A stretch of DNA of 64,000 nucleotides. Origin: Podaxis mareebaensis. Lineage: Eukaryota; Basidiomycota; Agaricomycetes; Agaricales; Agaricaceae. Both the position numbers and the translations under genes were made by a program. The stretch's first letter is position 1. Every line of letters begins with the position of its first letter. This document shows, in pieces, positions 1 through 64,000 of the stretch. The stretch lies in NCBI GenBank assembly GCA_018524725.1, contig JAEUWP010000120.1:158121-222120 (forward strand), read 5' to 3'. The notes beneath the pieces are model-generated. The model did not search any database. It had not been told where the DNA came from and saw only the letters and a list, made by a program, of their open reading frames with translations.

Positions 1-536
1 TTGCTAGTCGCCATAATTATTGCTCCCTACGCGTCGTTACTCGGTTGAGACGCGAAAACAGGTGGTGGGCGGCCACGAAATCTTACGTATTTTATGCACA
101 GTAGCACAGTACACTAACGTGCGGAATGGGACAATATTTGAGCTTCTTCGGTACATCCAACTCATGTTTCCAGTCATCTGGGTACCATTTGAATTAAGGA
201 ATAATATGCCTCACTCAAGTGGGAAAGGATCGATGCTTAGTCTGCATTCAAGCTAAAACCTATAAGAACAACCCTTCTTGCCTGCGTGGGTGTCTATGTC
301 GAGATTTGATGGCCGTCGAGTTCCGTAAACACTTCGCATCTAGACAGTGCTTCAGATAACCGAATCAGTGGGAATAATGACTCACTAATTGGCAGAAACG
401 CAGCTTTGATTAACCCATCTCAGTCATTAACTCGTTCTCCTACCCAATGTAACTAGTATTGAGTTAGGTACTGCATGGTCGGTCTTAGCAGAGTAATCAT
501 GGCAGAAATAGATTTACCTGACTGCGGGCTCTCGGG
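1..536. other. No gene seen upstream of the TIR element
   Basis: I see only short unsupported open frames here, the longest about 78 codons without recognisable motifs. No RNA gene or repeat was recognised. Confidence 0.4.
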
Positions 537-538
537 TA

Positions 539-1150
539 TGGTGCGGGACACCTAAACACCACTACTTTTGTGCAGTGGCCATCTCAGAGGGGATGCAGTT
601 CCGAAATTGAATCAATTAAAATTAGAATTAAAATAAATAATCGCCTGACTTTTGAGGCCAGAAATCATTGGTACAAGAGGTTCCTCCAGCGGCTGGGTGC
701 TTATCAGGGCCGTCTCTCTGCGTGTAGTACAGTTTACAGGTTCAGGCATTTACTTCTTGCAAGTACAAGTCCCATCAACATTCTTCTGGGGAACATTGCC
801 ACAGTAATACATTTAACAGATAAGATTAGATTGTACCGGATTTGGAGATGCCTTCCTTATTTGGGGCATGGGTATGTAAGCTGGCCATTATGAAACAGAT
901 CTGAAACTGGCCTACAGAAATTGCCGTGCCCGCGTACCACTGACACCCGCGTGTGCAAAAACATGGTACCGCTGGGTGCCGCGATCTGAAACAATAACTC
1001 CGTCAATTCTTGACAAAGAAGATCTCCCTCTGGACATTTTGCTCAGACAAGCAAAAGAAGCTATTTTACCAGGGAACTAAAAAAAATAAAATATTTTGAA
1101 TTTCTTTTTTCGTTTGCACAAAAGTAGCGGTGTTTAGGTGTCCCGCACCA
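539..1150. mobile_element. 612-bp TIR element (MITE-like) with TA target duplication
   Basis: The ends are near-perfect inverted repeats of about 36 bp. The left end begins TGGTGCGGGACACCTAAACA and continues to TTTTGTGCA; the right end is its reverse complement, with one visible A/G difference. TA flanks both sides (537-538 and 1151-1152), so the duplication is TA or the TIR simply starts with TA. TA duplication and long TIRs suit a Tc1/mariner/pogo-type non-autonomous element. The interior still carries a coding tail (901-1080), so it is probably an internal-deletion derivative. Superfamily is inferred from the TSD only. Confidence 0.8.
901..1080 (+). pseudogene. Residual C-terminal coding tail inside the TIR element
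   Basis: One frame is open for 59 codons and ends in TAA at 1078-1080, about 35 bp before the right TIR begins. It contains ordinary-looking protein sequence such as KTWYRWVPRSETITPSIL and ends in QAKEAILPGN. Position just inside the right TIR suggests the 3' end of a transposase gene whose front has been lost. I do not recognise the family from this tail alone. Confidence 0.4.
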
Positions 1151-1152
1151 TA

Positions 1153-2600
1153 GTAAAATCGTGGACGGTATATTTACCTGAAAAGTAGTTTTTGTCTCTT
1201 GCTAATGGCTAGTTTGGGCTAGCTGTAGCAAAGGAGAAGCGCAGGAACGCAGAGTCGTCAGTAGCTCCAAGAAAAACATACTGAGCGGCGAGAGTAGTAT
1301 AACTCGTATGGCAAGAATGTTGTCGAAGACTCGGTCTCCGTACGTCCGGGACTCTCCATATTCCAAAGTCAAGATGGAGTCGATCGTAGGTATTATTTCT
1401 TCTCAGCGATCGAAGAATAAGCTTAACAGACTTTTTTCACAGTCTCAACATATAGGCAATGGAAGAAATGTGAAGCATTCCAATCTTCTGGCCACCGGCG
1501 TACTCAATCAGCTCCTTACAGATGCACTCGTCGAATTCGGTGCATCAAAGTTACGTATGCCGACGCTCTAGGTCTCTATAATACCAAGTGGAGAACCAAA
1601 TTATGCGCACGAGAATTCTTTAACACGGTGGCAACGCCTGGTAGGCTAGTATCTGTTTGAGAATACACAATAGTCCAACAAGAGCATAATGTAAGAGAAT
1701 CGAGTCCGTATATACACAGGTCTACCACTGTTGCATTCGATTCATTGTCACTCAATTAACACTCGCGATTTGGTCGTAGTAGTGTTTTGTAGCTCGTGGC
1801 GTCGATCAAAGCCAGGTAGGACAGACAGCTTCCGGACTTCGACCTTTTGAGATGGCGTCTGTATGGCCCAGTATCTTGGCTTCCAGAGTGACCATTAGTC
1901 ATTCAACCTTCCTGGGGGTTGTCTACCTGAGAGTTATGAATTGACCTTCCAGCATACGCCACTGGATACTCGCGTACTCTGTCCTGCCTTGCCACTTGAC
2001 CATAACATTTAGGCAATGCTTCTCGGGTTCTTTGGATGTCTGCCGCAGTGCGGTTCTCCCTTTCGGATATCAATGACAACGGTAACAGCCCAGCCTTCCA
2101 AGCCCGTGCTTATCTCATTAGCAAATGGCCTGGATACGTGGGTTTCGATAGGCCTAGGCTCCAGTTCTCTTCTCTGCAGCAGTGTTCCGATAGGAGTTTT
2201 GTTTATTGTCGGGGAAACGCAATCCCAAAACAAGCGTGCGTGCCCCGTTCCTTCTGGTTTAGGTGTTCAGAGAAATTGTATCCACCTTCCCCAGAAGGAA
2301 CGCCAGAACCTTTCCGCATCTCAGCTATATCGACAATCTCGTAATAAGGAATTTGATCTAAGGGTGAACCAGAACTCGAGTGCTTTCAAGTGTACACCCA
2401 GTTCTATGGGCTAGTTACGGTATTAAGTGAATCTAAGTTATCATAACAAAAAATGGCAAAGCATGAACGGCTAACAAAACGAGACGCATTAATCCACAGG
2501 AGTTCAGAGGGAAGACAAAGGAGGCAAAGACAGCGCACAGATGACAGGAAACACACCCGGGTTGAGTAGCTCAGTGACCAGATACACAATGAAACTACGT
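1153..2600. other. Region without a supported gene
   Basis: An 87-codon frame at 1308-1571 (+) starts with an ATG and contains MARMLSKTRSPYVRDSPYSK, but I recognise no domain and find no convincing continuation exons. Overlapping frames on both strands at 2009-2414 have no motif and look like chance. An unrecognised multi-exon gene cannot be excluded. Confidence 0.3.
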
Positions 2601-2611
2601 GTACAGAGCCT

Positions 2612-4590
2612 CTAGTCATCCTCTTCCGAACCCTCATTCGGATATTCATCTTCGCTCGTCCCGGCAACACCCCCGTTATCGACTCTTTCGTCGCCGGTAA
2701 TCTCAGCATCCAATGCTTTACCTTTCTCCAGCATCTCCACCACCCATAAATCTTCTTCCCTCTCTCTTAATATTTTGTACAACCTCTCCCTCAAGTCGGC
2801 TTTATTGCCAGTCGTCAAGATTCTTCTGTTAGCCACGGAATGGGCGGCGAGATTCCGTCTTAGTTCAACCAGTGACAGTGTCCCAATGAGTCTCCAATCG
2901 CTGGTGAGGGGAGGTTGAATGTTCACGAGATATTCGCGATCCATACCTTCGACCCATGTGTTGATGGGCGGTGTGAAGATAAAAGGGAGCGAACGCACTC
3001 ACTTTCTATGTGCATACGGCAGCTCTCTGGTATCTCGACGCGAACTGTTTGATTGCGCAGGTGGAGAGCAGATGCGTAGTTACGTAGGCCTTTTATGGAA
3101 ACAATTGTTCCGTCGATTTCAAGGTGTTTGAGCCTCTCGAACATCACCAGCGCGGGTACAGCGTAGTCACCAATAGAGTTTGAGCCGATAGATAGCCGGA
3201 GCAAGGTGTGTCGGTGGGAAACGAGCATGTAAATCCTGTTTTGTCAGAAGTCTGAGTGGGATGTGGTTCTGAAAATCGGGGAAGCTCTTACGCGGCATTA
3301 GAAATATGAGTATCACGCAGGGATAAGCTACACAGTGGGAGGTTGTGAAAATACATCACGTCGTCATCGTTCAAGAAGGCGTGATCGCAAGCCAGGCTGG
3401 TGAGGCCAGTAAACAAGCCAGGAGTGTGAAGTGCTGTGAGTATATGTGTCAATCAGGAGCCCTCGCACGACATAAATGAGCCGTCTATATGTACCTGGAA
3501 ACAAGTCTGGTACACGTCCCAGATTCAGCCCGTTGTATTCTTGCAGCGATGGTGACAAAGAGAGCTTTGAGATAATTGGATATCTCCCGATAACTCTCAT
3601 CAAAGACGGAGTCAGTAAACCTGTGAAAGCCGCCACACTCAGCGCATGTATCTACATAAGAAAACATCCCTGACCGTTTTCAGCCAAGTACCCGGCAATT
3701 AAAGAGACGCTTTTGGCGTCGTAGGGAATCCGGATTCCGGGCGCGACCTCCTTAATTTCTTCAAGAAGTTTCTCCGACTCGCTCAGCTCCCTTAGCTGTA
3801 GCTCGACCTGGACCTTTGGTACCTGCGATACCTTGATATCAACCGACGCTGGCGAAGAAGGTGACGATGCAAAGGGACCAGCAGGGTTCGGTGTATGTCC
3901 GGACGAAGGCAAATCAAAGTTCAAAGGTTCCCTCTTGAGTCTCACCTCGAAGGATCTCTGTTCGGTTGCAGGGACAGACTTCGCGTGTTTTGGTGGACCT
4001 CGAATATCGCTACCTTCAGAGTCAGAGGGATGATGTGGGTCCTTCCGTTTTCGAGCTGGGCGTGCGAGAAGGTGTGAATCGCGGAGTCCACCAAACCGCC
4101 CTGGAGCGGTGAGGTGGAAGTTCGAGTCAAAGCTGACGTTCTCGATTGTCCCAGTACCAGAGGCTAGAGTCTCGGGAGCAATTCGAGCGACTTGCGTGAC
4201 TTGAGCGGGACCAGCGGAAGTTATGCAGGTGGGTTGGCAACTAGGTACGGAATGGAATTGCTCACTGCCCGAGCCATTGTCGTCCGAAGCGGGGGAACGT
4301 GAGATTACTGTACTTGTGCTAGCATCTGAATGAGAGCCAGATCCAGAGGTCTCCGAGTCCGAGTCTAGCACGCCCTTGTCGCCAGGATCCGCTCCAGGAG
4401 TATTGACAGTTTGAGCCAACAGACGAGTGAAAGGGTTGATAACCCGGAGCGAGCGAGTGATGCCCAAGTCCGCTAGAGAGTTCCTCGACAAGTCTTGGTG
4501 TAAATTGTGGATATATGCGTGTGCAGGGAGCGAAGGACAGTAGCATGGATTATGGACATCGATAACAGGGAGTTTTGGATACGGTGGCAT
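2612..4590 (-). CDS. Leucine-rich-repeat protein with acidic, SAP-like C-terminus (about five exons)
   Basis: The long first exon (4590 to about 3685) encodes a low-complexity Ser/Asp/Pro-rich region with basic nuclear-signal-like patches (RPARKRKDPHHPSD) and ends near SLIAGYLAENG. Following minus-strand exons supply LRR-like strings: LTPSLMRVIGRYPIISKLSL (about 3555-3620), LPLCSLSLRDTHISN (about 3300-3345) and LRLSIGSNSIGDYAVPAL plus FERLKHLEIDGTIVSIKGL (about 3080-3205). The last exon (about 2940-2612) contains LSLVELRRNLAAHSV then TTGNKADLRERLYKILRE, resembling a SAP motif, and ends in an acidic tail. Short introns with GT-AG ends separate the pieces, for example a donor just after RMHIE near 3000. 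Exon limits are approximate. LRR repeats suggest protein binding; an F-box-like regulatory role is possible but I see no F-box. Confidence 0.65.
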
Positions 4591-4749
4591 GTAAAATATG
4601 AGTGCAAGAAGGAAACCTCGAGCGCAGGAGTGGATGTCATGGGGGGGAGGGGACTGGAAATTAAAGGCTCGCGGCAGTTTCCGGTAGAATATCCATCATT
4701 ATAAAAACCCGATATAAACTACATTCTCTGCTATAGAAGATTAGAATAT

Positions 4750-6182
4750 TCACATAATTAAACAGTCCCGATCTTTTTTCTTCTTCGTCTTCTTCTGTGC
4801 AGCTTCTTGGTGCGCTTGTTGCAATGCAGCCTGTTCTTGTTGTGCACGAAGGTAGCGCTCATGTTCTCGACGGGCGATCTGCTCTTCCTCGGCTTGAAGT
4901 TGTCTCGCTAGTTCATAGCTTGGGAGAGGAATGAGATAGGAATGAGAATGACAGGGTGAATGCTTACTCCGTTGGATCAACAGTACCCGCAGCCATTTCA
5001 GCAGCTGCTAGCGCTTCTTCAGCCGTCTGTCCTGCAAAATCCCCACCGGCAGGGTTTGATCGTCGGAAGTCCGCGTCCACCCATGTCGATGAACTACCAT
5101 CCACGTCCTCCAAGCGTTCCCACATGATAGAAGGTTCGCTGAGGAACACTTGGTCTGTTACTAGGCCATAAAGGGCGGAGTCCTCGCCGTCCGTCTTATA
5201 AATCACAGAAAGATGAGAATTGCGGAACAATGCATAGAGGGTATAGGGTTTGAGTGTTTGTGCTAGATGGAAGAGACCGTGGTAGGTCAACTGAGACGAA
5301 GTATTCTCAAGGAACCTCCTGATCACAATAGCTGAAAGGGCAGCATCAATGGCCGTTTAATAAATGACATGAGTCTACTCACCGTCTTCAATCTTTCTCC
5401 TCTGAGCGTCTGTGTAGTTCGTCGCACTCGTCGGCGATTTACTACTGCTCCCACTTGGTTCTTCGAACGTGCCCTCATCAAGCACCAGCCTCCCATTCGT
5501 CAAATGGTCCACCTCCGCAATGAGTTCCACAGCACGATCGTAATCATTGACGCGCTGTATTACTTCGGCTTCTGGAGAGTCTGGGTCGACCAGCCACCCG
5601 TGAACTAGCTGAATTCCAGCCTTCTCGAACAAATCCAACTCTCCTGTTCCTTCCCCTGAAGGTCTAAACGACGTCGCGGCCGTGAACAGGGGGTTTAAGT
5701 CCATTCCCTCTGTGTGCGGTGACGCATCAGTCGAAGCTGTCAGGGGTGCGAAGTGTGGACATACTTTGGGTATATGGCATGATTGACAATGCAGCGGATA
5801 TGTCAACATCAGGAGCGCTTGTCAGGAGATATTCAGCAACTAACTGAGAGAGGAATTCGTATGATACGGTCTTCCGCATAGGTGGAAGAATCTCAATGTT
5901 GCCACGTAAGATGAGGATATTACCTGGGGAACGCGCTCAGTACTTGGTGGACAAGTTGAGCTGACACTTACATATAGCAATAAATGAACAAGGTCTACAG
6001 ATCCATGGGTTATGCCTCCATCGTTCATAGAACAGTCATAATAGCACGCACCCATTGAAGTTCTGTGTAATAATCTTAAATGGCTTCTTCTCTTCCCCTG
6101 GCGGGCCAAAGAGGATATCCTTGAGGTACCATACCTCTGCCTGTGAGGATTGTACACTAGGAGCCGTTTCCAATTGCGACAT
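4750..6182 (-). CDS. MINDY: MINDY-family (FAM63/MIY1-like) deubiquitinase, six exons
   Basis: Exons 6182-6052, 5994-5972, 5923-5765, 5736-5383, 5331-4968 and 4918-4750 give exactly 400 codons including the stop. MINDY enzymes are cysteine proteases that trim K48-linked ubiquitin chains. The signature is present: the Gln of ITQNFNG ends exon 1, the catalytic Cys of GPCSFIAIC lies in a 23-nt exon 2, HGWLVDP is in exon 4, LTYHGL then FRNSHLSVI (catalytic His) and LVTDQVFL are in exon 5. The C-terminus is a Gln/Glu/Lys-rich predicted helix ending in CLIM, which fits a CaaX prenylation box. Intron 3 as drawn (5764-5737) is only 28 nt; it is needed to keep the frame between IMPYTQ and MDLNPLF. Other introns are 48-57 nt. 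The gene is divergent from the uL30m gene. Confidence 0.88.
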
Positions 6183-6476
6183 TTCTTTGCGTTGCCTGTC
6201 CTAATGTTGTAGAGAAGGAATGAGATTAAGAAATCGGGAATAAGTAGTTGTTGCGTTGTCCACCGCGGCCGGCGGCAACCCAACCCTGATCGCAGTCGCC
6301 GGTGTTGATAGCTATTTGTGCCGGGAGTCAATGACAAATATTGCCAACTGCCGTTCACCCGCGTTTCGAAAACTTGCTATATTTCGTCAACGCTGTGGAT
6401 TGCGCGTGCATTGACGGTAAGTTTCTGAACATATGAAATAACTTGCAAGTACTGATGCACTGTATAGAACACTAGG
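6183..6476. promoter_or_regulatory. Shared divergent promoter region with a probable 5'-UTR intron
   Basis: The MINDY and uL30m start codons lie 294 bp apart and face away from each other, so both promoters must lie here. On the + strand, GTAAGT at 6417 and an AG at 6466-6467 preceded by a TACTGATGC-like branch site outline a 51-nt intron nine bases before the uL30m ATG, likely in its 5' leader. No clear TATA box was seen. Confidence 0.5.
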
Positions 6477-6887
6477 ATGGCATCACTAACGATCTGCCGA
6501 CGCGCCATGTTCGCCCGAAAGCTCTATGCCCGCACTCTCACAACAAGTACAGAAGCAACACCCTTCGCTTCCTCATCAACAACCCCAACGCCCGACTCCG
6601 CCCCTCTAACTCACTTCAAAATCACCCTCCGACGCTCTGGTATCTCTCTCGGCGACAAAATCAAAAGCACCCTCGAAGCCCTCGGTTTCCACAAACGTAA
6701 TCAGACTGTTTACCACAGACACTCGCCAGATATTGCCGGCAAGATTTTGAAAGTCAAAGAGTTAGTGGAGGTCGAGAACGTTCCCGCCCAGGCGGTCCGG
6801 AATAAATGGCAGCAGCGCCAGGAGAGAAAGGCTGTGAGAGGGTACAAGGTCGTTGGTAGCAAGCGGGATACATTTATGCATGCCTAG
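6477..6887 (+). CDS. MRPL33: Mitochondrial large-subunit ribosomal protein uL30m
   Basis: Single-exon 136-residue protein of the uL30 family, a component of the mitochondrial large ribosomal subunit. The first ~40 residues (MASLTICRRAMFARKLYART, then Ser/Thr-rich, few acids) look like a mitochondrial targeting peptide. The conserved core runs from about residue 45: HFKITLRRSGISLGDKIKST, then ALGFHKRNQTVYHRHSPDIA and GKILKVKELVEVENV, matching the uL30 pattern of an L-R-S-x-I strand followed by L-G-hydrophobic-x-K. The C-terminal extension is basic. The start is the first ATG after the probable leader intron. The yeast counterpart is MRPL33; animals call it MRPL30. Confidence 0.9.
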   Translation: MASLTICRRAMFARKLYARTLTTSTEATPFASSSTTPTPDSAPLTHFKITLRRSGISLGDKIKSTLEALGFHKRNQTVYHRHSPDIAGKILKVKELVEVENVPAQAVRNKWQQRQERKAVRGYKVVGSKRDTFMHA

Positions 6888-8395
6888 AATCCTTTCTTCG
6901 TACGTTTGTTCGTTTATTCTTGAAGTATGCAAGAAACTGATAGTTTATCCAGACTGTTATTTATAATGAATATAATTGTGTGTGACATGCGCTTTCGCTA
7001 TTGTCCAGGGCCTTCGTCAACCTATGACCTTTGTGCCCCATTAATTTGGTGGGCTAATCCAGTTTTATGGCTGCTTGTAAAACATTTCCTTTGGTGCCTT
7101 GCATACAAACGGAGTGCAATCGCGACCATGTGTGTGCATATCATCAAAATACCAGGCTATGCAACTGTTACGCATGTCATCCATTTCCTCAAACCTCCAA
7201 GCTCTCCACCAGGGTCTGCTTCTCGTGTTTTGATCATATCCTATTCGTTTCTCGGCGAGTTAAATTCTCTGGTCAGAAACCTTGCTATTGGGATCCCACC
7301 TTCCTCTACGCCCACTTCCTCCCAGAAAATCTTCGCCTTTATTTTGAAGCAAGTTACTCGTCTTCTCAGACCTAGCCGGTCATCAAATCTTTCGACAGTG
7401 GTGAACTTCTCTTCAAAATCCGGAACATTGGTTGTGCAGGCAGGCAGTTTGCTCCCAGGCTGCCATCCTTGGTTAGTGTTTCAATGATCGGAGTGCAATC
7501 CAATACCTGCCATACCAGTTCTGGGATATCTTGCTAACTGTTACCGACCTTTATGGGGCAGGACCGAATCTCTGGTGAAGACCCTTTCAGTTCATAACTG
7601 CGCGGCTTTTTCCTGACAGCGCACTTGGTGGTCTTGTTATGAAACAATACATCGCCCACCTGTTCAGGCTTCAAAACCTCATTCTCCCACTTCTTTCTCC
7701 CGAACAGCCTGACAGGTCATGTTTACGATATTGATCTAAATGATCTCGCTCTTCGATGGGCAGTCCTCTCGTCACTCTTTCCTATTTCTGCTCACTCTTT
7801 CACCGATTGACGCAGCGTTAGCGAATGGAAGGGCTTTCCGAAGAATCTACGCTGGGTCCTAGGTGGTTATTCGGTTCGCACTTACTTTTTTTCCATGGTC
7901 CAGGTTCAAAGTCCACTGCGTGACGGATGGCTGGAGAACTGGCTTTTAGCCTTTCGCATAATCTGATGTGGTACGTTCAAATACGTTTCAGAAAGGGTAT
8001 TTATATTTAGCTTACCCGCTCAAATGACTTATAAATCACCTTGCGTGTTCATAAACGCCTTTACTCATACACCATCGATAGGACGGACGGTAGATATGCC
8101 CACAATCGCAGCACAATTCGAAAGCTTCTCGAACCACAACTCTCGTAACTAGTTGCACCGGCTGGCCACATGCACCTCACTGAATCGTTACTTTTCGGCT
8201 CCATGCATTCTGAGACTTGCAGCATGATTCCACAGGATGTCTTCATACCTAATACTGCATAGTCTGCGTGCAACCTATCTCATGTCCATCGCCTCAATCA
8301 AGTGGTTAAAGCGCTCACTGTAGGCCTATATCAGCTCGCTGAAGTTCTACCAAATCATCATCACCCGTGTATCAGCTCTCATCCCGGATTAAACA
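6888..8395 (+). pseudogene. Decayed LRR/F-box-like coding remnant (tentative)
   Basis: No intact gene is visible, yet protein-like strings alternate between forward frames. The frame with FLPENLRLYFEASYSSSQ (about 7315-7370) ends soon after, and another frame continues with KSGTLVVQAGSLLPGCH (about 7415-7465). Further on, VYDIDLNDLALRWAVLSSL (about 7725-7780) ends in a stop. The spacing and leucine pattern resemble degenerate LRR proteins. Frameshifts and stops make a working product unlikely. It could instead be a gene with many small exons that I have not resolved, or partly chance. Confidence 0.3.
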
Positions 8396-9101
8396 ATGTC
8401 TCAGGTGCTGTTCATCCTCTTCACTCGGACATCCTAGATACTCACCGGGCTCCCCGTCCCAGCTATCAACTGGAATCTACAAAATCACCAGTGATTTTGC
8501 GCTGTCAGTCCATGCCTACCGTTTGATTGGTGGGCCTGTCAGCAGCGATATCCGTTTGGGACCATCCGACGACAGCCAGAGCAACAAGGCGAGTGCGACA
8601 GCGCCATACTTAAAAAAATCCTCATCTTTGTCGCCACTGACGTTTTAACAGTGGTTCATCCAACATCTTAACGGAATCACCTATCGCATCATGAACCTCG
8701 ACGTGGGCGACTACCCTCACCCTCCCAGTCCAGAAGTGCATCCTCTCGGCCCTCCGTCCGTTGTTGTGACATTGACATACTCTTGAACAGTTTGACTTTG
8801 TACACGGAGAATATCCCCAAAACGTCTGGAATGTCGAGTTCGCTGGAGACGATTCATATCATGTGAGTAAACCTTCTAGCTTGTTCTAGGTTCGCGATAC
8901 CCAGCTCATCTACGTCTTCAGATCTTGACGCCTGATGTCGATTTGGCCTGGACAGTTGGATCCGAGCCGTACCATGTACGAATGTCTTTTATCTGGCTAT
9001 ACCAGAGCACCGACTCATACTCCCACTTGCAGATTTTCCTTAAGCCAAATGTCGGCGAAAGAAACCAGAAGTTCAAGTTCGAGTACCTCGGCGAGGACTA
9101 A
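8396..9101 (+). CDS. Small beta-trefoil protein (lectin or I66-type protease-inhibitor-like), six exons
   Basis: Exons 8396-8404, 8463-8588, 8652-8735, 8791-8862, 8922-8975 and 9033-9101 give 137 residues and a stop. The start MSQ sits in a 9-nt coding exon with context AAACAATG. Three trefoil-like repeats are visible: LSTGIYKITSDFALSVHAY to DSQSNKW, then NGITYRIMNLDVGDY, then WNVEFAGDDSYHILTP to WTVGSEPYHIFLKPN, ending FKFEYLGED. Small basidiomycete beta-trefoil proteins of this size include ricin-B-type lectins and mycocypin/I66 serine or cysteine protease inhibitors, which act in defence; the sequence alone does not decide which. There is no signal peptide, as is usual for cytoplasmic fungal defence proteins. 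Intron 2 (8589-8651) uses a GC donor. The third intron boundary (8736-8790) is the least certain. Confidence 0.75.
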
Positions 9102-9463
9102 GATTTTGTAGCGTCACACAAGCAACCTCCTAGTCCAACTCTTTTTGCGATGAGTTTGTAGTACGAAGTTCGGAATTGATGTGAATTTTGTTTACGCAAA
9201 GTAGCCGGAAAACGCGTTGCAAGACGTCTTTGTTCTATTCGCAATGAGAAACTTGGCATTGTCCTCCAAGAGGATATTCGTAACTACATTCGTAACTGTA
9301 ACGTTCAAATTCATAGTACCATAAACGTATGGGGACACCCCAGCGTTTGTGTTGCATCCCTTCGTTATTCCTAATTCCCCATGATTCTTTCTTCTCCATG
9401 CACTCCTCAACCCGTTACATCTTTGCTGCCTCAACAATGGAGGGCTCAGGGAACCCACTATAG
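9102..9463. other. Tail-to-tail intergenic region
   Basis: This 362-bp stretch lies between the 3' ends of the beta-trefoil gene and the ENA ATPase gene. It should contain both 3' UTRs. A minus-strand open frame at 9192-9458 lacks recognisable motifs and is probably not coding. Confidence 0.4.
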
Positions 9464-13487
<4,024 letters not shown>

Positions 13488-15216
13488 GCTTGTGAAGGTA
13501 GGAAAAGAGCACGATGGAGTATTGTCATGCCCTCATTTCATTTATACATCTTCAGGCCATCCAAGTGACAAATAAGGACGAGGGACTGAGAATTGAATCA
13601 AGCCAAGTCCAGGGACTACGGGGTTTGGTATTTGCGGGGTCAAACTTGATGACTTGATCTAGCTTGAAAGTTTATCAGAGCTCAAAGTTCCTGTGGCTAA
13701 ATCGTCCATCATCGTCATAAGTAGTACATATGTAGGCAGGAATGCCGAGGGAACAGGAATGCGACAGAGGGAGTGCGAGCATCATATCACAGTTGGCGAC
13801 TTGCGCGAGATACTTGGGCTTTCTTGGCTGCGCGAATTCCCACGTGGTCAGCACCTGAAATGCTGCTGTGGTGTTCCAAGACCTTTCTAAGACCCACCCC
13901 AAGGCTTGCCAAGGATCTCAGTACTACCTAGTTAAGAGCTCCGATACAATGCTGTCTTGCCCTCCGCTATGCCGTGTGCACAATCAAGCCCTCTTACGTT
14001 CATTCGACCCCCCTATCGTTGCCCAAGGATATGGATTGATCGAGCGAGACCTTTTTTGGAACACAATCCGCCTCATTTCGGGCGAAAGGTCACCCAAGGC
14101 TAAGTACTGCTTATAAATGAACTAGGAACATCAAGGCTCTCCGCCGCCGGCAGTGAGTCAACCCTGGGAGTAGTGCACGACTCCACGAGACCTCAAGGAG
14201 TTCTTGCGTACAACAGCGAGTGCGAGGAGCACGTCGAGCAGTAAAAAATCTGTTTCATCAGGAGATATCAAAACGGAATGCGTGTCTATTTGCTTTTGCG
14301 ATATGTTCAGCCGTAGTGGTGTTCGTGCACTCGTACAAGTACATTATCCACTCCTCATGGACTCCTTGCGTATTGTCACGTCACGACATCGGAGGCCCCC
14401 TCCTTCCTTTTGTTGTACCGGTGGAAACGAGTTACTCCGAGTAACAGGCCAGGAGGAGAGTAATCATATGACTAGCCGAGTTAGATCTCCGTCTTCCTCT
14501 CACACCCCAGGCCCGGGACGCCCCTCGGCGACTATGTCACAATATAACTGTCCTCAATGTCAGACAAGTTGCGGCGCCTGGGTGTTGTACACAAGGATGT
14601 CGAGAAAGCAAGAGCCTGGACTTCAGCCTGAGACCAAACGGGAGCCAAAGGATGGCGAATACGATGTGAAGGCAAATTGTGTGGCAATGATGATGACAGT
14701 TGTGACGACAACAACACCATCGGCAGGACCCACGTGGTGAAGTCAGTGGATCGCTGATTCGACCACCTCAAAGGCACACTGGTAGAGAGGTAAGGAAACG
14801 GGTCGCATGCGCTTGAGAGGTACTATGCGTAGCAGTAGGGAATCGAGAGGGAATACAACGACTGTTGCTCCACCCCTATTACTGGTCATCAGGTGACTTA
14901 CCAACTGACGGGATTTGACTCGGTTCTAACTTCTTCGCTTTCTATTCTTTGACCTTTGACCTCTTCCTTGCGATCTTTGCTCACGTCTTTGAGATAGCCC
15001 TTTCTTGACTTGCACATAGCCTCATAGTTTTCGACTATATAGTCGGCGCATAACTATTATTCAAATTTCGTCTTCCTCATGTTTCAGCTTCAGCGCCCGG
15101 GGTGCTACTGAATTGTGTTGCGTACTCTCAAATGCGGTTGGCTGGTATAACACTTAGAACTAAGAATTTCTTCCTATTACTTTGCCAGTATACTCAGTAG
15201 ACCTTTACAAACACCA
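13488..15216. other. 1.7-kb region without a supported gene
   Basis: This region should hold the ENA promoter at its left edge. The open frames at 13675-13902, 14204-14740 and 14532-14777 overlap each other on opposite strands and show no motifs. The pyrimidine-rich stretch about 14930-15080 could be a promoter but is not specific. An unrecognised gene or an ncRNA is possible. Confidence 0.35.
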
Positions 15217-15564
15217 TCAAGCCTTTCCAAGAATGTTTCCAGCCTTGTATGCAGTCTCCTTGCCGGTATTGTCATTCCGGATAACGTAACGTGGCTCATC
15301 ACCAGAAGCCTAGATGGTAATCGGCATAGTTCCCCAGCGAAAAAGCGGTGTGACGTACCTTGGTGGAGACACCGGTGCTCCCGGCAGGCTGAGTCTCAGT
15401 GATCACATCAACGATCTCGCCAGTGCTGGTAGATGTGTCTGCGCCAGAACTGGCGCCACCAATGGCGTGGTATTTAACACGGTCGCCGGGCTATAAGTCA
15501 AGGGTTGAGCTTCATCAAGTTGGGTCGAAGACAGCCAAGGACATACCTTGTATTGAGGGGCCAT
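15217..15564 (-). CDS. Small TUDOR-like 'hypervirulence-associated' (HVA1/DUF2945-type) protein, three exons
   Basis: Exons 15564-15547, 15490-15359 and 15309-15217 encode 80 residues. The product starts MAPQYKPGDRVKYHAIGG, has a Ser/Thr-rich loop, then GEIVDVITETQPAG, and ends DEPRYVIRNDNTGKETAYKA then GNILGKA. The pattern GDxVxY...G.V..V......YxIxNDxTGKxTxYK is that of the short TUDOR-like domain family first named for fungal hypervirulence-associated proteins; homologues are common in fungi and bacteria and the biochemical role is not established. Both introns are short with clean GTATGT/GTACGT donors and TAG acceptors, and exon phases agree. The name should not be read as evidence of virulence. 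Confidence 0.8.
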
Positions 15565-16103
15565 CTTTGTCTGTTACGGGCGGTCGAGGGATTAAACAAG
15601 GTTTAAGGGAAGTGGTTGAGAGATGGTTGGGGTCTTGACGAGCTCGTTTATATCTGCAGTGCAAGGTTGTGGCGAGGTGGATCGATGACATCGCTCGTGA
15701 CGCATCTCCACGCATCTAAGACATAATTTACTCCAACAAAGATAATCTATTCTACACCAGTCAACATTGCACCACCTCTCGTAAGAAACTGAGAAAGGAA
15801 GGAGTTTGTGTTCGAGTGTCAGGCTCGTGCATCAACGAGGTTAACCACCGACTAGTTGAGCTGATAAACCACTTCCAATGAATGTCATGACTTCGATTCA
15901 AACATTGTGTGCAACTGTTGCTTTCTGCACTGTCGCATTTGATTGTACTTGTTAGTATCATATTCGCAAGGTCTGAGAGTCAAGCTCACTCCGAAACAAC
16001 TGAATGGCAAGGCGGACTCCTGGTCCTCCGCTGGTGGTGTGTACCCATAGCATGTGTGTCGGCACTTGATATGTTGTCTATGTGAGCATAGATGAAAGCT
16101 AGA
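15565..16103. other. Gene-repeat junction, no gene seen
   Basis: This holds the probable promoter of the TUDOR-like gene and the left flank of the first solo LTR. A 66-codon minus frame at 15761-15961 has no motif. Confidence 0.4.
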
Positions 16104-16373
16104 TACATTGTTAGGTTGGTCCTTATCACCGGTTGCCTAAGCTTTGCTAGGGGGCAGCTATCTCACTAGATGGTTCGCAGAGGCGCTAGGATCTAGCAAG
16201 AAGGATCACGATAAGAAGGTGGCGAGGCAAGTGTCCAGTTAAGTACACTCAGGAGGTCGAACGTCTATAAGTCGAGAGTATGACCAATAGAACATTTACT
16301 ACCACACTGATCGTGAGCTAACATCAATCCAGAGATAAAGCGAGAGCAATATTCTGAGATTTAAGAGAATATA

Positions 16374-16389
16374 GGAAGCTTGCGCTTCC
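16374..16389. repeat. Conserved LTR palindrome GGAAGC-TTGC-GCTTCC
   Basis: A 6-bp stem with a 4-base centre. The same element, with TTGT replacing TTGC after CpG loss, is seen in the LTR copies near 23170, 23735, 33060 and 40580. It lies 15-30 bp from the TATA-like box. Confidence 0.5.
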
Positions 16390-16403
16390 AGTACATGGGT
16401 GGC

Positions 16404-16410
16404 TATTTAA
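16404..16410 (-). promoter_or_regulatory. TATA-like box of the family A LTR
   Basis: On the element strand the sequence reads TTAAATAG, and it is conserved in every LTR copy as GCTATTTAAGCT on the + strand. It lies downstream of the LTR ORF, so the genomic RNA would start after the ORF. This would put the ORF in U3. Confidence 0.4.
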
Positions 16411-16654
16411 GCTTTACTTCTAAGGTCCAATTCTGGTAACTATGACGAAGTAATGCTAAGAGTCCGAGAGTCAAATAGAAGCATAACTACAGAGCGGGGC
16501 AAGACAAGAATAGAACAAGACAAGAATAGAAACAGAGACAGAAAAGGAAACTAACTAGCTAAGGAAATTGTACAAGATAGAGTTCAGGTGGAATACAGGA
16601 ATACAAGGCGAAGTGTCTGTAGCAAGATAGAAAAGGAGCTATTTACTGGTTATA

Positions 16655-17476
16655 TTACAAGTCCATATCGGGGTGAAGGCGTCTGTTAGAAGAGTCGGAT
16701 GAGTAGGAGTCGGGAGACGAGGCGGAACTGGGAATAGGGAAGTTGCCAGTTGAAGGCAACGAGTCAGGAGAATCTTCATGGAGGAAGATGAGGCTGCGGT
16801 GTGGGGACAATGACGATGATGATGATATATCACCAGTGACGTATGGCGGTGGATATGGAGGAGGATCACTGATGGGTTCTACTGGGTTTGACTCGTCGAT
16901 ACCTGGAACGTTGGAGTCAACACTGCGGAGGGGCGGAAGCTGAGTACGACAGGGAGGGATGGCCGGAGGTTCGTCGGAGTTAGGATCAACATGGTAGACT
17001 TCTACTTCTCGAAAGTAGAATCCGTGGGTGACTTCGTACTTGATGATGTGCAGGACCACTTCGGGTGGATACATCATGTAGGGGTGAAGGAATACAATGG
17101 GTTCTCCAGTGTAAGGGATCATCTTCCAACTGTGGGCCCAGGTGGAGTCAAAGTTGTTATGGATCGTTTGAACGTATAACCCATCGGGATCGAAGATGTG
17201 AGTGAAGGGAGCGTTCTCCCAAGCGATGCGTAATATCTCTGTCATCATGTGGTCAGTTTCATAGAAGAGTGGTCCAGGCGTTGGCCAGTCTTCAGAGAAT
17301 AAGGAGGCATGGCCAGGGAGGCAACAATTGGTGAAAGCTTCATTGCAGTAGCGAGTTGAGTCTTCAGTTGGTATACCTGTATCTTGAGTGGTAGAGCGAG
17401 AGGCGTTTGGGAGTCCAAGTTCATGGACTAATGCGTGATAGATGATATTGTGGCAGGAGGTACCAGGCTGGTTCAT
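16655..17476 (-). CDS. LTR-encoded ORF of family A, intact copy (unknown function)
   Basis: A 273-residue frame starts at the ATG formed by LTR bases 5-7 and is open to its stop beside base 826 of the LTR. The N-terminal ~170 residues are a conserved globular-looking domain with motifs NIIYHALVHELGLPNAS, FTNCCLPGHASLFSEDWPTP, DHMMTEILRIAWENAPFTHI, WAHSWKMIPYTGEPIVFLHP and HIIKYEVTHGFYFREVEVYH. The C-terminal third is Pro/Ser-rich with PPPYPPPY (two PPxY motifs), then SSSSSLSPH. I see no signal peptide, clear membrane segment or known catalytic motif. Homologous frames occur in the other LTRs. The open frame extends 47 codons upstream of the LTR (to 17617) by chance fusion with flanking DNA. 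I cannot assign a function. Confidence 0.75.
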   Translation of the reverse strand: MNQPGTSCHNIIYHALVHELGLPNASRSTTQDTGIPTEDSTRYCNEAFTNCCLPGHASLFSEDWPTPGPLFYETDHMMTEILRIAWENAPFTHIFDPDGLYVQTIHNNFDSTWAHSWKMIPYTGEPIVFLHPYMMYPPEVVLHIIKYEVTHGFYFREVEVYHVDPNSDEPPAIPPCRTQLPPLRSVDSNVPGIDESNPVEPISDPPPYPPPYVTGDISSSSSLSPHRSLIFLHEDSPDSLPSTGNFPIPSSASSPDSYSSDSSNRRLHPDMDL

Positions 17477-17791
17477 AACATACATAGGAAAACCGCCAAC
17501 AAGCAAGTAGGGAGAAACAGGGTCCGTTAGATCTTTAACAAAGTTTAGATTATGGTTAATAATAGATTGATGGCTAGTGGACAAAGTCGTGCGTGATAAA
17601 ATTGGACTGGAGTTCACACAGAAAGATGAGTTTCATCAGTATCTACTACAGAGGGGAAAGCACCACATTGCATACCTGGAGTTCACTACACAGAAAGATG
17701 AACTCCAGAATACAGGAAAATTTTGTAAGTACCATCTAATAATTTAGTCCTATTTACCTAAGTCTTCTGCTCAATTCATTCCCCCTGAAGC

Positions 17792-18010
17792 CTATGTGAT
17801 ACAATTGCAAATACATGATGATGTTGAGCTGTCCCCCCTTGACACTCCCACTTGGTGAGACAGTGAAAGGATGCCCAGGCCATCATGAAAACAAATGAGC
17901 ACTACACAAGGAACTTGCTTTGTGAAAATATCAGCCAATATGTCCTTTGTTGACATGCATTTCCATGTACAGGATTGTTGCATATTTTGTTGTATGTAAA
18001 CAAGTGACAA
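17792..18010 (-). pseudogene. Ty1/copia RNase H C-terminal fragment
   Basis: The frame contains MSTKDILADIFTKQVP followed by FHDGLGIL, matching the C-terminal end of copia-type RNase H (P-T-K-D-x-x-A-D-I-F-T-K-x-L-P). Only this tail is present. A pyrimidine-rich GTCCCCCCTTGACA string follows on the + strand. The adjoining 17486-17791 has near-duplicated blocks (ACACAGAAAGATGA at about 17617 and 17690) but no gene. Confidence 0.6.
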
Positions 18011-18123
18011 GCAATCAGAGTAATCTGAAAAATAGAAATATTCTGATCAAAAGTCCATAGTCTACATGGCAATGTTGGGTATACTATCTACTCACCTCAG
18101 TCTTCATAGGAATGAAACTGAGG

Positions 18124-18250
18124 TGTTACAGAAGGTCAGTACATGGCTATTCTAGACTACACTTATGTAATAATTGTAATGTTGCAAAGGAAGTAGTAAA
18201 CAAAGTAAATAAGGAAGGAAATTTGTCCATTATAAGTCCATTCCACAACA
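18124..18250 (-). mobile_element. Putative copia 3' LTR remnant
   Basis: The + strand runs TGTTACAG ... CCACAACA, 127 bp, followed by CCCCTCTTGG, which is a purine-rich AAGAGGGG tract on the element strand right next to the copia RNase H tail. This arrangement suits a 3' LTR with its polypurine tract. No matching second LTR was found. Confidence 0.4.
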
Positions 18251-18272
18251 CCCCTCTTGGCAAACAATCTGT

Positions 18273-18440
18273 TTATCCATGAACTCCCAATCCCTCTCTG
18301 AACCTGACAAATTTCATGGTGCCAAGGGGCTTAGTGAATACATCTGCAAGTTGGTTTGCTGAGGGTATGTGGTCAACTGAGATATCATTGTGTTCATAGT
18401 GATCACAGATGAATCTGAACCTTGTTTCAATATGCTTCAT
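18273..18440 (-). pseudogene. Second Ty1/copia RNase H fragment, cut by the family B LTR
   Basis: The frame reads KHIETRFRFICDHYEHNDIS, then HIPSANQLADVFTKPLG, the classic copia RNase H end (KHID-R-HFIRD...IPS-x-x-Q-x-AD-x-x-TKPL). It is truncated at 18440 by the LTR that begins at 18441, so the B element inserted into this copia copy. Confidence 0.8.
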
Positions 18441-18696
18441 TGTTATGACCTTCATATGAACTCAGGTTGCAACTAGGCAAAGACCTGAGGATGAGCAAAG
18501 GAGAAAGAACTAGTTGGTAAAGCATAGGGAATACAGGTGTACTACCTAGGGTTTATATACTGCAAGGGGGAAGGCTAAGAATAGATAAAACAAGGAGATA
18601 AGTGGATGACTAAGGTGATCTGTAAGAAAGAGCTGAAACACAAGGTGAAATAGTAGGCTGAGTAAGTATATGCTAAATATAGATAAAACCATAACA
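18441..18696 (-). mobile_element. 3' LTR of chromovirus family B
   Basis: The + strand runs TGTTATGACC ... CCATAACA, 256 bp, flanked left by TTCAT (18436-18440). It is followed on the + strand by TCACCCTCCTCTTAAGG, which on the element strand is a purine-rich tract (AAGAGGAGGGTGA) directly before the LTR. This fits a polypurine tract and marks the 3' end of family B. Confidence 0.75.
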
Positions 18697-18714
18697 TCAC
18701 CCTCCTCTTAAGGT

Positions 18715-19745
18715 ATCATGACTATATGAAACTACTGTAAAAGTCTATGTAAGTTACAACATACTGGGAAGGTAAAATGAGCTAGAAAGGCTTGAGCTTC
18801 TTTGAGTATTGGGGGTTCATGTAGTCAATGAGTGACTTTGTGAGCAACATCCTTCTTGTTGGGGCTAATGAAAAACTAGTTCATGGCCTTCTTCTAAGCA
18901 GTGAAGAATGGGGCATAGTCAGGGCCTCCACTGTATATAGAGATTATGGTGCCTTGGTAGGTGACTCCAGTGTTGCTGTGCTTCTTGATTACCACCTGTA
19001 ATATTTGCTTCCAATATTCTTCATCTTCTTTGCCATGTCTCTTTAAGGTCTTGAATAAAATGGGGGGTATACATCTCTCAACTGCTGTGGGACCAGTGCA
19101 TTTAGGAGTGAGGAAGGTGATAAGGTATTGGACTTTGTCCTTGATGGTAGGAGTGGGGTTTTCTTCTTTGTCAGAGCTGATGTCTATCAGGGGTTGTCAG
19201 CATGTAGCAGGTCAGGTTAGCAGGTATTTATCATGAGAGAATGGATCTTTCCCTTGAGTAGCTGCTATGAGGCAGGCTATGAAGTTCTCCTTTTCTTTGT
19301 CATCAGATAAAGGGAGTTTAGTCAATTTTTTGGCTATCATGACAAGGATGCCAGTAAACCTATCATCTATGCCAAAGGTAAGGAAGTCATTGGTGTCATG
19401 GAGAATGATGTGGACATGTTGGTTCATCTGGTTTGCTCTTCCTGAGTCTCTAGCTGACTTCTGTACTTATAGGATGACTATTTGGACTACTTGGTTAAAT
19501 AGCTGGATAGCCTCTTGTATATCTTTGTATACTCATTGAAGGTGGATAATGTCTCATATAAGCTGCATATGCTTTTTGTATTACTTGATAGGGTTGTTAT
19601 CATTGAGCTGTTCAATGTTGGCAAGGATGGTGTTGAGTTGAGTGAGAGGGGTAGGAGGAGTGAAGGTCTAGTTGGATTGGTCTGTATCCATAGTTGGAGT
19701 GGTTGTGTTGATTTGGAGTGTTGCTAGTGCTGCTGCTATAGCCAT
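18715..19745 (-). pseudogene. Extra 3' ORF of family B, between chromodomain and 3' LTR (unknown function)
   Basis: An ATG at 19745, a few bases beyond the end of pol, opens a frame that runs about 340 codons to just before the polypurine tract, broken by scattered stops. Long clean runs in this frame include HVHIILHDTNDFLTFGIDDR, FTGILVMIAKKLTKLPLSDD and YLITFLTPKCTGPTAVERC. The stop at 19212-19214 is TGA, which CGA decay could give. The position is that of env or an extra ORF in Ty3/gypsy elements. I recognise no domain, and see no similarity to the family A extra ORF. Confidence 0.55.
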
Positions 19746-20516
19746 TGATTACTCCCCCTCTTTATAGGTTTTGCTCTAGGAAACCTTTGGAGATAATCCT
19801 GTAACACCTCCTGAGCATTCTGTAATGTTGATTCAGCTATCCATGTGTCATGCTCATTGCTATATCCCTTCCAGTGTACCAAGTACTGCATTTCTCAGCC
19901 CTTTCTGTAATATCCATGGATTTCTTCTACCTCATACTCCTCTTTTCCATTAATGAGCTCTAGTTGCAGTGGTGGGTCAGCTTGCTGATTAATGGATTTT
20001 GGCAGTCAGTATGGCATTAGTAATACTTCATTGAACATGTCATGTATTATCCATTCTTCTGGTAACTCCAATTGGTATGCTCTGGATCCCACTTTCTTGA
20101 GTACCTTGAATAGTCCATAGCATTTGTGATCAAGTTTCTCCGTTGGTCTGTTTGTTGTTATATTGGTCTCTTCAGGCCATACTTGAGTTCCCTCTTTGTA
20201 ATCCCTTCCAGCTATTCTTCTTTTATCATAGTATTTTGTCATGTTCTGCCTCTTGCCTTCTAATATCTCCCTAGCCTTCTCTTGGCATACTGTAAGTTTC
20301 TTGATGAACTCTATGATTGATGGGGTTGGTGAATCAGTGGTGATTATTCCTTTCCAAGGGTGTTGTCTGTAGTTAAGGAAAAATAGGGTTTCTCCTGTAC
20401 TGCTGTGTACTTTGTCATTGTACTGGAATTCTGCTGCTGGTAGCCAGTTTGCCAAGTCATCTTGGGAGTAGTCAATATATGCTTGTAGGAAGGTTTCAAC
20501 CTCCTGATTGGTTGAT

Positions 20517-20547
<31 letters not shown>

Positions 20548-22910
20548 GGGGGTGATAGGCATTGGAGTCCTCATTCAATGCCTATAGCCTTGCACAGATC
20601 TTGCATAAGTGCTGATGTGAATTGTAGTCCTCTATCACTAATGATCTTTTGTAGGATGCCATGGAGTTTCCAGATATGATCTCTATAGATTCTTGCTAGG
20701 CCCATAGAGTCCAGGTTGGTGTTTGTCACAATTAGGCATATCATATTGGTGAATCTGTCCACAATGACTAAGATAGCATCTGCTCCATTTGACTCTGGGA
20801 GTAGTCTGATTATGTTAATGCTAATTTCTTGCTATGATTTGTTGGGTATTTCAAGGGGATGTGGTGGTGCAGTCTTTTTCTGCTATATCACCTTGTTCCT
20901 CTGGCAGCTATCACATCTCTATATGAAGTTCTTGACATCAGTTTTCATTGATAGCCAATAATATGTCCTCTTGATGAGTTTGAGTATCCTGTGCATTCCT
21001 GGGTGTCCAATATCAGATGGGTTATAGTGTTCCATTAGGATCTTGCTTTATAGCTCCTTGTTGTTCAGGACATAGATCTTTCTGTCTCAGTATACAATCC
21101 CTTCTTATTCCCATGTCCTTTCAGGTTCCTCCTTTAGCCACTTGTTGATTGTTGTCTCCTTTCTGCCTTTCCTAATACCTCCCAGTATCCTTTTATTTCC
21201 TTTGACTTTGAATAACCCTCTTCTTAAGATGACTTCTTTGGCAATTGGTTCTTCCTGTTGTATTCATTATTGGAATAGTGCATCCTTGAGGACTATGACC
21301 TCCCTCTTCTCCTCCTTCTCATTGAAGTGCATGATCCATGAGAGGATGTCAGCTTTAGTGTTTGTTTTTCTGGGTATGTGTTTCAGGATGAAATCATACT
21401 CCTAAAGTTTTAGGTACCATCACATCTGCCTTGTGTTGATTCATTGGAGGGTTCAGAAGTATTCCAGGTTTTTGTGGTCTGTCCAGATCTCAAATGTTTC
21501 CCTTGCTTCAAGTAGGTATTGTTGCTAAACTTTTAGTGCTTCAATAATTGCAAGGAGTTCTCTGTTGTAGATCTCATAGTTGTGTTCTGCAGGTGATAGT
21601 GACTGGGATAGGAATGCAATGGGGTGCCATTTGCTGTTCTGCTCCTGTGATAATATTCCTCCAATACTGTACTTGGATGCATCCACTTCCATTCTGAACT
21701 TCCTGTCATCTTGAGGGAGTGCTAATACTAGTTCTTCTGTAATACACTTCTTCAGCTTGTTGAATGCCCTCTGCTGGGTTTCTTCCCATTCTCATGGTTG
21801 GCTCCCTTTTAGCTTATGTAATGCTCTTGCAATGTCACTGAATCCCTTGATAAATCATTGGTAGAAGTTTGTGAATCCTAGGAAGCTTTCAAAATCCTTG
21901 ACTGTGGTTGGGGTAGGCCAATTCTTGACAGCTGCAATTTTTTCTTCTTCCATCTTAATCTTTCCATCTCCTATCACCACTCCAAGTATGGATACTTCTT
22001 TCATAGTGAATATGCACTTCAATCTCTTGAAATATAGTTTGTGCTTATCTGCTATCTTGAGGAATTGTATCATTTGTTCTTCTAGTTCCTATTGTATTCT
22101 GCCCAGTATGATGAAGTCATCCATGTAGTTGACTAGTATGCCTTCTTGTAGTAGTTTCCAAAAAACTGTATTCATCATTCTCTGGAATGTTTCTGGCAAG
22201 TTGTATAGCCCAAAAAATATGACTATGGCTTCAAATAGTCCTTCATTTGTCAAGAATGCTGCCTTCCACTTGTCACCCTCCTTGATATGCATGTTGTTGT
22301 ATCCCCATATAATATCCAGTTTGTTGAAGTATTTGACATCCTTTAGCTTGTCAATGATCTCTCCAATCAGCAGTAATGGGGTCTTGTCTTTGACTGTGAC
22401 ACTATTGAGTTTCTGATAGTCTTGTACCAGTTATTTGGATCTGTCTTTCTTTGGGATGAAGAAGCAGAATGAGACATAGGGGGATTTTGATGGTTGTATC
22501 TGTCTAGATATGAGGTTCTCTTTAATGAACTTGTGGAGTTCTTCTTTCTCTTTGACTGTCATGGATACACCTTTGCTGGTAGCTCTTGTGGGCTTTCTTC
22601 CATTAAGTTGATCTTGTAGTCCTATTCTATGTGTTCTGGTAGCCTGTCAAAGTTCTGTTTGTTGAACAGATGTATGTATTCCCTGATGTAATCTGGTAAG
22701 TCTGTCTCATTCATTTTGTCTGGTACCTTTTTCTCTTGCACTTGTGTTCCATTCCTTCATAGTTTTAGTAAGTCAATGGTTTCATGCTTGATCTTGCACT
22801 TGGATGGTCATCTTGTAAACCTAACCTGTCCATTGTTCCAGTCAATCTCTAGGTTGTGTTTTGCTAACCAGTCATGTCTCAAGAATATGTCTGCTGAGTC
22901 AATATGTGAG
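19746..22910 (-). pseudogene. Family B chromovirus pol: RT, RNase H, integrase, chromodomain (decayed)
   Basis: Minus-strand order matches Ty3/gypsy. RT pieces lie at about 22600-21850 (GLYNLPETFQRMMNTVFWK, VNYMDDFIILG with catalytic YMDD intact, FLGFTNFYQ). RNase H lies at about 21750-21300. The integrase core lies at about 20830-20300 (IISDRGLQFTSALMQDLCKA, AYHPQTDRQTD, AEFQYNDKVHSSTGETLFFL), followed by a C-terminal part ending IHDMFNEVLLMPY (20006). The chromodomain lies at about 19945-19775 (EYEVEEIHG, YLVHWKGYSNEHDTWI). Several stops and frameshifts break it. The 5' continuation (gag-PR) lies at 43773-44805 beyond an insertion that starts at 22911. TSD copy GTGAG occupies 22906-22910. 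Confidence 0.88.
20517..20548. repeat. (TCTG)8 microsatellite inside the B integrase frame
   Basis: Eight perfect TCTG units encode repeated TDRQ on the element strand. The usual Ty3/gypsy integrase motif here is YHPQTDGQTER, so the repeat appears to have expanded from the motif's own CAGACxGxCAGAC sequence. The expansion keeps the frame open on both sides. Confidence 0.9.
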
Positions 22911-24440
22911 TGTTAGGGTGGTCCTTATCACCAGTCACCTATGCATAAGCTAAGGGGCAGCTATCTCAGCAAATGGTTCACAAGTTCTAGGATTTACTGA
23001 GAAGGATGATGGTAAGAAGGTGGTGAGGCAAGTGTCCAGTTAAGCACACTTAGAGGTTGTACTTCTATCAATCAAGAATGTGACTAATAGAGAGTTTACT
23101 ACCACACTGATCATCAACTAACATCAATCACAAGGGTATGAAAAATATGGATGTGATTTGAGAATATTAGAAGCTTGTGCTTCCAGTACAAGAGTGGCTA
23201 TTTAAGTGCTATATCTAGAGTCCTAATCAGGAACTATAATAGCATAGTACTAAGTCCAATAGTCAATCAGAGACACATAACTATAGAGTGGAGATGAGAT
23301 AAGAATAGAACTAGACTAAGAGACAGAAATAGATCAAGTCCAAAAATAGTACAAGATAAGTCATTGAGAGGGGATCAGAGAAATAGGGAGAAAGAGAGAG
23401 ACAAGAGAGTAATACTAAAAGATGTAGTCTATACATTCTGATTAATAGACAGAAGGCATATACTATAAGTGTTAGGGTAGTCCTTATAACTAGTCACCTA
23501 AGCTTAAGCTAGGGGGTGGCTATCTCAGTAGATGGTTCACAAGCACTAGGATCTACCAAGAAGGATGATGGTAAGTAGGTGGTGAGGCAAGTGTCCAATT
23601 AAGCACATTTAGAGGTCAAACTTCTATTAGTTGAGAATATGACCAATAGAGAGTTTTCTACCACACTAATTTTCAACTAATGTCAATTGTAAGAGTGAGA
23701 AGCACAGATACAATTTGAAAGTAAGAATATTGGAAGCTTGTGCTTCCAGTACATGGGCAGCTATTTAAGCTCTACACCTGAGGTCCTAATCAGGAGGCTA
23801 TGATGATGTAGTGCTAAGTCTAATAGTCAATCAGAAACACATAACTATGGAGCAGAGATGAGATGAAAATAGAAACAGACTAAAGACTAGAAATATACTG
23901 AGTCTAAGAATAGTTCAAGACAAGTTATAAGAAAGTAGCAAGAGGAGATAGAAATAGAGAATAGTACTAGAGATAAGTCCATACATCCTGATCAGTAGAC
24001 AAGGGTTTATACTACAAGTCTAAGTCCAGATGAAGTTGTCTGTTAGAGGAGTTAGAAGTAATTGAGGTAGGGATGAGGTGGAAGAGGGAACTGTGAAGTT
24101 CCTGATGAGTGGAGAGTCAGAAGAGTCTGACTCAACCATAGGGCTATAGTGCAGTAACTGCAATAATGAGGATAATGAGGAGGCATCTCCAGTGATGTAG
24201 GGAGGCAGGTAAGGAGGAGGTGGAGGTGGAGTGATAGCTGGTTCTTTGGGAGGGGACTCATCAATGCTGGGGACATTGGAGTTAATGCTAAAGAGTAGAG
24301 GAAGCTGGATATGCTACAGAGGAATAGAGGGTGGATCCTCAGAGTTAAGATCAATGTGATAGACTTCTACTTCTCAGAAGTAGAGGCCATGGGTGACTTT
24401 ATATTTGATAATATAAGGGATGACTTCCAGCAGGTACATC

Positions 24441-24462
24441 TTTTTTTTTTTTTTTTTTTTTT
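24441..24462. repeat. Poly-A tail of the LINE (poly-T on +)
   Basis: An uninterrupted run of 22 T directly abuts the left target-site copy (24426-24440). Confidence 0.95.
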
Positions 24463-24728
24463 AAATCAACATTTATTGCAATAGACTAGCTACTACAAAC
24501 GGGTGCGCGATAGCAGTCCCAAGGGCCGAAACCTACAGACAAGAGAAAATAGAGAGAAACGAAAGAGAAAAGGAAAAAGTGAGGGAGCTATTGAGAGACA
24601 ACCAACACGAGATATAGTGTACAGCAAATCAAACTGAGAGAGAGAAAAGAGATGAAGATGAAGAGATGAGGGGGAGATGGAGCTAGCTAGAGGCAAGCAC
24701 AACTAAGATAGATAAAGGAAGAGACCCC

Positions 24729-27700
24729 TTAGTGAACGTCAGGAGCACCATGTAATGTCAGCCTCTCTCGTCGAGTAAGCCGTCGAGTGTTGTAGTCCTC
24801 AAAGGTGATTGGTCCTTGTATCTGGTCAGCGAAGGAAAAGGCTGCCAGGTTTTCACGGAGGAACGAGATGAGCCAATGGATATTTGTATGAATACCATAT
24901 GGTCAGTGATAGAGGGGACAGTGATGGATAATGTGGTCCTGCATCTCGAGTTCCTCGCCGCATGGGCAGGAGGTGATGTAGCGCCCTGGGAAGAAATGCT
25001 GTCTGAAGGCACCAATAGGTGTGTGATCAGTTACACAGTGGGTGAAGCACACACATAAGTTTGGGTCGGTGCCAAGGCCTGAAGAGAGCCATGTGCCGCC
25101 ATTGGTGTACTTGGGTTCCAAGGGTTGGTCCGCAGAGTTGGTAAGGGGAAGCCAATTATGGCCTCGATGTTTGGGAACGTTCATCTTCTGCCTCCAGAGA
25201 GTGAGACATTTGGTAGTGTAGTGGTTATGAACATATCCAAGGGAGGTGCAGATGGGGAACCATGGGTTGTTAGGAATGCGCAACGACTTGGCAAGGTTGT
25301 GCGCTTGGAAGTGTACCGACCATTTTTCGGAGGAAGGGACTGACCAGAAGTGGATATTGTTGAGGGGAGAGGAGGACAACCACTCTCGGAGAAGAGGGAT
25401 GATAGCTAGAGCATCCTTATGAGCACTGTGGGGGCCATAATTAAAAAGTAGTTTGGCAGAGGAAATAGAATCAGTGAAAAAGCAGATAGAAGAGCAACTA
25501 TGAGAGATAGCGAGAGAAATAGAGGAAAAGAGACCAAGATGGATTGCATATGATTCGGAGTCAGAGGAAAGCACTTCACCACAGGGGCAAACAGAGGAAG
25601 AAAGAATATCAGATGCAGAAGAGCTGAAGACTAAATATGCAGAGGTGGCGGAGAGCCATGGATCGAGAGGGACAGAACCATCAGAAGAAGCTACTAATGA
25701 AACTGGAGAGGAGAATAAGGAATCTCTAGCTACATTGAGAGACTGAATGTATCTAGCTTTTACATTATTATCAATGGGGGTGGGACATTGATGAAAATGA
25801 ATTTGAGAATCAAAGTGATCAACAAGACACTGACCAGGCTTGGCACTAGGATGTAGTCGGTTGAACCGGTCCGAGACTAATTGGGTGTCAGACACAAAGT
25901 CTAATGCCATGGACCTGGTTTTGGTAGAGCGTGCATCAAGAGGATCAACATCATGTGTGAGAATTTTGAGGGGGTGGGATGGGGGGAGGGTTTGGAAGCA
26001 AAGGGAGCATCGCTTGGTGAGCTTGAAGAGATGGAGTTGGATGGGGATGAGACCAGCGATAGCCTCAACACCACCCGTGGGTGTTGTGTGGAATGCACCA
26101 GTGATCCAGAGGGCGGCTGACCATTGCATTTGCTGAAGTTGTTTGATAAGGCCTCTGTATCGGCCATTACGGTTGAACCACAGATGGAAACCGTATATGG
26201 CTATGGGAACAACACAAGACCTATATAGAAGGCACTTATGTAAAGGTGATAAACCTTGAATGGAGTTGCCGAGGAGGCACATACACTTGACTGTGGAAAG
26301 TGCCTTTGTGGAGTAGTATCGGACGTGTTCTCTGAAGGAGAGCGCCCAGTCAAAGTAAAACCCCAAGTACCTGAGGTGACGTTTGGGGATGAAGATGAGA
26401 CGACCATTTGTGGGATGGTCGACAATGATATGTGGGTCGGGTTCTGCCCAGGGGCGGTTGGAAAAGTGAAAGGCCTCAGTCTTGTCATGTTCAAGAGTGA
26501 GACCCATCGAGGTTAGTAATTGTTCGCAACTAAGATATACCGAAGCAAGTAGATTACAGTTGGTGTGGAAAGAGTCTAATTGTACTATAATGAGACCATT
26601 GTCTACAAAAGAGAGAAGTTTACACTGAGCATCATTTGAAAATTTATGGATGAATGGTGAAAGATAAAGAGCAGTAAGGATAGGTGAAAGAGCGGAACCT
26701 TGACCTACGCCTACAGAAGCAGGGAAGGGGGGAGAAGTGTCATTGTTCCAAGAATATTTAGTGAAGCGATTGATTAAATAGTCCGAAAAGAACGAAACTA
26801 TGGATGAGTTGAAACCATGTCTTCTGAGGATCTCAATTAAAAGAGAGTGGTTGATAGAAGGAAAGAATTGGGCAACATCAAAGGCAAGGACGCTCATTTT
26901 CAAGTTCTTTTTCCATCCAGTCTGGACCAAGTGAGTGACAAAAACTCCTGCATCTTCGGTGGAGCGGTGAATGATGCCCCTGAATTGTAACGGGTGTACA
27001 AGGTCAAATTGGGTAGATTCGAATTGAAGATGATTAGAGATCATCTTCTCAATAAGCTTGCCTAGGGTGTTGAGGAGGACAATGGGTCGGAACATTTTAG
27101 GTGTGGAGTAGTGGGGTTTATTCGGTTTAGGAATAATAACCAAAGTAGACGTCTTGAAATATTCCAGCCATGTGTGGAATTGAATACACGCAGAGGCGAA
27201 AGATGTGAAATTCGATTTAATGACATCATCAGACATGAGGAATTTGATGTGGGCCCACGTGAGATGGTCTGGGCCCAGAGCGGAAGAGTTAGCACAGGGT
27301 AAAAGAGCATCTGTAAGTTCCCTAGATGAGAAGGGGGGCCAAGATCACTCTTCTTGTTCAGGAGCAAAATTGGCTGTGTTGAGATCGACCAGTCTGTTGG
27401 ATGCTGCATTGTATGTTTCATCAAGTGCCTTCCATAGGCTCTCAGGTTCGTCACATGGCTGTCCCTTGTGGAGGATGGATTGGGATGGGGGAAGGTTTCG
27501 CTTTTTCACCCACATCATTAGGTCCCAAGGACGTCTTTTCTCCCTCGAGATTTCCAAGATCTTTGCATCAAAGAAGGCTCTCTTTGCTTTCTTGGTAGTT
27601 CGTCTGAAATTGCTCCAATTACATTTGGTACAGTGGGCATTAAAGGTGTATAGGGCATCAGAGCAGTGGTTGTTCCACCAGGGTTTTGAACAATGACAAA

Positions 27701-28661
27701 TTTTGACTTCTACAGTATTCGCATTCCATTCTTCTGAAACTATATCAAGGATGGAAGATGCGTATTTGTTGACATCGTTAGAGGATTCAAAGTTAGGGGG
27801 AAGTGCCTTGATGCGTAAGGAGCAGTTGTACAAGAAAAGAGCTTCTTCTTCAGAGTCTCTAGGAATAGTACGTTTGACTGTGATGGGAGTGACAGTGGAT
27901 GACAGCGGGATGTGGGTGAATAGAGGAACATGATCAGATCGGGATCTCCAGTCATGTTGGTAAGAGTGTGTAGGGGCAGGAAGGTCCATCGGAGATACAG
28001 CGAAGATGAGATCGATCACCATTGCCGATTTGTTGGGATCATCAGGAAAGTGCGTAGGGGAGTATTCGATCGGAGTGGATCTGGTAAGTCCGATTGTGTC
28101 CATGATGTCACAAAGCAAGTCAGCTCGTGCAGAGTGATGGGGTGCGTTGTGATCCCAGTCGGGAGACCTCATGTTAAAGTCGCCTCCTGCATAGTGAATG
28201 TTGTTGGGGAAGGAGGGAATACAGGATTCTAAATAGTCTATAGAAGACAAATCATTCGTTTCAAAGTAACAATTAAGGAAATATTGTTTACTAGGAATAG
28301 AGAGAGAAAACATTTGAAAATTGGGTGATGAAATGATGTTAGGGTGAATGACAGGGTTTAAGGACTGGATAGATTTACGAATGTATGTAAGAACGCGCAG
28401 TTTAGAAATGGACTGGTCATGAAGTAGAAGCCAGTCCTTATGAATAGGAGGTCCTTCCATCGGGTCTCCTTCAGAGGCCGACGTGGACAGAATGTTGTGA
28501 ATGAACCTGAAAGCAGGTTCTTGTAAGCATAAAATGTGGATGTCTTTAAGTAAAGGGGAGTTTAAAAGGAATTCTACAGTGGACCAGTTCTTTTGAACAT
28601 TAAATGAACAAATCGAGATATTAGATAATGAAGCAATGTTACAAAGGGATTGTTCAGACAT
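24729..28661 (-). pseudogene. LINE ORF2: AP-endonuclease, reverse transcriptase, RNase H, zinc motif; two in-frame TGA
   Basis: One frame runs from ATG 28661 to TAA 24731-24729, 1311 codons, interrupted only by TGA at 27347-27345 and 24905-24903. The endonuclease part (about 28620-27900) has CSFNVQKNWSTVEFLL, LCLQEPAF, YAGGDFNMRSPDWDHN and RSDHVPLF. RT (about 27130-26400) has VIIPKPNKPHYS, FRPIVLLNTLGKLIEK, FDVAQFFPSINHSLL, VGVGQGSALSPILTALYLSP and LLSFVDNGLIIV; the usual F/Y-x-DD reads FVDN, so the second catalytic Asp is changed. RNase H (about 25700-25250) shows SSDGSVPLD, ESYAIHLG and FFTDSIS. The end carries CPCGEELEMQDHIIHHC. The two stops fit CGA-to-TGA decay. Confidence 0.9.
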
Positions 28662-28716
28662 TGACAGCGCAGGCGTTGAAGTCGGACTTAGCCTTCTCAG
28701 TTTTCATCTCTCTGAG

Positions 28717-31263
28717 TCAGCTTATGATCCATTCCTTGTCAAATCTGTGATGGAAGAATGGGCATTTATCGCTGTTTACATGGTGTTCTTTGGAGCCACA
28801 TGACAAGCAATTGAATGATGTCATGTGAGGGCATTCAGTGACATTGGCAGGGGTGGGAGGGTGAGGGTTTGGACCAGGCTTGCCACGACAGCAGTACCCA
28901 TCGTGACAGTGATTATTGGTGTGATGGGGATCACCACAAATGGCACACCTAGGGTTGTGTGCTCTGCATAGATGGGTGGGGTGACCCCATCTCCAACATC
29001 GGTTACACAGAGGGCTTGCGACCCTCATGCTTGCACCTCGGAATGTACACACCCTATTATCAAAGAGGATAGTGTGGTTGATGAAAAGTTTTGCCCTTGA
29101 GGCTGTTTGGGAGTCCCAAAGGTCAAAGAAGAGATTAGCCAAGTCTGAGTGAGGTGACACTCAGCAGAACCTTGGTTTGCCAACAAGGTGATTAACGATG
29201 TCAGTGTAAGGGGAGTTGTCAATGGTGGGTTTGATGTCTTCAGCGGTGTAAGGGGTACCATCCTCCTTGAGATATGGGAGGTTGGTTAGTTTAATAAAAG
29301 ATTTGGACATCGGGAGCGACGGGTTAACTGTGTTCCTAATTTCCAGGGTAGCGAATGCTGACCTGTTGGAGTCGGAAATGCCTTTCTTGATGGTGTTAAG
29401 TTCTGCCTCAGATGCAACAGAACTCGTGTTGAGCCAAAGTGTGCATTCGTTCTTCTTCACTGACTCAACATGAAGAGGGAGGTTTTTCTGGTAAAGTTCA
29501 TTATTGCAACACCAGACTACAAGGTCTAGTGATGTAATCATGAGGTGGGAGAACATATCGTTGAATGGAACAACAACGTTCTTGCGAGATGGGCCTTGTG
29601 TGGCCTTAGGTTGAGAGGGACAAGGGGAGGGGGTGGATTTGGGAGCAGGCGATTTGATGTCACCTGAATTGCGTAAAAAGTTAATGATGTCGACTGGCAA
29701 CATCATAGGGAATTGATTCTGGAGAGCTGCATATTTCTGCAGCTCATCCACCTTGAGGGGAGTTTGAGAAGCCGCCTTGGAATATGATGACTTTTGAGTA
29801 GATGGGGATGGTGCTCCAGACCTGTACTGAGGTTTGGTGGCTTTGTTAATAGGAGGAGGGGTGGAAGAAGGGGGGGAGGGACGGGGAGGAAGGGAAAGGG
29901 ATTCCTTGGGAGGGAAGGCAGGGGCCACAATAGGCTTATGCTGAGCAGGAGCGGCTATTGTTTTGCAAGGCGCTCAGCGGCAGTTAACCGTAGACCAGGA
30001 ATTAGGGTTAGGGTTAGCCTTTTCCTGGCTGGATGGACCAGGAGCAGCCAGGATAGTGGGTTGGACGGAGGGAGGGAGCATGTCAGCATCAACGATAGAT
30101 GTCGAAGACTCACCTGGTTTGGACGGATCTGGAGGCAGAAGACATGAGAGGGGGATTGCTCAAGCAGTGTCCCTTTCGAGTTGCGATTCTGAGCTTTGGG
30201 ACTGCCCAATAGCATCAGAGGATATAGGGAAAGTGAAGCTCTGGGACTGCCCAGTAGCGTCACTTTTGGGGGTAGGGGAGGACACTGCCAGTGCTTTTTC
30301 AGCCTGACATTCTTGACAATGCCCAGTTGACATAGGTGTGGGAGTGGGGGATAAGGTATGAGCGGGCAGGAATTGCATTGAGATAGTGTCATAGAGGCAC
30401 ACTGTGTGATTATTGAATGGAACGGCTTTGCTCCGGAGTTGTTCAGAGTGTGCAATGGTTTGCATAATATAGATGAGGGAAGAAGTGCCCTTGAATGTAG
30501 AAAAATCCCCTCTGTTATTAGCCCAAGACACGAGCCAGCTGGAGGTGTAAGAGAGAAGCACTGTGAGTAGGTCGAGCACTTTAGGTTCTGAGGTATTGGT
30601 GACATCAATGTCACCAAAAGAGTCACATAGTGAGGAACAGATTGCTGACCAATCCATTCCGCGGGACACAGGGTCCTCACCTTGAGGCTGTGTGTTGGCT
30701 TGGGGGGAAGTGGGAGTGAAAGTCGGGAGGGCTGGGAGGGGGTCTGAGGGCTGGGATTCATCCCAAGCTGTTCCAGGGGTGGGTGGGACAAAGCCATAGG
30801 AGGAGGTGATGGCTTGAGCAGGTGAGAGGACTCTTTGGGAGGGGGCGATCTCGGGTGATAGGTCGATGTCCTCTCGGGCTGGCACGAGGGACGGGTGGAT
30901 TGAGCGAGGAGTAGAAAGGCCTTGAGAGCCTTCACTTTCATCGTTTTCTTCTGCAGATGATACAGAAGCAGCATTGTCTTCCTCCCTAAACTTCATACTC
31001 TTTTTGAGTCAGTTAGAGAGGGATTGATCGGTTGAGTAAGAGCGTTTAGCTCCTATAGATGGAGAAGGGGAGGGAGGCTTTCTGAGAAAGTCCTCTGAGA
31101 CCTGGAAATCGTTGAAGAGACTGACAGAGGCCTCTTGGGGAAGAGTGGGATTGGGTGCTAAACTGGTGCTTGATCGCCGACGATGAGCGATACCGGAACG
31201 AATACTGCTGGCAGTCTTTTTGAAGCCTCCAAGGATGCTGCTAGTGTCCTTAGAGTCTTTCAT
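28717..31263 (-). pseudogene. LINE ORF1: gag-like protein with CCHC zinc motifs; four in-frame TGA
   Basis: One frame runs from ATG 31263 to the stop at 28717, 849 codons, interrupted by TGA at 31011-31009, 30162-30160, 29976-29974 and 29163-29161. The N-terminal two thirds are Ser/Pro-rich and probably disordered. The C-terminal part has a conserved fold (FNDMFSHLMITSLDLVVWC, ECTLWLNTSSVASEAELN) followed by Cys/His clusters CNRCWRWGHPTHLCRAHNPR and CAICGDPHHTNNHC, then CLSCGSKEHHVNSDKC, giving three zinc-knuckle-like motifs. This is the RNA-binding ORF1 of Tad1-type LINEs. ORF2 starts 55 bp downstream. There are no frameshifts. Confidence 0.85.
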
Positions 31264-31772
31264 AGTGAGTTAGAACAAGTTTGTTTATTCCTTGTACAAC
31301 GAATAACTGTGCCACTGAAACGATAGTGGTAGTTACTGAGAAAGGAAGGTTGTCCAGCAGGTACATCATATAGGGATGAAGGAATATGATCAGCTCTCCA
31401 GCATAAGGAATCATCTTCCAACTATGGGCCCAAGATGAGTTAAAGTCATTGGTGATGGTCTGAATGTATAGGCTATTGGGGTTGGAGACATGAGTGAAAG
31501 GGGTGTTCTCCCAGGTGATGCACAGTATTTTGGTCATCATACAATCAGTAGAGTAGAATATAGGGCCAGGGGTTGGCCAGTCTTCAGAGAAGAGTAAGAT
31601 GTGACCAGGAAGGCAATAATTGGTAAAGGCTTCATTTCTATAGTGAGTTGAGTCATTAGCAGATTCATTGGTATTGGTAGTGGTATCACAAGATGCATTA
31701 GGGAGGCTGAGTTCATGGATGAGGGCATAGTAGATGATATTGGTGCATGATGTCCAAGACAAGTTCATAACA

Positions 31773-31789
31773 TTATCTCCTTCATTATT
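31773..31789 (-). other. Polypurine tract of A1
   Basis: The element strand reads AATAATGAAGGAGATAA immediately before the 3' LTR start TGTTATG. The equivalents are 46178-46194 in A2 and 61571-61587 in A3. It serves as the plus-strand primer in reverse transcription, and here is also coding (NNEGDN). Confidence 0.7.
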
Positions 31790-32795
31790 AGTGAGTTCTA
31801 TCTCACTATCTTCTACAGGGGTGGTAGTGGGGATAGGTGGTCTAGGATCTTCCACTGTTGATGTCAGAGAATACTGGTTCATAATGTCCATCAGCAGTGT
31901 GGATGGTTGTTGACTCTCAGTAGGGGTTCCTCTATAGGTAAGGGAGTGAATGTGAGTGGTGGCTCTGCTGAGGAGACTATGATGTTGTCAAATAGATGAG
32001 AGGGAGGCTGAAGGTATAGGAGTTGGTGTGTGAGGCCTGCCAGTTCTAGGTGTTGATCCTGTTGGCAAGGGCAGTAATAGTGGCATTGATGGGTTGGTGC
32101 AATTGCACACTTGCTGGACTTAGTGTTCTGGCATGGCAGGGAAGGTAGGGGGTTCCATTATAGTCCTGAGCTCATAGAGATGGTCAGGAGTCATCATGTC
32201 CTCTATGTCAATCAGTATACAGATACTGCTGGTATTGATTGGTCCTTTGTGGAAGAGAGCATGTAGGGTGAAGTAGTGGAGGAGGTCAGGATAGGAGTAG
32301 GTGCCTAGGAGGAGTGATAGGTTGGCCAGGAGGGCAGCTGTTGCCCAGATGGGAAATGTTGAGTGAGGTGTCAAGACTTCTTGGTATTCTTTGATGCAGA
32401 GGTACATAGCTGCTTGCATTGGTAGATTGTGGCAGTATAGTCTCAGTTTACAATGGAAGGCTAGGAATTTGATCAGGTTGAGGGCTTCTCAAAATTGGAG
32501 GCATGATATGTGGACTTAAAGTTGCTATAGACCCAGTATGTAGGGTGCAAGTCTCATGTAGAGTTGGAGGAGATTGTGGTTGTTGATTTGTTCATTGGGA
32601 AGATTAGGGTAGTACATCAGTTGAAAGAGTGTGAGCTCTGCTAAGTGTGTCAAGTCATATACTGACAATATTAAGGAGAAGTTGGGTAGTAGTGAATGAG
32701 CTCTGGATATTGCTACATAGTCCAGGAGAGATGTCATGGCTAAGACAAGCAAGTCAGGCCATTTCTATTGAGTGCAAAAGTTGAAGGAGCATTCT

Positions 32796-33821
32796 TGTTA
32801 GGATGATCCTTATCACCAGTCACCTAAGCTTTACTAGGGGGCAGCTATCTCACTAGATAGTTCACAGAGGCACTAGGATCTAGCATGAAGGATCATGATG
32901 AGAAGGTGGTGAGGCAAGTGTCCAGTCAAGCACACTTAAGAGGTCAAATGTCTATAAGTCAAGAATATGACCAATAGAGCATTTACTACTACACTGATCA
33001 TGAACTAATGTCAATCACAAGTTAGAGGTGAACAATAACTTGAGATTTAAGAATATAGAAAGCTTGTGCTTCCAGTACATGAGTGGCTATTTAAGCTTTA
33101 CTTCTAATATCCTAAGAAGGTAACTATGACAAGTAAGGCTACAAGTCTAAGAGTCAATGACAATGAGATATCTACAGTGATGTAGGGAGGTGGATATGGT
33201 AGGGGGTCTGCAGCAGGTTCTTCTAGGTTTGACTCATCAATACTGGGGATGTTGGAATCAATGCTTCAGAGTGGTGGGAGCTGTGTGTGATGGGGAGGAA
33301 TAGCTGGAGGGTCATTGGAGTTAGGATTGATGTGATAGACTTCTACTTCTTGAAAGTAGAATCTGTGAGCTACTTCATATTTGATGATATGGGGGATAAC
33401 TTCTAGTGGATACATCATGTAGGGGTGGAGGAATACTATAGGTTCTCCAGTGTATGGAATCATCTTCCAACCATGGGCCCAAGCAGAGTCAAAGTTATTG
33501 TGAATGGCTTGGACATATAACCCTTCAGGGTTGAAGACATAGGTGAAGGGAGCATTCTCCCAGGCAATGTGTAAGATCTCCATCATCATATGGTTGGTAG
33601 AGTAGAATAGTAGTCCAGGTGTCAGCCAATCTTTGGAGAATAAGGATGTGTGGCCAGGAAGGCAGCAATTGGCAAATGCTTCATTGCAGTAACAAGTTGG
33701 GTCTTCAGCTAATATGCCAGTATCTTGAGTGGTGTGGCAGGAGGCACTTGGAAGTCCAAGCTCATGGACTAGGGTGTGATAAATAATATTGTGATGAGGG
33801 GTACTGGGTGTACTCATAACA
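32796..33821 (-). mobile_element. Solo LTR L4 of family A inside A1 (TSD ATTCT), internally deleted
   Basis: The + strand runs TGTTAGGATG ... CTCATAACA, flanked by ATTCT at 32791-32795 and 33822-33826. At 1026 bp it is about 350 bp shorter than other LTRs; the loss lies near 33155, between the promoter half and the PPxY-coding part. The LTR ORF is open for its N-terminal ~180 codons (about 33814-33266). Confidence 0.9.
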
Positions 33822-34317
33822 ATTCTAGTAGAATGCATGAAAGTAACAATAGTCTCCCTGTAGATATTGAGGTTCTGTATCAAAAGTAGATTCCTTCAAA
33901 GAGTGGTGTCCTCAGAGAGGGATTTAACCCAGTCCAGAGATTCTCAGAGTCAAATGAGTTCAGAGTCAATGTCAGATATCTCACTAGAGATGGTCTGTAA
34001 TTCAATTGGGAATCCATTGAGGGGCCAAAGGAACTCTCTGGTGCTAATTCTTATGGAGAAGGCAGGGAGTGGGTGAAGTGGGTATGAGATGATAAATGGT
34101 ATGGCATCCTGTACAATCATAGTCATCATGATATGTTGTATGGTGAGGTGTTCTGTGAGGGCATTTAATCTGTCAGTATAGGTGGTAGAGGAGCTGAGGA
34201 GTGGAGAGTCACTGATAGAAGCAATGATATTACTTGTAGTAGTAGCAGAAGTAGATTGAGTAGTTTGCTGAGCTTCAGTTTGGATAGGTGAGGAGGTAGT
34301 GGATGACATTGCCAGTG

Positions 34318-37300
34318 GTTATCAGAGTTTGTTCTTTCTTTTATATTCATTAAGGACTTGCTGTGCATTAGTGAATGTGGACTGCAGTTCCCAAGTATTT
34401 TTGGAATGGGCATATCCTGTCCACTTGACTAGGTATTCCATGTAGTTGCAGAGTCATTGGTGATTTAGGATTGTTTTAATTTTGTAGTGTTTTTTATTAT
34501 TGTATAGTTCTAGTGGTAGTCTCAGGTAGTGTTTGCCATATAGATTATTTTTGGTGACAGGGGTGAGGAGTGTAGAATAGAAGACAGGGTGAATTCACCA
34601 TGTTTTGGGTAATTTTAGCTTGAAGTTAACTGTGGATATCTTCTTGATGATTTTGAATGGTCTTTTACATTTTGCTGCAAGTTTCCTTGATTTGACTTGT
34701 AATGGAAGATTGTGGGTATCTAGCCAAACTTGGTCTCCTACAGAGAAGGTGGGCAGTCAGTAGTTGGCTGTGTGTCTTGCCATAATCTGGCAGGTGTAGC
34801 TGTGGGCTTGAATAGCATGATGGTGTACTTCTATTAGTTGATCCATGCAGTTTTCAGTAGAGGGGTTACTTGATGGTTCCACATTAGTAGGGAATGATTT
34901 GGGTGTGTATCCATATAGGAGTTGGAATGGGGTTTCAGTTCATCCTGCATGTAGTTGATTATTGTGACAGAACTTATAGATTAGAAGGTATTTGCTCCAT
35001 TTGTTTGGATCAGTTGAAGTAGTAATAGCAAGGTAAGTCTCAATTTCTTGGTTAAAATGTTCTGTTGAGCTATTAGTCTATGGGTGATAGGCTATAGAAT
35101 AGGTAGGCTCAATGTTAAGGAGTTTGTACAGTTCTCACATTGCTTTTGCTGTGAATCAGGGGTTGCAATCTGAGATGACCTTATCTGGAAGGCCATATCG
35201 TGAAAATAGGTGGTTGACCAAAATAGATGCAATGATTTGGCTATTGGTGGTTTTCATAGTAGGGGCTAAAATTATCCCCTTCATTAGGCCATAGTCCACT
35301 ATAGCCAAAATTGAGTCATATCTATGGGAAAGAGGTAGATCTGTGATGAGATCCATGGAGATTTGTGAGAATGGTCTTGTGGAGGCAGGTACCAGAATTG
35401 GTTGGTATAGTAGCTTGTCTGGTCATCTGATGGTTTTGTGGCATTGGCAGGTTGGACAGCCTTTTATGTATTCTTTCACATAGTCCTTCATGGCAGGCTA
35501 GTAGACATATTCAGCAAGTTTCTATGTTGTTTCAGTTATTCCTGGGTGTCCTGTAGTTTGATGATCATGTACTCATTGGAGTATTCTTCAATGAAGTATT
35601 GAGTTATTTGGAATAAGGATTCTATTGTTATGTGTGGGTAGGTCTTGATCTGGTGTATCATCATCATTAGGATCAATCATTTCTCAATATCTTCTAATGA
35701 GTTATTTGTCATCTTCTGTAATGATGGCAATCATTGATTGATCAAATATGGTGACATTTTGGTTCCCAGGTTTGTCCAATGTATAGTCAGGTCATTGAGA
35801 TAATACATTAGTGGGGCCATTCTTGCAGCCAGGGATGTGTTTGACTTTGAGGTTGGGCTGGAATCATTGCATGTATTGTACCCAGTGAACTTGTTGCTGG
35901 TTGAGGGCTTGGGGTTCTTTGTATCATGAAAGATTTTCATGGTCACTCCAAATGATGATCTTGTGTGGTGATCCTTCTAGGTGGTGGTGCCAAGTGTGTA
36001 GGGCATGTATAATTGCTAACTACTCAAGTTCTAAACAATGATAATTGCATTCGGTTGGTGTGAAGGCTTTAGAGTGGAAGGCTACCAGTCATCATATGCC
36101 ATTATCATCCTTTTGATAGAGTATTGCTCCTGAGGCATATTGAAATGTGTCAGTTTTGATTTTGAAAGGCTTTGTTGGGTCAGGTATGATAAGGATAGGT
36201 CATTCCTCAAACTTCTTTTTGAGTTCATTGAATGCTTCTTGATGTTCTTGTTTCCATTTGAATTTGACATTCTTTGACATTAAGGCATTGAGTGGAGCTG
36301 CATGTTTGGTGTAGTTGCAATTAAATCTTTGATAGAAGTTGCAGAATCCAATGAATTTTTGGACATCTTAAGTAGTTTTTGGCATGGGCCAGTTCTTGAT
36401 TCCTTCTAATTTTGCTGTATCCATTTCAATAGAGGTGGGAGTAACAACTGCTCCTAAGTATTTAATGTGTTGCTTCTCAAATTCACATTTTTCAGGTTTG
36501 AGGTATAAGTCATGTTTTCATAATATCTCAAGTACTTTATGAGTGATGTGTTTGAGTTCTTCATAAGTCTTGGCATGAATAAGTATGTTGTCTATATAGA
36601 CTAGGACTTGTCCTTTCTGAATGAGGTAGGCAAAAATGTGGTCCATCATGGATTGGAAAGTAGTGGGGCTGTTGCATATGCCAAAGAACATAGTGATTGG
36701 TTCAAATAAACCTCTTGGAGTTTTGAAGGCTCCTTTCCATTGGTCCCCATCATGAATACAAATGTTGTTGTATCCTACTCAGACATCAAATTTTGTGAAC
36801 TATTTTGATCCTTTGAGTTTGTCAAGTAGTGAAGATATCAGCAGAATTGGGTAGGTATTCTTGATTGTATATGTATTGAGATATCAGTAATCTTGACAAG
36901 GTCAGAGTTTTCCATCTTTCTTTTCTACAAAGAAGAAGGGTAACACCATTGGTGATTTGGAAGGTCAGATGTATCCTTTTGCAAGATTTTCATTGATGAA
37001 TTTGTCTAGTTCTTGCATTTCATTTAGGGCAAGTTGGTAAGATTTGAATAATTTAGGTTCAAATGAGTCCTTGAGTTTGATTTTGTGATCCCAGGGTCAG
37101 CTGGGTCAGAATTGTGATGCTTTCTTTTCAGAGAATATGTTAAGATAATCATGGAACTCTTTTGGCACTACTTTTCATGGGTTGGCTTCTTTCTTTTGAT
37201 CTCCATATTGTTGGGCAATGGCTTGTAATGCATTTGCTTTAAAGTTGATTTTGAGGTACAATTCTGGTTCCAATATAATGTGGTTGAGTTCCTTAGATGA

Positions 37301-37860
37301 TTCTTCTTCCATTGTTTGCAGCAACTCAGTGAGTATTTCTTCATCATATGGGTCCTGGTTGATTCTCTAGGTTAAGGTCTTCTTTTTCCAGTCAATATCA
37401 GGGTTATGTTGCATGAGCCAAGGTGCTCCAAGGATAATTTTGGGTTTGCCAAGTTGCATAACTTGAGTTTGTACTGGAGTAATTCTTTTGTCAATTTTGA
37501 TGTTAAGTGTGTACTCTTCAGTAGTGGTTCCTTGTTTGTTGATTGATCCATCAGTGTTTTAAATCTTGATTGGTTTGGGTAGGGGTCTAGTGGGAATACT
37601 CCATTCAGTAACAAGTCTGGAATCAATGAAGTTTCCTCCTGCTCCTGAGTCTAATAGAGTGAGGGTTTCAACTGTCTTGTGTTGAGGAAGATAGACTTGG
37701 GCTGGTAGGTAGAGAACCTTGTTTTGTGGTACTGCTTCAATTTGATTGAGTTGTTGATTCATTGGTTTTCTATATCTGTCAGGATTACATGGTTGAGGAT
37801 ATCCATCAAAAGAATAAACAGAATTTTCTTCAGTTTTATCATTGCACATGATTTGATCTA
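34318..37860 (-). pseudogene. A1 pol: protease, RT, RNase H, integrase, chromodomain (decayed)
   Basis: The protease motif TLTLLDSGAGGNFID is at about 37615-37665. RT spans about 37060-36330; its YxDD box near 36600 reads VYIDNILI, so the second Asp is changed. RNase H spans about 36120-35800. Integrase spans about 35600-34600, with the zinc-finger part KGCPTCQCH near 35440-35460 and the core string MDLITDLPLSHRYDSILAIV (35356), DYGLMKGIILAPTMK and NHLFSRYGLPDKVISD. The chromodomain is at about 34480-34325 (YLVKWTGYAHSKNTWELQ), with a TGA at 34454-34459 where CGACGA is inferred. Many stops and frameshifts are present. Confidence 0.85.
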
Positions 37861-37868
37861 GATGGGAT

Positions 37869-39663
37869 CTAGATGCAATGCTGGCTAGTCCCTTCAGGTG
37901 AAATCCTTTCCTTTCCCTTGGGGCTCTTTGTCATTGTCAGATTCTTCTTCAACATTGTTGAAATGGTATTGTCTTGATTTGCTTCAGAATTTCTTCCCTT
38001 GCTAGTTCTGGGAGTGTGAGGCTTAGTTCTTTGATCTTCATTTGTTGAGTGGGCAGGATTGGGTATAGTGTTTTCCTGTCTTGCAGATGAAACATAATCC
38101 TTTGCTTTGGAGTTCTCATAGTTCTTGTGGGAGGAGGTTATTAAGTTCAGCTTTGATTCTTGCTTTGATGATTTGATTAACTTGTTCACTTGAGTAGTAG
38201 TCATTGTTGGATGATACTTCTGAAGAGTTTTCATCTATTGAGAATTCAGATTCTCTATCTGTTCTGTCAATATTATTGAGCTCATTCATGAGGATGTTGT
38301 CAATGTCCATGGGACCATATCCTGGGGGTTATGAGATGCTTGAGCTGGTGTATATGCTCTGAAGTTATAGCTTTTGCTTGAGATATGGCATTTCAAATGC
38401 TTCTTGGAGAGGGGTACAAGTGTAATTGGTGCAAATGTCTCAGGTGATCAGTAAACAATTGAAAGTGCACCAGTCCTCCTGTACAGCATGTGGCTGTATA
38501 GACAGCTTCAGGGTTGTTTTCTACTGGGGCCTGATTAATAATGCCTTTGTAGTAATATGGGTCCAGTCCTTTAAGGAATAGCACAACTTTGGTCTCATTA
38601 TGACTAACTCCTGCTTGGGTGCAGAGATTCTTGAACTGATTGATATATTCCTCAATGGGTTATCCATTCTGCTTGAGGTGTGTGAGGTAGTCAATACTGA
38701 CAATGGTGGTAGAGGCTTGTTTAAATGAGTTGTCCAGTTTAGTGAAGAACTGAGTGAGGGTCTGGCTTGTACTGAATGTGTTTTCAGTAGTATGAGAGGT
38801 GATATAGGCCTCTTTCCAGGTGACTGCCAGTCCTCACATATTGAGGAGGGCAAACATGATCTTTGATGCATTGGAGGAGAGATTGGTCAGTTGGCATGCA
38901 TAGTAAATTTGTAGGTTGTGCTTCCATCATTGGTAGTCAGAGGGGTCTCCATAGAATGGTTCAAGTTTCTCAACCTTTGGGTCTCATTGGGTCAACATGG
39001 TGGAATGTACTAGCTGAGGTGATTGGGGTCTGGAGGTTGTATTAGGATACAGGGTAGTTGGATTGTAGGAGTCTGGTCTATGCTATTGGATGAGGTTGTT
39101 GAGGGTTGTTTCTTAATTAGTGGATGAAGTGGTTCAGATATATTCCTGCTGTTCAGGGGTGAATGTGTCATACCAGGCTTGTTGAGCTGGGGTGAGGATG
39201 AGTGGCTGGAGGGTGTGCTGCTTTGAGGATTCTGGTTGCTGACTTCCTAAATGGTATGAGTGTTCTGACTTAGTGTTGATGTGCTTGGTATCTCCTCTGT
39301 ATTGAAGGAGGAGGTTTGGCTAGGTAGATTGTTCCAGTGTTGTAGCTACTTGGCTAATTTGCTCAGAGCACTCTCCAAGAGAAGCTTGTCTGATAAGTCC
39401 TGCTGTGGTGCTGGTGGAAGGTTTGATGGATGGAGGAGTGTCATGAAAGGATTCAGCATGTTGAATGGGTAGGGGTGGTGAATACAGGGTTTGCTCCAGT
39501 GAGTGGGTATGAATGCACAATGAGGGGTCAGACAGGGAGGTTGGCTGGTGTGAAAATTGTTTGGACTTTCTGGGTTATTGGGGGAAAGGTTGGTTGAGAG
39601 TCAGCTCTTGCTGAGCTCATTGTTTTCCTTTTCCTGAGAATAGGGTGATGTTTGGGTATCCAT
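37869..39663 (-). pseudogene. A1 gag with zinc knuckle (decayed)
   Basis: A probable start at ATG 39663 is followed by a Pro/Gln/Ser-rich N-terminus. The capsid-like region at about 38870-38390 has LMFLKGLDPYYYKGIIN and SSLNWTTHLNKPLPPLS. A C-terminal part with MDIDNILMNELNNIDRTD and a CFICKT-type zinc knuckle (about 38080-38110) matches A2. Stops and shifts break the frame. Confidence 0.75.
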
Positions 39664-40325
39664 TTTGGTGTAGTTATTGGGGTAGTGCTGTCAAGCTGGA
39701 TGAAATCCTATCTTGATTTCAAGTATCTCCAGGATTTCTTCAGTATGGCTTTAATCTTCTTTAAATCCAGTTGTGCTTCTGGATGGTGGACTATTTCTGT
39801 AGTATACAAGATCCACTAGTTGCACTAGGGGTCTATCTTTCCTTTCCAGTTACCCTTTAATTAGATACTCCTTCTTTCTATATGGCTTAGAGTTATTCTA
39901 TGGCACAGCTATTGTCTCCCACAGCTGGTTCATGCTTGTATGGGTAGTTTGCCTTTTACTTGTTATCTGAGATAATAGCCAGTTATCTAGGCATTTGAAG
40001 TTAGCTCTTCCCTTTGTTATCAGTCTGGAGTAGGGTCACAGTTGTTTTCTGGGTTCACCAAGGTTCCTACAATCTGTCAAAATCACTTTTGATGGAGTAG
40101 TTTCCTCTCCCCAATCTACAGGCCTTTAAGAATTGGTTGCTATCCAATTCACCATGTTCAGGTGTATCTCCTGTCATAGATTTGCAGTCTACTTGCAAAT
40201 CCAGTCTAGCCCAGGGTAGTTCTAGTCCATGATGGGATTAGGGCCTATTATACCCTAGAGATATTATGCATTGTCTAGTCACTTACAATGGACATGAGGG
40301 TCACTGAGGGAAGCTTCCAATATAA
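39664..40325 (-). other. A1 untranslated leader with a possible primer-binding site
   Basis: This 662-bp stretch lies between the 5' LTR and gag and has no ORF. On the element strand TGGAAGCTTCCC begins six bases after the LTR and has the TGG start usual for tRNA primer sites, but the A2 leader lacks it, so the primer is unresolved. The block TAGACTGCAAATCTA is shared with the A2 leader. Confidence 0.45.
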
Positions 40326-41692
40326 TGTTAGGATGGTCTTTATCACTAGTCACCTAAGCTAGGGGGTGGCTATCTCAGTAGATGGTTCACAAGTGCTAGA
40401 ATTTACTGAGAAGGATAATGGTAAGAAGGTGGTGAGGCAAGTGTCCAGTTAAGCACACTTAGAGGTTGTACTTCTATCAGTCAAGAATGTGACCAATAGA
40501 GAGTTTACTACCATACTGATCATCAACTAACATCAATCACAAGAGTATGAAAAATATGGATGTGATTTGAGAATATTAAAAGCTTGTGCTTCCAGTACAT
40601 GGGCAGCTATTTAAGCTCTACACCTGAGGTCCTAATCAGGAGGCTATGATGATATAGTGCTAAGTCCAATAGTCAATCAGAAACACATAACTATGGAGCA
40701 GAGATGAGATGAAAATAGAAACAGACTAAAGACTAGAAATATACTGAGTCCAAGAATAGTTCAAGACAAGTTATAGGAAAGTAGCAAGAGGAGATAGAAA
40801 TAGAGAATAGTACTAGAGATAAGTCCATACATCCTGATCAGTAGACAAGGGTTTATACTACAAGTCTAAGTCCAGATGAAGTTGTCTGTTAAAGGAGTCA
40901 GAAGTAATTGAGGCAGGGGATGAGGCAGAAGAGGGAACTGTGAAGTTCCCAATGAGTAGGGAGTTAGAAGAGTCTGACTCAACCATGGGGCTGCAGTGCA
41001 GTGACTGTGATGACAAGAATGATGAGGAGGCATCTCCAGTGATGTAAGGAGGCAGGTAAGGAGGAGGTGGAGGTGGAGTGATGGCCAGTTCTTTGGGAAG
41101 GGACTTGTCAATGCTGGGGATATTGGAGTTGACACTGAAGAGTGGAGGAAGCTGGGTACACTGCAGAGGAATAGAGGGTAGATCCTTGGAGTTAGGATCA
41201 ATGCAATAGACTTCTACTTCTGAGAAGTAGAAGTCATGGGCAACTTCATATTTGATGATATGAGGGACAACTTCTGGCAGATACATCATGTAGGGATAAA
41301 GGAATATGATTGGCTCTCCAGTGTAAGGAATCATCTTCCAACCATGGGCCCAAGATGAGTTAAAGTCATTGGTGATAGTCTGAATGTATAGGCCATCAGG
41401 GTCAAAGATATGAGTGAAAGGGGCATTTTTCCAGGAAATATGCAGTATTTCAGTCATTATATGATTAGTAGAGTAGGATATAGGGCTAGGAGTTGGCCAG
41501 TCTTTGGAGAAGAGTGAGGTGTGACTGAGAAGGCAACAATTGGCAAAGGCTTCATTTCTATAGTGAGTCAAGTCATTAGCAGATTCATTGGTATTGGTAG
41601 TAGTGTCATGAGATGCATTAGGGAGGCCAAGTTCATGGATGAGGGCATGGTAGATGATGTTGGTGCACAATATCTGAGGTGAGTTCATAACA
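40326..41692 (-). mobile_element. 5' LTR (L5) of A1
   Basis: The LTR runs TGTTAGGATGG ... GAGTTCATAACA, 1367 bp. It carries the conserved palindrome, the TATA-like box and a complete LTR ORF. Confidence 0.92.
40858..41688 (-). CDS. LTR-encoded ORF in L5, intact (unknown function)
   Basis: A 276-residue open frame starts at the ATG in the LTR start TGTTATG. It matches the L1 product throughout: NIIYHALIHELGLPNASHD, HMTEILHISWKNAPFTHIFD-type block, WAHGWKMIPYTGEPIIFLYP, HIIKYEVAHDFYFSEVEVYC, then PPPPPPYLPPYITGD and an Ser-rich tail. It has a TNTNES insertion type shared with L2/L3 rather than L1. The frame stays open although gag and pol of the same element are broken and CpG is nearly gone. 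This could mean selection before decay, or only that few CGA codons were present. Confidence 0.65.
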   Translation of the reverse strand: MNSPQILCTNIIYHALIHELGLPNASHDTTTNTNESANDLTHYRNEAFANCCLLSHTSLFSKDWPTPSPISYSTNHIMTEILHISWKNAPFTHIFDPDGLYIQTITNDFNSSWAHGWKMIPYTGEPIIFLYPYMMYLPEVVPHIIKYEVAHDFYFSEVEVYCIDPNSKDLPSIPLQCTQLPPLFSVNSNIPSIDKSLPKELAITPPPPPPYLPPYITGDASSSFLSSQSLHCSPMVESDSSNSLLIGNFTVPSSASSPASITSDSFNRQLHLDLDL

Positions 41693-42244
41693 ATAAGTCC
41701 AGGTCCAAATAAAGTTGTCCATTAGGAGAGTTAGAGGTGAATAAGTCAAGGGACAAGGCAGAAGAGGGAACAGTGAAGTTCCCAATGAGTGGAGAGTCAA
41801 AAGAGTCTGACTCAACCATAGGGCTATGGCACAGTGACTGTAATGACAACAATAACAAGGAGGTATCTGCAGTGATATAAGGAGGTAGGTAAGAAGGAGG
41901 TGGAGGTGGAGTGATGGTGGATTCTTCTAGAGGTGATTCATCAATACTAGGGACATTGAAGTTGATGCTGAAGAGCAGAGAAAGTTGGATACACCATGGA
42001 AGAATGGAGGAAGGATCCTCAGAGTTAGAATTGATGCAATAGACTTCTACTTCTTGAAACTAGAGTCCATGTGTGACCTCATACTTGATGATATGAAGGA
42101 TGACCTCTGACAGGTACATCATGTAGGGATGAAAGAATATGAGTAGTTCTCTGGCATAAGGAATTATCTTCCAGCCATGGGCTCATGATAAGTTGAAATC
42201 ATTGGCAACAGTTTGAACATAAAGGCCATTAGGGTCAAAGATGT

Positions 42245-43482
42245 TGTTATGGCCAAAACTGTTTTCAACCATGAAAGTAGTAACTAGATTATAATACAAT
42301 CAAGTTTTATGGCTAGAATGACAGACTATGAACCCACACTAGAAGTGGCCTTAGTACCTTGTGAGGATCAATCCAGTAGTATAGTCTAGGCACCTAGATT
42401 GGGAAAACTGTACTAACTAGACACATCTATATGCCATTGATTCAGTATTATTACTGAAGTCAGGATTATATTACTGAAGTCAGGATTATATTACTGAAGT
42501 CAGGATTATATTACTGAAGTCAGGATTATATTACTGAAGACTATTCATCAATCACATCCTCACAAGGATCCTTTCTCATGTGAGTGATACTAGGGATTAT
42601 CTTGTTCAGTAGTATGCTTAGCTGCTACTATGTACCCAAAGACCTAGATCAGCTATGACCTTAACAGATGAAGTCTGAGTCAGAAAAGAGACTACCCAAC
42701 TAAGAGATTGATGCATCACCTCAGTAGATGTGATTCACTGACCTCATGAGACACCAAAACAAGCAACTTATTAGCAGTCAGTAATTTTAATCAGCTTAGT
42801 GAGAAACATGGAGAATGAAGATTCATAATACTATCAAGTCAGGAATGACAAATGGTATTACACATACAGTAGACTTGGTCAGCAAAAGCTGATATAGGAG
42901 TTTTCTTCAGTCAATGCAACTTACTAGCAAGAGCCAGGACAAAGACCCAGTAGTTTCCTCAGTAGTTTCCATAAGTTGAGAATCAGAAGTTAGCCTTAGC
43001 AGGGTTAACTAGGAGTACATCACAGCTGTGTATCACTGGTCAGAGCACTCATTGGTACAAGTTGATATATTTCTAGTAGTAGCAAGGGATCACTCTTGCT
43101 ACCTTCAGTTCTTTGGTACTTGTGTATCATAGTGACACTATGCTCAGAGACTTGTCAATCTAGAACAAACAATCTAGTTTGAACTTGAACTAGGAAATCA
43201 TCAAGACCACCTTGTGACAGTATCTCAGAAGTCCTTGCATCAAGTGAAGACAACACTAAGCACATACACATTCCCTCACTCCTTTACAACTTTTATTCTT
43301 TCTTTAACATTCCTAGTGAGTGTTTCAATCTCACATCACTTTATTATCTCCTTCTTTTCTGAATCAGACTCCCCCATGAACTTGCTAGGGTGTAGCCTTT
43401 GGTAATACTATTTTTATACTTTGTTTCCACATTTCCCCCTATTATTGTTATATTCCATAGTATTCTATTTGCTGCCCCATCA
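42245..43482 (+). mobile_element. Family C solo LTR (C1) inside L2
   Basis: The unit runs TGTTATGGCC ... CTGCCCCATCA, 1238 bp, interrupting the L2 LTR ORF. ATGT lies at both edges (42241-42244, 43483-43486), consistent with a 4-5-bp target duplication of AGATGTGGG. The same ends and interior recur inverted at 54785-61434. TG...CA ends and TSD indicate an LTR; no coding region is attached. I cannot name the superfamily. Confidence 0.7.
42451..42534. repeat. 20-bp tandem repeat, four copies, in C1
   Basis: Four perfect copies of TTACTGAAGTCAGGATTATA are followed by a partial fifth. The C2 copy of this LTR has a single unit (near 61195-61225), so the array expanded in C1. Spacers are absent, so it is not a CRISPR array. 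Confidence 0.95.
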
Positions 43483-43772
43483 ATGTGGGTGAAGGGGGTG
43501 TTCTCCCAAGCAATGCATAGGATCTTAGTCATCATATGATCAGTGGAATAGAATAGAGGGCCAGGTATTGGCCAGTCTTCTGAGAATAAGGATACATAGC
43601 CAGGGAGGCATTAGTTGGCAAAAGCTTCATTGTGGTAATGAGTTGAGTTACTGGCAGAGTTAGTGGTATTAGTGGTGGTGCCTTGAGATGCATTGAGGAG
43701 ACTGAGCTCATGGATGAGGACATGATAAATGACATTGGTGCAGAATGGTTGGGGTGAGTTCATAACAGTGAG

Positions 43773-44805
43773 ACAACTGCTGTAAATTGTTTCTTGTGTC
43801 CATTGATGTCTATTTCCAGTTCTGTATACTCCATTATGATTTGTCCCTTGTTGTATATTCTATCTACATTAAAAACCTTGAATAGTTGCTCCAGTTTCTT
43901 TGTCAGTATCTTATGTTCTTCTACTGCCTTCTTTGTAATGCAGGTATGTGTGCATCCTGAGTCAACTAATGCTATCAGTCTCCACTGTCAATCTCTTGGT
44001 ATCCAAATCTTTGGTTTAACAAAGAGTTCTCACACTCTACTTCTTCTGTGAGGAATAGTGTATAATTGTTGAGAAGAAGCTTTAGTTACAATGGCTCAAG
44101 AGTTTGTGCTCACTCTGAACCTTCAGAAAAATCCTGCTGATCTATTCCCTCTATTTCTCCTGATTCCTCTTCCATACTCCTGATTCATGCTCTCTTGGGT
44201 AACCTACAATTTCTCAAAATATGGCCTTCTTTGCTATAATTGAAGCATCTCCTCCCTCCTGTCTTCTTGCAGTCTTAGGCAAAGTGCCCTACAGTATTGC
44301 ACTTGAAACATTGGAGTGGTGCTCAGTTGCTGGGTGTGACTTGTCTTCCTATCTCCATTAGTTGTCCCATTCCCCCATATGTTATACCTGTGCCAGTGCA
44401 TCTCATTTGGGTTTCAACTGCTTTATATCCCAAGCCAATGTTGAGGATAGCTTCCTTCCATTGCTTGTATGTGTTGAGTATTGCTTCAATTGGGAATCCC
44501 AATATAGTCTTGATGATGTCTGGGCATGCATTTTTCTTGAACAGAAATATGGTGTGTTTGTTGCCTGTCTTAGACCTTGTCTTCAAGATGTTGAATTTGC
44601 TGAGGTAGTCTGCTGTGTGCTTGTTATTCTGTTGGTACATTTTGATCTTCCATTCTGCATCACTTTGTTGTCCCTCATTTCTGAATGTTGCTTCTACTTC
44701 CTTCCTGAAATCATCCCACATAAGTATATCATTGCTGAATTCCATCTTGTCAAGCTTTATACTCATGAATTGCCCTATGGTTCCTCCTCTCATCCATGAG
44801 AGTAC
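43773..44805 (-). pseudogene. Family B gag-protease segment (decayed)
   Basis: The gag part (44805 to about 44320) has DMEFSNDILMWDDFRKEVEA-like text, FRNEGQQSDAEWKIKMYQQN and TADYLSKFNILKTRSKTGNK, typical of Ty3/gypsy gag. A zinc knuckle CFKCNTVGHFA-x-DC is at about 44245-44315. The protease site LIALVDSGCTHT lies at about 43950-43985. It continues into the B pol at 22910 across the L2 insertion. It is truncated at 44805 by LTR L7; the rest should lie beyond the A2-A3 array, outside the window. Confidence 0.82.
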
Positions 44806-46177
44806 TATTAGGTTGGTCCTTATCACTGGTCACCTAAGCTTTGCTAGGGGGTGGCTATCTCATTAGATGGTTTGCAGAGGCACTAGGATCTAGCAAGAAG
44901 GATCACAATAAGAAGGTGGCAAGGCAAGTGTCCAGTTAAGCACACTCAAGAGGTCAAACATCTATCAGTCAAGAGTATGACCAATAGAGCATTTACTACC
45001 ACACTGATCATGAGCTAATGTCAATTGCAGAGTTAAGAGAATAATGCTGGGTTTGAGAATATAGGAAGCTTGCACTTCCAATACATGAGCAGCTATTTAA
45101 GCTTTACTTCTAAGATCCAAATCTGGTAACTATGACAAAGTAAGGCTACAAGTCCAAGAGTCAATAGAAGCATAACTATGGAGTGGAGCAAGATGAGAAT
45201 AGAAACTAAGAATAGAAACAGAGGCAAGAAAGGAAACTAACTAATTAAGGAAACAGTTCAAGTCTGAGTTCAGCTGGAATACAGGGATATGAGGTGAAGA
45301 GTCTGCAGTAACAAGAATAAGAAAAGAGAAGCTATTTACTGGTTTATACTACAGGTCCATAGCAGGGTGAAGATGTCCATTAGAAGAATCAGAAGAGTAT
45401 GAGTCAGGAGACGAGGCAGAACTTGGAATGGTGAAGCTTCCTGCTAGAGGCATTGAGTCAGACTCCTCTGACTCATGAAGGAAGATCAGGCTGTGGTGTG
45501 GAGAGGATGATGATGATGACAAAATGTCTGCAGTGACATATGGTGGTGGGTATGGCAGAGGATTGCTGATGGGTTCTTCAGGGTTTGACTCATTGATACC
45601 TGGAATGTTGGAGTTGATGCTGTGGAGGGGTGGAAGCTGAGTGTGATGGGAAGGGATGGCTAGAGGGTTGTCAGAGTTAGGATTGACATGATAGACTTCT
45701 ACTTCTTGGAAGTAGAATCCATGGGTGACTTCATATTTGATAATGTGCAGGACGACCTTAGGCAGATACATCATGTAGGGATGGAGGAATACTATGGGTT
45801 CTCCAGTGTAAGGTATCATCTTCCAACCATGGGCCCAGGTGGAGTCGAAGTTGTTGTGAATGGTCTGAACATATAATCCATCAGGATTGAAGACATGGGT
45901 GAAGGGAGCATTCTCCCAAGTGATGCATAATATTTCTGTCATCATGCAGTCAGTGGAATAGAAGAGTGGTCCAGGTGTTGGCCAGTCTTCAGAGAACAAT
46001 GATGCATGGCCAGGAAGGCATCAGTTAGTGAATGCTTCATTGCAGTAGTGAGTTGAGTCTTCAGCTGGGATACCAGCATCTTGAGTGGTGGAATGGGAGG
46101 CATTGGAAAGTCCAAGTTCATGGACTAGAGTGTGGTAGATGACATTGCAGTGGGAGGTGCTAGGCATGTTCATAACA
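44806..46177 (-). mobile_element. LTR L7, 3' LTR of chromovirus A2
   Basis: The LTR is 1372 bp and ends TTCATAACA followed by the polypurine tract. Its first bases read TATTAGG rather than TGTTAGG, a G-to-A change of the terminal dinucleotide. Left flank AGTAC (44801-44805) would be the TSD; its partner should lie beyond the window. Confidence 0.85.
45349..46173 (-). pseudogene. LTR-encoded ORF in L7, one stop
   Basis: The frame equals the L1 ORF from VIYHTLVHELGLSNASHS to HHSLIFLHESEESD and ends at the same place. It is interrupted by a single TGA at 46021-46023, where L1 has TGT; this change is a transversion, not CpG decay. PLPYPPPYVTAD keeps the PPxY motifs. Confidence 0.75.
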
Positions 46178-47698
46178 TTATCCCCTTTGTTATTAGCAAG
46201 TTCCATCTTGCTACTACTATCAGAGACTGGTGTCAGGTGGGGAGTGGGTGGTCTACATTCTTCCACTTCCAACATCAGAGAAGGGAGATTCATAATGTCC
46301 ATCAATTGTATGGATGTGTTCTGATTCTCTTGGCTGTCTCATCTGACAAGGGAGCAAATGCATGCAGCAGCTCTGCTGAGGAGTGAGTGTTGATCTCTGA
46401 TTGATGTGGGGGAGGCTGAAGGTATAGGAGTTGGGGCATGTGGTCTGCCTGCTTTGGGTGCTGATGATGTTGTCAGCAAGGGTGGAGATGGTGGCATCAA
46501 TGGATTGGTGCAGTTGCACACTTGATGGACTTGGTGTTTGGGCACAGCAGGGAAGGTAGGGGGTTCCATTATAGTCCCTAGCTCATAGAGATGATCAGGA
46601 GAGGTCACTTCCTCTATGTCAATCAGTATGTGGATACCACTGGTGTTGATCAGCCCTTTGTGGAAAAGTGTGTGAAGGGTGAAGTAATGGAGGAGGTTGG
46701 GCTGGGAGTGGGTGCCTAGGAGGAGTGATAGGTTAGCTAGGAGTGCAGCAGTTGCCCAAATCAGAAAGGTGAGGTAGGGAGTCAGGATGTCATTGTATTC
46801 TTTGATGCAGAGCCACATAGTGGCTTGCATCAGTAGATCATGACAGTAAAGCCTCAGTTCATGATGGAATGCTAGCATCTTGATGATGTCTAATGCTTCC
46901 CTGAATTGGAGGCATGAGATGTGGACTTGGAGTTGGGGGAGTCCTGGAATGTAAGGTGTGAGTCTTGTGTAGAGTTGAATCAGGTTGTGATTGTTGATCT
47001 GCTCATCAGGGAGATCAGGGTAGTGGAGGATTTGAAAGAGAGCTAGTTCTGCTAAGTGTGTTGAGTCATAGACCAAGTTTATCAATGAGAAGTTTGGTAG
47101 TAGTGCTTGAGCTCTCAATGTTGCTATGTAGTCAAGGAGAGATGTTGTGGCCAATACAAGCAAGTCAGGCTGTCTCTATTGAGTTCAAAAGTCAAATGAG
47201 CATTCTAGCAGAATGCATGATAGTAGCAATAGTTTCCCTGTAGATGTTGCAGTTTTGAACCAAAAGTGGATTCCTTCAAAGAGTGGGGTCCTGGGTGATG
47301 GAGTTAACCCAGTCCAGAGATTCTTGGAGTCAAATGAGTTCAGAGTCAAGGTCAGATACTTCACTAGGGAGGGAAGGTAGTTTGATTGGGGATCTGGCAT
47401 TGATTGGCCAGATGAATTCCCTGGTTCCAATATGGGTTGAGTAGGCTGGGAGCAGGTGGAGTGGGTGCAAGATGAGGAAGGGTATGGCATCCTGCATGAT
47501 TGTAGTCATTGTGATGTGTTGTATGGCAAGGTGTTCTGTAATGGCATTCAGTCTTTCTTGGAAGGTGGTGGGCATCTCAATGAGGGAAGGGAGGCTGTTA
47601 GAGTTATGGCTAGTGCTTGCAGTAGCATTGGGAGGTAATTGAGTATCTTGCTGAGCTTCAGTTTGAGTGGTGGGTTCTTGGTTGTTGGTGGTTGACAT
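46178..47698 (-). pseudogene. Extra 3' ORF of A2 (env position), in two frames
   Basis: The first part starts at ATG 47698 (MSTTNNQEPTTQTEAQQDTQ), contains LNAITEHLAIQHITMTTIMQ and SLPSEVSDLDSELI, and ends in ETA plus stop near 47170. The second part, in the +1 frame (about 47490-46178), has ALFQILHYPDLPDEQINNHN, PQLQVHISCLQFREALDIIK, ATMWLCIKEYNDILTPYLTF, WATAALLANLSLLLGTHSQP and ELGTIMEPPTFPAVP. It then continues through VEECRPPTPHLTPVSDSSSK and the polypurine tract into the LTR ORF. Stops interrupt it. Function unknown. Confidence 0.7.
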
Positions 47699-47704
47699 CT
47701 CTGC

Positions 47705-50700
47705 TAGTTAGTGAAGTTTGTTCTTCCTTTTATAAGTGTTTAGGATTTGCTGTGCATTAGAGAATGTGGACTGCAGTTCCCAAGTATTTTTGGAGTGTGG
47801 ATAGCCAGTCCACTTGACTAGGAATTTGAGGCAGTTGTGCAGTCATTGATGATTTAGGATTGCTTCAACTTCATAGTGTTCTTCATCATTGCACAGTTCT
47901 GGCACAGGTTGCAGGTAGTGTTTGCTGTATAGGTTATTCTCGGTTACTGGAGTGAGAAGAGTGGCATGAAATATGGGGTGAATTCACCATGTTTTGGGTA
48001 ACTTTAGTTTGAAGTTAACTGCAGATATCTTCTTAATGATTTTGAAAGGCCCTTCATGTTTCAGGGTAAGCTTCCTTGATTTGACTTGTAATGGAAGATT
48101 GCAAGTGTCTAACCATACTTGGTCTCCTACAGAGTAGGTTGGGAGTTGATAGTTGGCTGTGCATCTTGCCATAATTTGACAGGCATGGTTATGTGCTTGA
48201 ATAGTGCATTGGTGGGCTTCAGTGAGGCAGTTCATGCAGTCTTCTGCTGATGGATTGTTTGTAGGTTCCATTTCTGTTGGGAAGGCCTTTGGGGTGTATC
48301 TGTAAAGTAGCTGGAATGGAGTTTCAGAGCGTCCAGCATGGGGATGGTTGTTGTGGCAGAATTCATAAATCAGGAGATACTTGCTCCATTCATTTGGGTC
48401 ACTTGAAGTGGCAATGGTGAGATAGGTTTCAATTTCCTGGTTGAAGCATTCAGTGGATCCATCAGTTTGTGGATGGTATGCTGTAGAGTAGGTGGGCTTG
48501 ACATTGAGGAGTTTGTACAGTTCTTACATTGCTTTGGATATGAATCAGGGGTCACAATCTGAGATGATCTTATTGGGAAGGCCATATTGCAAAAATAGGT
48601 GGTTGACCAAAATAGAAGCAATGACTTGGCTGTTAGCAGTCTTCATAGTAGGGGCTAAAATTATCCCCTTTATTAGGCCATAGTCCACTATGGCCAAAAT
48701 AGAGTTGTATCTATGGGATGGTAGTAGATCTGTGATGAGATCCATAGAGATTTGCAAAAAGGGCCATGCTGATTGGGGTGCTGGGATTGGTTGGTAAGGC
48801 AGCTTTTCTGGTCACCTAATGATCTTATGCTACTGGCAAGTTGGGCAGCCTTTGACATATTCAGTGATGTAGTCCTTCATGGCTGGCCAGTAAATATATT
48901 CAGCAAGTTTTTGAAGTGTTTTGGCTATTCCGGGATGTCCTGCAGTCTGATGATCATGTATACATTAGAGTAATCTGTGGCATAGTGATGGTTCATTGGG
49001 GATCAGTATTCTTTTCCCATGAGTGGGTAATTCTTGATCTGGGGTGTCATCATCATTGGGGTCTATCATTTCTCAGTACTTCTTGATGACTTGTTTGTCT
49101 TCCTTGGTAATTATGGCAATCATTGACTTGTCAAAAACAGTAATATCATGGTTCTTGATTTCTTGGGGTGTGAGGTCAGGTTGTCTTGACAGTGCATCCA
49201 CTGGTCCATTCTTTCAACCAGGTATGTGCTTGATCTTGAGATTGGGCTGGAATCATTGCATGAATTGTACCCAGTGAACTTGTCACTTATTGAGGGTTTG
49301 TGGTTCCTTGTAGTGGGATAGATTTTCATGGTCACTCCAGATGATGATTTCATGGGGCAATCCTTCAAGGTAGTGGCACCAAGTGCACAGTGCAATAATA
49401 ATAGCTAGCCATTCAAGTTCTGAGCAATGATAGTTGCACTCTGTTGGAGTAAAGGCTTTGGAATGGAAGGCTATTGGGTGACAAATGCTGTTTTCATCTT
49501 TTTGGTAAAGCACAGCTCCTGCTGCATATTGTGATGCATCAGTTTCAATTTCAAAAGGTTTTGAGGGGTCAGGTGTGATAAGAATAGGTCAATCTTTGAA
49601 TTTCCTTTTGAGTTCATTAAATGCTTGTTGGTGTTCAGGTTTCCATTCAAACTTGATGTTCTTGGACATTAAAGTGTTTAGGGGTGCTGCATACTTGGAG
49701 TAACTCTGAATGAAGTAGCAGTAAAAATTGCAAAATCTGATAAATTTTCAGACATCTTGAGTCATTTTGGGTATAGGCCAGTTCTTGATTCCTTCAAGTT
49801 TGGCAGCATCCATTTTGATGGAGGTAGGAGTGACTACAGCTCCTAAGTATTTGACTCACTGTTTCTCAAATTCACATTTCTCAGGTTTGAGGTATAGGTC
49901 ATGTTTTCATAGTATCTCAAGTACTTCTCAAGTGATTTGTCATAGTTCTTGTCATGTTTTGGCATGGACAAGGATGTCATCCATGTAGACTAGCACTTGT
50001 CCTCTACAGATGAGATAGGTGAATATATGGTCCATCATTGATTGGAACATTGCTGGGCTGTTACACATTCTGAAGAACATGACTGTAGGTTTGAATAATC
50101 CCCTTGGGGTTTTGAAGGCTCCTTTCTATTGGTCACCTTTGTGGATGCAGATGTTGTTGTATCCAGCTTGTATGTCAAATTTTGTAAACCATTTTGATCC
50201 TTTGAGTTTGTCAAGTAGTGAGGAAATGAGGGGTATCAGGTAGGCATTCTTGATTGTATGTGTGTTAAGATAGTGGTAATCTTGACAGGGTCTTAGTTTG
50301 CCATCTTTCTTCCCTATAAAGAAGAAAGGTGATGCCATTGGTGATTCAGATGGGTGAATATATCCTTTTTCAAGGTTTTCATCAATGAACTTGTCAAGTT
50401 CTTGCATTTTGATAGGTGATAGTCAGTAGGGTTTGAATGATTTGGGTTCAAATGTGTCTTTGAGCTCAATTTTATGATCCCAGGGTCTGCTTGGTGGGAA
50501 TTGGGATGCTTTCTTCTTGGAAAATACATCAAGGTAGTCATGAAATTCTTTTGGAACAACTTTTCATGGGTCAGATTCTTTCTTCTGATCTCCATACTGT
50601 TGTGCAATTACTTGTGAGGCATTTGCTTTGAAGTTGATTTCAAGGAATGATTTGGGTTCCAGGGTAATGTAGTTGATTTCATCAGTTTCTTCTTCTTCCA

Positions 50701-51211
50701 TGGTTTGAAGAAGTTCTTGATAAATATATCCTGGGTTGTTGTTTCTCCAGGTGAGTGTTTGCTTTCTCCAGTCAATGTCTGGGTTATGTTTCATGAGCCA
50801 TGGGGCTCTGAGGATGATCTTCAGTTTGCCAAGTTTGGTAACTCATGTTGTAACTGGTGTGATCCAGTTATCAATCTTGATGTTAAGTAGGCATTCTTGA
50901 GTAGTGGTTCCTACTTTATTAATTGATCCATCAGCATTACAAACTTCAATTGGTTTAGGTAAGGGTTGAGTTTCAAGGTTCCACTGATTGATTAAACTTT
51001 CATCAATGAAGTTTTCTCCTGCTCCTGAGTTGAGCAAGGTAAGTGTGTTGATTGGCTGCTGTTGAGGTAGGTGTATGTATGTTGGAAGATAAAGGATTTT
51101 GTTGTGTTGTTGTGTGGTAACTTGGTTGATCATCTGAATAGGTTTTTGATAGTCAGGTGGATTTCTTGGTTGAGGGTATCCATTGAATGAATACTCAGAA
51201 TTGCTGCTCAC
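47705..51211 (-). pseudogene. A2 pol: protease, RT, RNase H, integrase, chromodomain (decayed)
   Basis: The protease site reads TLLNSGAGENFID (about 51015-51050); the catalytic Asp found in A1 (LLDSGAG) is Asn here. RT spans about 50407-49750 ([17 protein letters not shown]; box VYMDDILVHA near 49985, intact). RNase H lies at 49513-49285 (AFHSKAFTPTECNYHCSELE, IIIWSDHENL). Integrase spans about 48900-47985 (MDLITDLLPSHRYNSILAIV, GLPNKIISD, and VGDQVWLDTCNLPL in the C-terminal part). The chromodomain is at about 47870-47710 (FLVKWTGYPHSKNTWELQ) with a TGA at 47843-47845. Confidence 0.87.
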
Positions 51212-51230
51212 AATTTGTGAGTCATCAGAA

Positions 51231-52967
51231 CTAGATGCGACACTGGCTAGTCCCTCCTGGTAAAATCCTTTCCTTTCCCTTTTGAGTCTTCTTTGTCACC
51301 TGACTCTTCTTTGATGTTGTTGAGTCTTGACTTTTGATGTTTTTGGAATCATTTTCTGTGTTGGTTTCAGGAATAGGAGGCTTAGTTCTTTGATCTTTAC
51401 TTGTCGAGCAGGCATGATTGTGCATAATGTTTGCCAGTCTTGCAGATGAAGCATAAACCTTTGCTTCTGAGTTCATGGAGTTCTTGAGGTAGGAGGTTGT
51501 TGAGTTCTGCTTTGATTCTTGCTTTGATGATTTGATTAACTTATTCATTTGAGTAGTAGTCATCATTGGATGATACTTCTGAAGAGTCTTCTCCTGATGA
51601 CCATTCAGATTCACTATCTGTTCTGTCAATATTATTGAGCTCATTCATGAGGATGTTGTCAATGTCTATGGGACCATATCCTGGGGGGTTACAAGTTGTT
51701 TGAGATAGTGTATATGCTTGGAAGTTGTAGCTTTTACTTGAAATACAAGATTTTGAATGTTTCTTGCAATGGGAGTTTGAGTAGTGTTGGTACAAATTTC
51801 TTGGGCAATCAGTAAATGATTGAAAGTGTGCCAGTCCTCCTGTGTGGCAGGCTACTGTGTAGACAGCTTTAGGGTCATTTTCTGCAGGGCTCTGGTTAAT
51901 GATGCCTTTGTGGTAATACAGGTCCAGTCCTTTAAGGAATAGTGTGACTTTGGTCTCATTATGACTAATGCCTGCTGAGGTGCATAGGCTTTTGAACTGG
52001 TTGATGTATTCTTTGATTGGTTTATCATTCTGTTTGAGGTGTGTGAGGCAGTCAATGCTGACAATGGTGGTAGAGGCTTGTTTAAATGAATTATCCAACT
52101 CAGTGAAGAATTGGGCAAGGGTCTAGGTTGTGTTGAAGGTGTTTCTAGTGGTATGGGTGGTGACATAGGCTTCTTTCCATGTGGTGGCTGGTCCTCACAT
52201 GTTAAGGAGGGCAAACATGATCTTGGCTGAGTTGGAGGAGAGATTGGTCAGTTGGCATGCATAGTAAATTTGTAAGTCTCTCTTCCATCATGGGTAGTTG
52301 GATGGGTCTCCATAGAATGGTTCAGGTTTCTTGACCTTTGGGTCTCATGAGGTCAACATGGTGGAATGTACTGGCTGAGGTGATTGGGTTCTAGAGGTTG
52401 TATTGGGATACAGGGTAATTGGATTGTAGGGGTCTGGTCTGTGTTGTCTAATAAGGCCATTGAGGATTGATTCTTGGTCAGTTGGTGAGGTAGTTCTAAT
52501 ATATTCCTGTTGTTCAGGGGTGAAGGTGTCATACCAGGCTTGTTGTGCTGGGGTGAGGATGAGTGGGTGGAGGATGGGCTGTTCTGGGGACTCTGGTTGG
52601 TTACTTCCTGAGTGGTATGAGTGTTCAGACTCAGTGTCAATGTGCTCAGGATCTCCTTTGTATTGAAGGAGGGGGTTTGGCTGGGTAGATTGTTCTGGTG
52701 TTGTAACTGCTTGGCTAATTCACTCAGAGCACTTTCCAAGAGAAGCTTGTCTGATAAGTCCTGCTGTGGTGCTGGTGGAAGGTTTGATGGGTGGACGAGT
52801 GTTGTGAAAGGATTCAGCACATTGGATGGGCAGGGGTGGTGAATATGGGGTTTGCTCTGGTGAGTGGGTATGAAGCTGAAGTATGGGATCTGAGGGCAGG
52901 GTTGGTTGGTGTTGTCTAGATTGTTTGGGTTTTTGTTGCTTTCCTTTTTCTGAGAACAGGGTGGCAT
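51231..52967 (-). pseudogene. A2 gag with zinc knuckle (decayed)
   Basis: A start is at 52967 (MPPCSQKKESNKNPNN). The N-terminus is rich in Pro, Gln and Ser. The capsid-like region (about 52210-51850) has FKQASTTIVSIDCLTHLKQN, FKSLCTSAGISHNETKVTLF and LKGLDLYYHKGIIN. The C-terminal zinc knuckle CFICKTGKHYAQSC lies near 51425-51465, and an acidic stretch precedes it. There are stops and frame changes. Confidence 0.8.
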
Positions 52968-53544
52968 TGAGGAATCTGTGGTGAGGGAGGTGTTGTGGGT
53001 TGGTTGCTGACTAGCTTGGACAAAATCCTATCTTGATCTTGAGTATCTCTGGGACTTCTTGTGGTACAGTTTTAATCTTTCTTGAATCCAGTTGTGCTTC
53101 TGGATGGTGGATGATTTCTGTAATGCACAAAATCCACAATTGTACTAGGGGTCTATCTTTCCTTTCTGGTTACCCTTCAGTCAGATACTCCTTCTTTGTA
53201 CATGGCTTAGAGTTATTCCACAGCATGGCTATTGTCTCCCACAGCTGGTTTAGTGCTTGATGTGGGTGCTTTTCTCCTTTACTTGTTGTCCAAGATAATG
53301 GCCAGTTATCCAGGCATTCAAGGATTGGCTCTGCCCTTTGTTATCAGTCTGGAGTAGGTCATGGTTGTTTTCTGGGTTTGCCAAGGTTTCTACAATCTGT
53401 CTAAATTGCTTTAGATGGAGCAGTTTCCTCTCTCCAATCTGTGGGCCTTTAAGATCTAGGTTGCTATCCTGATCACTGTGTTTGGGCATATCTCCTGTTG
53501 TAGATTTGCAGTCTATTCACAGATCCAGGCTAGTGTTGGCTAGG
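52968..53544 (-). other. A2 untranslated leader
   Basis: This 577-bp non-coding stretch lies between the L6 LTR and gag and is similar to the A1 leader over most of its length. The part next to the LTR differs from A1 and appears shortened, so no primer-binding site could be assigned. Confidence 0.5.
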
Positions 53545-56377
53545 TGTTAGGTTGGTCCTTATCACTGGTCACCTAAGCTTTGCTAGGGGGCAGCTATCTC
53601 ACTAGATGGTTCACAGAGGCACTAGGATCTAGCAAGAAAGATCATGGTAAGTAGGTGGCAAGGCAAGTGTCCAGTTAAGCACACTCAGAGGTCAAACTTC
53701 TATCAGTCGAGAATATGACCAATAGAGAGTTTACTACCACACTGATCATGAACTAACATCAATCCAGGGATAAAGCAAAAGCAATATTCTGAATTTGAGA
53801 ATATAGGAAGTTTGCACTTCCAGTACATGAGCAGCTATTTAAGCTTTACTTATAAGGTCCAGATTGGTAACTATGATGAAGTAAGGCTACAAGTTCAAGA
53901 GTCAATAGAAGCATAACTATGGAGTGGAGCAAGACAAGAATAGAACTAGGATAAGAATAGAAACAAGACTAGGAAGAAAACTAGTTAACTAAGGAAATAG
54001 TTCAGTCTGAGTTCAGCTGGAATACAAGGATACAAGATGAAGAGTTGTAGTAGAGAGATAGAGAGAGAAACTATTTATTAGTTTATATTACAAGTCCATA
54101 TCAGGATGAAGATGTCCATCAGAGGAGTTGGAGGAATATGAGTCAGGAGATGAGGTAGAACTAGGAATGGTGAAGTTCCCTGCTGAAGGCATTGAGTCAG
54201 AGGAGTCTGACTTGTGAAGGAAGATGAGACTGCAGTGCAGAGAGGATGATGACAATGACAATATGTTGGCAGTGACATATGGTGGTGGGTATGGAGGAGG
54301 ATCACTGATGGGTTCTTCTGGGTTGGATTTGTCAATGCCTGGAATATTGGAATCAACACTGCAGAGGGGTGGAAGCTGAGTATGACAGAGAGGGATGGCC
54401 AGAGGCTTGTCAGAGTTAGGATCAACATGATAGACTTCTACTTCTCAAAAATAGAAACCATGTGTGACTTTGTACTTGATGATATGTGGGACAACCTCAG
54501 GTGGATACATCATGTAGGAATGGAGGAATACAATTGGTTCTCCAGCATAAGGGATCATCTGCCAACCATGGGCCCAGGTGGAGTTGAAGTTATTATGGAT
54601 CATTTGGACATATAACCCATTAGGATCGAAGACGTGGGTGAAGGGAGCATTCTCCCAAGCAATGCATAATATTTCTGTCATCATGCAGTCAGTCTCGTAG
54701 AAGATTGGTCCAGGCATCAGCCAGTCTTCAGAGAATAGGGAGGCATGGCCAGGGAGGTGACAGTTGGCAGATGCTTTGTTACAGTGATGGGGCAGCAAAT
54801 GGATTACTATAGAATATAACAGATAAAGGTGATAATGTGAAGTAAAATATAAAATAGTATTACCAAAAGCCACACCCTAGCAAGTTTGTGGGGGACTCTG
54901 ATTCAGAAATGAAAGGGATAACAACATGACATGAGATTGAAACACTTGCTAGGAATGTAAAAAGGTAAGGGTAGGAGTTGTGAAGGAGTGGGGGAGTGTG
55001 TATGTTCTTGGTGTTATCTTCACTTAACACAAGGATTTCTGTGTACTGTTGCAAGGTGGTCTTAGCAATTTCCTAGTTCAAGACTGAACTGGACTGTTTG
55101 TTCTTTAAATTGACAAGTCTCTGATGTAGCATCACTACAATACACAAGTACCAAAGAATCAAAGGTAGTGAGAGTGATCCCTCGCTACTACTAGAAATAT
55201 ACCGACTTGTACCAATAAGTGCTCTGACCAGCAATACACAGCTGCAATGTACTCCTAGTTAACCCTGCTAAGGCTAACTTCTGATTCTCAACTTATGGAA
55301 ACTTCTGGGGGAACTACTGGGTCTTTGTTCTGGCTCTCGCTAGTAGGTCACATTGACTGAAGAAAACTCCTATAAACACTTAACTATCACTCAGTGATTG
55401 TCAAATATTCAACAACCCTCTAAGCAAAGCTTAGCAGGAATTCCCTTGCTTCACCTCACGTCATTGAGGGGTTTTTATATTATAAGTTGGGGAATGATTA
55501 CAATCTAGTGTTACAATGTTCTGACTCAATAAAGGATTATGTATACAAGTACAGAGTTATATAATTTATAATCTACATTGTTCTCTGCCCAATAAGATGT
55601 TCTGATAGTGGACGCATGGACTGATATAGTATGTGTGTATGATATTTATCAGCTTTTCACTGACCAAGTCTACTGTATGTATAATACCCTTCACCATTTC
55701 TGACTCAACAGTATTATGAATCTTCATTCTCTGTGCTTCTCACTAAGCTGATTCAAATCACTGACTGTTAATGAGTTGTGTGGTTTTTGACATCTCACAA
55801 GGTCAATGAATCACTTCCAATGAGGTGACACATCAATCCCTTAGTGGAGTAGTTCTCTCTTCTGACTCAGACTTTATCTGCTGAGGTCATAGCTGTGCTA
55901 GGTCTTTGGTACACAGTGGCAGCTAAGCATACTATTGAACGAGATAATCCTTAGTGTCACTTGTGCAAGAAAGGATCCTCATGAGGATGTGATTTGTTAA
56001 GAACTGACTCCGGATGGGGGTGGACCATGGGTGGCCAAGGGCAGATGCATGTGGACATGGGGTTGAGGCCTTGGCTTCAACTTATGTGTTGCACCCCTCT
56101 GATACCATGGTGGCCTCACTTGACCAACTACAGACTCGAGTGGATGAGCGGACAGAGAATGGATGAAGACAGGACAAGCCTGGACTGAGGGGTGGACTCA
56201 TAGCAGACAAGCAGGAGAGAGGAGAAAGATCTAAGTTGATATTCTGACTGAGGACTACAAACAGTAGTGATCCTACTTATATACTAGCAGTCAGGATAAA
56301 GTCTGGAGAGTAGTAGTTAAGTGAGAAACAATAGTAACTACTCAAAGGAGAATACCAGAAACATGTGAACTGATAAC

Positions 56378-59300
56378 TAGTGTTGCCATGGCTCAGCTCG
56401 GCTCAGCTCGGCTCAATTCAGGCATGGCTTAGCTTCAGAAAGGCTCAGGAGCCATCAGGGAGCCAGACAGCCAGCTCAGCTCCAGCTGGCTAGCCAAAGA
56501 GCTGCAATGAGCTGGGTATTTAAAACACCATATATATACTACTTGAACAAATCTTGGGCAATCATGGCTCAGGAAATGTTCAGTTTACTATGAAAGATCA
56601 ACCAGGTGGAGCAGGAAATTTCCAGCTACCTCAGTTAGAAAATTAATGTTGACAACAAAATGCTAATGAACTTTGAGGTGGCATTATGACAAGATTTCAG
56701 TGTGACAGTGATGGTAGCACATTGTAACACTATGGATCAAATTGCAAAGATTGTCAATTGATGTTGAACATATTACAAAAGAGTGGCTATGGTATTAGAG
56801 CTGGAGTTTTAAGAGAATCCATGAAGCTTGTCACATCTTCAGGTACTTGACTCTCCTCCATTGTGAGTTCCATTAAGTGTGCATATTCCTCATTCTGGCT
56901 TAGTCCAGCTGTAAAGTTGAGTTCGTATCCATGGTTATATGAGTATTTAAGCATTTGTAAAGCTTCCATTAGCTCAGGAGCAATACAGTTCCATTGGAGT
57001 GTCATTGTTTCCTTTGCAGATGAGAATATTCTCTCACAGGGCACAGCTGAGCCTTGAATTGAAAGAATATCAAGTGCAAGGAGGAAGATGGTAGGATAAT
57101 GGGAGCGATTTTCCTATGAGGTTGTATATAAGTGATATCTAGGAGGTGTTGAAAGTGAGCTTACCTGCCAGAATGTAAGACTGCTTGTTGACTGATAGGG
57201 ATCAAGGAAATAAGATTCCACCTCAGTATGTAAGTTGTGATCCTCAGGAGTCAACAGTGAAAGATTACAGAGGCCAAGGATAAGATTTGGATCATCATGG
57301 AAGTTGAAATCATTGTCTGTTGCTGATACCTGAGGCCCTCGAGTGCTTGGTTCTGTGAAATCATGATACTGTGAGAGCTAGAAAATTTAGGTTAGACTTC
57401 ATAATATAATTAAAGCAGAAAAAGCATACATGAGCGATAAAAAGCTCACAGACTTCTTCTACTTCCCCTGGCATGTTTTCTCAAAACCAATTTAACTTCA
57501 TAGCTGGGTTTATTACTAACCAATTATGAGTCAGAATAGGGTCTTAAGAGTTTCAGTTGTTGGTCTTACATATTGACAATGTATATGCAGGCACCAAAGT
57601 CAGTCAATCATGATAATGTTGCAGCTTTTCGATGCCAGCCTGGATTGTTTCATAATAACAACCCAGAGGGAGTTGTTCTTGTAGTTCTTGCCATCTTGAG
57701 ATCATTGCATTGAATGCAGGCATTGCTCCACATAGTGTCAGAGTTTTCTCAGCAGAGAGGACCTGCTGGAAAGCATGCAGAACCTAAGTGAGGTGTAATG
57801 TTGACTGTTAGACAACTATTATTTCAGATTAAAAAGATGTCACATACAGCAAGAATTCGTGCATAGCATTTTAAATCAACCCAGTCCTGTCACTGAAGAT
57901 GGTATCATTGCAAGTCAGAAGCAAGGGTGAGATATCAGTCAATCGCCTACATAATAATGAACTTGTGATTTAAAGAGTCATCTATTCAAAAATTACCTGC
58001 TGGAGCTTCAATGCTCATAAAATCATAAGGTAGGTGGAGGACCACCATGTATCTACATCTTGAATAAGTTCATGATCTTGTAGTCCTAGACATTGACATG
58101 TATCTGCAAATGCATTGCAATGTAGTGAGGATGATTGGATCTGTTTACTAATATCAGGGTCCTGCTTTATGAAGTCGGCACCTAGTCATACTTACCATGT
58201 GAATAGCAGACTGAAGTACTGCAATGACATCACGCTCTTGTTGCCCAGCACAGTGGCTGGCACATAGTCATCAGCAGTTGTGCTTGCCCATCTGAGGTCA
58301 GTGACCTTGGATATTACAGCTTGACAGGCAAGGTTAACGATGTGTGGAAAACACCTGTACTAACCATTAGATGACATAACATGAAACAGAAGGTATCATC
58401 TCACCATATATGCCTTTCGGCTGCATCAAATCCAGAAATCCCTCAGCTAGTGAGCTCTTCAGCAAGGGAAGTGATACAGGTATCATTATTTGAGGCATTG
58501 TCAAGAGTGATCCATCCAATCTCATATCATGCATTCTAAGTATCTGAGATATCCAAATATAATCATATACTACTCACCTTCTGTGACATCTCAAGCCGAT
58601 TGAGTAAATGCATGAGCATTTGTGCCAGGTGATCACTGGTATGTCAACCAGGAATATGGTAGAAACCAATCAAGTATGATCAGAGCTGGAGAATGGTGCG
58701 AGAGCCAGCAGGACCACTGACTTCTACCATATCAACACAGTGGGCAGTAACAGCCATAAATGGTAAGAGGTTTTTGTCAGACCATAGATCCATGGTCAGC
58801 GAAATTCTTCCACCAGGACACTGATATCACATTAGATAACCATTACTCAATAAAGATACTATCGAAATCATACCTTCATCTCATTCTGAAGGTCAATGAG
58901 GTGTTGTTTCCAGTTGGACAAAATACAGGTGTGAAGGAATGTGCAATGAGGGATATCTGAGTCTCAGAGGTCACTGTGCATAAGCAGGAGGAGAGATCAG
59001 AAGTGTACATTCTCCAGGATGTTCATTGCCTGTTCAGATATCAATATAAGGTTATGTTTACTGTGAATCTTATGCACCTGATCATCAGACACCACAAACT
59101 TAGTGATGGCAGCAGTAAAGTTTTTGTATGTGAAGGCCCAATGAGCTTGGGTACTCCCATCATTCACCTCAAGAGATTGGCCCATCTGTCATTGATAATC
59201 AGCAACAACAGCCTGAGCTTCCTCACCATTGATCACCAGCTTCTTCTCATCACACTGTGTAACCCATTCCTTGAGGTGGTACCTGTAGAGATGTCATTGG

Positions 59301-60839
59301 AGAATATTTGTCCCTGTTGACCCAGAGTACTTGAGCACTGTGAAGTCAGGATCTTTCACAGCCTGTGTCCTACATGGGACACATCATTAATGGATTAGAT
59401 AGTCATTAGATAAGAGCACAAATGTACTTGCACATTACACAGAACCATTCCTTAGTTTGTGAATCGGAGTGGAAGAACATCCAGACATCATCAGCTTTAG
59501 CCACCTTCCATGAGACTGGCTGTTGTGGAGGTAAGTCAGGCTCTGGATCATCGTCAGCATCATTGGACATTTCATTGATGGCAGCAAGTCCTTGGCGAAT
59601 GGTGGCAGGAGTTGAAGGAAAGTCAACTGTCAATGGAAGGTTGTTGTGGACAGGAGTGGTTGTTATATTGAGGCAACATGGAGTTTGGACAAAAATTGCC
59701 TGAGTGTTTGCAAGCAATTGGGTGGATGGGTCTGGAAAGTGAACATGGATAAAGGGATCAGTGTTTGATCCCAACCCTAGAGCACTGAAGTTGGGTTGAT
59801 ATACAGGCATGTGTATAGCAGTCACACTCAATGCTGGTATAGGACCACCACAAGAGGGATGAGTCAATCCCACAGGTGTCTGCAGTGCAACAGTACTGAT
59901 CACCATTGGGCCAGTGAGATCACGATTGGTTTGTGCTACAGGCTGGGGAGTTGTATCCAACACTGGGTGTGCAGTTTCCAGGTGAGTGGTGGACTCAAGA
60001 GGTGTCACCTCTGGCCGAGGAACATCTGTGTAGCCCATAATGATACAAGAAATTTGAGTATGATGCTTGTTTCCATGATAACAATGCACATACCTGGAAG
60101 TTGAGCCTGAAATCATGTCTGTATGGCACCATTGGGCAGTACAGCTTGGACTTCACTGTTATTTGCAATGCTACAAGTCCGATGTTGAGTTTGAGCTGCC
60201 TGCTGAGGTGGTTTACGAGCTCAACCACGGGCCATGACTGCATCAACAAAGGCAGGGCATGCTGGAGGTCACATGACTAGTCAACCAAAGGAAAGCACAG
60301 AATGACAGACAATCAGCATTTCCGACTGAGCTCTTTTAAAGGTAGTTGAACTCAATGATATGCAATTTTACATGATTGAATGCCATATATACGTGTGTTA
60401 AACCTCTCATCCTGTCTCAATTTTTGTAACAGTACAGTTTCTGCACAATAATCTGACTCATCAGTCACCTATTACAGTTGGCATTATGAACAAGGAGTAG
60501 CAAGATGTTGCTTATCAATAACACATGTCTCTGAAGTAATACAATTAGGGTATCCTCATGTGGAAACATGTAGCCAGTCCCACTGGATGACAACTACATC
60601 CAGGCAGACTGCAAGTATGAGTATGTAGTATATTCTGTTCATCTGCTCTTGTGGACCCGCTATTTGACCTAAATTAGTTATTTTAATCACTGGCTCAAGC
60701 CAGTTGAGCCCTGAATTGAGTGGCTTGGGAGCCGAGCTATTCACTATTGAGCCACAAGCCAAAGAGTTTTGCTTGCTCAGCTAAATATCAGCTCAGCTCA
60801 GCTGGCTCTCAGCTTTGAGCTGAGCTCGCAGCAACACTA
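56378..60839 (-). mobile_element. hAT DNA transposon (8-bp TSD CTGATAAC)
   Basis: The 4462-bp element begins TAGTGTTGCC and ends GCAACACTA, with TSD CTGATAAC at 56370-56377 and 60840-60847. Eight-bp duplications and TAGTGTTGC-type ends are hAT hallmarks. Both ends carry clustered GCTCAGCTCGG/GAGCTGAGCTC repeats that could serve as subterminal transposase sites. It encodes a decayed hAT transposase on the minus strand. Confidence 0.9.
56787..60250 (-). pseudogene. hAT transposase (BED finger to dimerisation domain), decayed, probably intron-containing
   Basis: The front (60116-59406) is Thr/Pro-rich and ends with a BED-type zinc-finger start: VSWKVAKADDVWMFFHS then WFCVMCKYIC. The catalytic region shows GWITLDNASNNDTC near 58440-58510, where the Asp of the DN pair is typical of hAT. 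MPGEVEEVCELF lies near 57440-57475. The C-terminal dimerisation block (57044-56787) reads MPCERIFSSAKETMTLQWNC and APELMEALQMLKYSYNHGY, matching the hAT C-terminal motif (P-x-E-R-x-F-S...L-x-x-L-K). Stops and unresolved introns between 59400 and 57060 prevent a full model. Confidence 0.82.
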
Positions 60840-61570
60840 CTGATAACCATGGTGAAGATACCAGAATAAGGAGTCTGTCCACAAAGCATCCAGATGTCCA
60901 AAAGGATGGGGGCAGAAGTGAAACATCAGATAACGGAAAAACCAAGATAAGTGGATGATAATCAAGGGTAAAGGAAAAAGCCATGGATAAATGGAAAAAC
61001 ACAAGATAATCAGATAGAAGATCTGATAAGGGGAATAATGGAAGGAACAGGGACAGATAAAAGTATTTGCAAGGGGAAAGGTCCAATGGAAAGGGAAGAA
61101 AGGTTAAACTGAATATGATCCACAGAATCCAGGTTGTAACCAAGGCTCCAAGAGTTTAATGGGCATGAAGTGAAGTCTGTAACATGATTAATGAATAGCC
61201 TTCAGTAATATAATCCTGACTTCAGTGATGATACTGAATCAATGGCATATAGATGTGTCTAGTCAGTACAGTTTTCCTGATCTAGGTGCCTAGATTATAC
61301 TACTGGGTTAACCCTCATGAAGTACTGAGGCTTCTTCTAGTGTGGGTTCATAGTCTGTTATTCTAGCCATAAAACTTGATTGTATTATAATCTAGGTACC
61401 ATTTTCATGACTGAAAACAGTTTAGGCCATAACAATGGTAGCAAGTTGGGTCTTCAGCTGGTATACCTGTATCTTGGGTGGTAGAACAGGAGGCATTGGG
61501 AAGTCCAAGCTTGTGGACTAGAGTGTGATAAATGATGTTGCAGTGGGAGGTACCAGGCTGGTTCATAACA

Positions 61571-63079
61571 TTATCCCCTTCGTTATTAGCAAGTTCCATC
61601 TTGCTACTACTATCTGATACTAGTGTCAGGTAAGGGGTTGGTGGTCTAGGATCTTCCACTTCCAATGTCAGAGAAGGGAGATTTGTGATGTCTGTCAGTT
61701 GTGTGGAGGCATTCTGATCTCATTGGACAAGGGAGCAAATGCATGTAGTGGCTCTGCTGAGTAGGCTGTGTCATTCTCTGATGGATGTGGGGGAGACTGA
61801 AGGTATAGGTGTTGGAGTGCATGGTCTGCCTGTTTCAGGTGCTGATGATGTTGTCAGTGAGGGTGGAGATAGTGGCATCAATGGATTGGTGCAGTTGCAC
61901 ACTTGACAGACTTGGACTTCAGGCATGGTGGGGAAGGTAGGAGGTTCCATTATAGTCCCTAGCTTGTAAAGATGATTGGGTGAGGTGACTTCCTCTGTAT
62001 CGATCAGTATGCAGATACCACTGGTGTTGATTGGTCCCTTGTGGAAAAGTGTGTGAAGGGTGAAGTAATGGAGGAGGTCAGGCTGGGAGTGAGTGCCTAG
62101 GAGGAGTGATAGGTCAGCTAAGAGGGCAGCAGTTGCCCAAATCAGAAATGTCTGGCAGGGAGTCAGGACATCATTGTATTCTTTGATGCAGAGCCACATA
62201 GTGGCTTGCATTGGTAGATTGTGACAATAGAGCCTCAGTTCGCAGTGGAAGGCTAGCATCTTGATAATGTCTAACACTTCCCTGAATTGGAGGCAGGAGA
62301 TGTGGACTTGGAGTTGAGGGAGTCCTGCTATGTAAGGTGTGAGTCTCATGTAAAGTTGAATCAGGTTGTGATTGTTGATCTACTTGTTGGGGAGGTCTGG
62401 ATAGTGGAGGATTTGAAAGAGAGCTAGTTCTGCTAAGTGCATTGAGTCATAGACCAATTTTATCAAGGAGAAGTTTGGTGGTAGAGCTTGAGTTCTCGAT
62501 GTTGCTACATAGTCAAGGGGAGATGTTGTGGCCAATACAAGCAAGTCAGGCTGTCTCCATTGAGTTTGAAAGTCGAATGAGCATTCTAGCAGAATGCATG
62601 ATAGTAGCAATAGTTTCCCTGTAGACATTGCAGTTCTGAACCAAAAGTGGATTCCTTCGAAGAGCGGGGTCCTGGGTGATGGAGTTAACCCAGTCCAGAG
62701 ATTCTCTGAGTTGAACGAGTTCAGTGTCAAGGTCAGATACTTCACTAGGGAGGGAAGGTAGTTCAATCAGGGATCTGGCATTGATTGGCCAGATGAATTC
62801 CCAGGTTCCAATGTGGGTTGAGTAGGCTGGGAGTGGGTGGAGGGGGTGCAAGATGAGGAAGGGTGTGGCATCCTGTGCAATTGTGGTTGTCATGATGTGT
62901 TGTATGGCAAGGTGTTCTGTGATGGCATTCAAGCATTCTTGGAAGGTGGTGGGTGTCTTGATGAGGGAAGGGATGCTGTTAGGGTTGTGGCTAGTGCTTG
63001 TAGTAGTGTTGGGAGGTAATTGAGTATCTTGGCAAGCTTCAGTTTGAGTAGTGGGTTCTGGGGTATTGGTGGTTGACAT
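61571..63079 (-). pseudogene. Extra 3' ORF of A3 (env position); first part intact
   Basis: The first frame (63079-62546) is fully open: 177 residues from MSTTNTPEPTTQTEACQDTQ to RLSNSMETA, with LNAITEHLAIQHIMTTTIAQ and VQLRESLDWVNSITQDPALR. The +1 frame overlaps it (about 62766 onward), containing CSFDFQTQWRQPDLLVLATT, then LAELALFQILHYPDLPNK and PQLQVHISCLQFREVLDIIK, with stops at 62380 and 61771. It then passes PPTPYLTLVSDSSSKMELAN and the polypurine tract into LTR L6 as NNEGDNVMNQPGTSHCN. Low-complexity Pro/Thr/Ser segments flank a hydrophobic helical-looking centre. No family recognised. Confidence 0.7.
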
Positions 63080-64000
63080 CTCTGGTGGTTAGCAAAGTTT
63101 GTCCTTCCTTTTATAAGTATTGAGGATTTGCTGTGCATTGGAGAATGCAGACTGCAGTTCCCATGTATTTTTGGAGTGTGGATAGCCAGCCCACTTGACT
63201 AGGAATTTGAGGCAGTTGTGTAGTTGTCAATGATTTAGGATTGCTTCAACTTCATAGTGTTCTTCATCATTGTGCAGTTCTGGCACAGGTCACAGGTAGT
63301 GTTTGCCATATAGGTTATTCTCAGTTACTGGAGTGAGAAGAGTGGAGTGGAATACAGGGTGAATTCTCCATGTTTTAGGTAACTTTAGTTCAAAGTTGAC
63401 TGCAGATATCTTTTTGATGATTTCAAATGGTCCTTCAGGTTTTGGGGTGAGTTTCCTTGATTTGACTTGCAATGGGAGGTTGTGTGTATCTAGCCATACT
63501 TGGTCTCCTATGGAGTAAGTGGGGAGTCAATGGTTGGCTGTGTGTCTTGCCATAATTTGGCAGGTGTGATTGTGGGCTTGAATAGCATGATAGTGGGCTT
63601 CTGTTAGTTGATTCATGCATTCTTCTGCTGATGGGTTGTTTGTGGGTTCCATTTCTGTTGGGAACACTTTTGGAGTGTAGCTATAAAGTAGTTGGAATGG
63701 AGTTTTGGAGTGTCCAGCATAGGGACAGTTGTTGTGGCAAAATTCGTAGATTGGAAGGTACTTGCTCCACTCATTTGGGTCACTTGAAGTGGTGATGGCA
63801 AGGTAGGTTTCGATTTCTTGGTTGAAATGTTCAGTGGATCTGTTGGTCTGTGGATGGTAAGCTGTAGAGTAAGCAGTCTTGATGTCGAGGAGTTTGTACA
63901 GTTCTCACATTGCTTTGGATGCAAATCAGGGGTCATGATCTGAGATGACCTTATTGGGAAGGCCATATTGTGAAAATAGGTGGTTGACCAAAATAGAAGT
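63080..64000 (-). pseudogene. A3 chromodomain and integrase 3' part, cut by the window edge
   Basis: The chromodomain at about 63260-63100 reads FLVKWAGYPHSKNTWELQ, with TGA-CAA at 63224-63229 where A2 has CAA-TGA. The integrase C-terminal part at about 63560-63290 has SRKLTPKPEGPFEIIKKISA and VNFELKLPKTWRIHPVFHST. The core continues to the right edge. The remaining A3 pol, gag and 5' LTR lie outside. Confidence 0.8.

What the first reader, a model, noticed from the sequence alone, without database searches (positions are those of the whole stretch)
16655..17476. A protein-coding ORF inside the LTR of a fungal Ty3/gypsy chromovirus
Seven LTRs of family A (L1-L7) have defined ends and TSDs for most. 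On the element strand each begins TGTT-ATG (or a close variant), opening a frame of about 273-276 codons that fills 60% of the LTR, upstream of the only TATA-like box. The frame is fully open in L1 and L5, has one stop in L7, and is broken only by insertions or deletion in L2, L3, L4 and L6. The product resembles nothing I know. A U3-located ORF recalls mammary tumour virus layout, but I know of no described fungal parallel.
Basis: partly seen in the sequence, partly recalled or inferred. Interest (0 to 1): 0.9.

Follow-up and report, generated by a model that had tools for sequence, protein, structure and literature searches.

The report
Retrotransposon gene running into its LTR
A fungal jumping gene carries an extra protein gene that begins after its enzyme gene and runs on for about 270 codons into its terminal repeat, where selection has kept it a protein sequence; the layout resembles accessory genes of complex retroviruses.

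Summary
The frame at 16655-17476 (minus) is real and protein-coding, but it is not a self-contained LTR gene. It sits in a solo LTR (16109-17480, TSD TACAT) of a self-priming, chromodomain Ty3/gypsy element of about 10.25 kb, probably in a basidiomycete. In 18 of 18 fetched 3' LTRs the frame continues in phase upstream, through the polypurine tract, into the region after pol, as the end of a 729-codon frame (ORF4); 27 of 62 genome rows match all 729 codons. Other LTRs hold the last ~273 codons because U3 is copied there. Over 48 LTRs: pN/pS 0.22 in frame (0.15 for transversions) against 0.60-0.74 in the non-ORF LTR; distinct indels are multiples of three in 9 of 9 (ORF) and 6 of 64 (outside). 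Another frame, ORF3 (~210 codons), starts 9 nt after the pol stop and overlaps ORF4; its first 50 codons show little constraint. No Pfam, PDB or protein-database relative of ORF4 was found; structure models were unusable. The 38 open copies all keep a PPxY motif. Layout is nef-like rather than sag-like. Function is inferred only: a non-envelope accessory protein, perhaps a WW-domain adaptor.

The parts
16109..17480 (-). Solo LTR with TSD TACAT (16104-16108, 17481-17485)
16655..17476 (-). LTR frame of the finding: the last 273 codons of ORF4, without the upstream part
40858..41688 (-). Open LTR frame of a diverged subfamily (276 codons)
44808..46177 (-). 3' LTR of a near-complete copy
45352..47547 (-). 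ORF4 of that copy, crossing the 3' LTR boundary at 46177/46178; 4 TGA and 1 TAG inside
47069..47698 (-). ORF3 region of that copy, starting 9 nt after the pol stop
47708..51292 (-). pol region (protease to integrase with chromodomain), decayed
   Evidence: domains seen in another copy
51384..52992 (-). gag region, decayed
53545..54780 (-). 5' LTR of that copy (matches from LTR position 137 on)
61435..62928 (-). ORF4 residues 1-500 of another copy, cut in the LTR part; 4 TGA and 1 TAG
31334..32797 (-). ORF4 residues 114-601 of an older, broken copy

Best explanation
The LTR frame is the C-terminal 37% of an accessory gene (ORF4) of a self-priming Ty3/gypsy chromovirus. ORF4 lies after pol, overlaps a smaller frame (ORF3), runs through the polypurine tract and ends about 830 nt inside the U3 of the 3' LTR. 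Reverse transcription copies U3 into the 5' LTR, so 5' and solo LTRs carry a redundant frame upstream of the element's own promoter. Shown here: anatomy, phase across the junction, coding constraint. Inferred: ORF4 is translated from the 3' part of the element RNA, by a spliced mRNA or by reinitiation after the pol stop. Inferred more weakly (about 0.3): ORF4 is a non-envelope accessory protein whose U3-coded acidic Ser/Pro tail uses PPxY motifs to recruit host WW-domain proteins (Nedd4/Rsp5 type) and so alters trafficking, ubiquitylation or RNA handling in the element's favour. The confidence below is for the anatomy and the coding claim.
For: Phase: 18 of 18 3' LTRs read through the junction without a stop in the stretch shown. 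Length: 27 of 62 rows match all 729 codons, one without a stop; 81 of the 105 stops in those rows are TGA, as CpG decay of CGA gives (my sums). Selection in the LTR part: 48 LTRs, informative sites 100/57/199 of 274 per codon position in the frame and 64/61/64 of 180 outside; pN/pS 0.22 in frame, 1.11 and 1.47 in the shifted frames, 0.60-0.74 in the non-ORF LTR (chi-square p 6e-35 and 0.93). Indels multiples of three in 9 of 9 against 6 of 64. Internal part of ORF4: pN/pS 0.20 at 8012-8450 and 0.45 at 8451-8890, lowest of the three frames in each (18 rows). Post-insertion decay looks neutral: LTR pairs of 8 elements give 0.46, inside the simulated ranges 0.38-0.71 (CpG decay) and 0.38-1.05 (random transitions). 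U3 position: PBS complement at LTR ~1100, frame end at 829. PPxY: at least one in 38 of 38 open copies, two in 25.
Against: No transcript or peptide evidence was available. 47 of the 48 LTRs come from loci fetched because of protein matches or lie beside them, which biases the indel count. The ORF4 frame is not constrained at its first ~54 codons (7530-7690, 0.83), so its true start is uncertain. The 20-residue block with the PPxY motifs is no better conserved on average than the whole LTR part (0.86 against 0.89), so the motif may be unimportant. One fully open copy of 27 full-length rows was seen. No relative in other species was found, so conservation is shown within one genome only.
Confidence: 0.8

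Rival explanations
1. Stand-alone LTR gene of the mammary tumour virus sag type: translation starts at the LTR's own ATG and yields a 273-residue protein, the upstream frame being incidental or a second product.
For: The ATG at LTR positions 5-7 is present in 48 of 48 aligned LTRs.
Against: Methionine has a single codon, so its conservation says little. The frame is in phase with internal sequence in 18 of 18 3' LTRs, and the internal part is constrained in that frame.
Confidence: 0.08
2. ORF3 and ORF4 are one gene: a short intron or a frameshift joins the ORF3 frame to the ORF4 frame, and the protein still ends in U3.
For: Constraint passes from the ORF3 frame (0.38 against 0.83 at 7530-7690) to the ORF4 frame (0.25 against 0.80 at 7851-8011). 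By eye, a 52-nt GT..AG stretch near 7920-7971 would join the frames in phase (sequence; not tested).
Against: At 7691-7850 both frames are constrained (0.29 and 0.33) and non-CpG changes are fewer than in the neighbouring ORF4-only stretch (22 in 245 nt against 24 in 113 nt, p 0.002; the intervals were chosen after seeing the data). This fits two overlapping genes better.
Confidence: 0.3
3. ORF4 is an RNA-handling regulator like CERV of Cer1 (nuclear export of genomic RNA) rather than a WW-domain adaptor.
For: Same position, after pol; [quoted passage not shown] A donor-like GTAAGC at element position 1409 is present in 8 of 8 elements.
Against: No sequence similarity was tested between the two; splicing is not shown.
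Confidence: 0.25
4. ORF4 is an envelope-like protein.
For: Third-gene position after pol.
Against: The strongest 19-residue hydropathy window is 1.51, below the usual cut for a membrane span (recalled as about 1.6); no Pfam match.
Confidence: 0.05
5. Chance or base composition keeps the frame open.
For: The sense strand is C-rich, which lowers stop frequency (skew).
Against: Codon-position bias, frame-specific pN/pS and indel phase.
Confidence: 0.01

Closest known systems
Fungal chromoviruses (Ty3/gypsy with an integrase chromodomain)
   Same: gag, pol with RT, RNase H, integrase and chromodomain; 5-bp TSD; PBS complementary to the LTR (self-priming, recalled from Tf1/sushi-type elements). [quoted passage not shown]
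   Different: No coding sequence inside the LTR is mentioned in the passages that I saw; the figure and supplementary tables were not seen.
Lentiviral nef (recalled)
   Same: Starts upstream of the 3' LTR, crosses the polypurine tract, ends in U3.
   Different: Different host kingdom; no sequence relation found (Pfam, no match); twice as long or more (recalled).
Mammary tumour virus sag (recalled)
   Same: Long frame in U3.
   Different: Here the frame belongs to a gene that begins after pol; no Pfam match.
CERV of Cer1 (C. elegans Ty3/gypsy element; PMC10309623, abstract and passages)
ORF3 genes of bdelloid rotifer LTR elements (PMC5408684, passages)
   Same: Varied accessory ORFs after pol.
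   Different: They are esterase, exonuclease, coiled-coil, membrane or env-like ORFs; the phrases 'into the LTR' and 'within the LTR' do not occur in the text.

Membership tests
Ty3/gypsy chromovirus | RT and RNase H followed by integrase | tested here: met
   RVT_1, RT_RNaseH, Integrase_H2C2 above cut-off; rve 32.1 bits, just under its 32.6 cut-off
Ty3/gypsy chromovirus | Chromodomain at the integrase C-terminus | tested here: met
   PF00385, 59.5 bits, E 2.9e-16
Ty3/gypsy chromovirus | Two LTRs and a short TSD | tested here: met
   LTR pairs 91-97% identical in 8 elements; 5-bp TSD by eye in 8 of 8
Self-priming (Tf1-like) LTR element | PBS complementary to the 5' end of the element RNA in the LTR | tested here: met
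   13 nt in 7 of 8 elements, 10 nt in one; shuffles mean 6.5, maximum 11. That the RNA starts there is inferred
nef-like U3 gene (layout only) | Frame crosses the polypurine tract into U3 | tested here: met
   18 of 18 3' LTRs; end at LTR 829
nef-like U3 gene (layout only) | Separate spliced mRNA | not testable with these tools
   no RNA data
Mammary tumour virus superantigen | Sequence similarity | tested here: not met
   no Pfam match up to E 10 for ORF4 or up to 0.1 for the LTR part
Retroviral or gypsy envelope | Membrane span | tested here: not met
   best 19-residue hydropathy 1.51, a crude test
PPxY late-domain / WW-ligand protein | Conserved PPxY | tested here: inconclusive
   at least one in 38 of 38 open copies, two in 25, but the block is no better conserved than average
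PPxY late-domain / WW-ligand protein | Binding to a WW domain | not testable with these tools
   needs a binding assay

The most novel reading that the evidence does not exclude
A fungal chromovirus lineage has independently evolved a complex-retrovirus-like 3' gene region: two overlapping, partly dual-coded accessory genes, the second crossing the polypurine tract into U3 and ending in a PPxY adaptor that recruits the host's Nedd4/Rsp5 and ESCRT machinery, so that the element manages trafficking or spread between fused hyphae in a virus-like way without an envelope.
Probability: 0.15. Interest if true: 0.88.

Novelty: new variant of a known kind. Interest (0 to 1): 0.62.

Why it matters
LTRs are usually treated as non-coding regulatory DNA. 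Here 60% of the LTR is under protein-level selection, so LTR-divergence dating, solo-LTR annotation and gene prediction can be misled: 5' and solo LTRs offer many 273-codon frames that look like genes but are only the ends of one. It also suggests that coding into U3, known from vertebrate retroviruses (recalled), has a fungal parallel, and it gives a family of more than 100 copies in which to ask what an accessory gene does for a fungal retrotransposon.

Tried and rejected
Rejected: chance or composition. Rejected: host selection on inserted copies, because LTR pairs of one element differ as neutral decay predicts. Left open: intron or frameshift joining ORF3 and ORF4.

Led nowhere: Pfam for the LTR part and ORF4 and ORF3; PDB sequences for ORF4 (one match, E 1.8, taken as chance); the protein database for ORF4 residues 150-729 and for the LTR part (residues 1-149 and ORF3 were not searched; the same database gives 7440 pol relatives); IMG/VR scans with ORF4 and pol (nothing confirmed); two structure models, mean pLDDT 32.6 and 34.6; a 13-base pattern in the window. 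Relatives in other fungi could not be read as DNA: the genome collections offered are prokaryotic, and says G000 has no relatives there.

Literature: eight searches. No title or abstract listed by them describes a fungal element whose coding frame runs far into the LTR; the tool cannot search for a prime sign, and only listings were seen except for passages of five papers (PMC10787394, PMC2774666, PMC2864245, PMC5408684, PMC10309623). Repbase and most subscription journals were not searched, so absence from print is not shown.

Rows dropped: one search found 78 BLAST pieces; 48 full-length LTRs were kept and 30 partial ones dropped; L001, L009 and L030 were left out as duplicates. Searches used the 38 of 48 copies with a frame of at least 268 codons. 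One search shows the 10 and 12 of 18 stretches in which the searched motifs were found. One search used 32 copies.

Full report
What was checked. The frame at 16655-17476 (minus) is there: 273 codons from ATG to stop. Its LTR spans 16109-17480, is bounded by TACAT on both sides and has no internal element sequence beside it, so this copy is a solo LTR. The window also holds a near-complete copy of the family (3' LTR 44808-46177, 5' LTR 53545-54780, minus strand) and several broken ones.

How common. The assembly has 36.95 Mb in 429 contigs. A search with the 273-residue protein scored 141 of 323 candidates, at 69-100% identity; by my count 81 rows have no stop over the matched part and 60 have one or more. 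That search favours intact frames, so I also searched with the non-coding part of the LTR. Of the 40 best places (of 242 candidates, the window copy included), 34 have a full or near-full frame listed, 25 of them without a stop and 9 with one; 6 have no such row. A query with the diverged copy at 40858-41688 scored 140 of 322 candidates, at 60-77% identity apart from itself.

Element. Eight elements with full LTR pairs have LTRs of about 1370 bp, 91-97% identical within a pair, a total length of 10,234-10,287 bases, and 5-bp TSDs by eye; a ninth pair gave only partial repeats. Pol has RT, RNase H, the integrase zinc domain and a chromodomain above their cut-offs, with the integrase core just below. 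Gag shows a CCHC knuckle by eye. The sequence directly after the 5' LTR is complementary over 13 nt to LTR position 1100-1116 in 7 of 8 elements and over 10 nt in the eighth; 1000 shuffles gave a mean of 6.5 and a maximum of 11. This is the mark of self-priming (recalled) and would put the RNA start near LTR position 1100, about 29 nt after the start of a TTAAATAG box (read). The frame ends at LTR position 829 in the reference copy, so it lies in U3. Named protein-database relatives of pol are mostly Agaricomycetes at 45-50% identity among the 120 of 7440 listed (class recalled); I infer a basidiomycete host.

The frame does not begin in the LTR. Of 48 full-length LTRs, 18 are preceded by the polypurine-tract end, and in 18 of 18 the last internal bases read in the same phase into the LTR frame without a stop in the stretch shown. 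In fetched stretches the open frame reaches 713 and 729 codons in two copies. A genome search with the 729-codon translation gave 62 rows; 27 cover residues 1-729, one without a stop. The 105 stops in those 27 rows are 81 TGA, 14 TAG and 10 TAA (my sums). The window's own long frame is 45352-47547, with 4 TGA and 1 TAG.

Selection. In 48 aligned LTRs, informative sites by codon position are 100, 57 and 199 of 274 in the frame and 64, 61 and 64 of 180 outside (chi-square p 6e-35 and 0.93). Pooled pN/pS is 0.22 in frame, 1.11 and 1.47 in the shifted frames and 0.60-0.74 in pseudo-frames of the non-ORF LTR, so the fair yardstick is below 1. With transversions only it is 0.15 in frame and 0.66-1.10 outside. 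Distinct indels are multiples of three in 9 of 9 in the ORF and 6 of 64 outside (p 5e-8); most copies came from a protein search, which biases this count but hardly the substitution pattern. Between the two LTRs of one element, 577 of 644 differences are CpG-type, transitions to transversions are 630 to 5, and pN/pS is 0.46, inside simulated ranges for CpG decay (0.38-0.71) and random transitions (0.38-1.05). Constraint therefore acts on the lineages that transpose, not visibly on inserted copies.

Upstream frames. A conserved ATG lies 9 nt after the pol stop in the 10 of 18 stretches where the motif was found; it opens ORF3. ORF3 ends at about codon 210, at a stop that is TGA in the majority and CGA in 13 of 32 copies, so its end is uncertain. 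ORF4 opens at an ATG directly after an in-frame stop in the 12 of 18 stretches where the motif was found. By stretch, pN/pS for the ORF3 and ORF4 frames is 0.63 and 0.53 at 7379-7529, 0.38 and 0.83 at 7530-7690, 0.29 and 0.33 at 7691-7850, 0.80 and 0.25 at 7851-8011, and for ORF4 then 0.20, 0.45, and 0.21 and 0.27 in the LTR. So the first 50 codons of ORF3 and the first ~54 of ORF4 show little or no constraint. In 32 copies non-CpG changes number 24 in 161 nt at 7530-7690, 22 in 245 nt at 7691-7935, 6 in 52 nt at 7936-7987 and 24 in 113 nt at 7988-8100. The contrast of the second with the last has p 0.002, with intervals chosen after the fact. I read this as two overlapping genes; one gene joined by an intron or frameshift is not excluded.

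What the protein is. No Pfam family, no credible PDB relative, no database hit for residues 150-729 or for the LTR part. Structure models were too poor to use. ORF4 has a Leu-rich middle, a Pro/Ser-rich linker, the U3-coded core, and a tail with 27% Ser, 18% Pro and net charge -12; the best 19-residue hydropathy is 1.51. At least one PPxY is present in 38 of 38 open copies and two in 25; both tyrosines are invariant in the 38, but the block around them averages 0.86 conservation against 0.89 for the whole part. PPxY is a known WW-domain ligand and retroviral late-domain motif (recalled). This is the only functional lead and it is weak.

Mechanism. If the RNA starts near LTR position 1100, only the 3' copy of U3 lies in the element RNA; ORF4 is then translated from the 3' part of that RNA and its U3 part is copied into both LTRs at reverse transcription (established retroviral logic). 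How ORF3 and ORF4 are expressed is unknown; reinitiation after pol, or splicing from a donor-like GTAAGC present in 8 of 8 leaders (one of four such sites), are candidates. The closest functional analogue that I read about is CERV of Cer1 (PMC10309623, abstract and passages).

Verdict. Additional ORFs in fungal chromoviruses are known (PMC2864245, PMC2774666, passages), so I call it a new variant of a known kind.

Noticed in passing
window 24903-28661 (-): Two neighbouring frames on one strand, an endonuclease (27345-28661, Exo_endo_phos_2) and a reverse transcriptase (24903-27236, RVT_1), look like a LINE-type element.
   Followed up: no
window 31362-34168 (-): An LTR of the same family, with its middle missing, sits inside ORF3/ORF4 of an older copy.
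   Followed up: partly
LTR pairs of 8 elements in G000: Differences between the two LTRs are overwhelmingly CpG-type transitions (577 of 644), pointing to methylation-linked or RIP-like decay in this fungus.
   Followed up: partly
element positions about 7730-7880 (ORF3/ORF4 overlap): The least variable stretch of the region in all three codon phases over 32 copies; dual coding or an RNA signal.
   Followed up: partly
L048:1550-2621 (+): Frames that look by eye like the gag of a different Ty3/gypsy family, on the other strand.
   Followed up: no
window 40858-41688 (-) and relatives in G000: A diverged subfamily keeps a U3 frame of the same length; the 11 closest other copies (68-77% identity) all carry stops, so it looks older.
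   Followed up: partly
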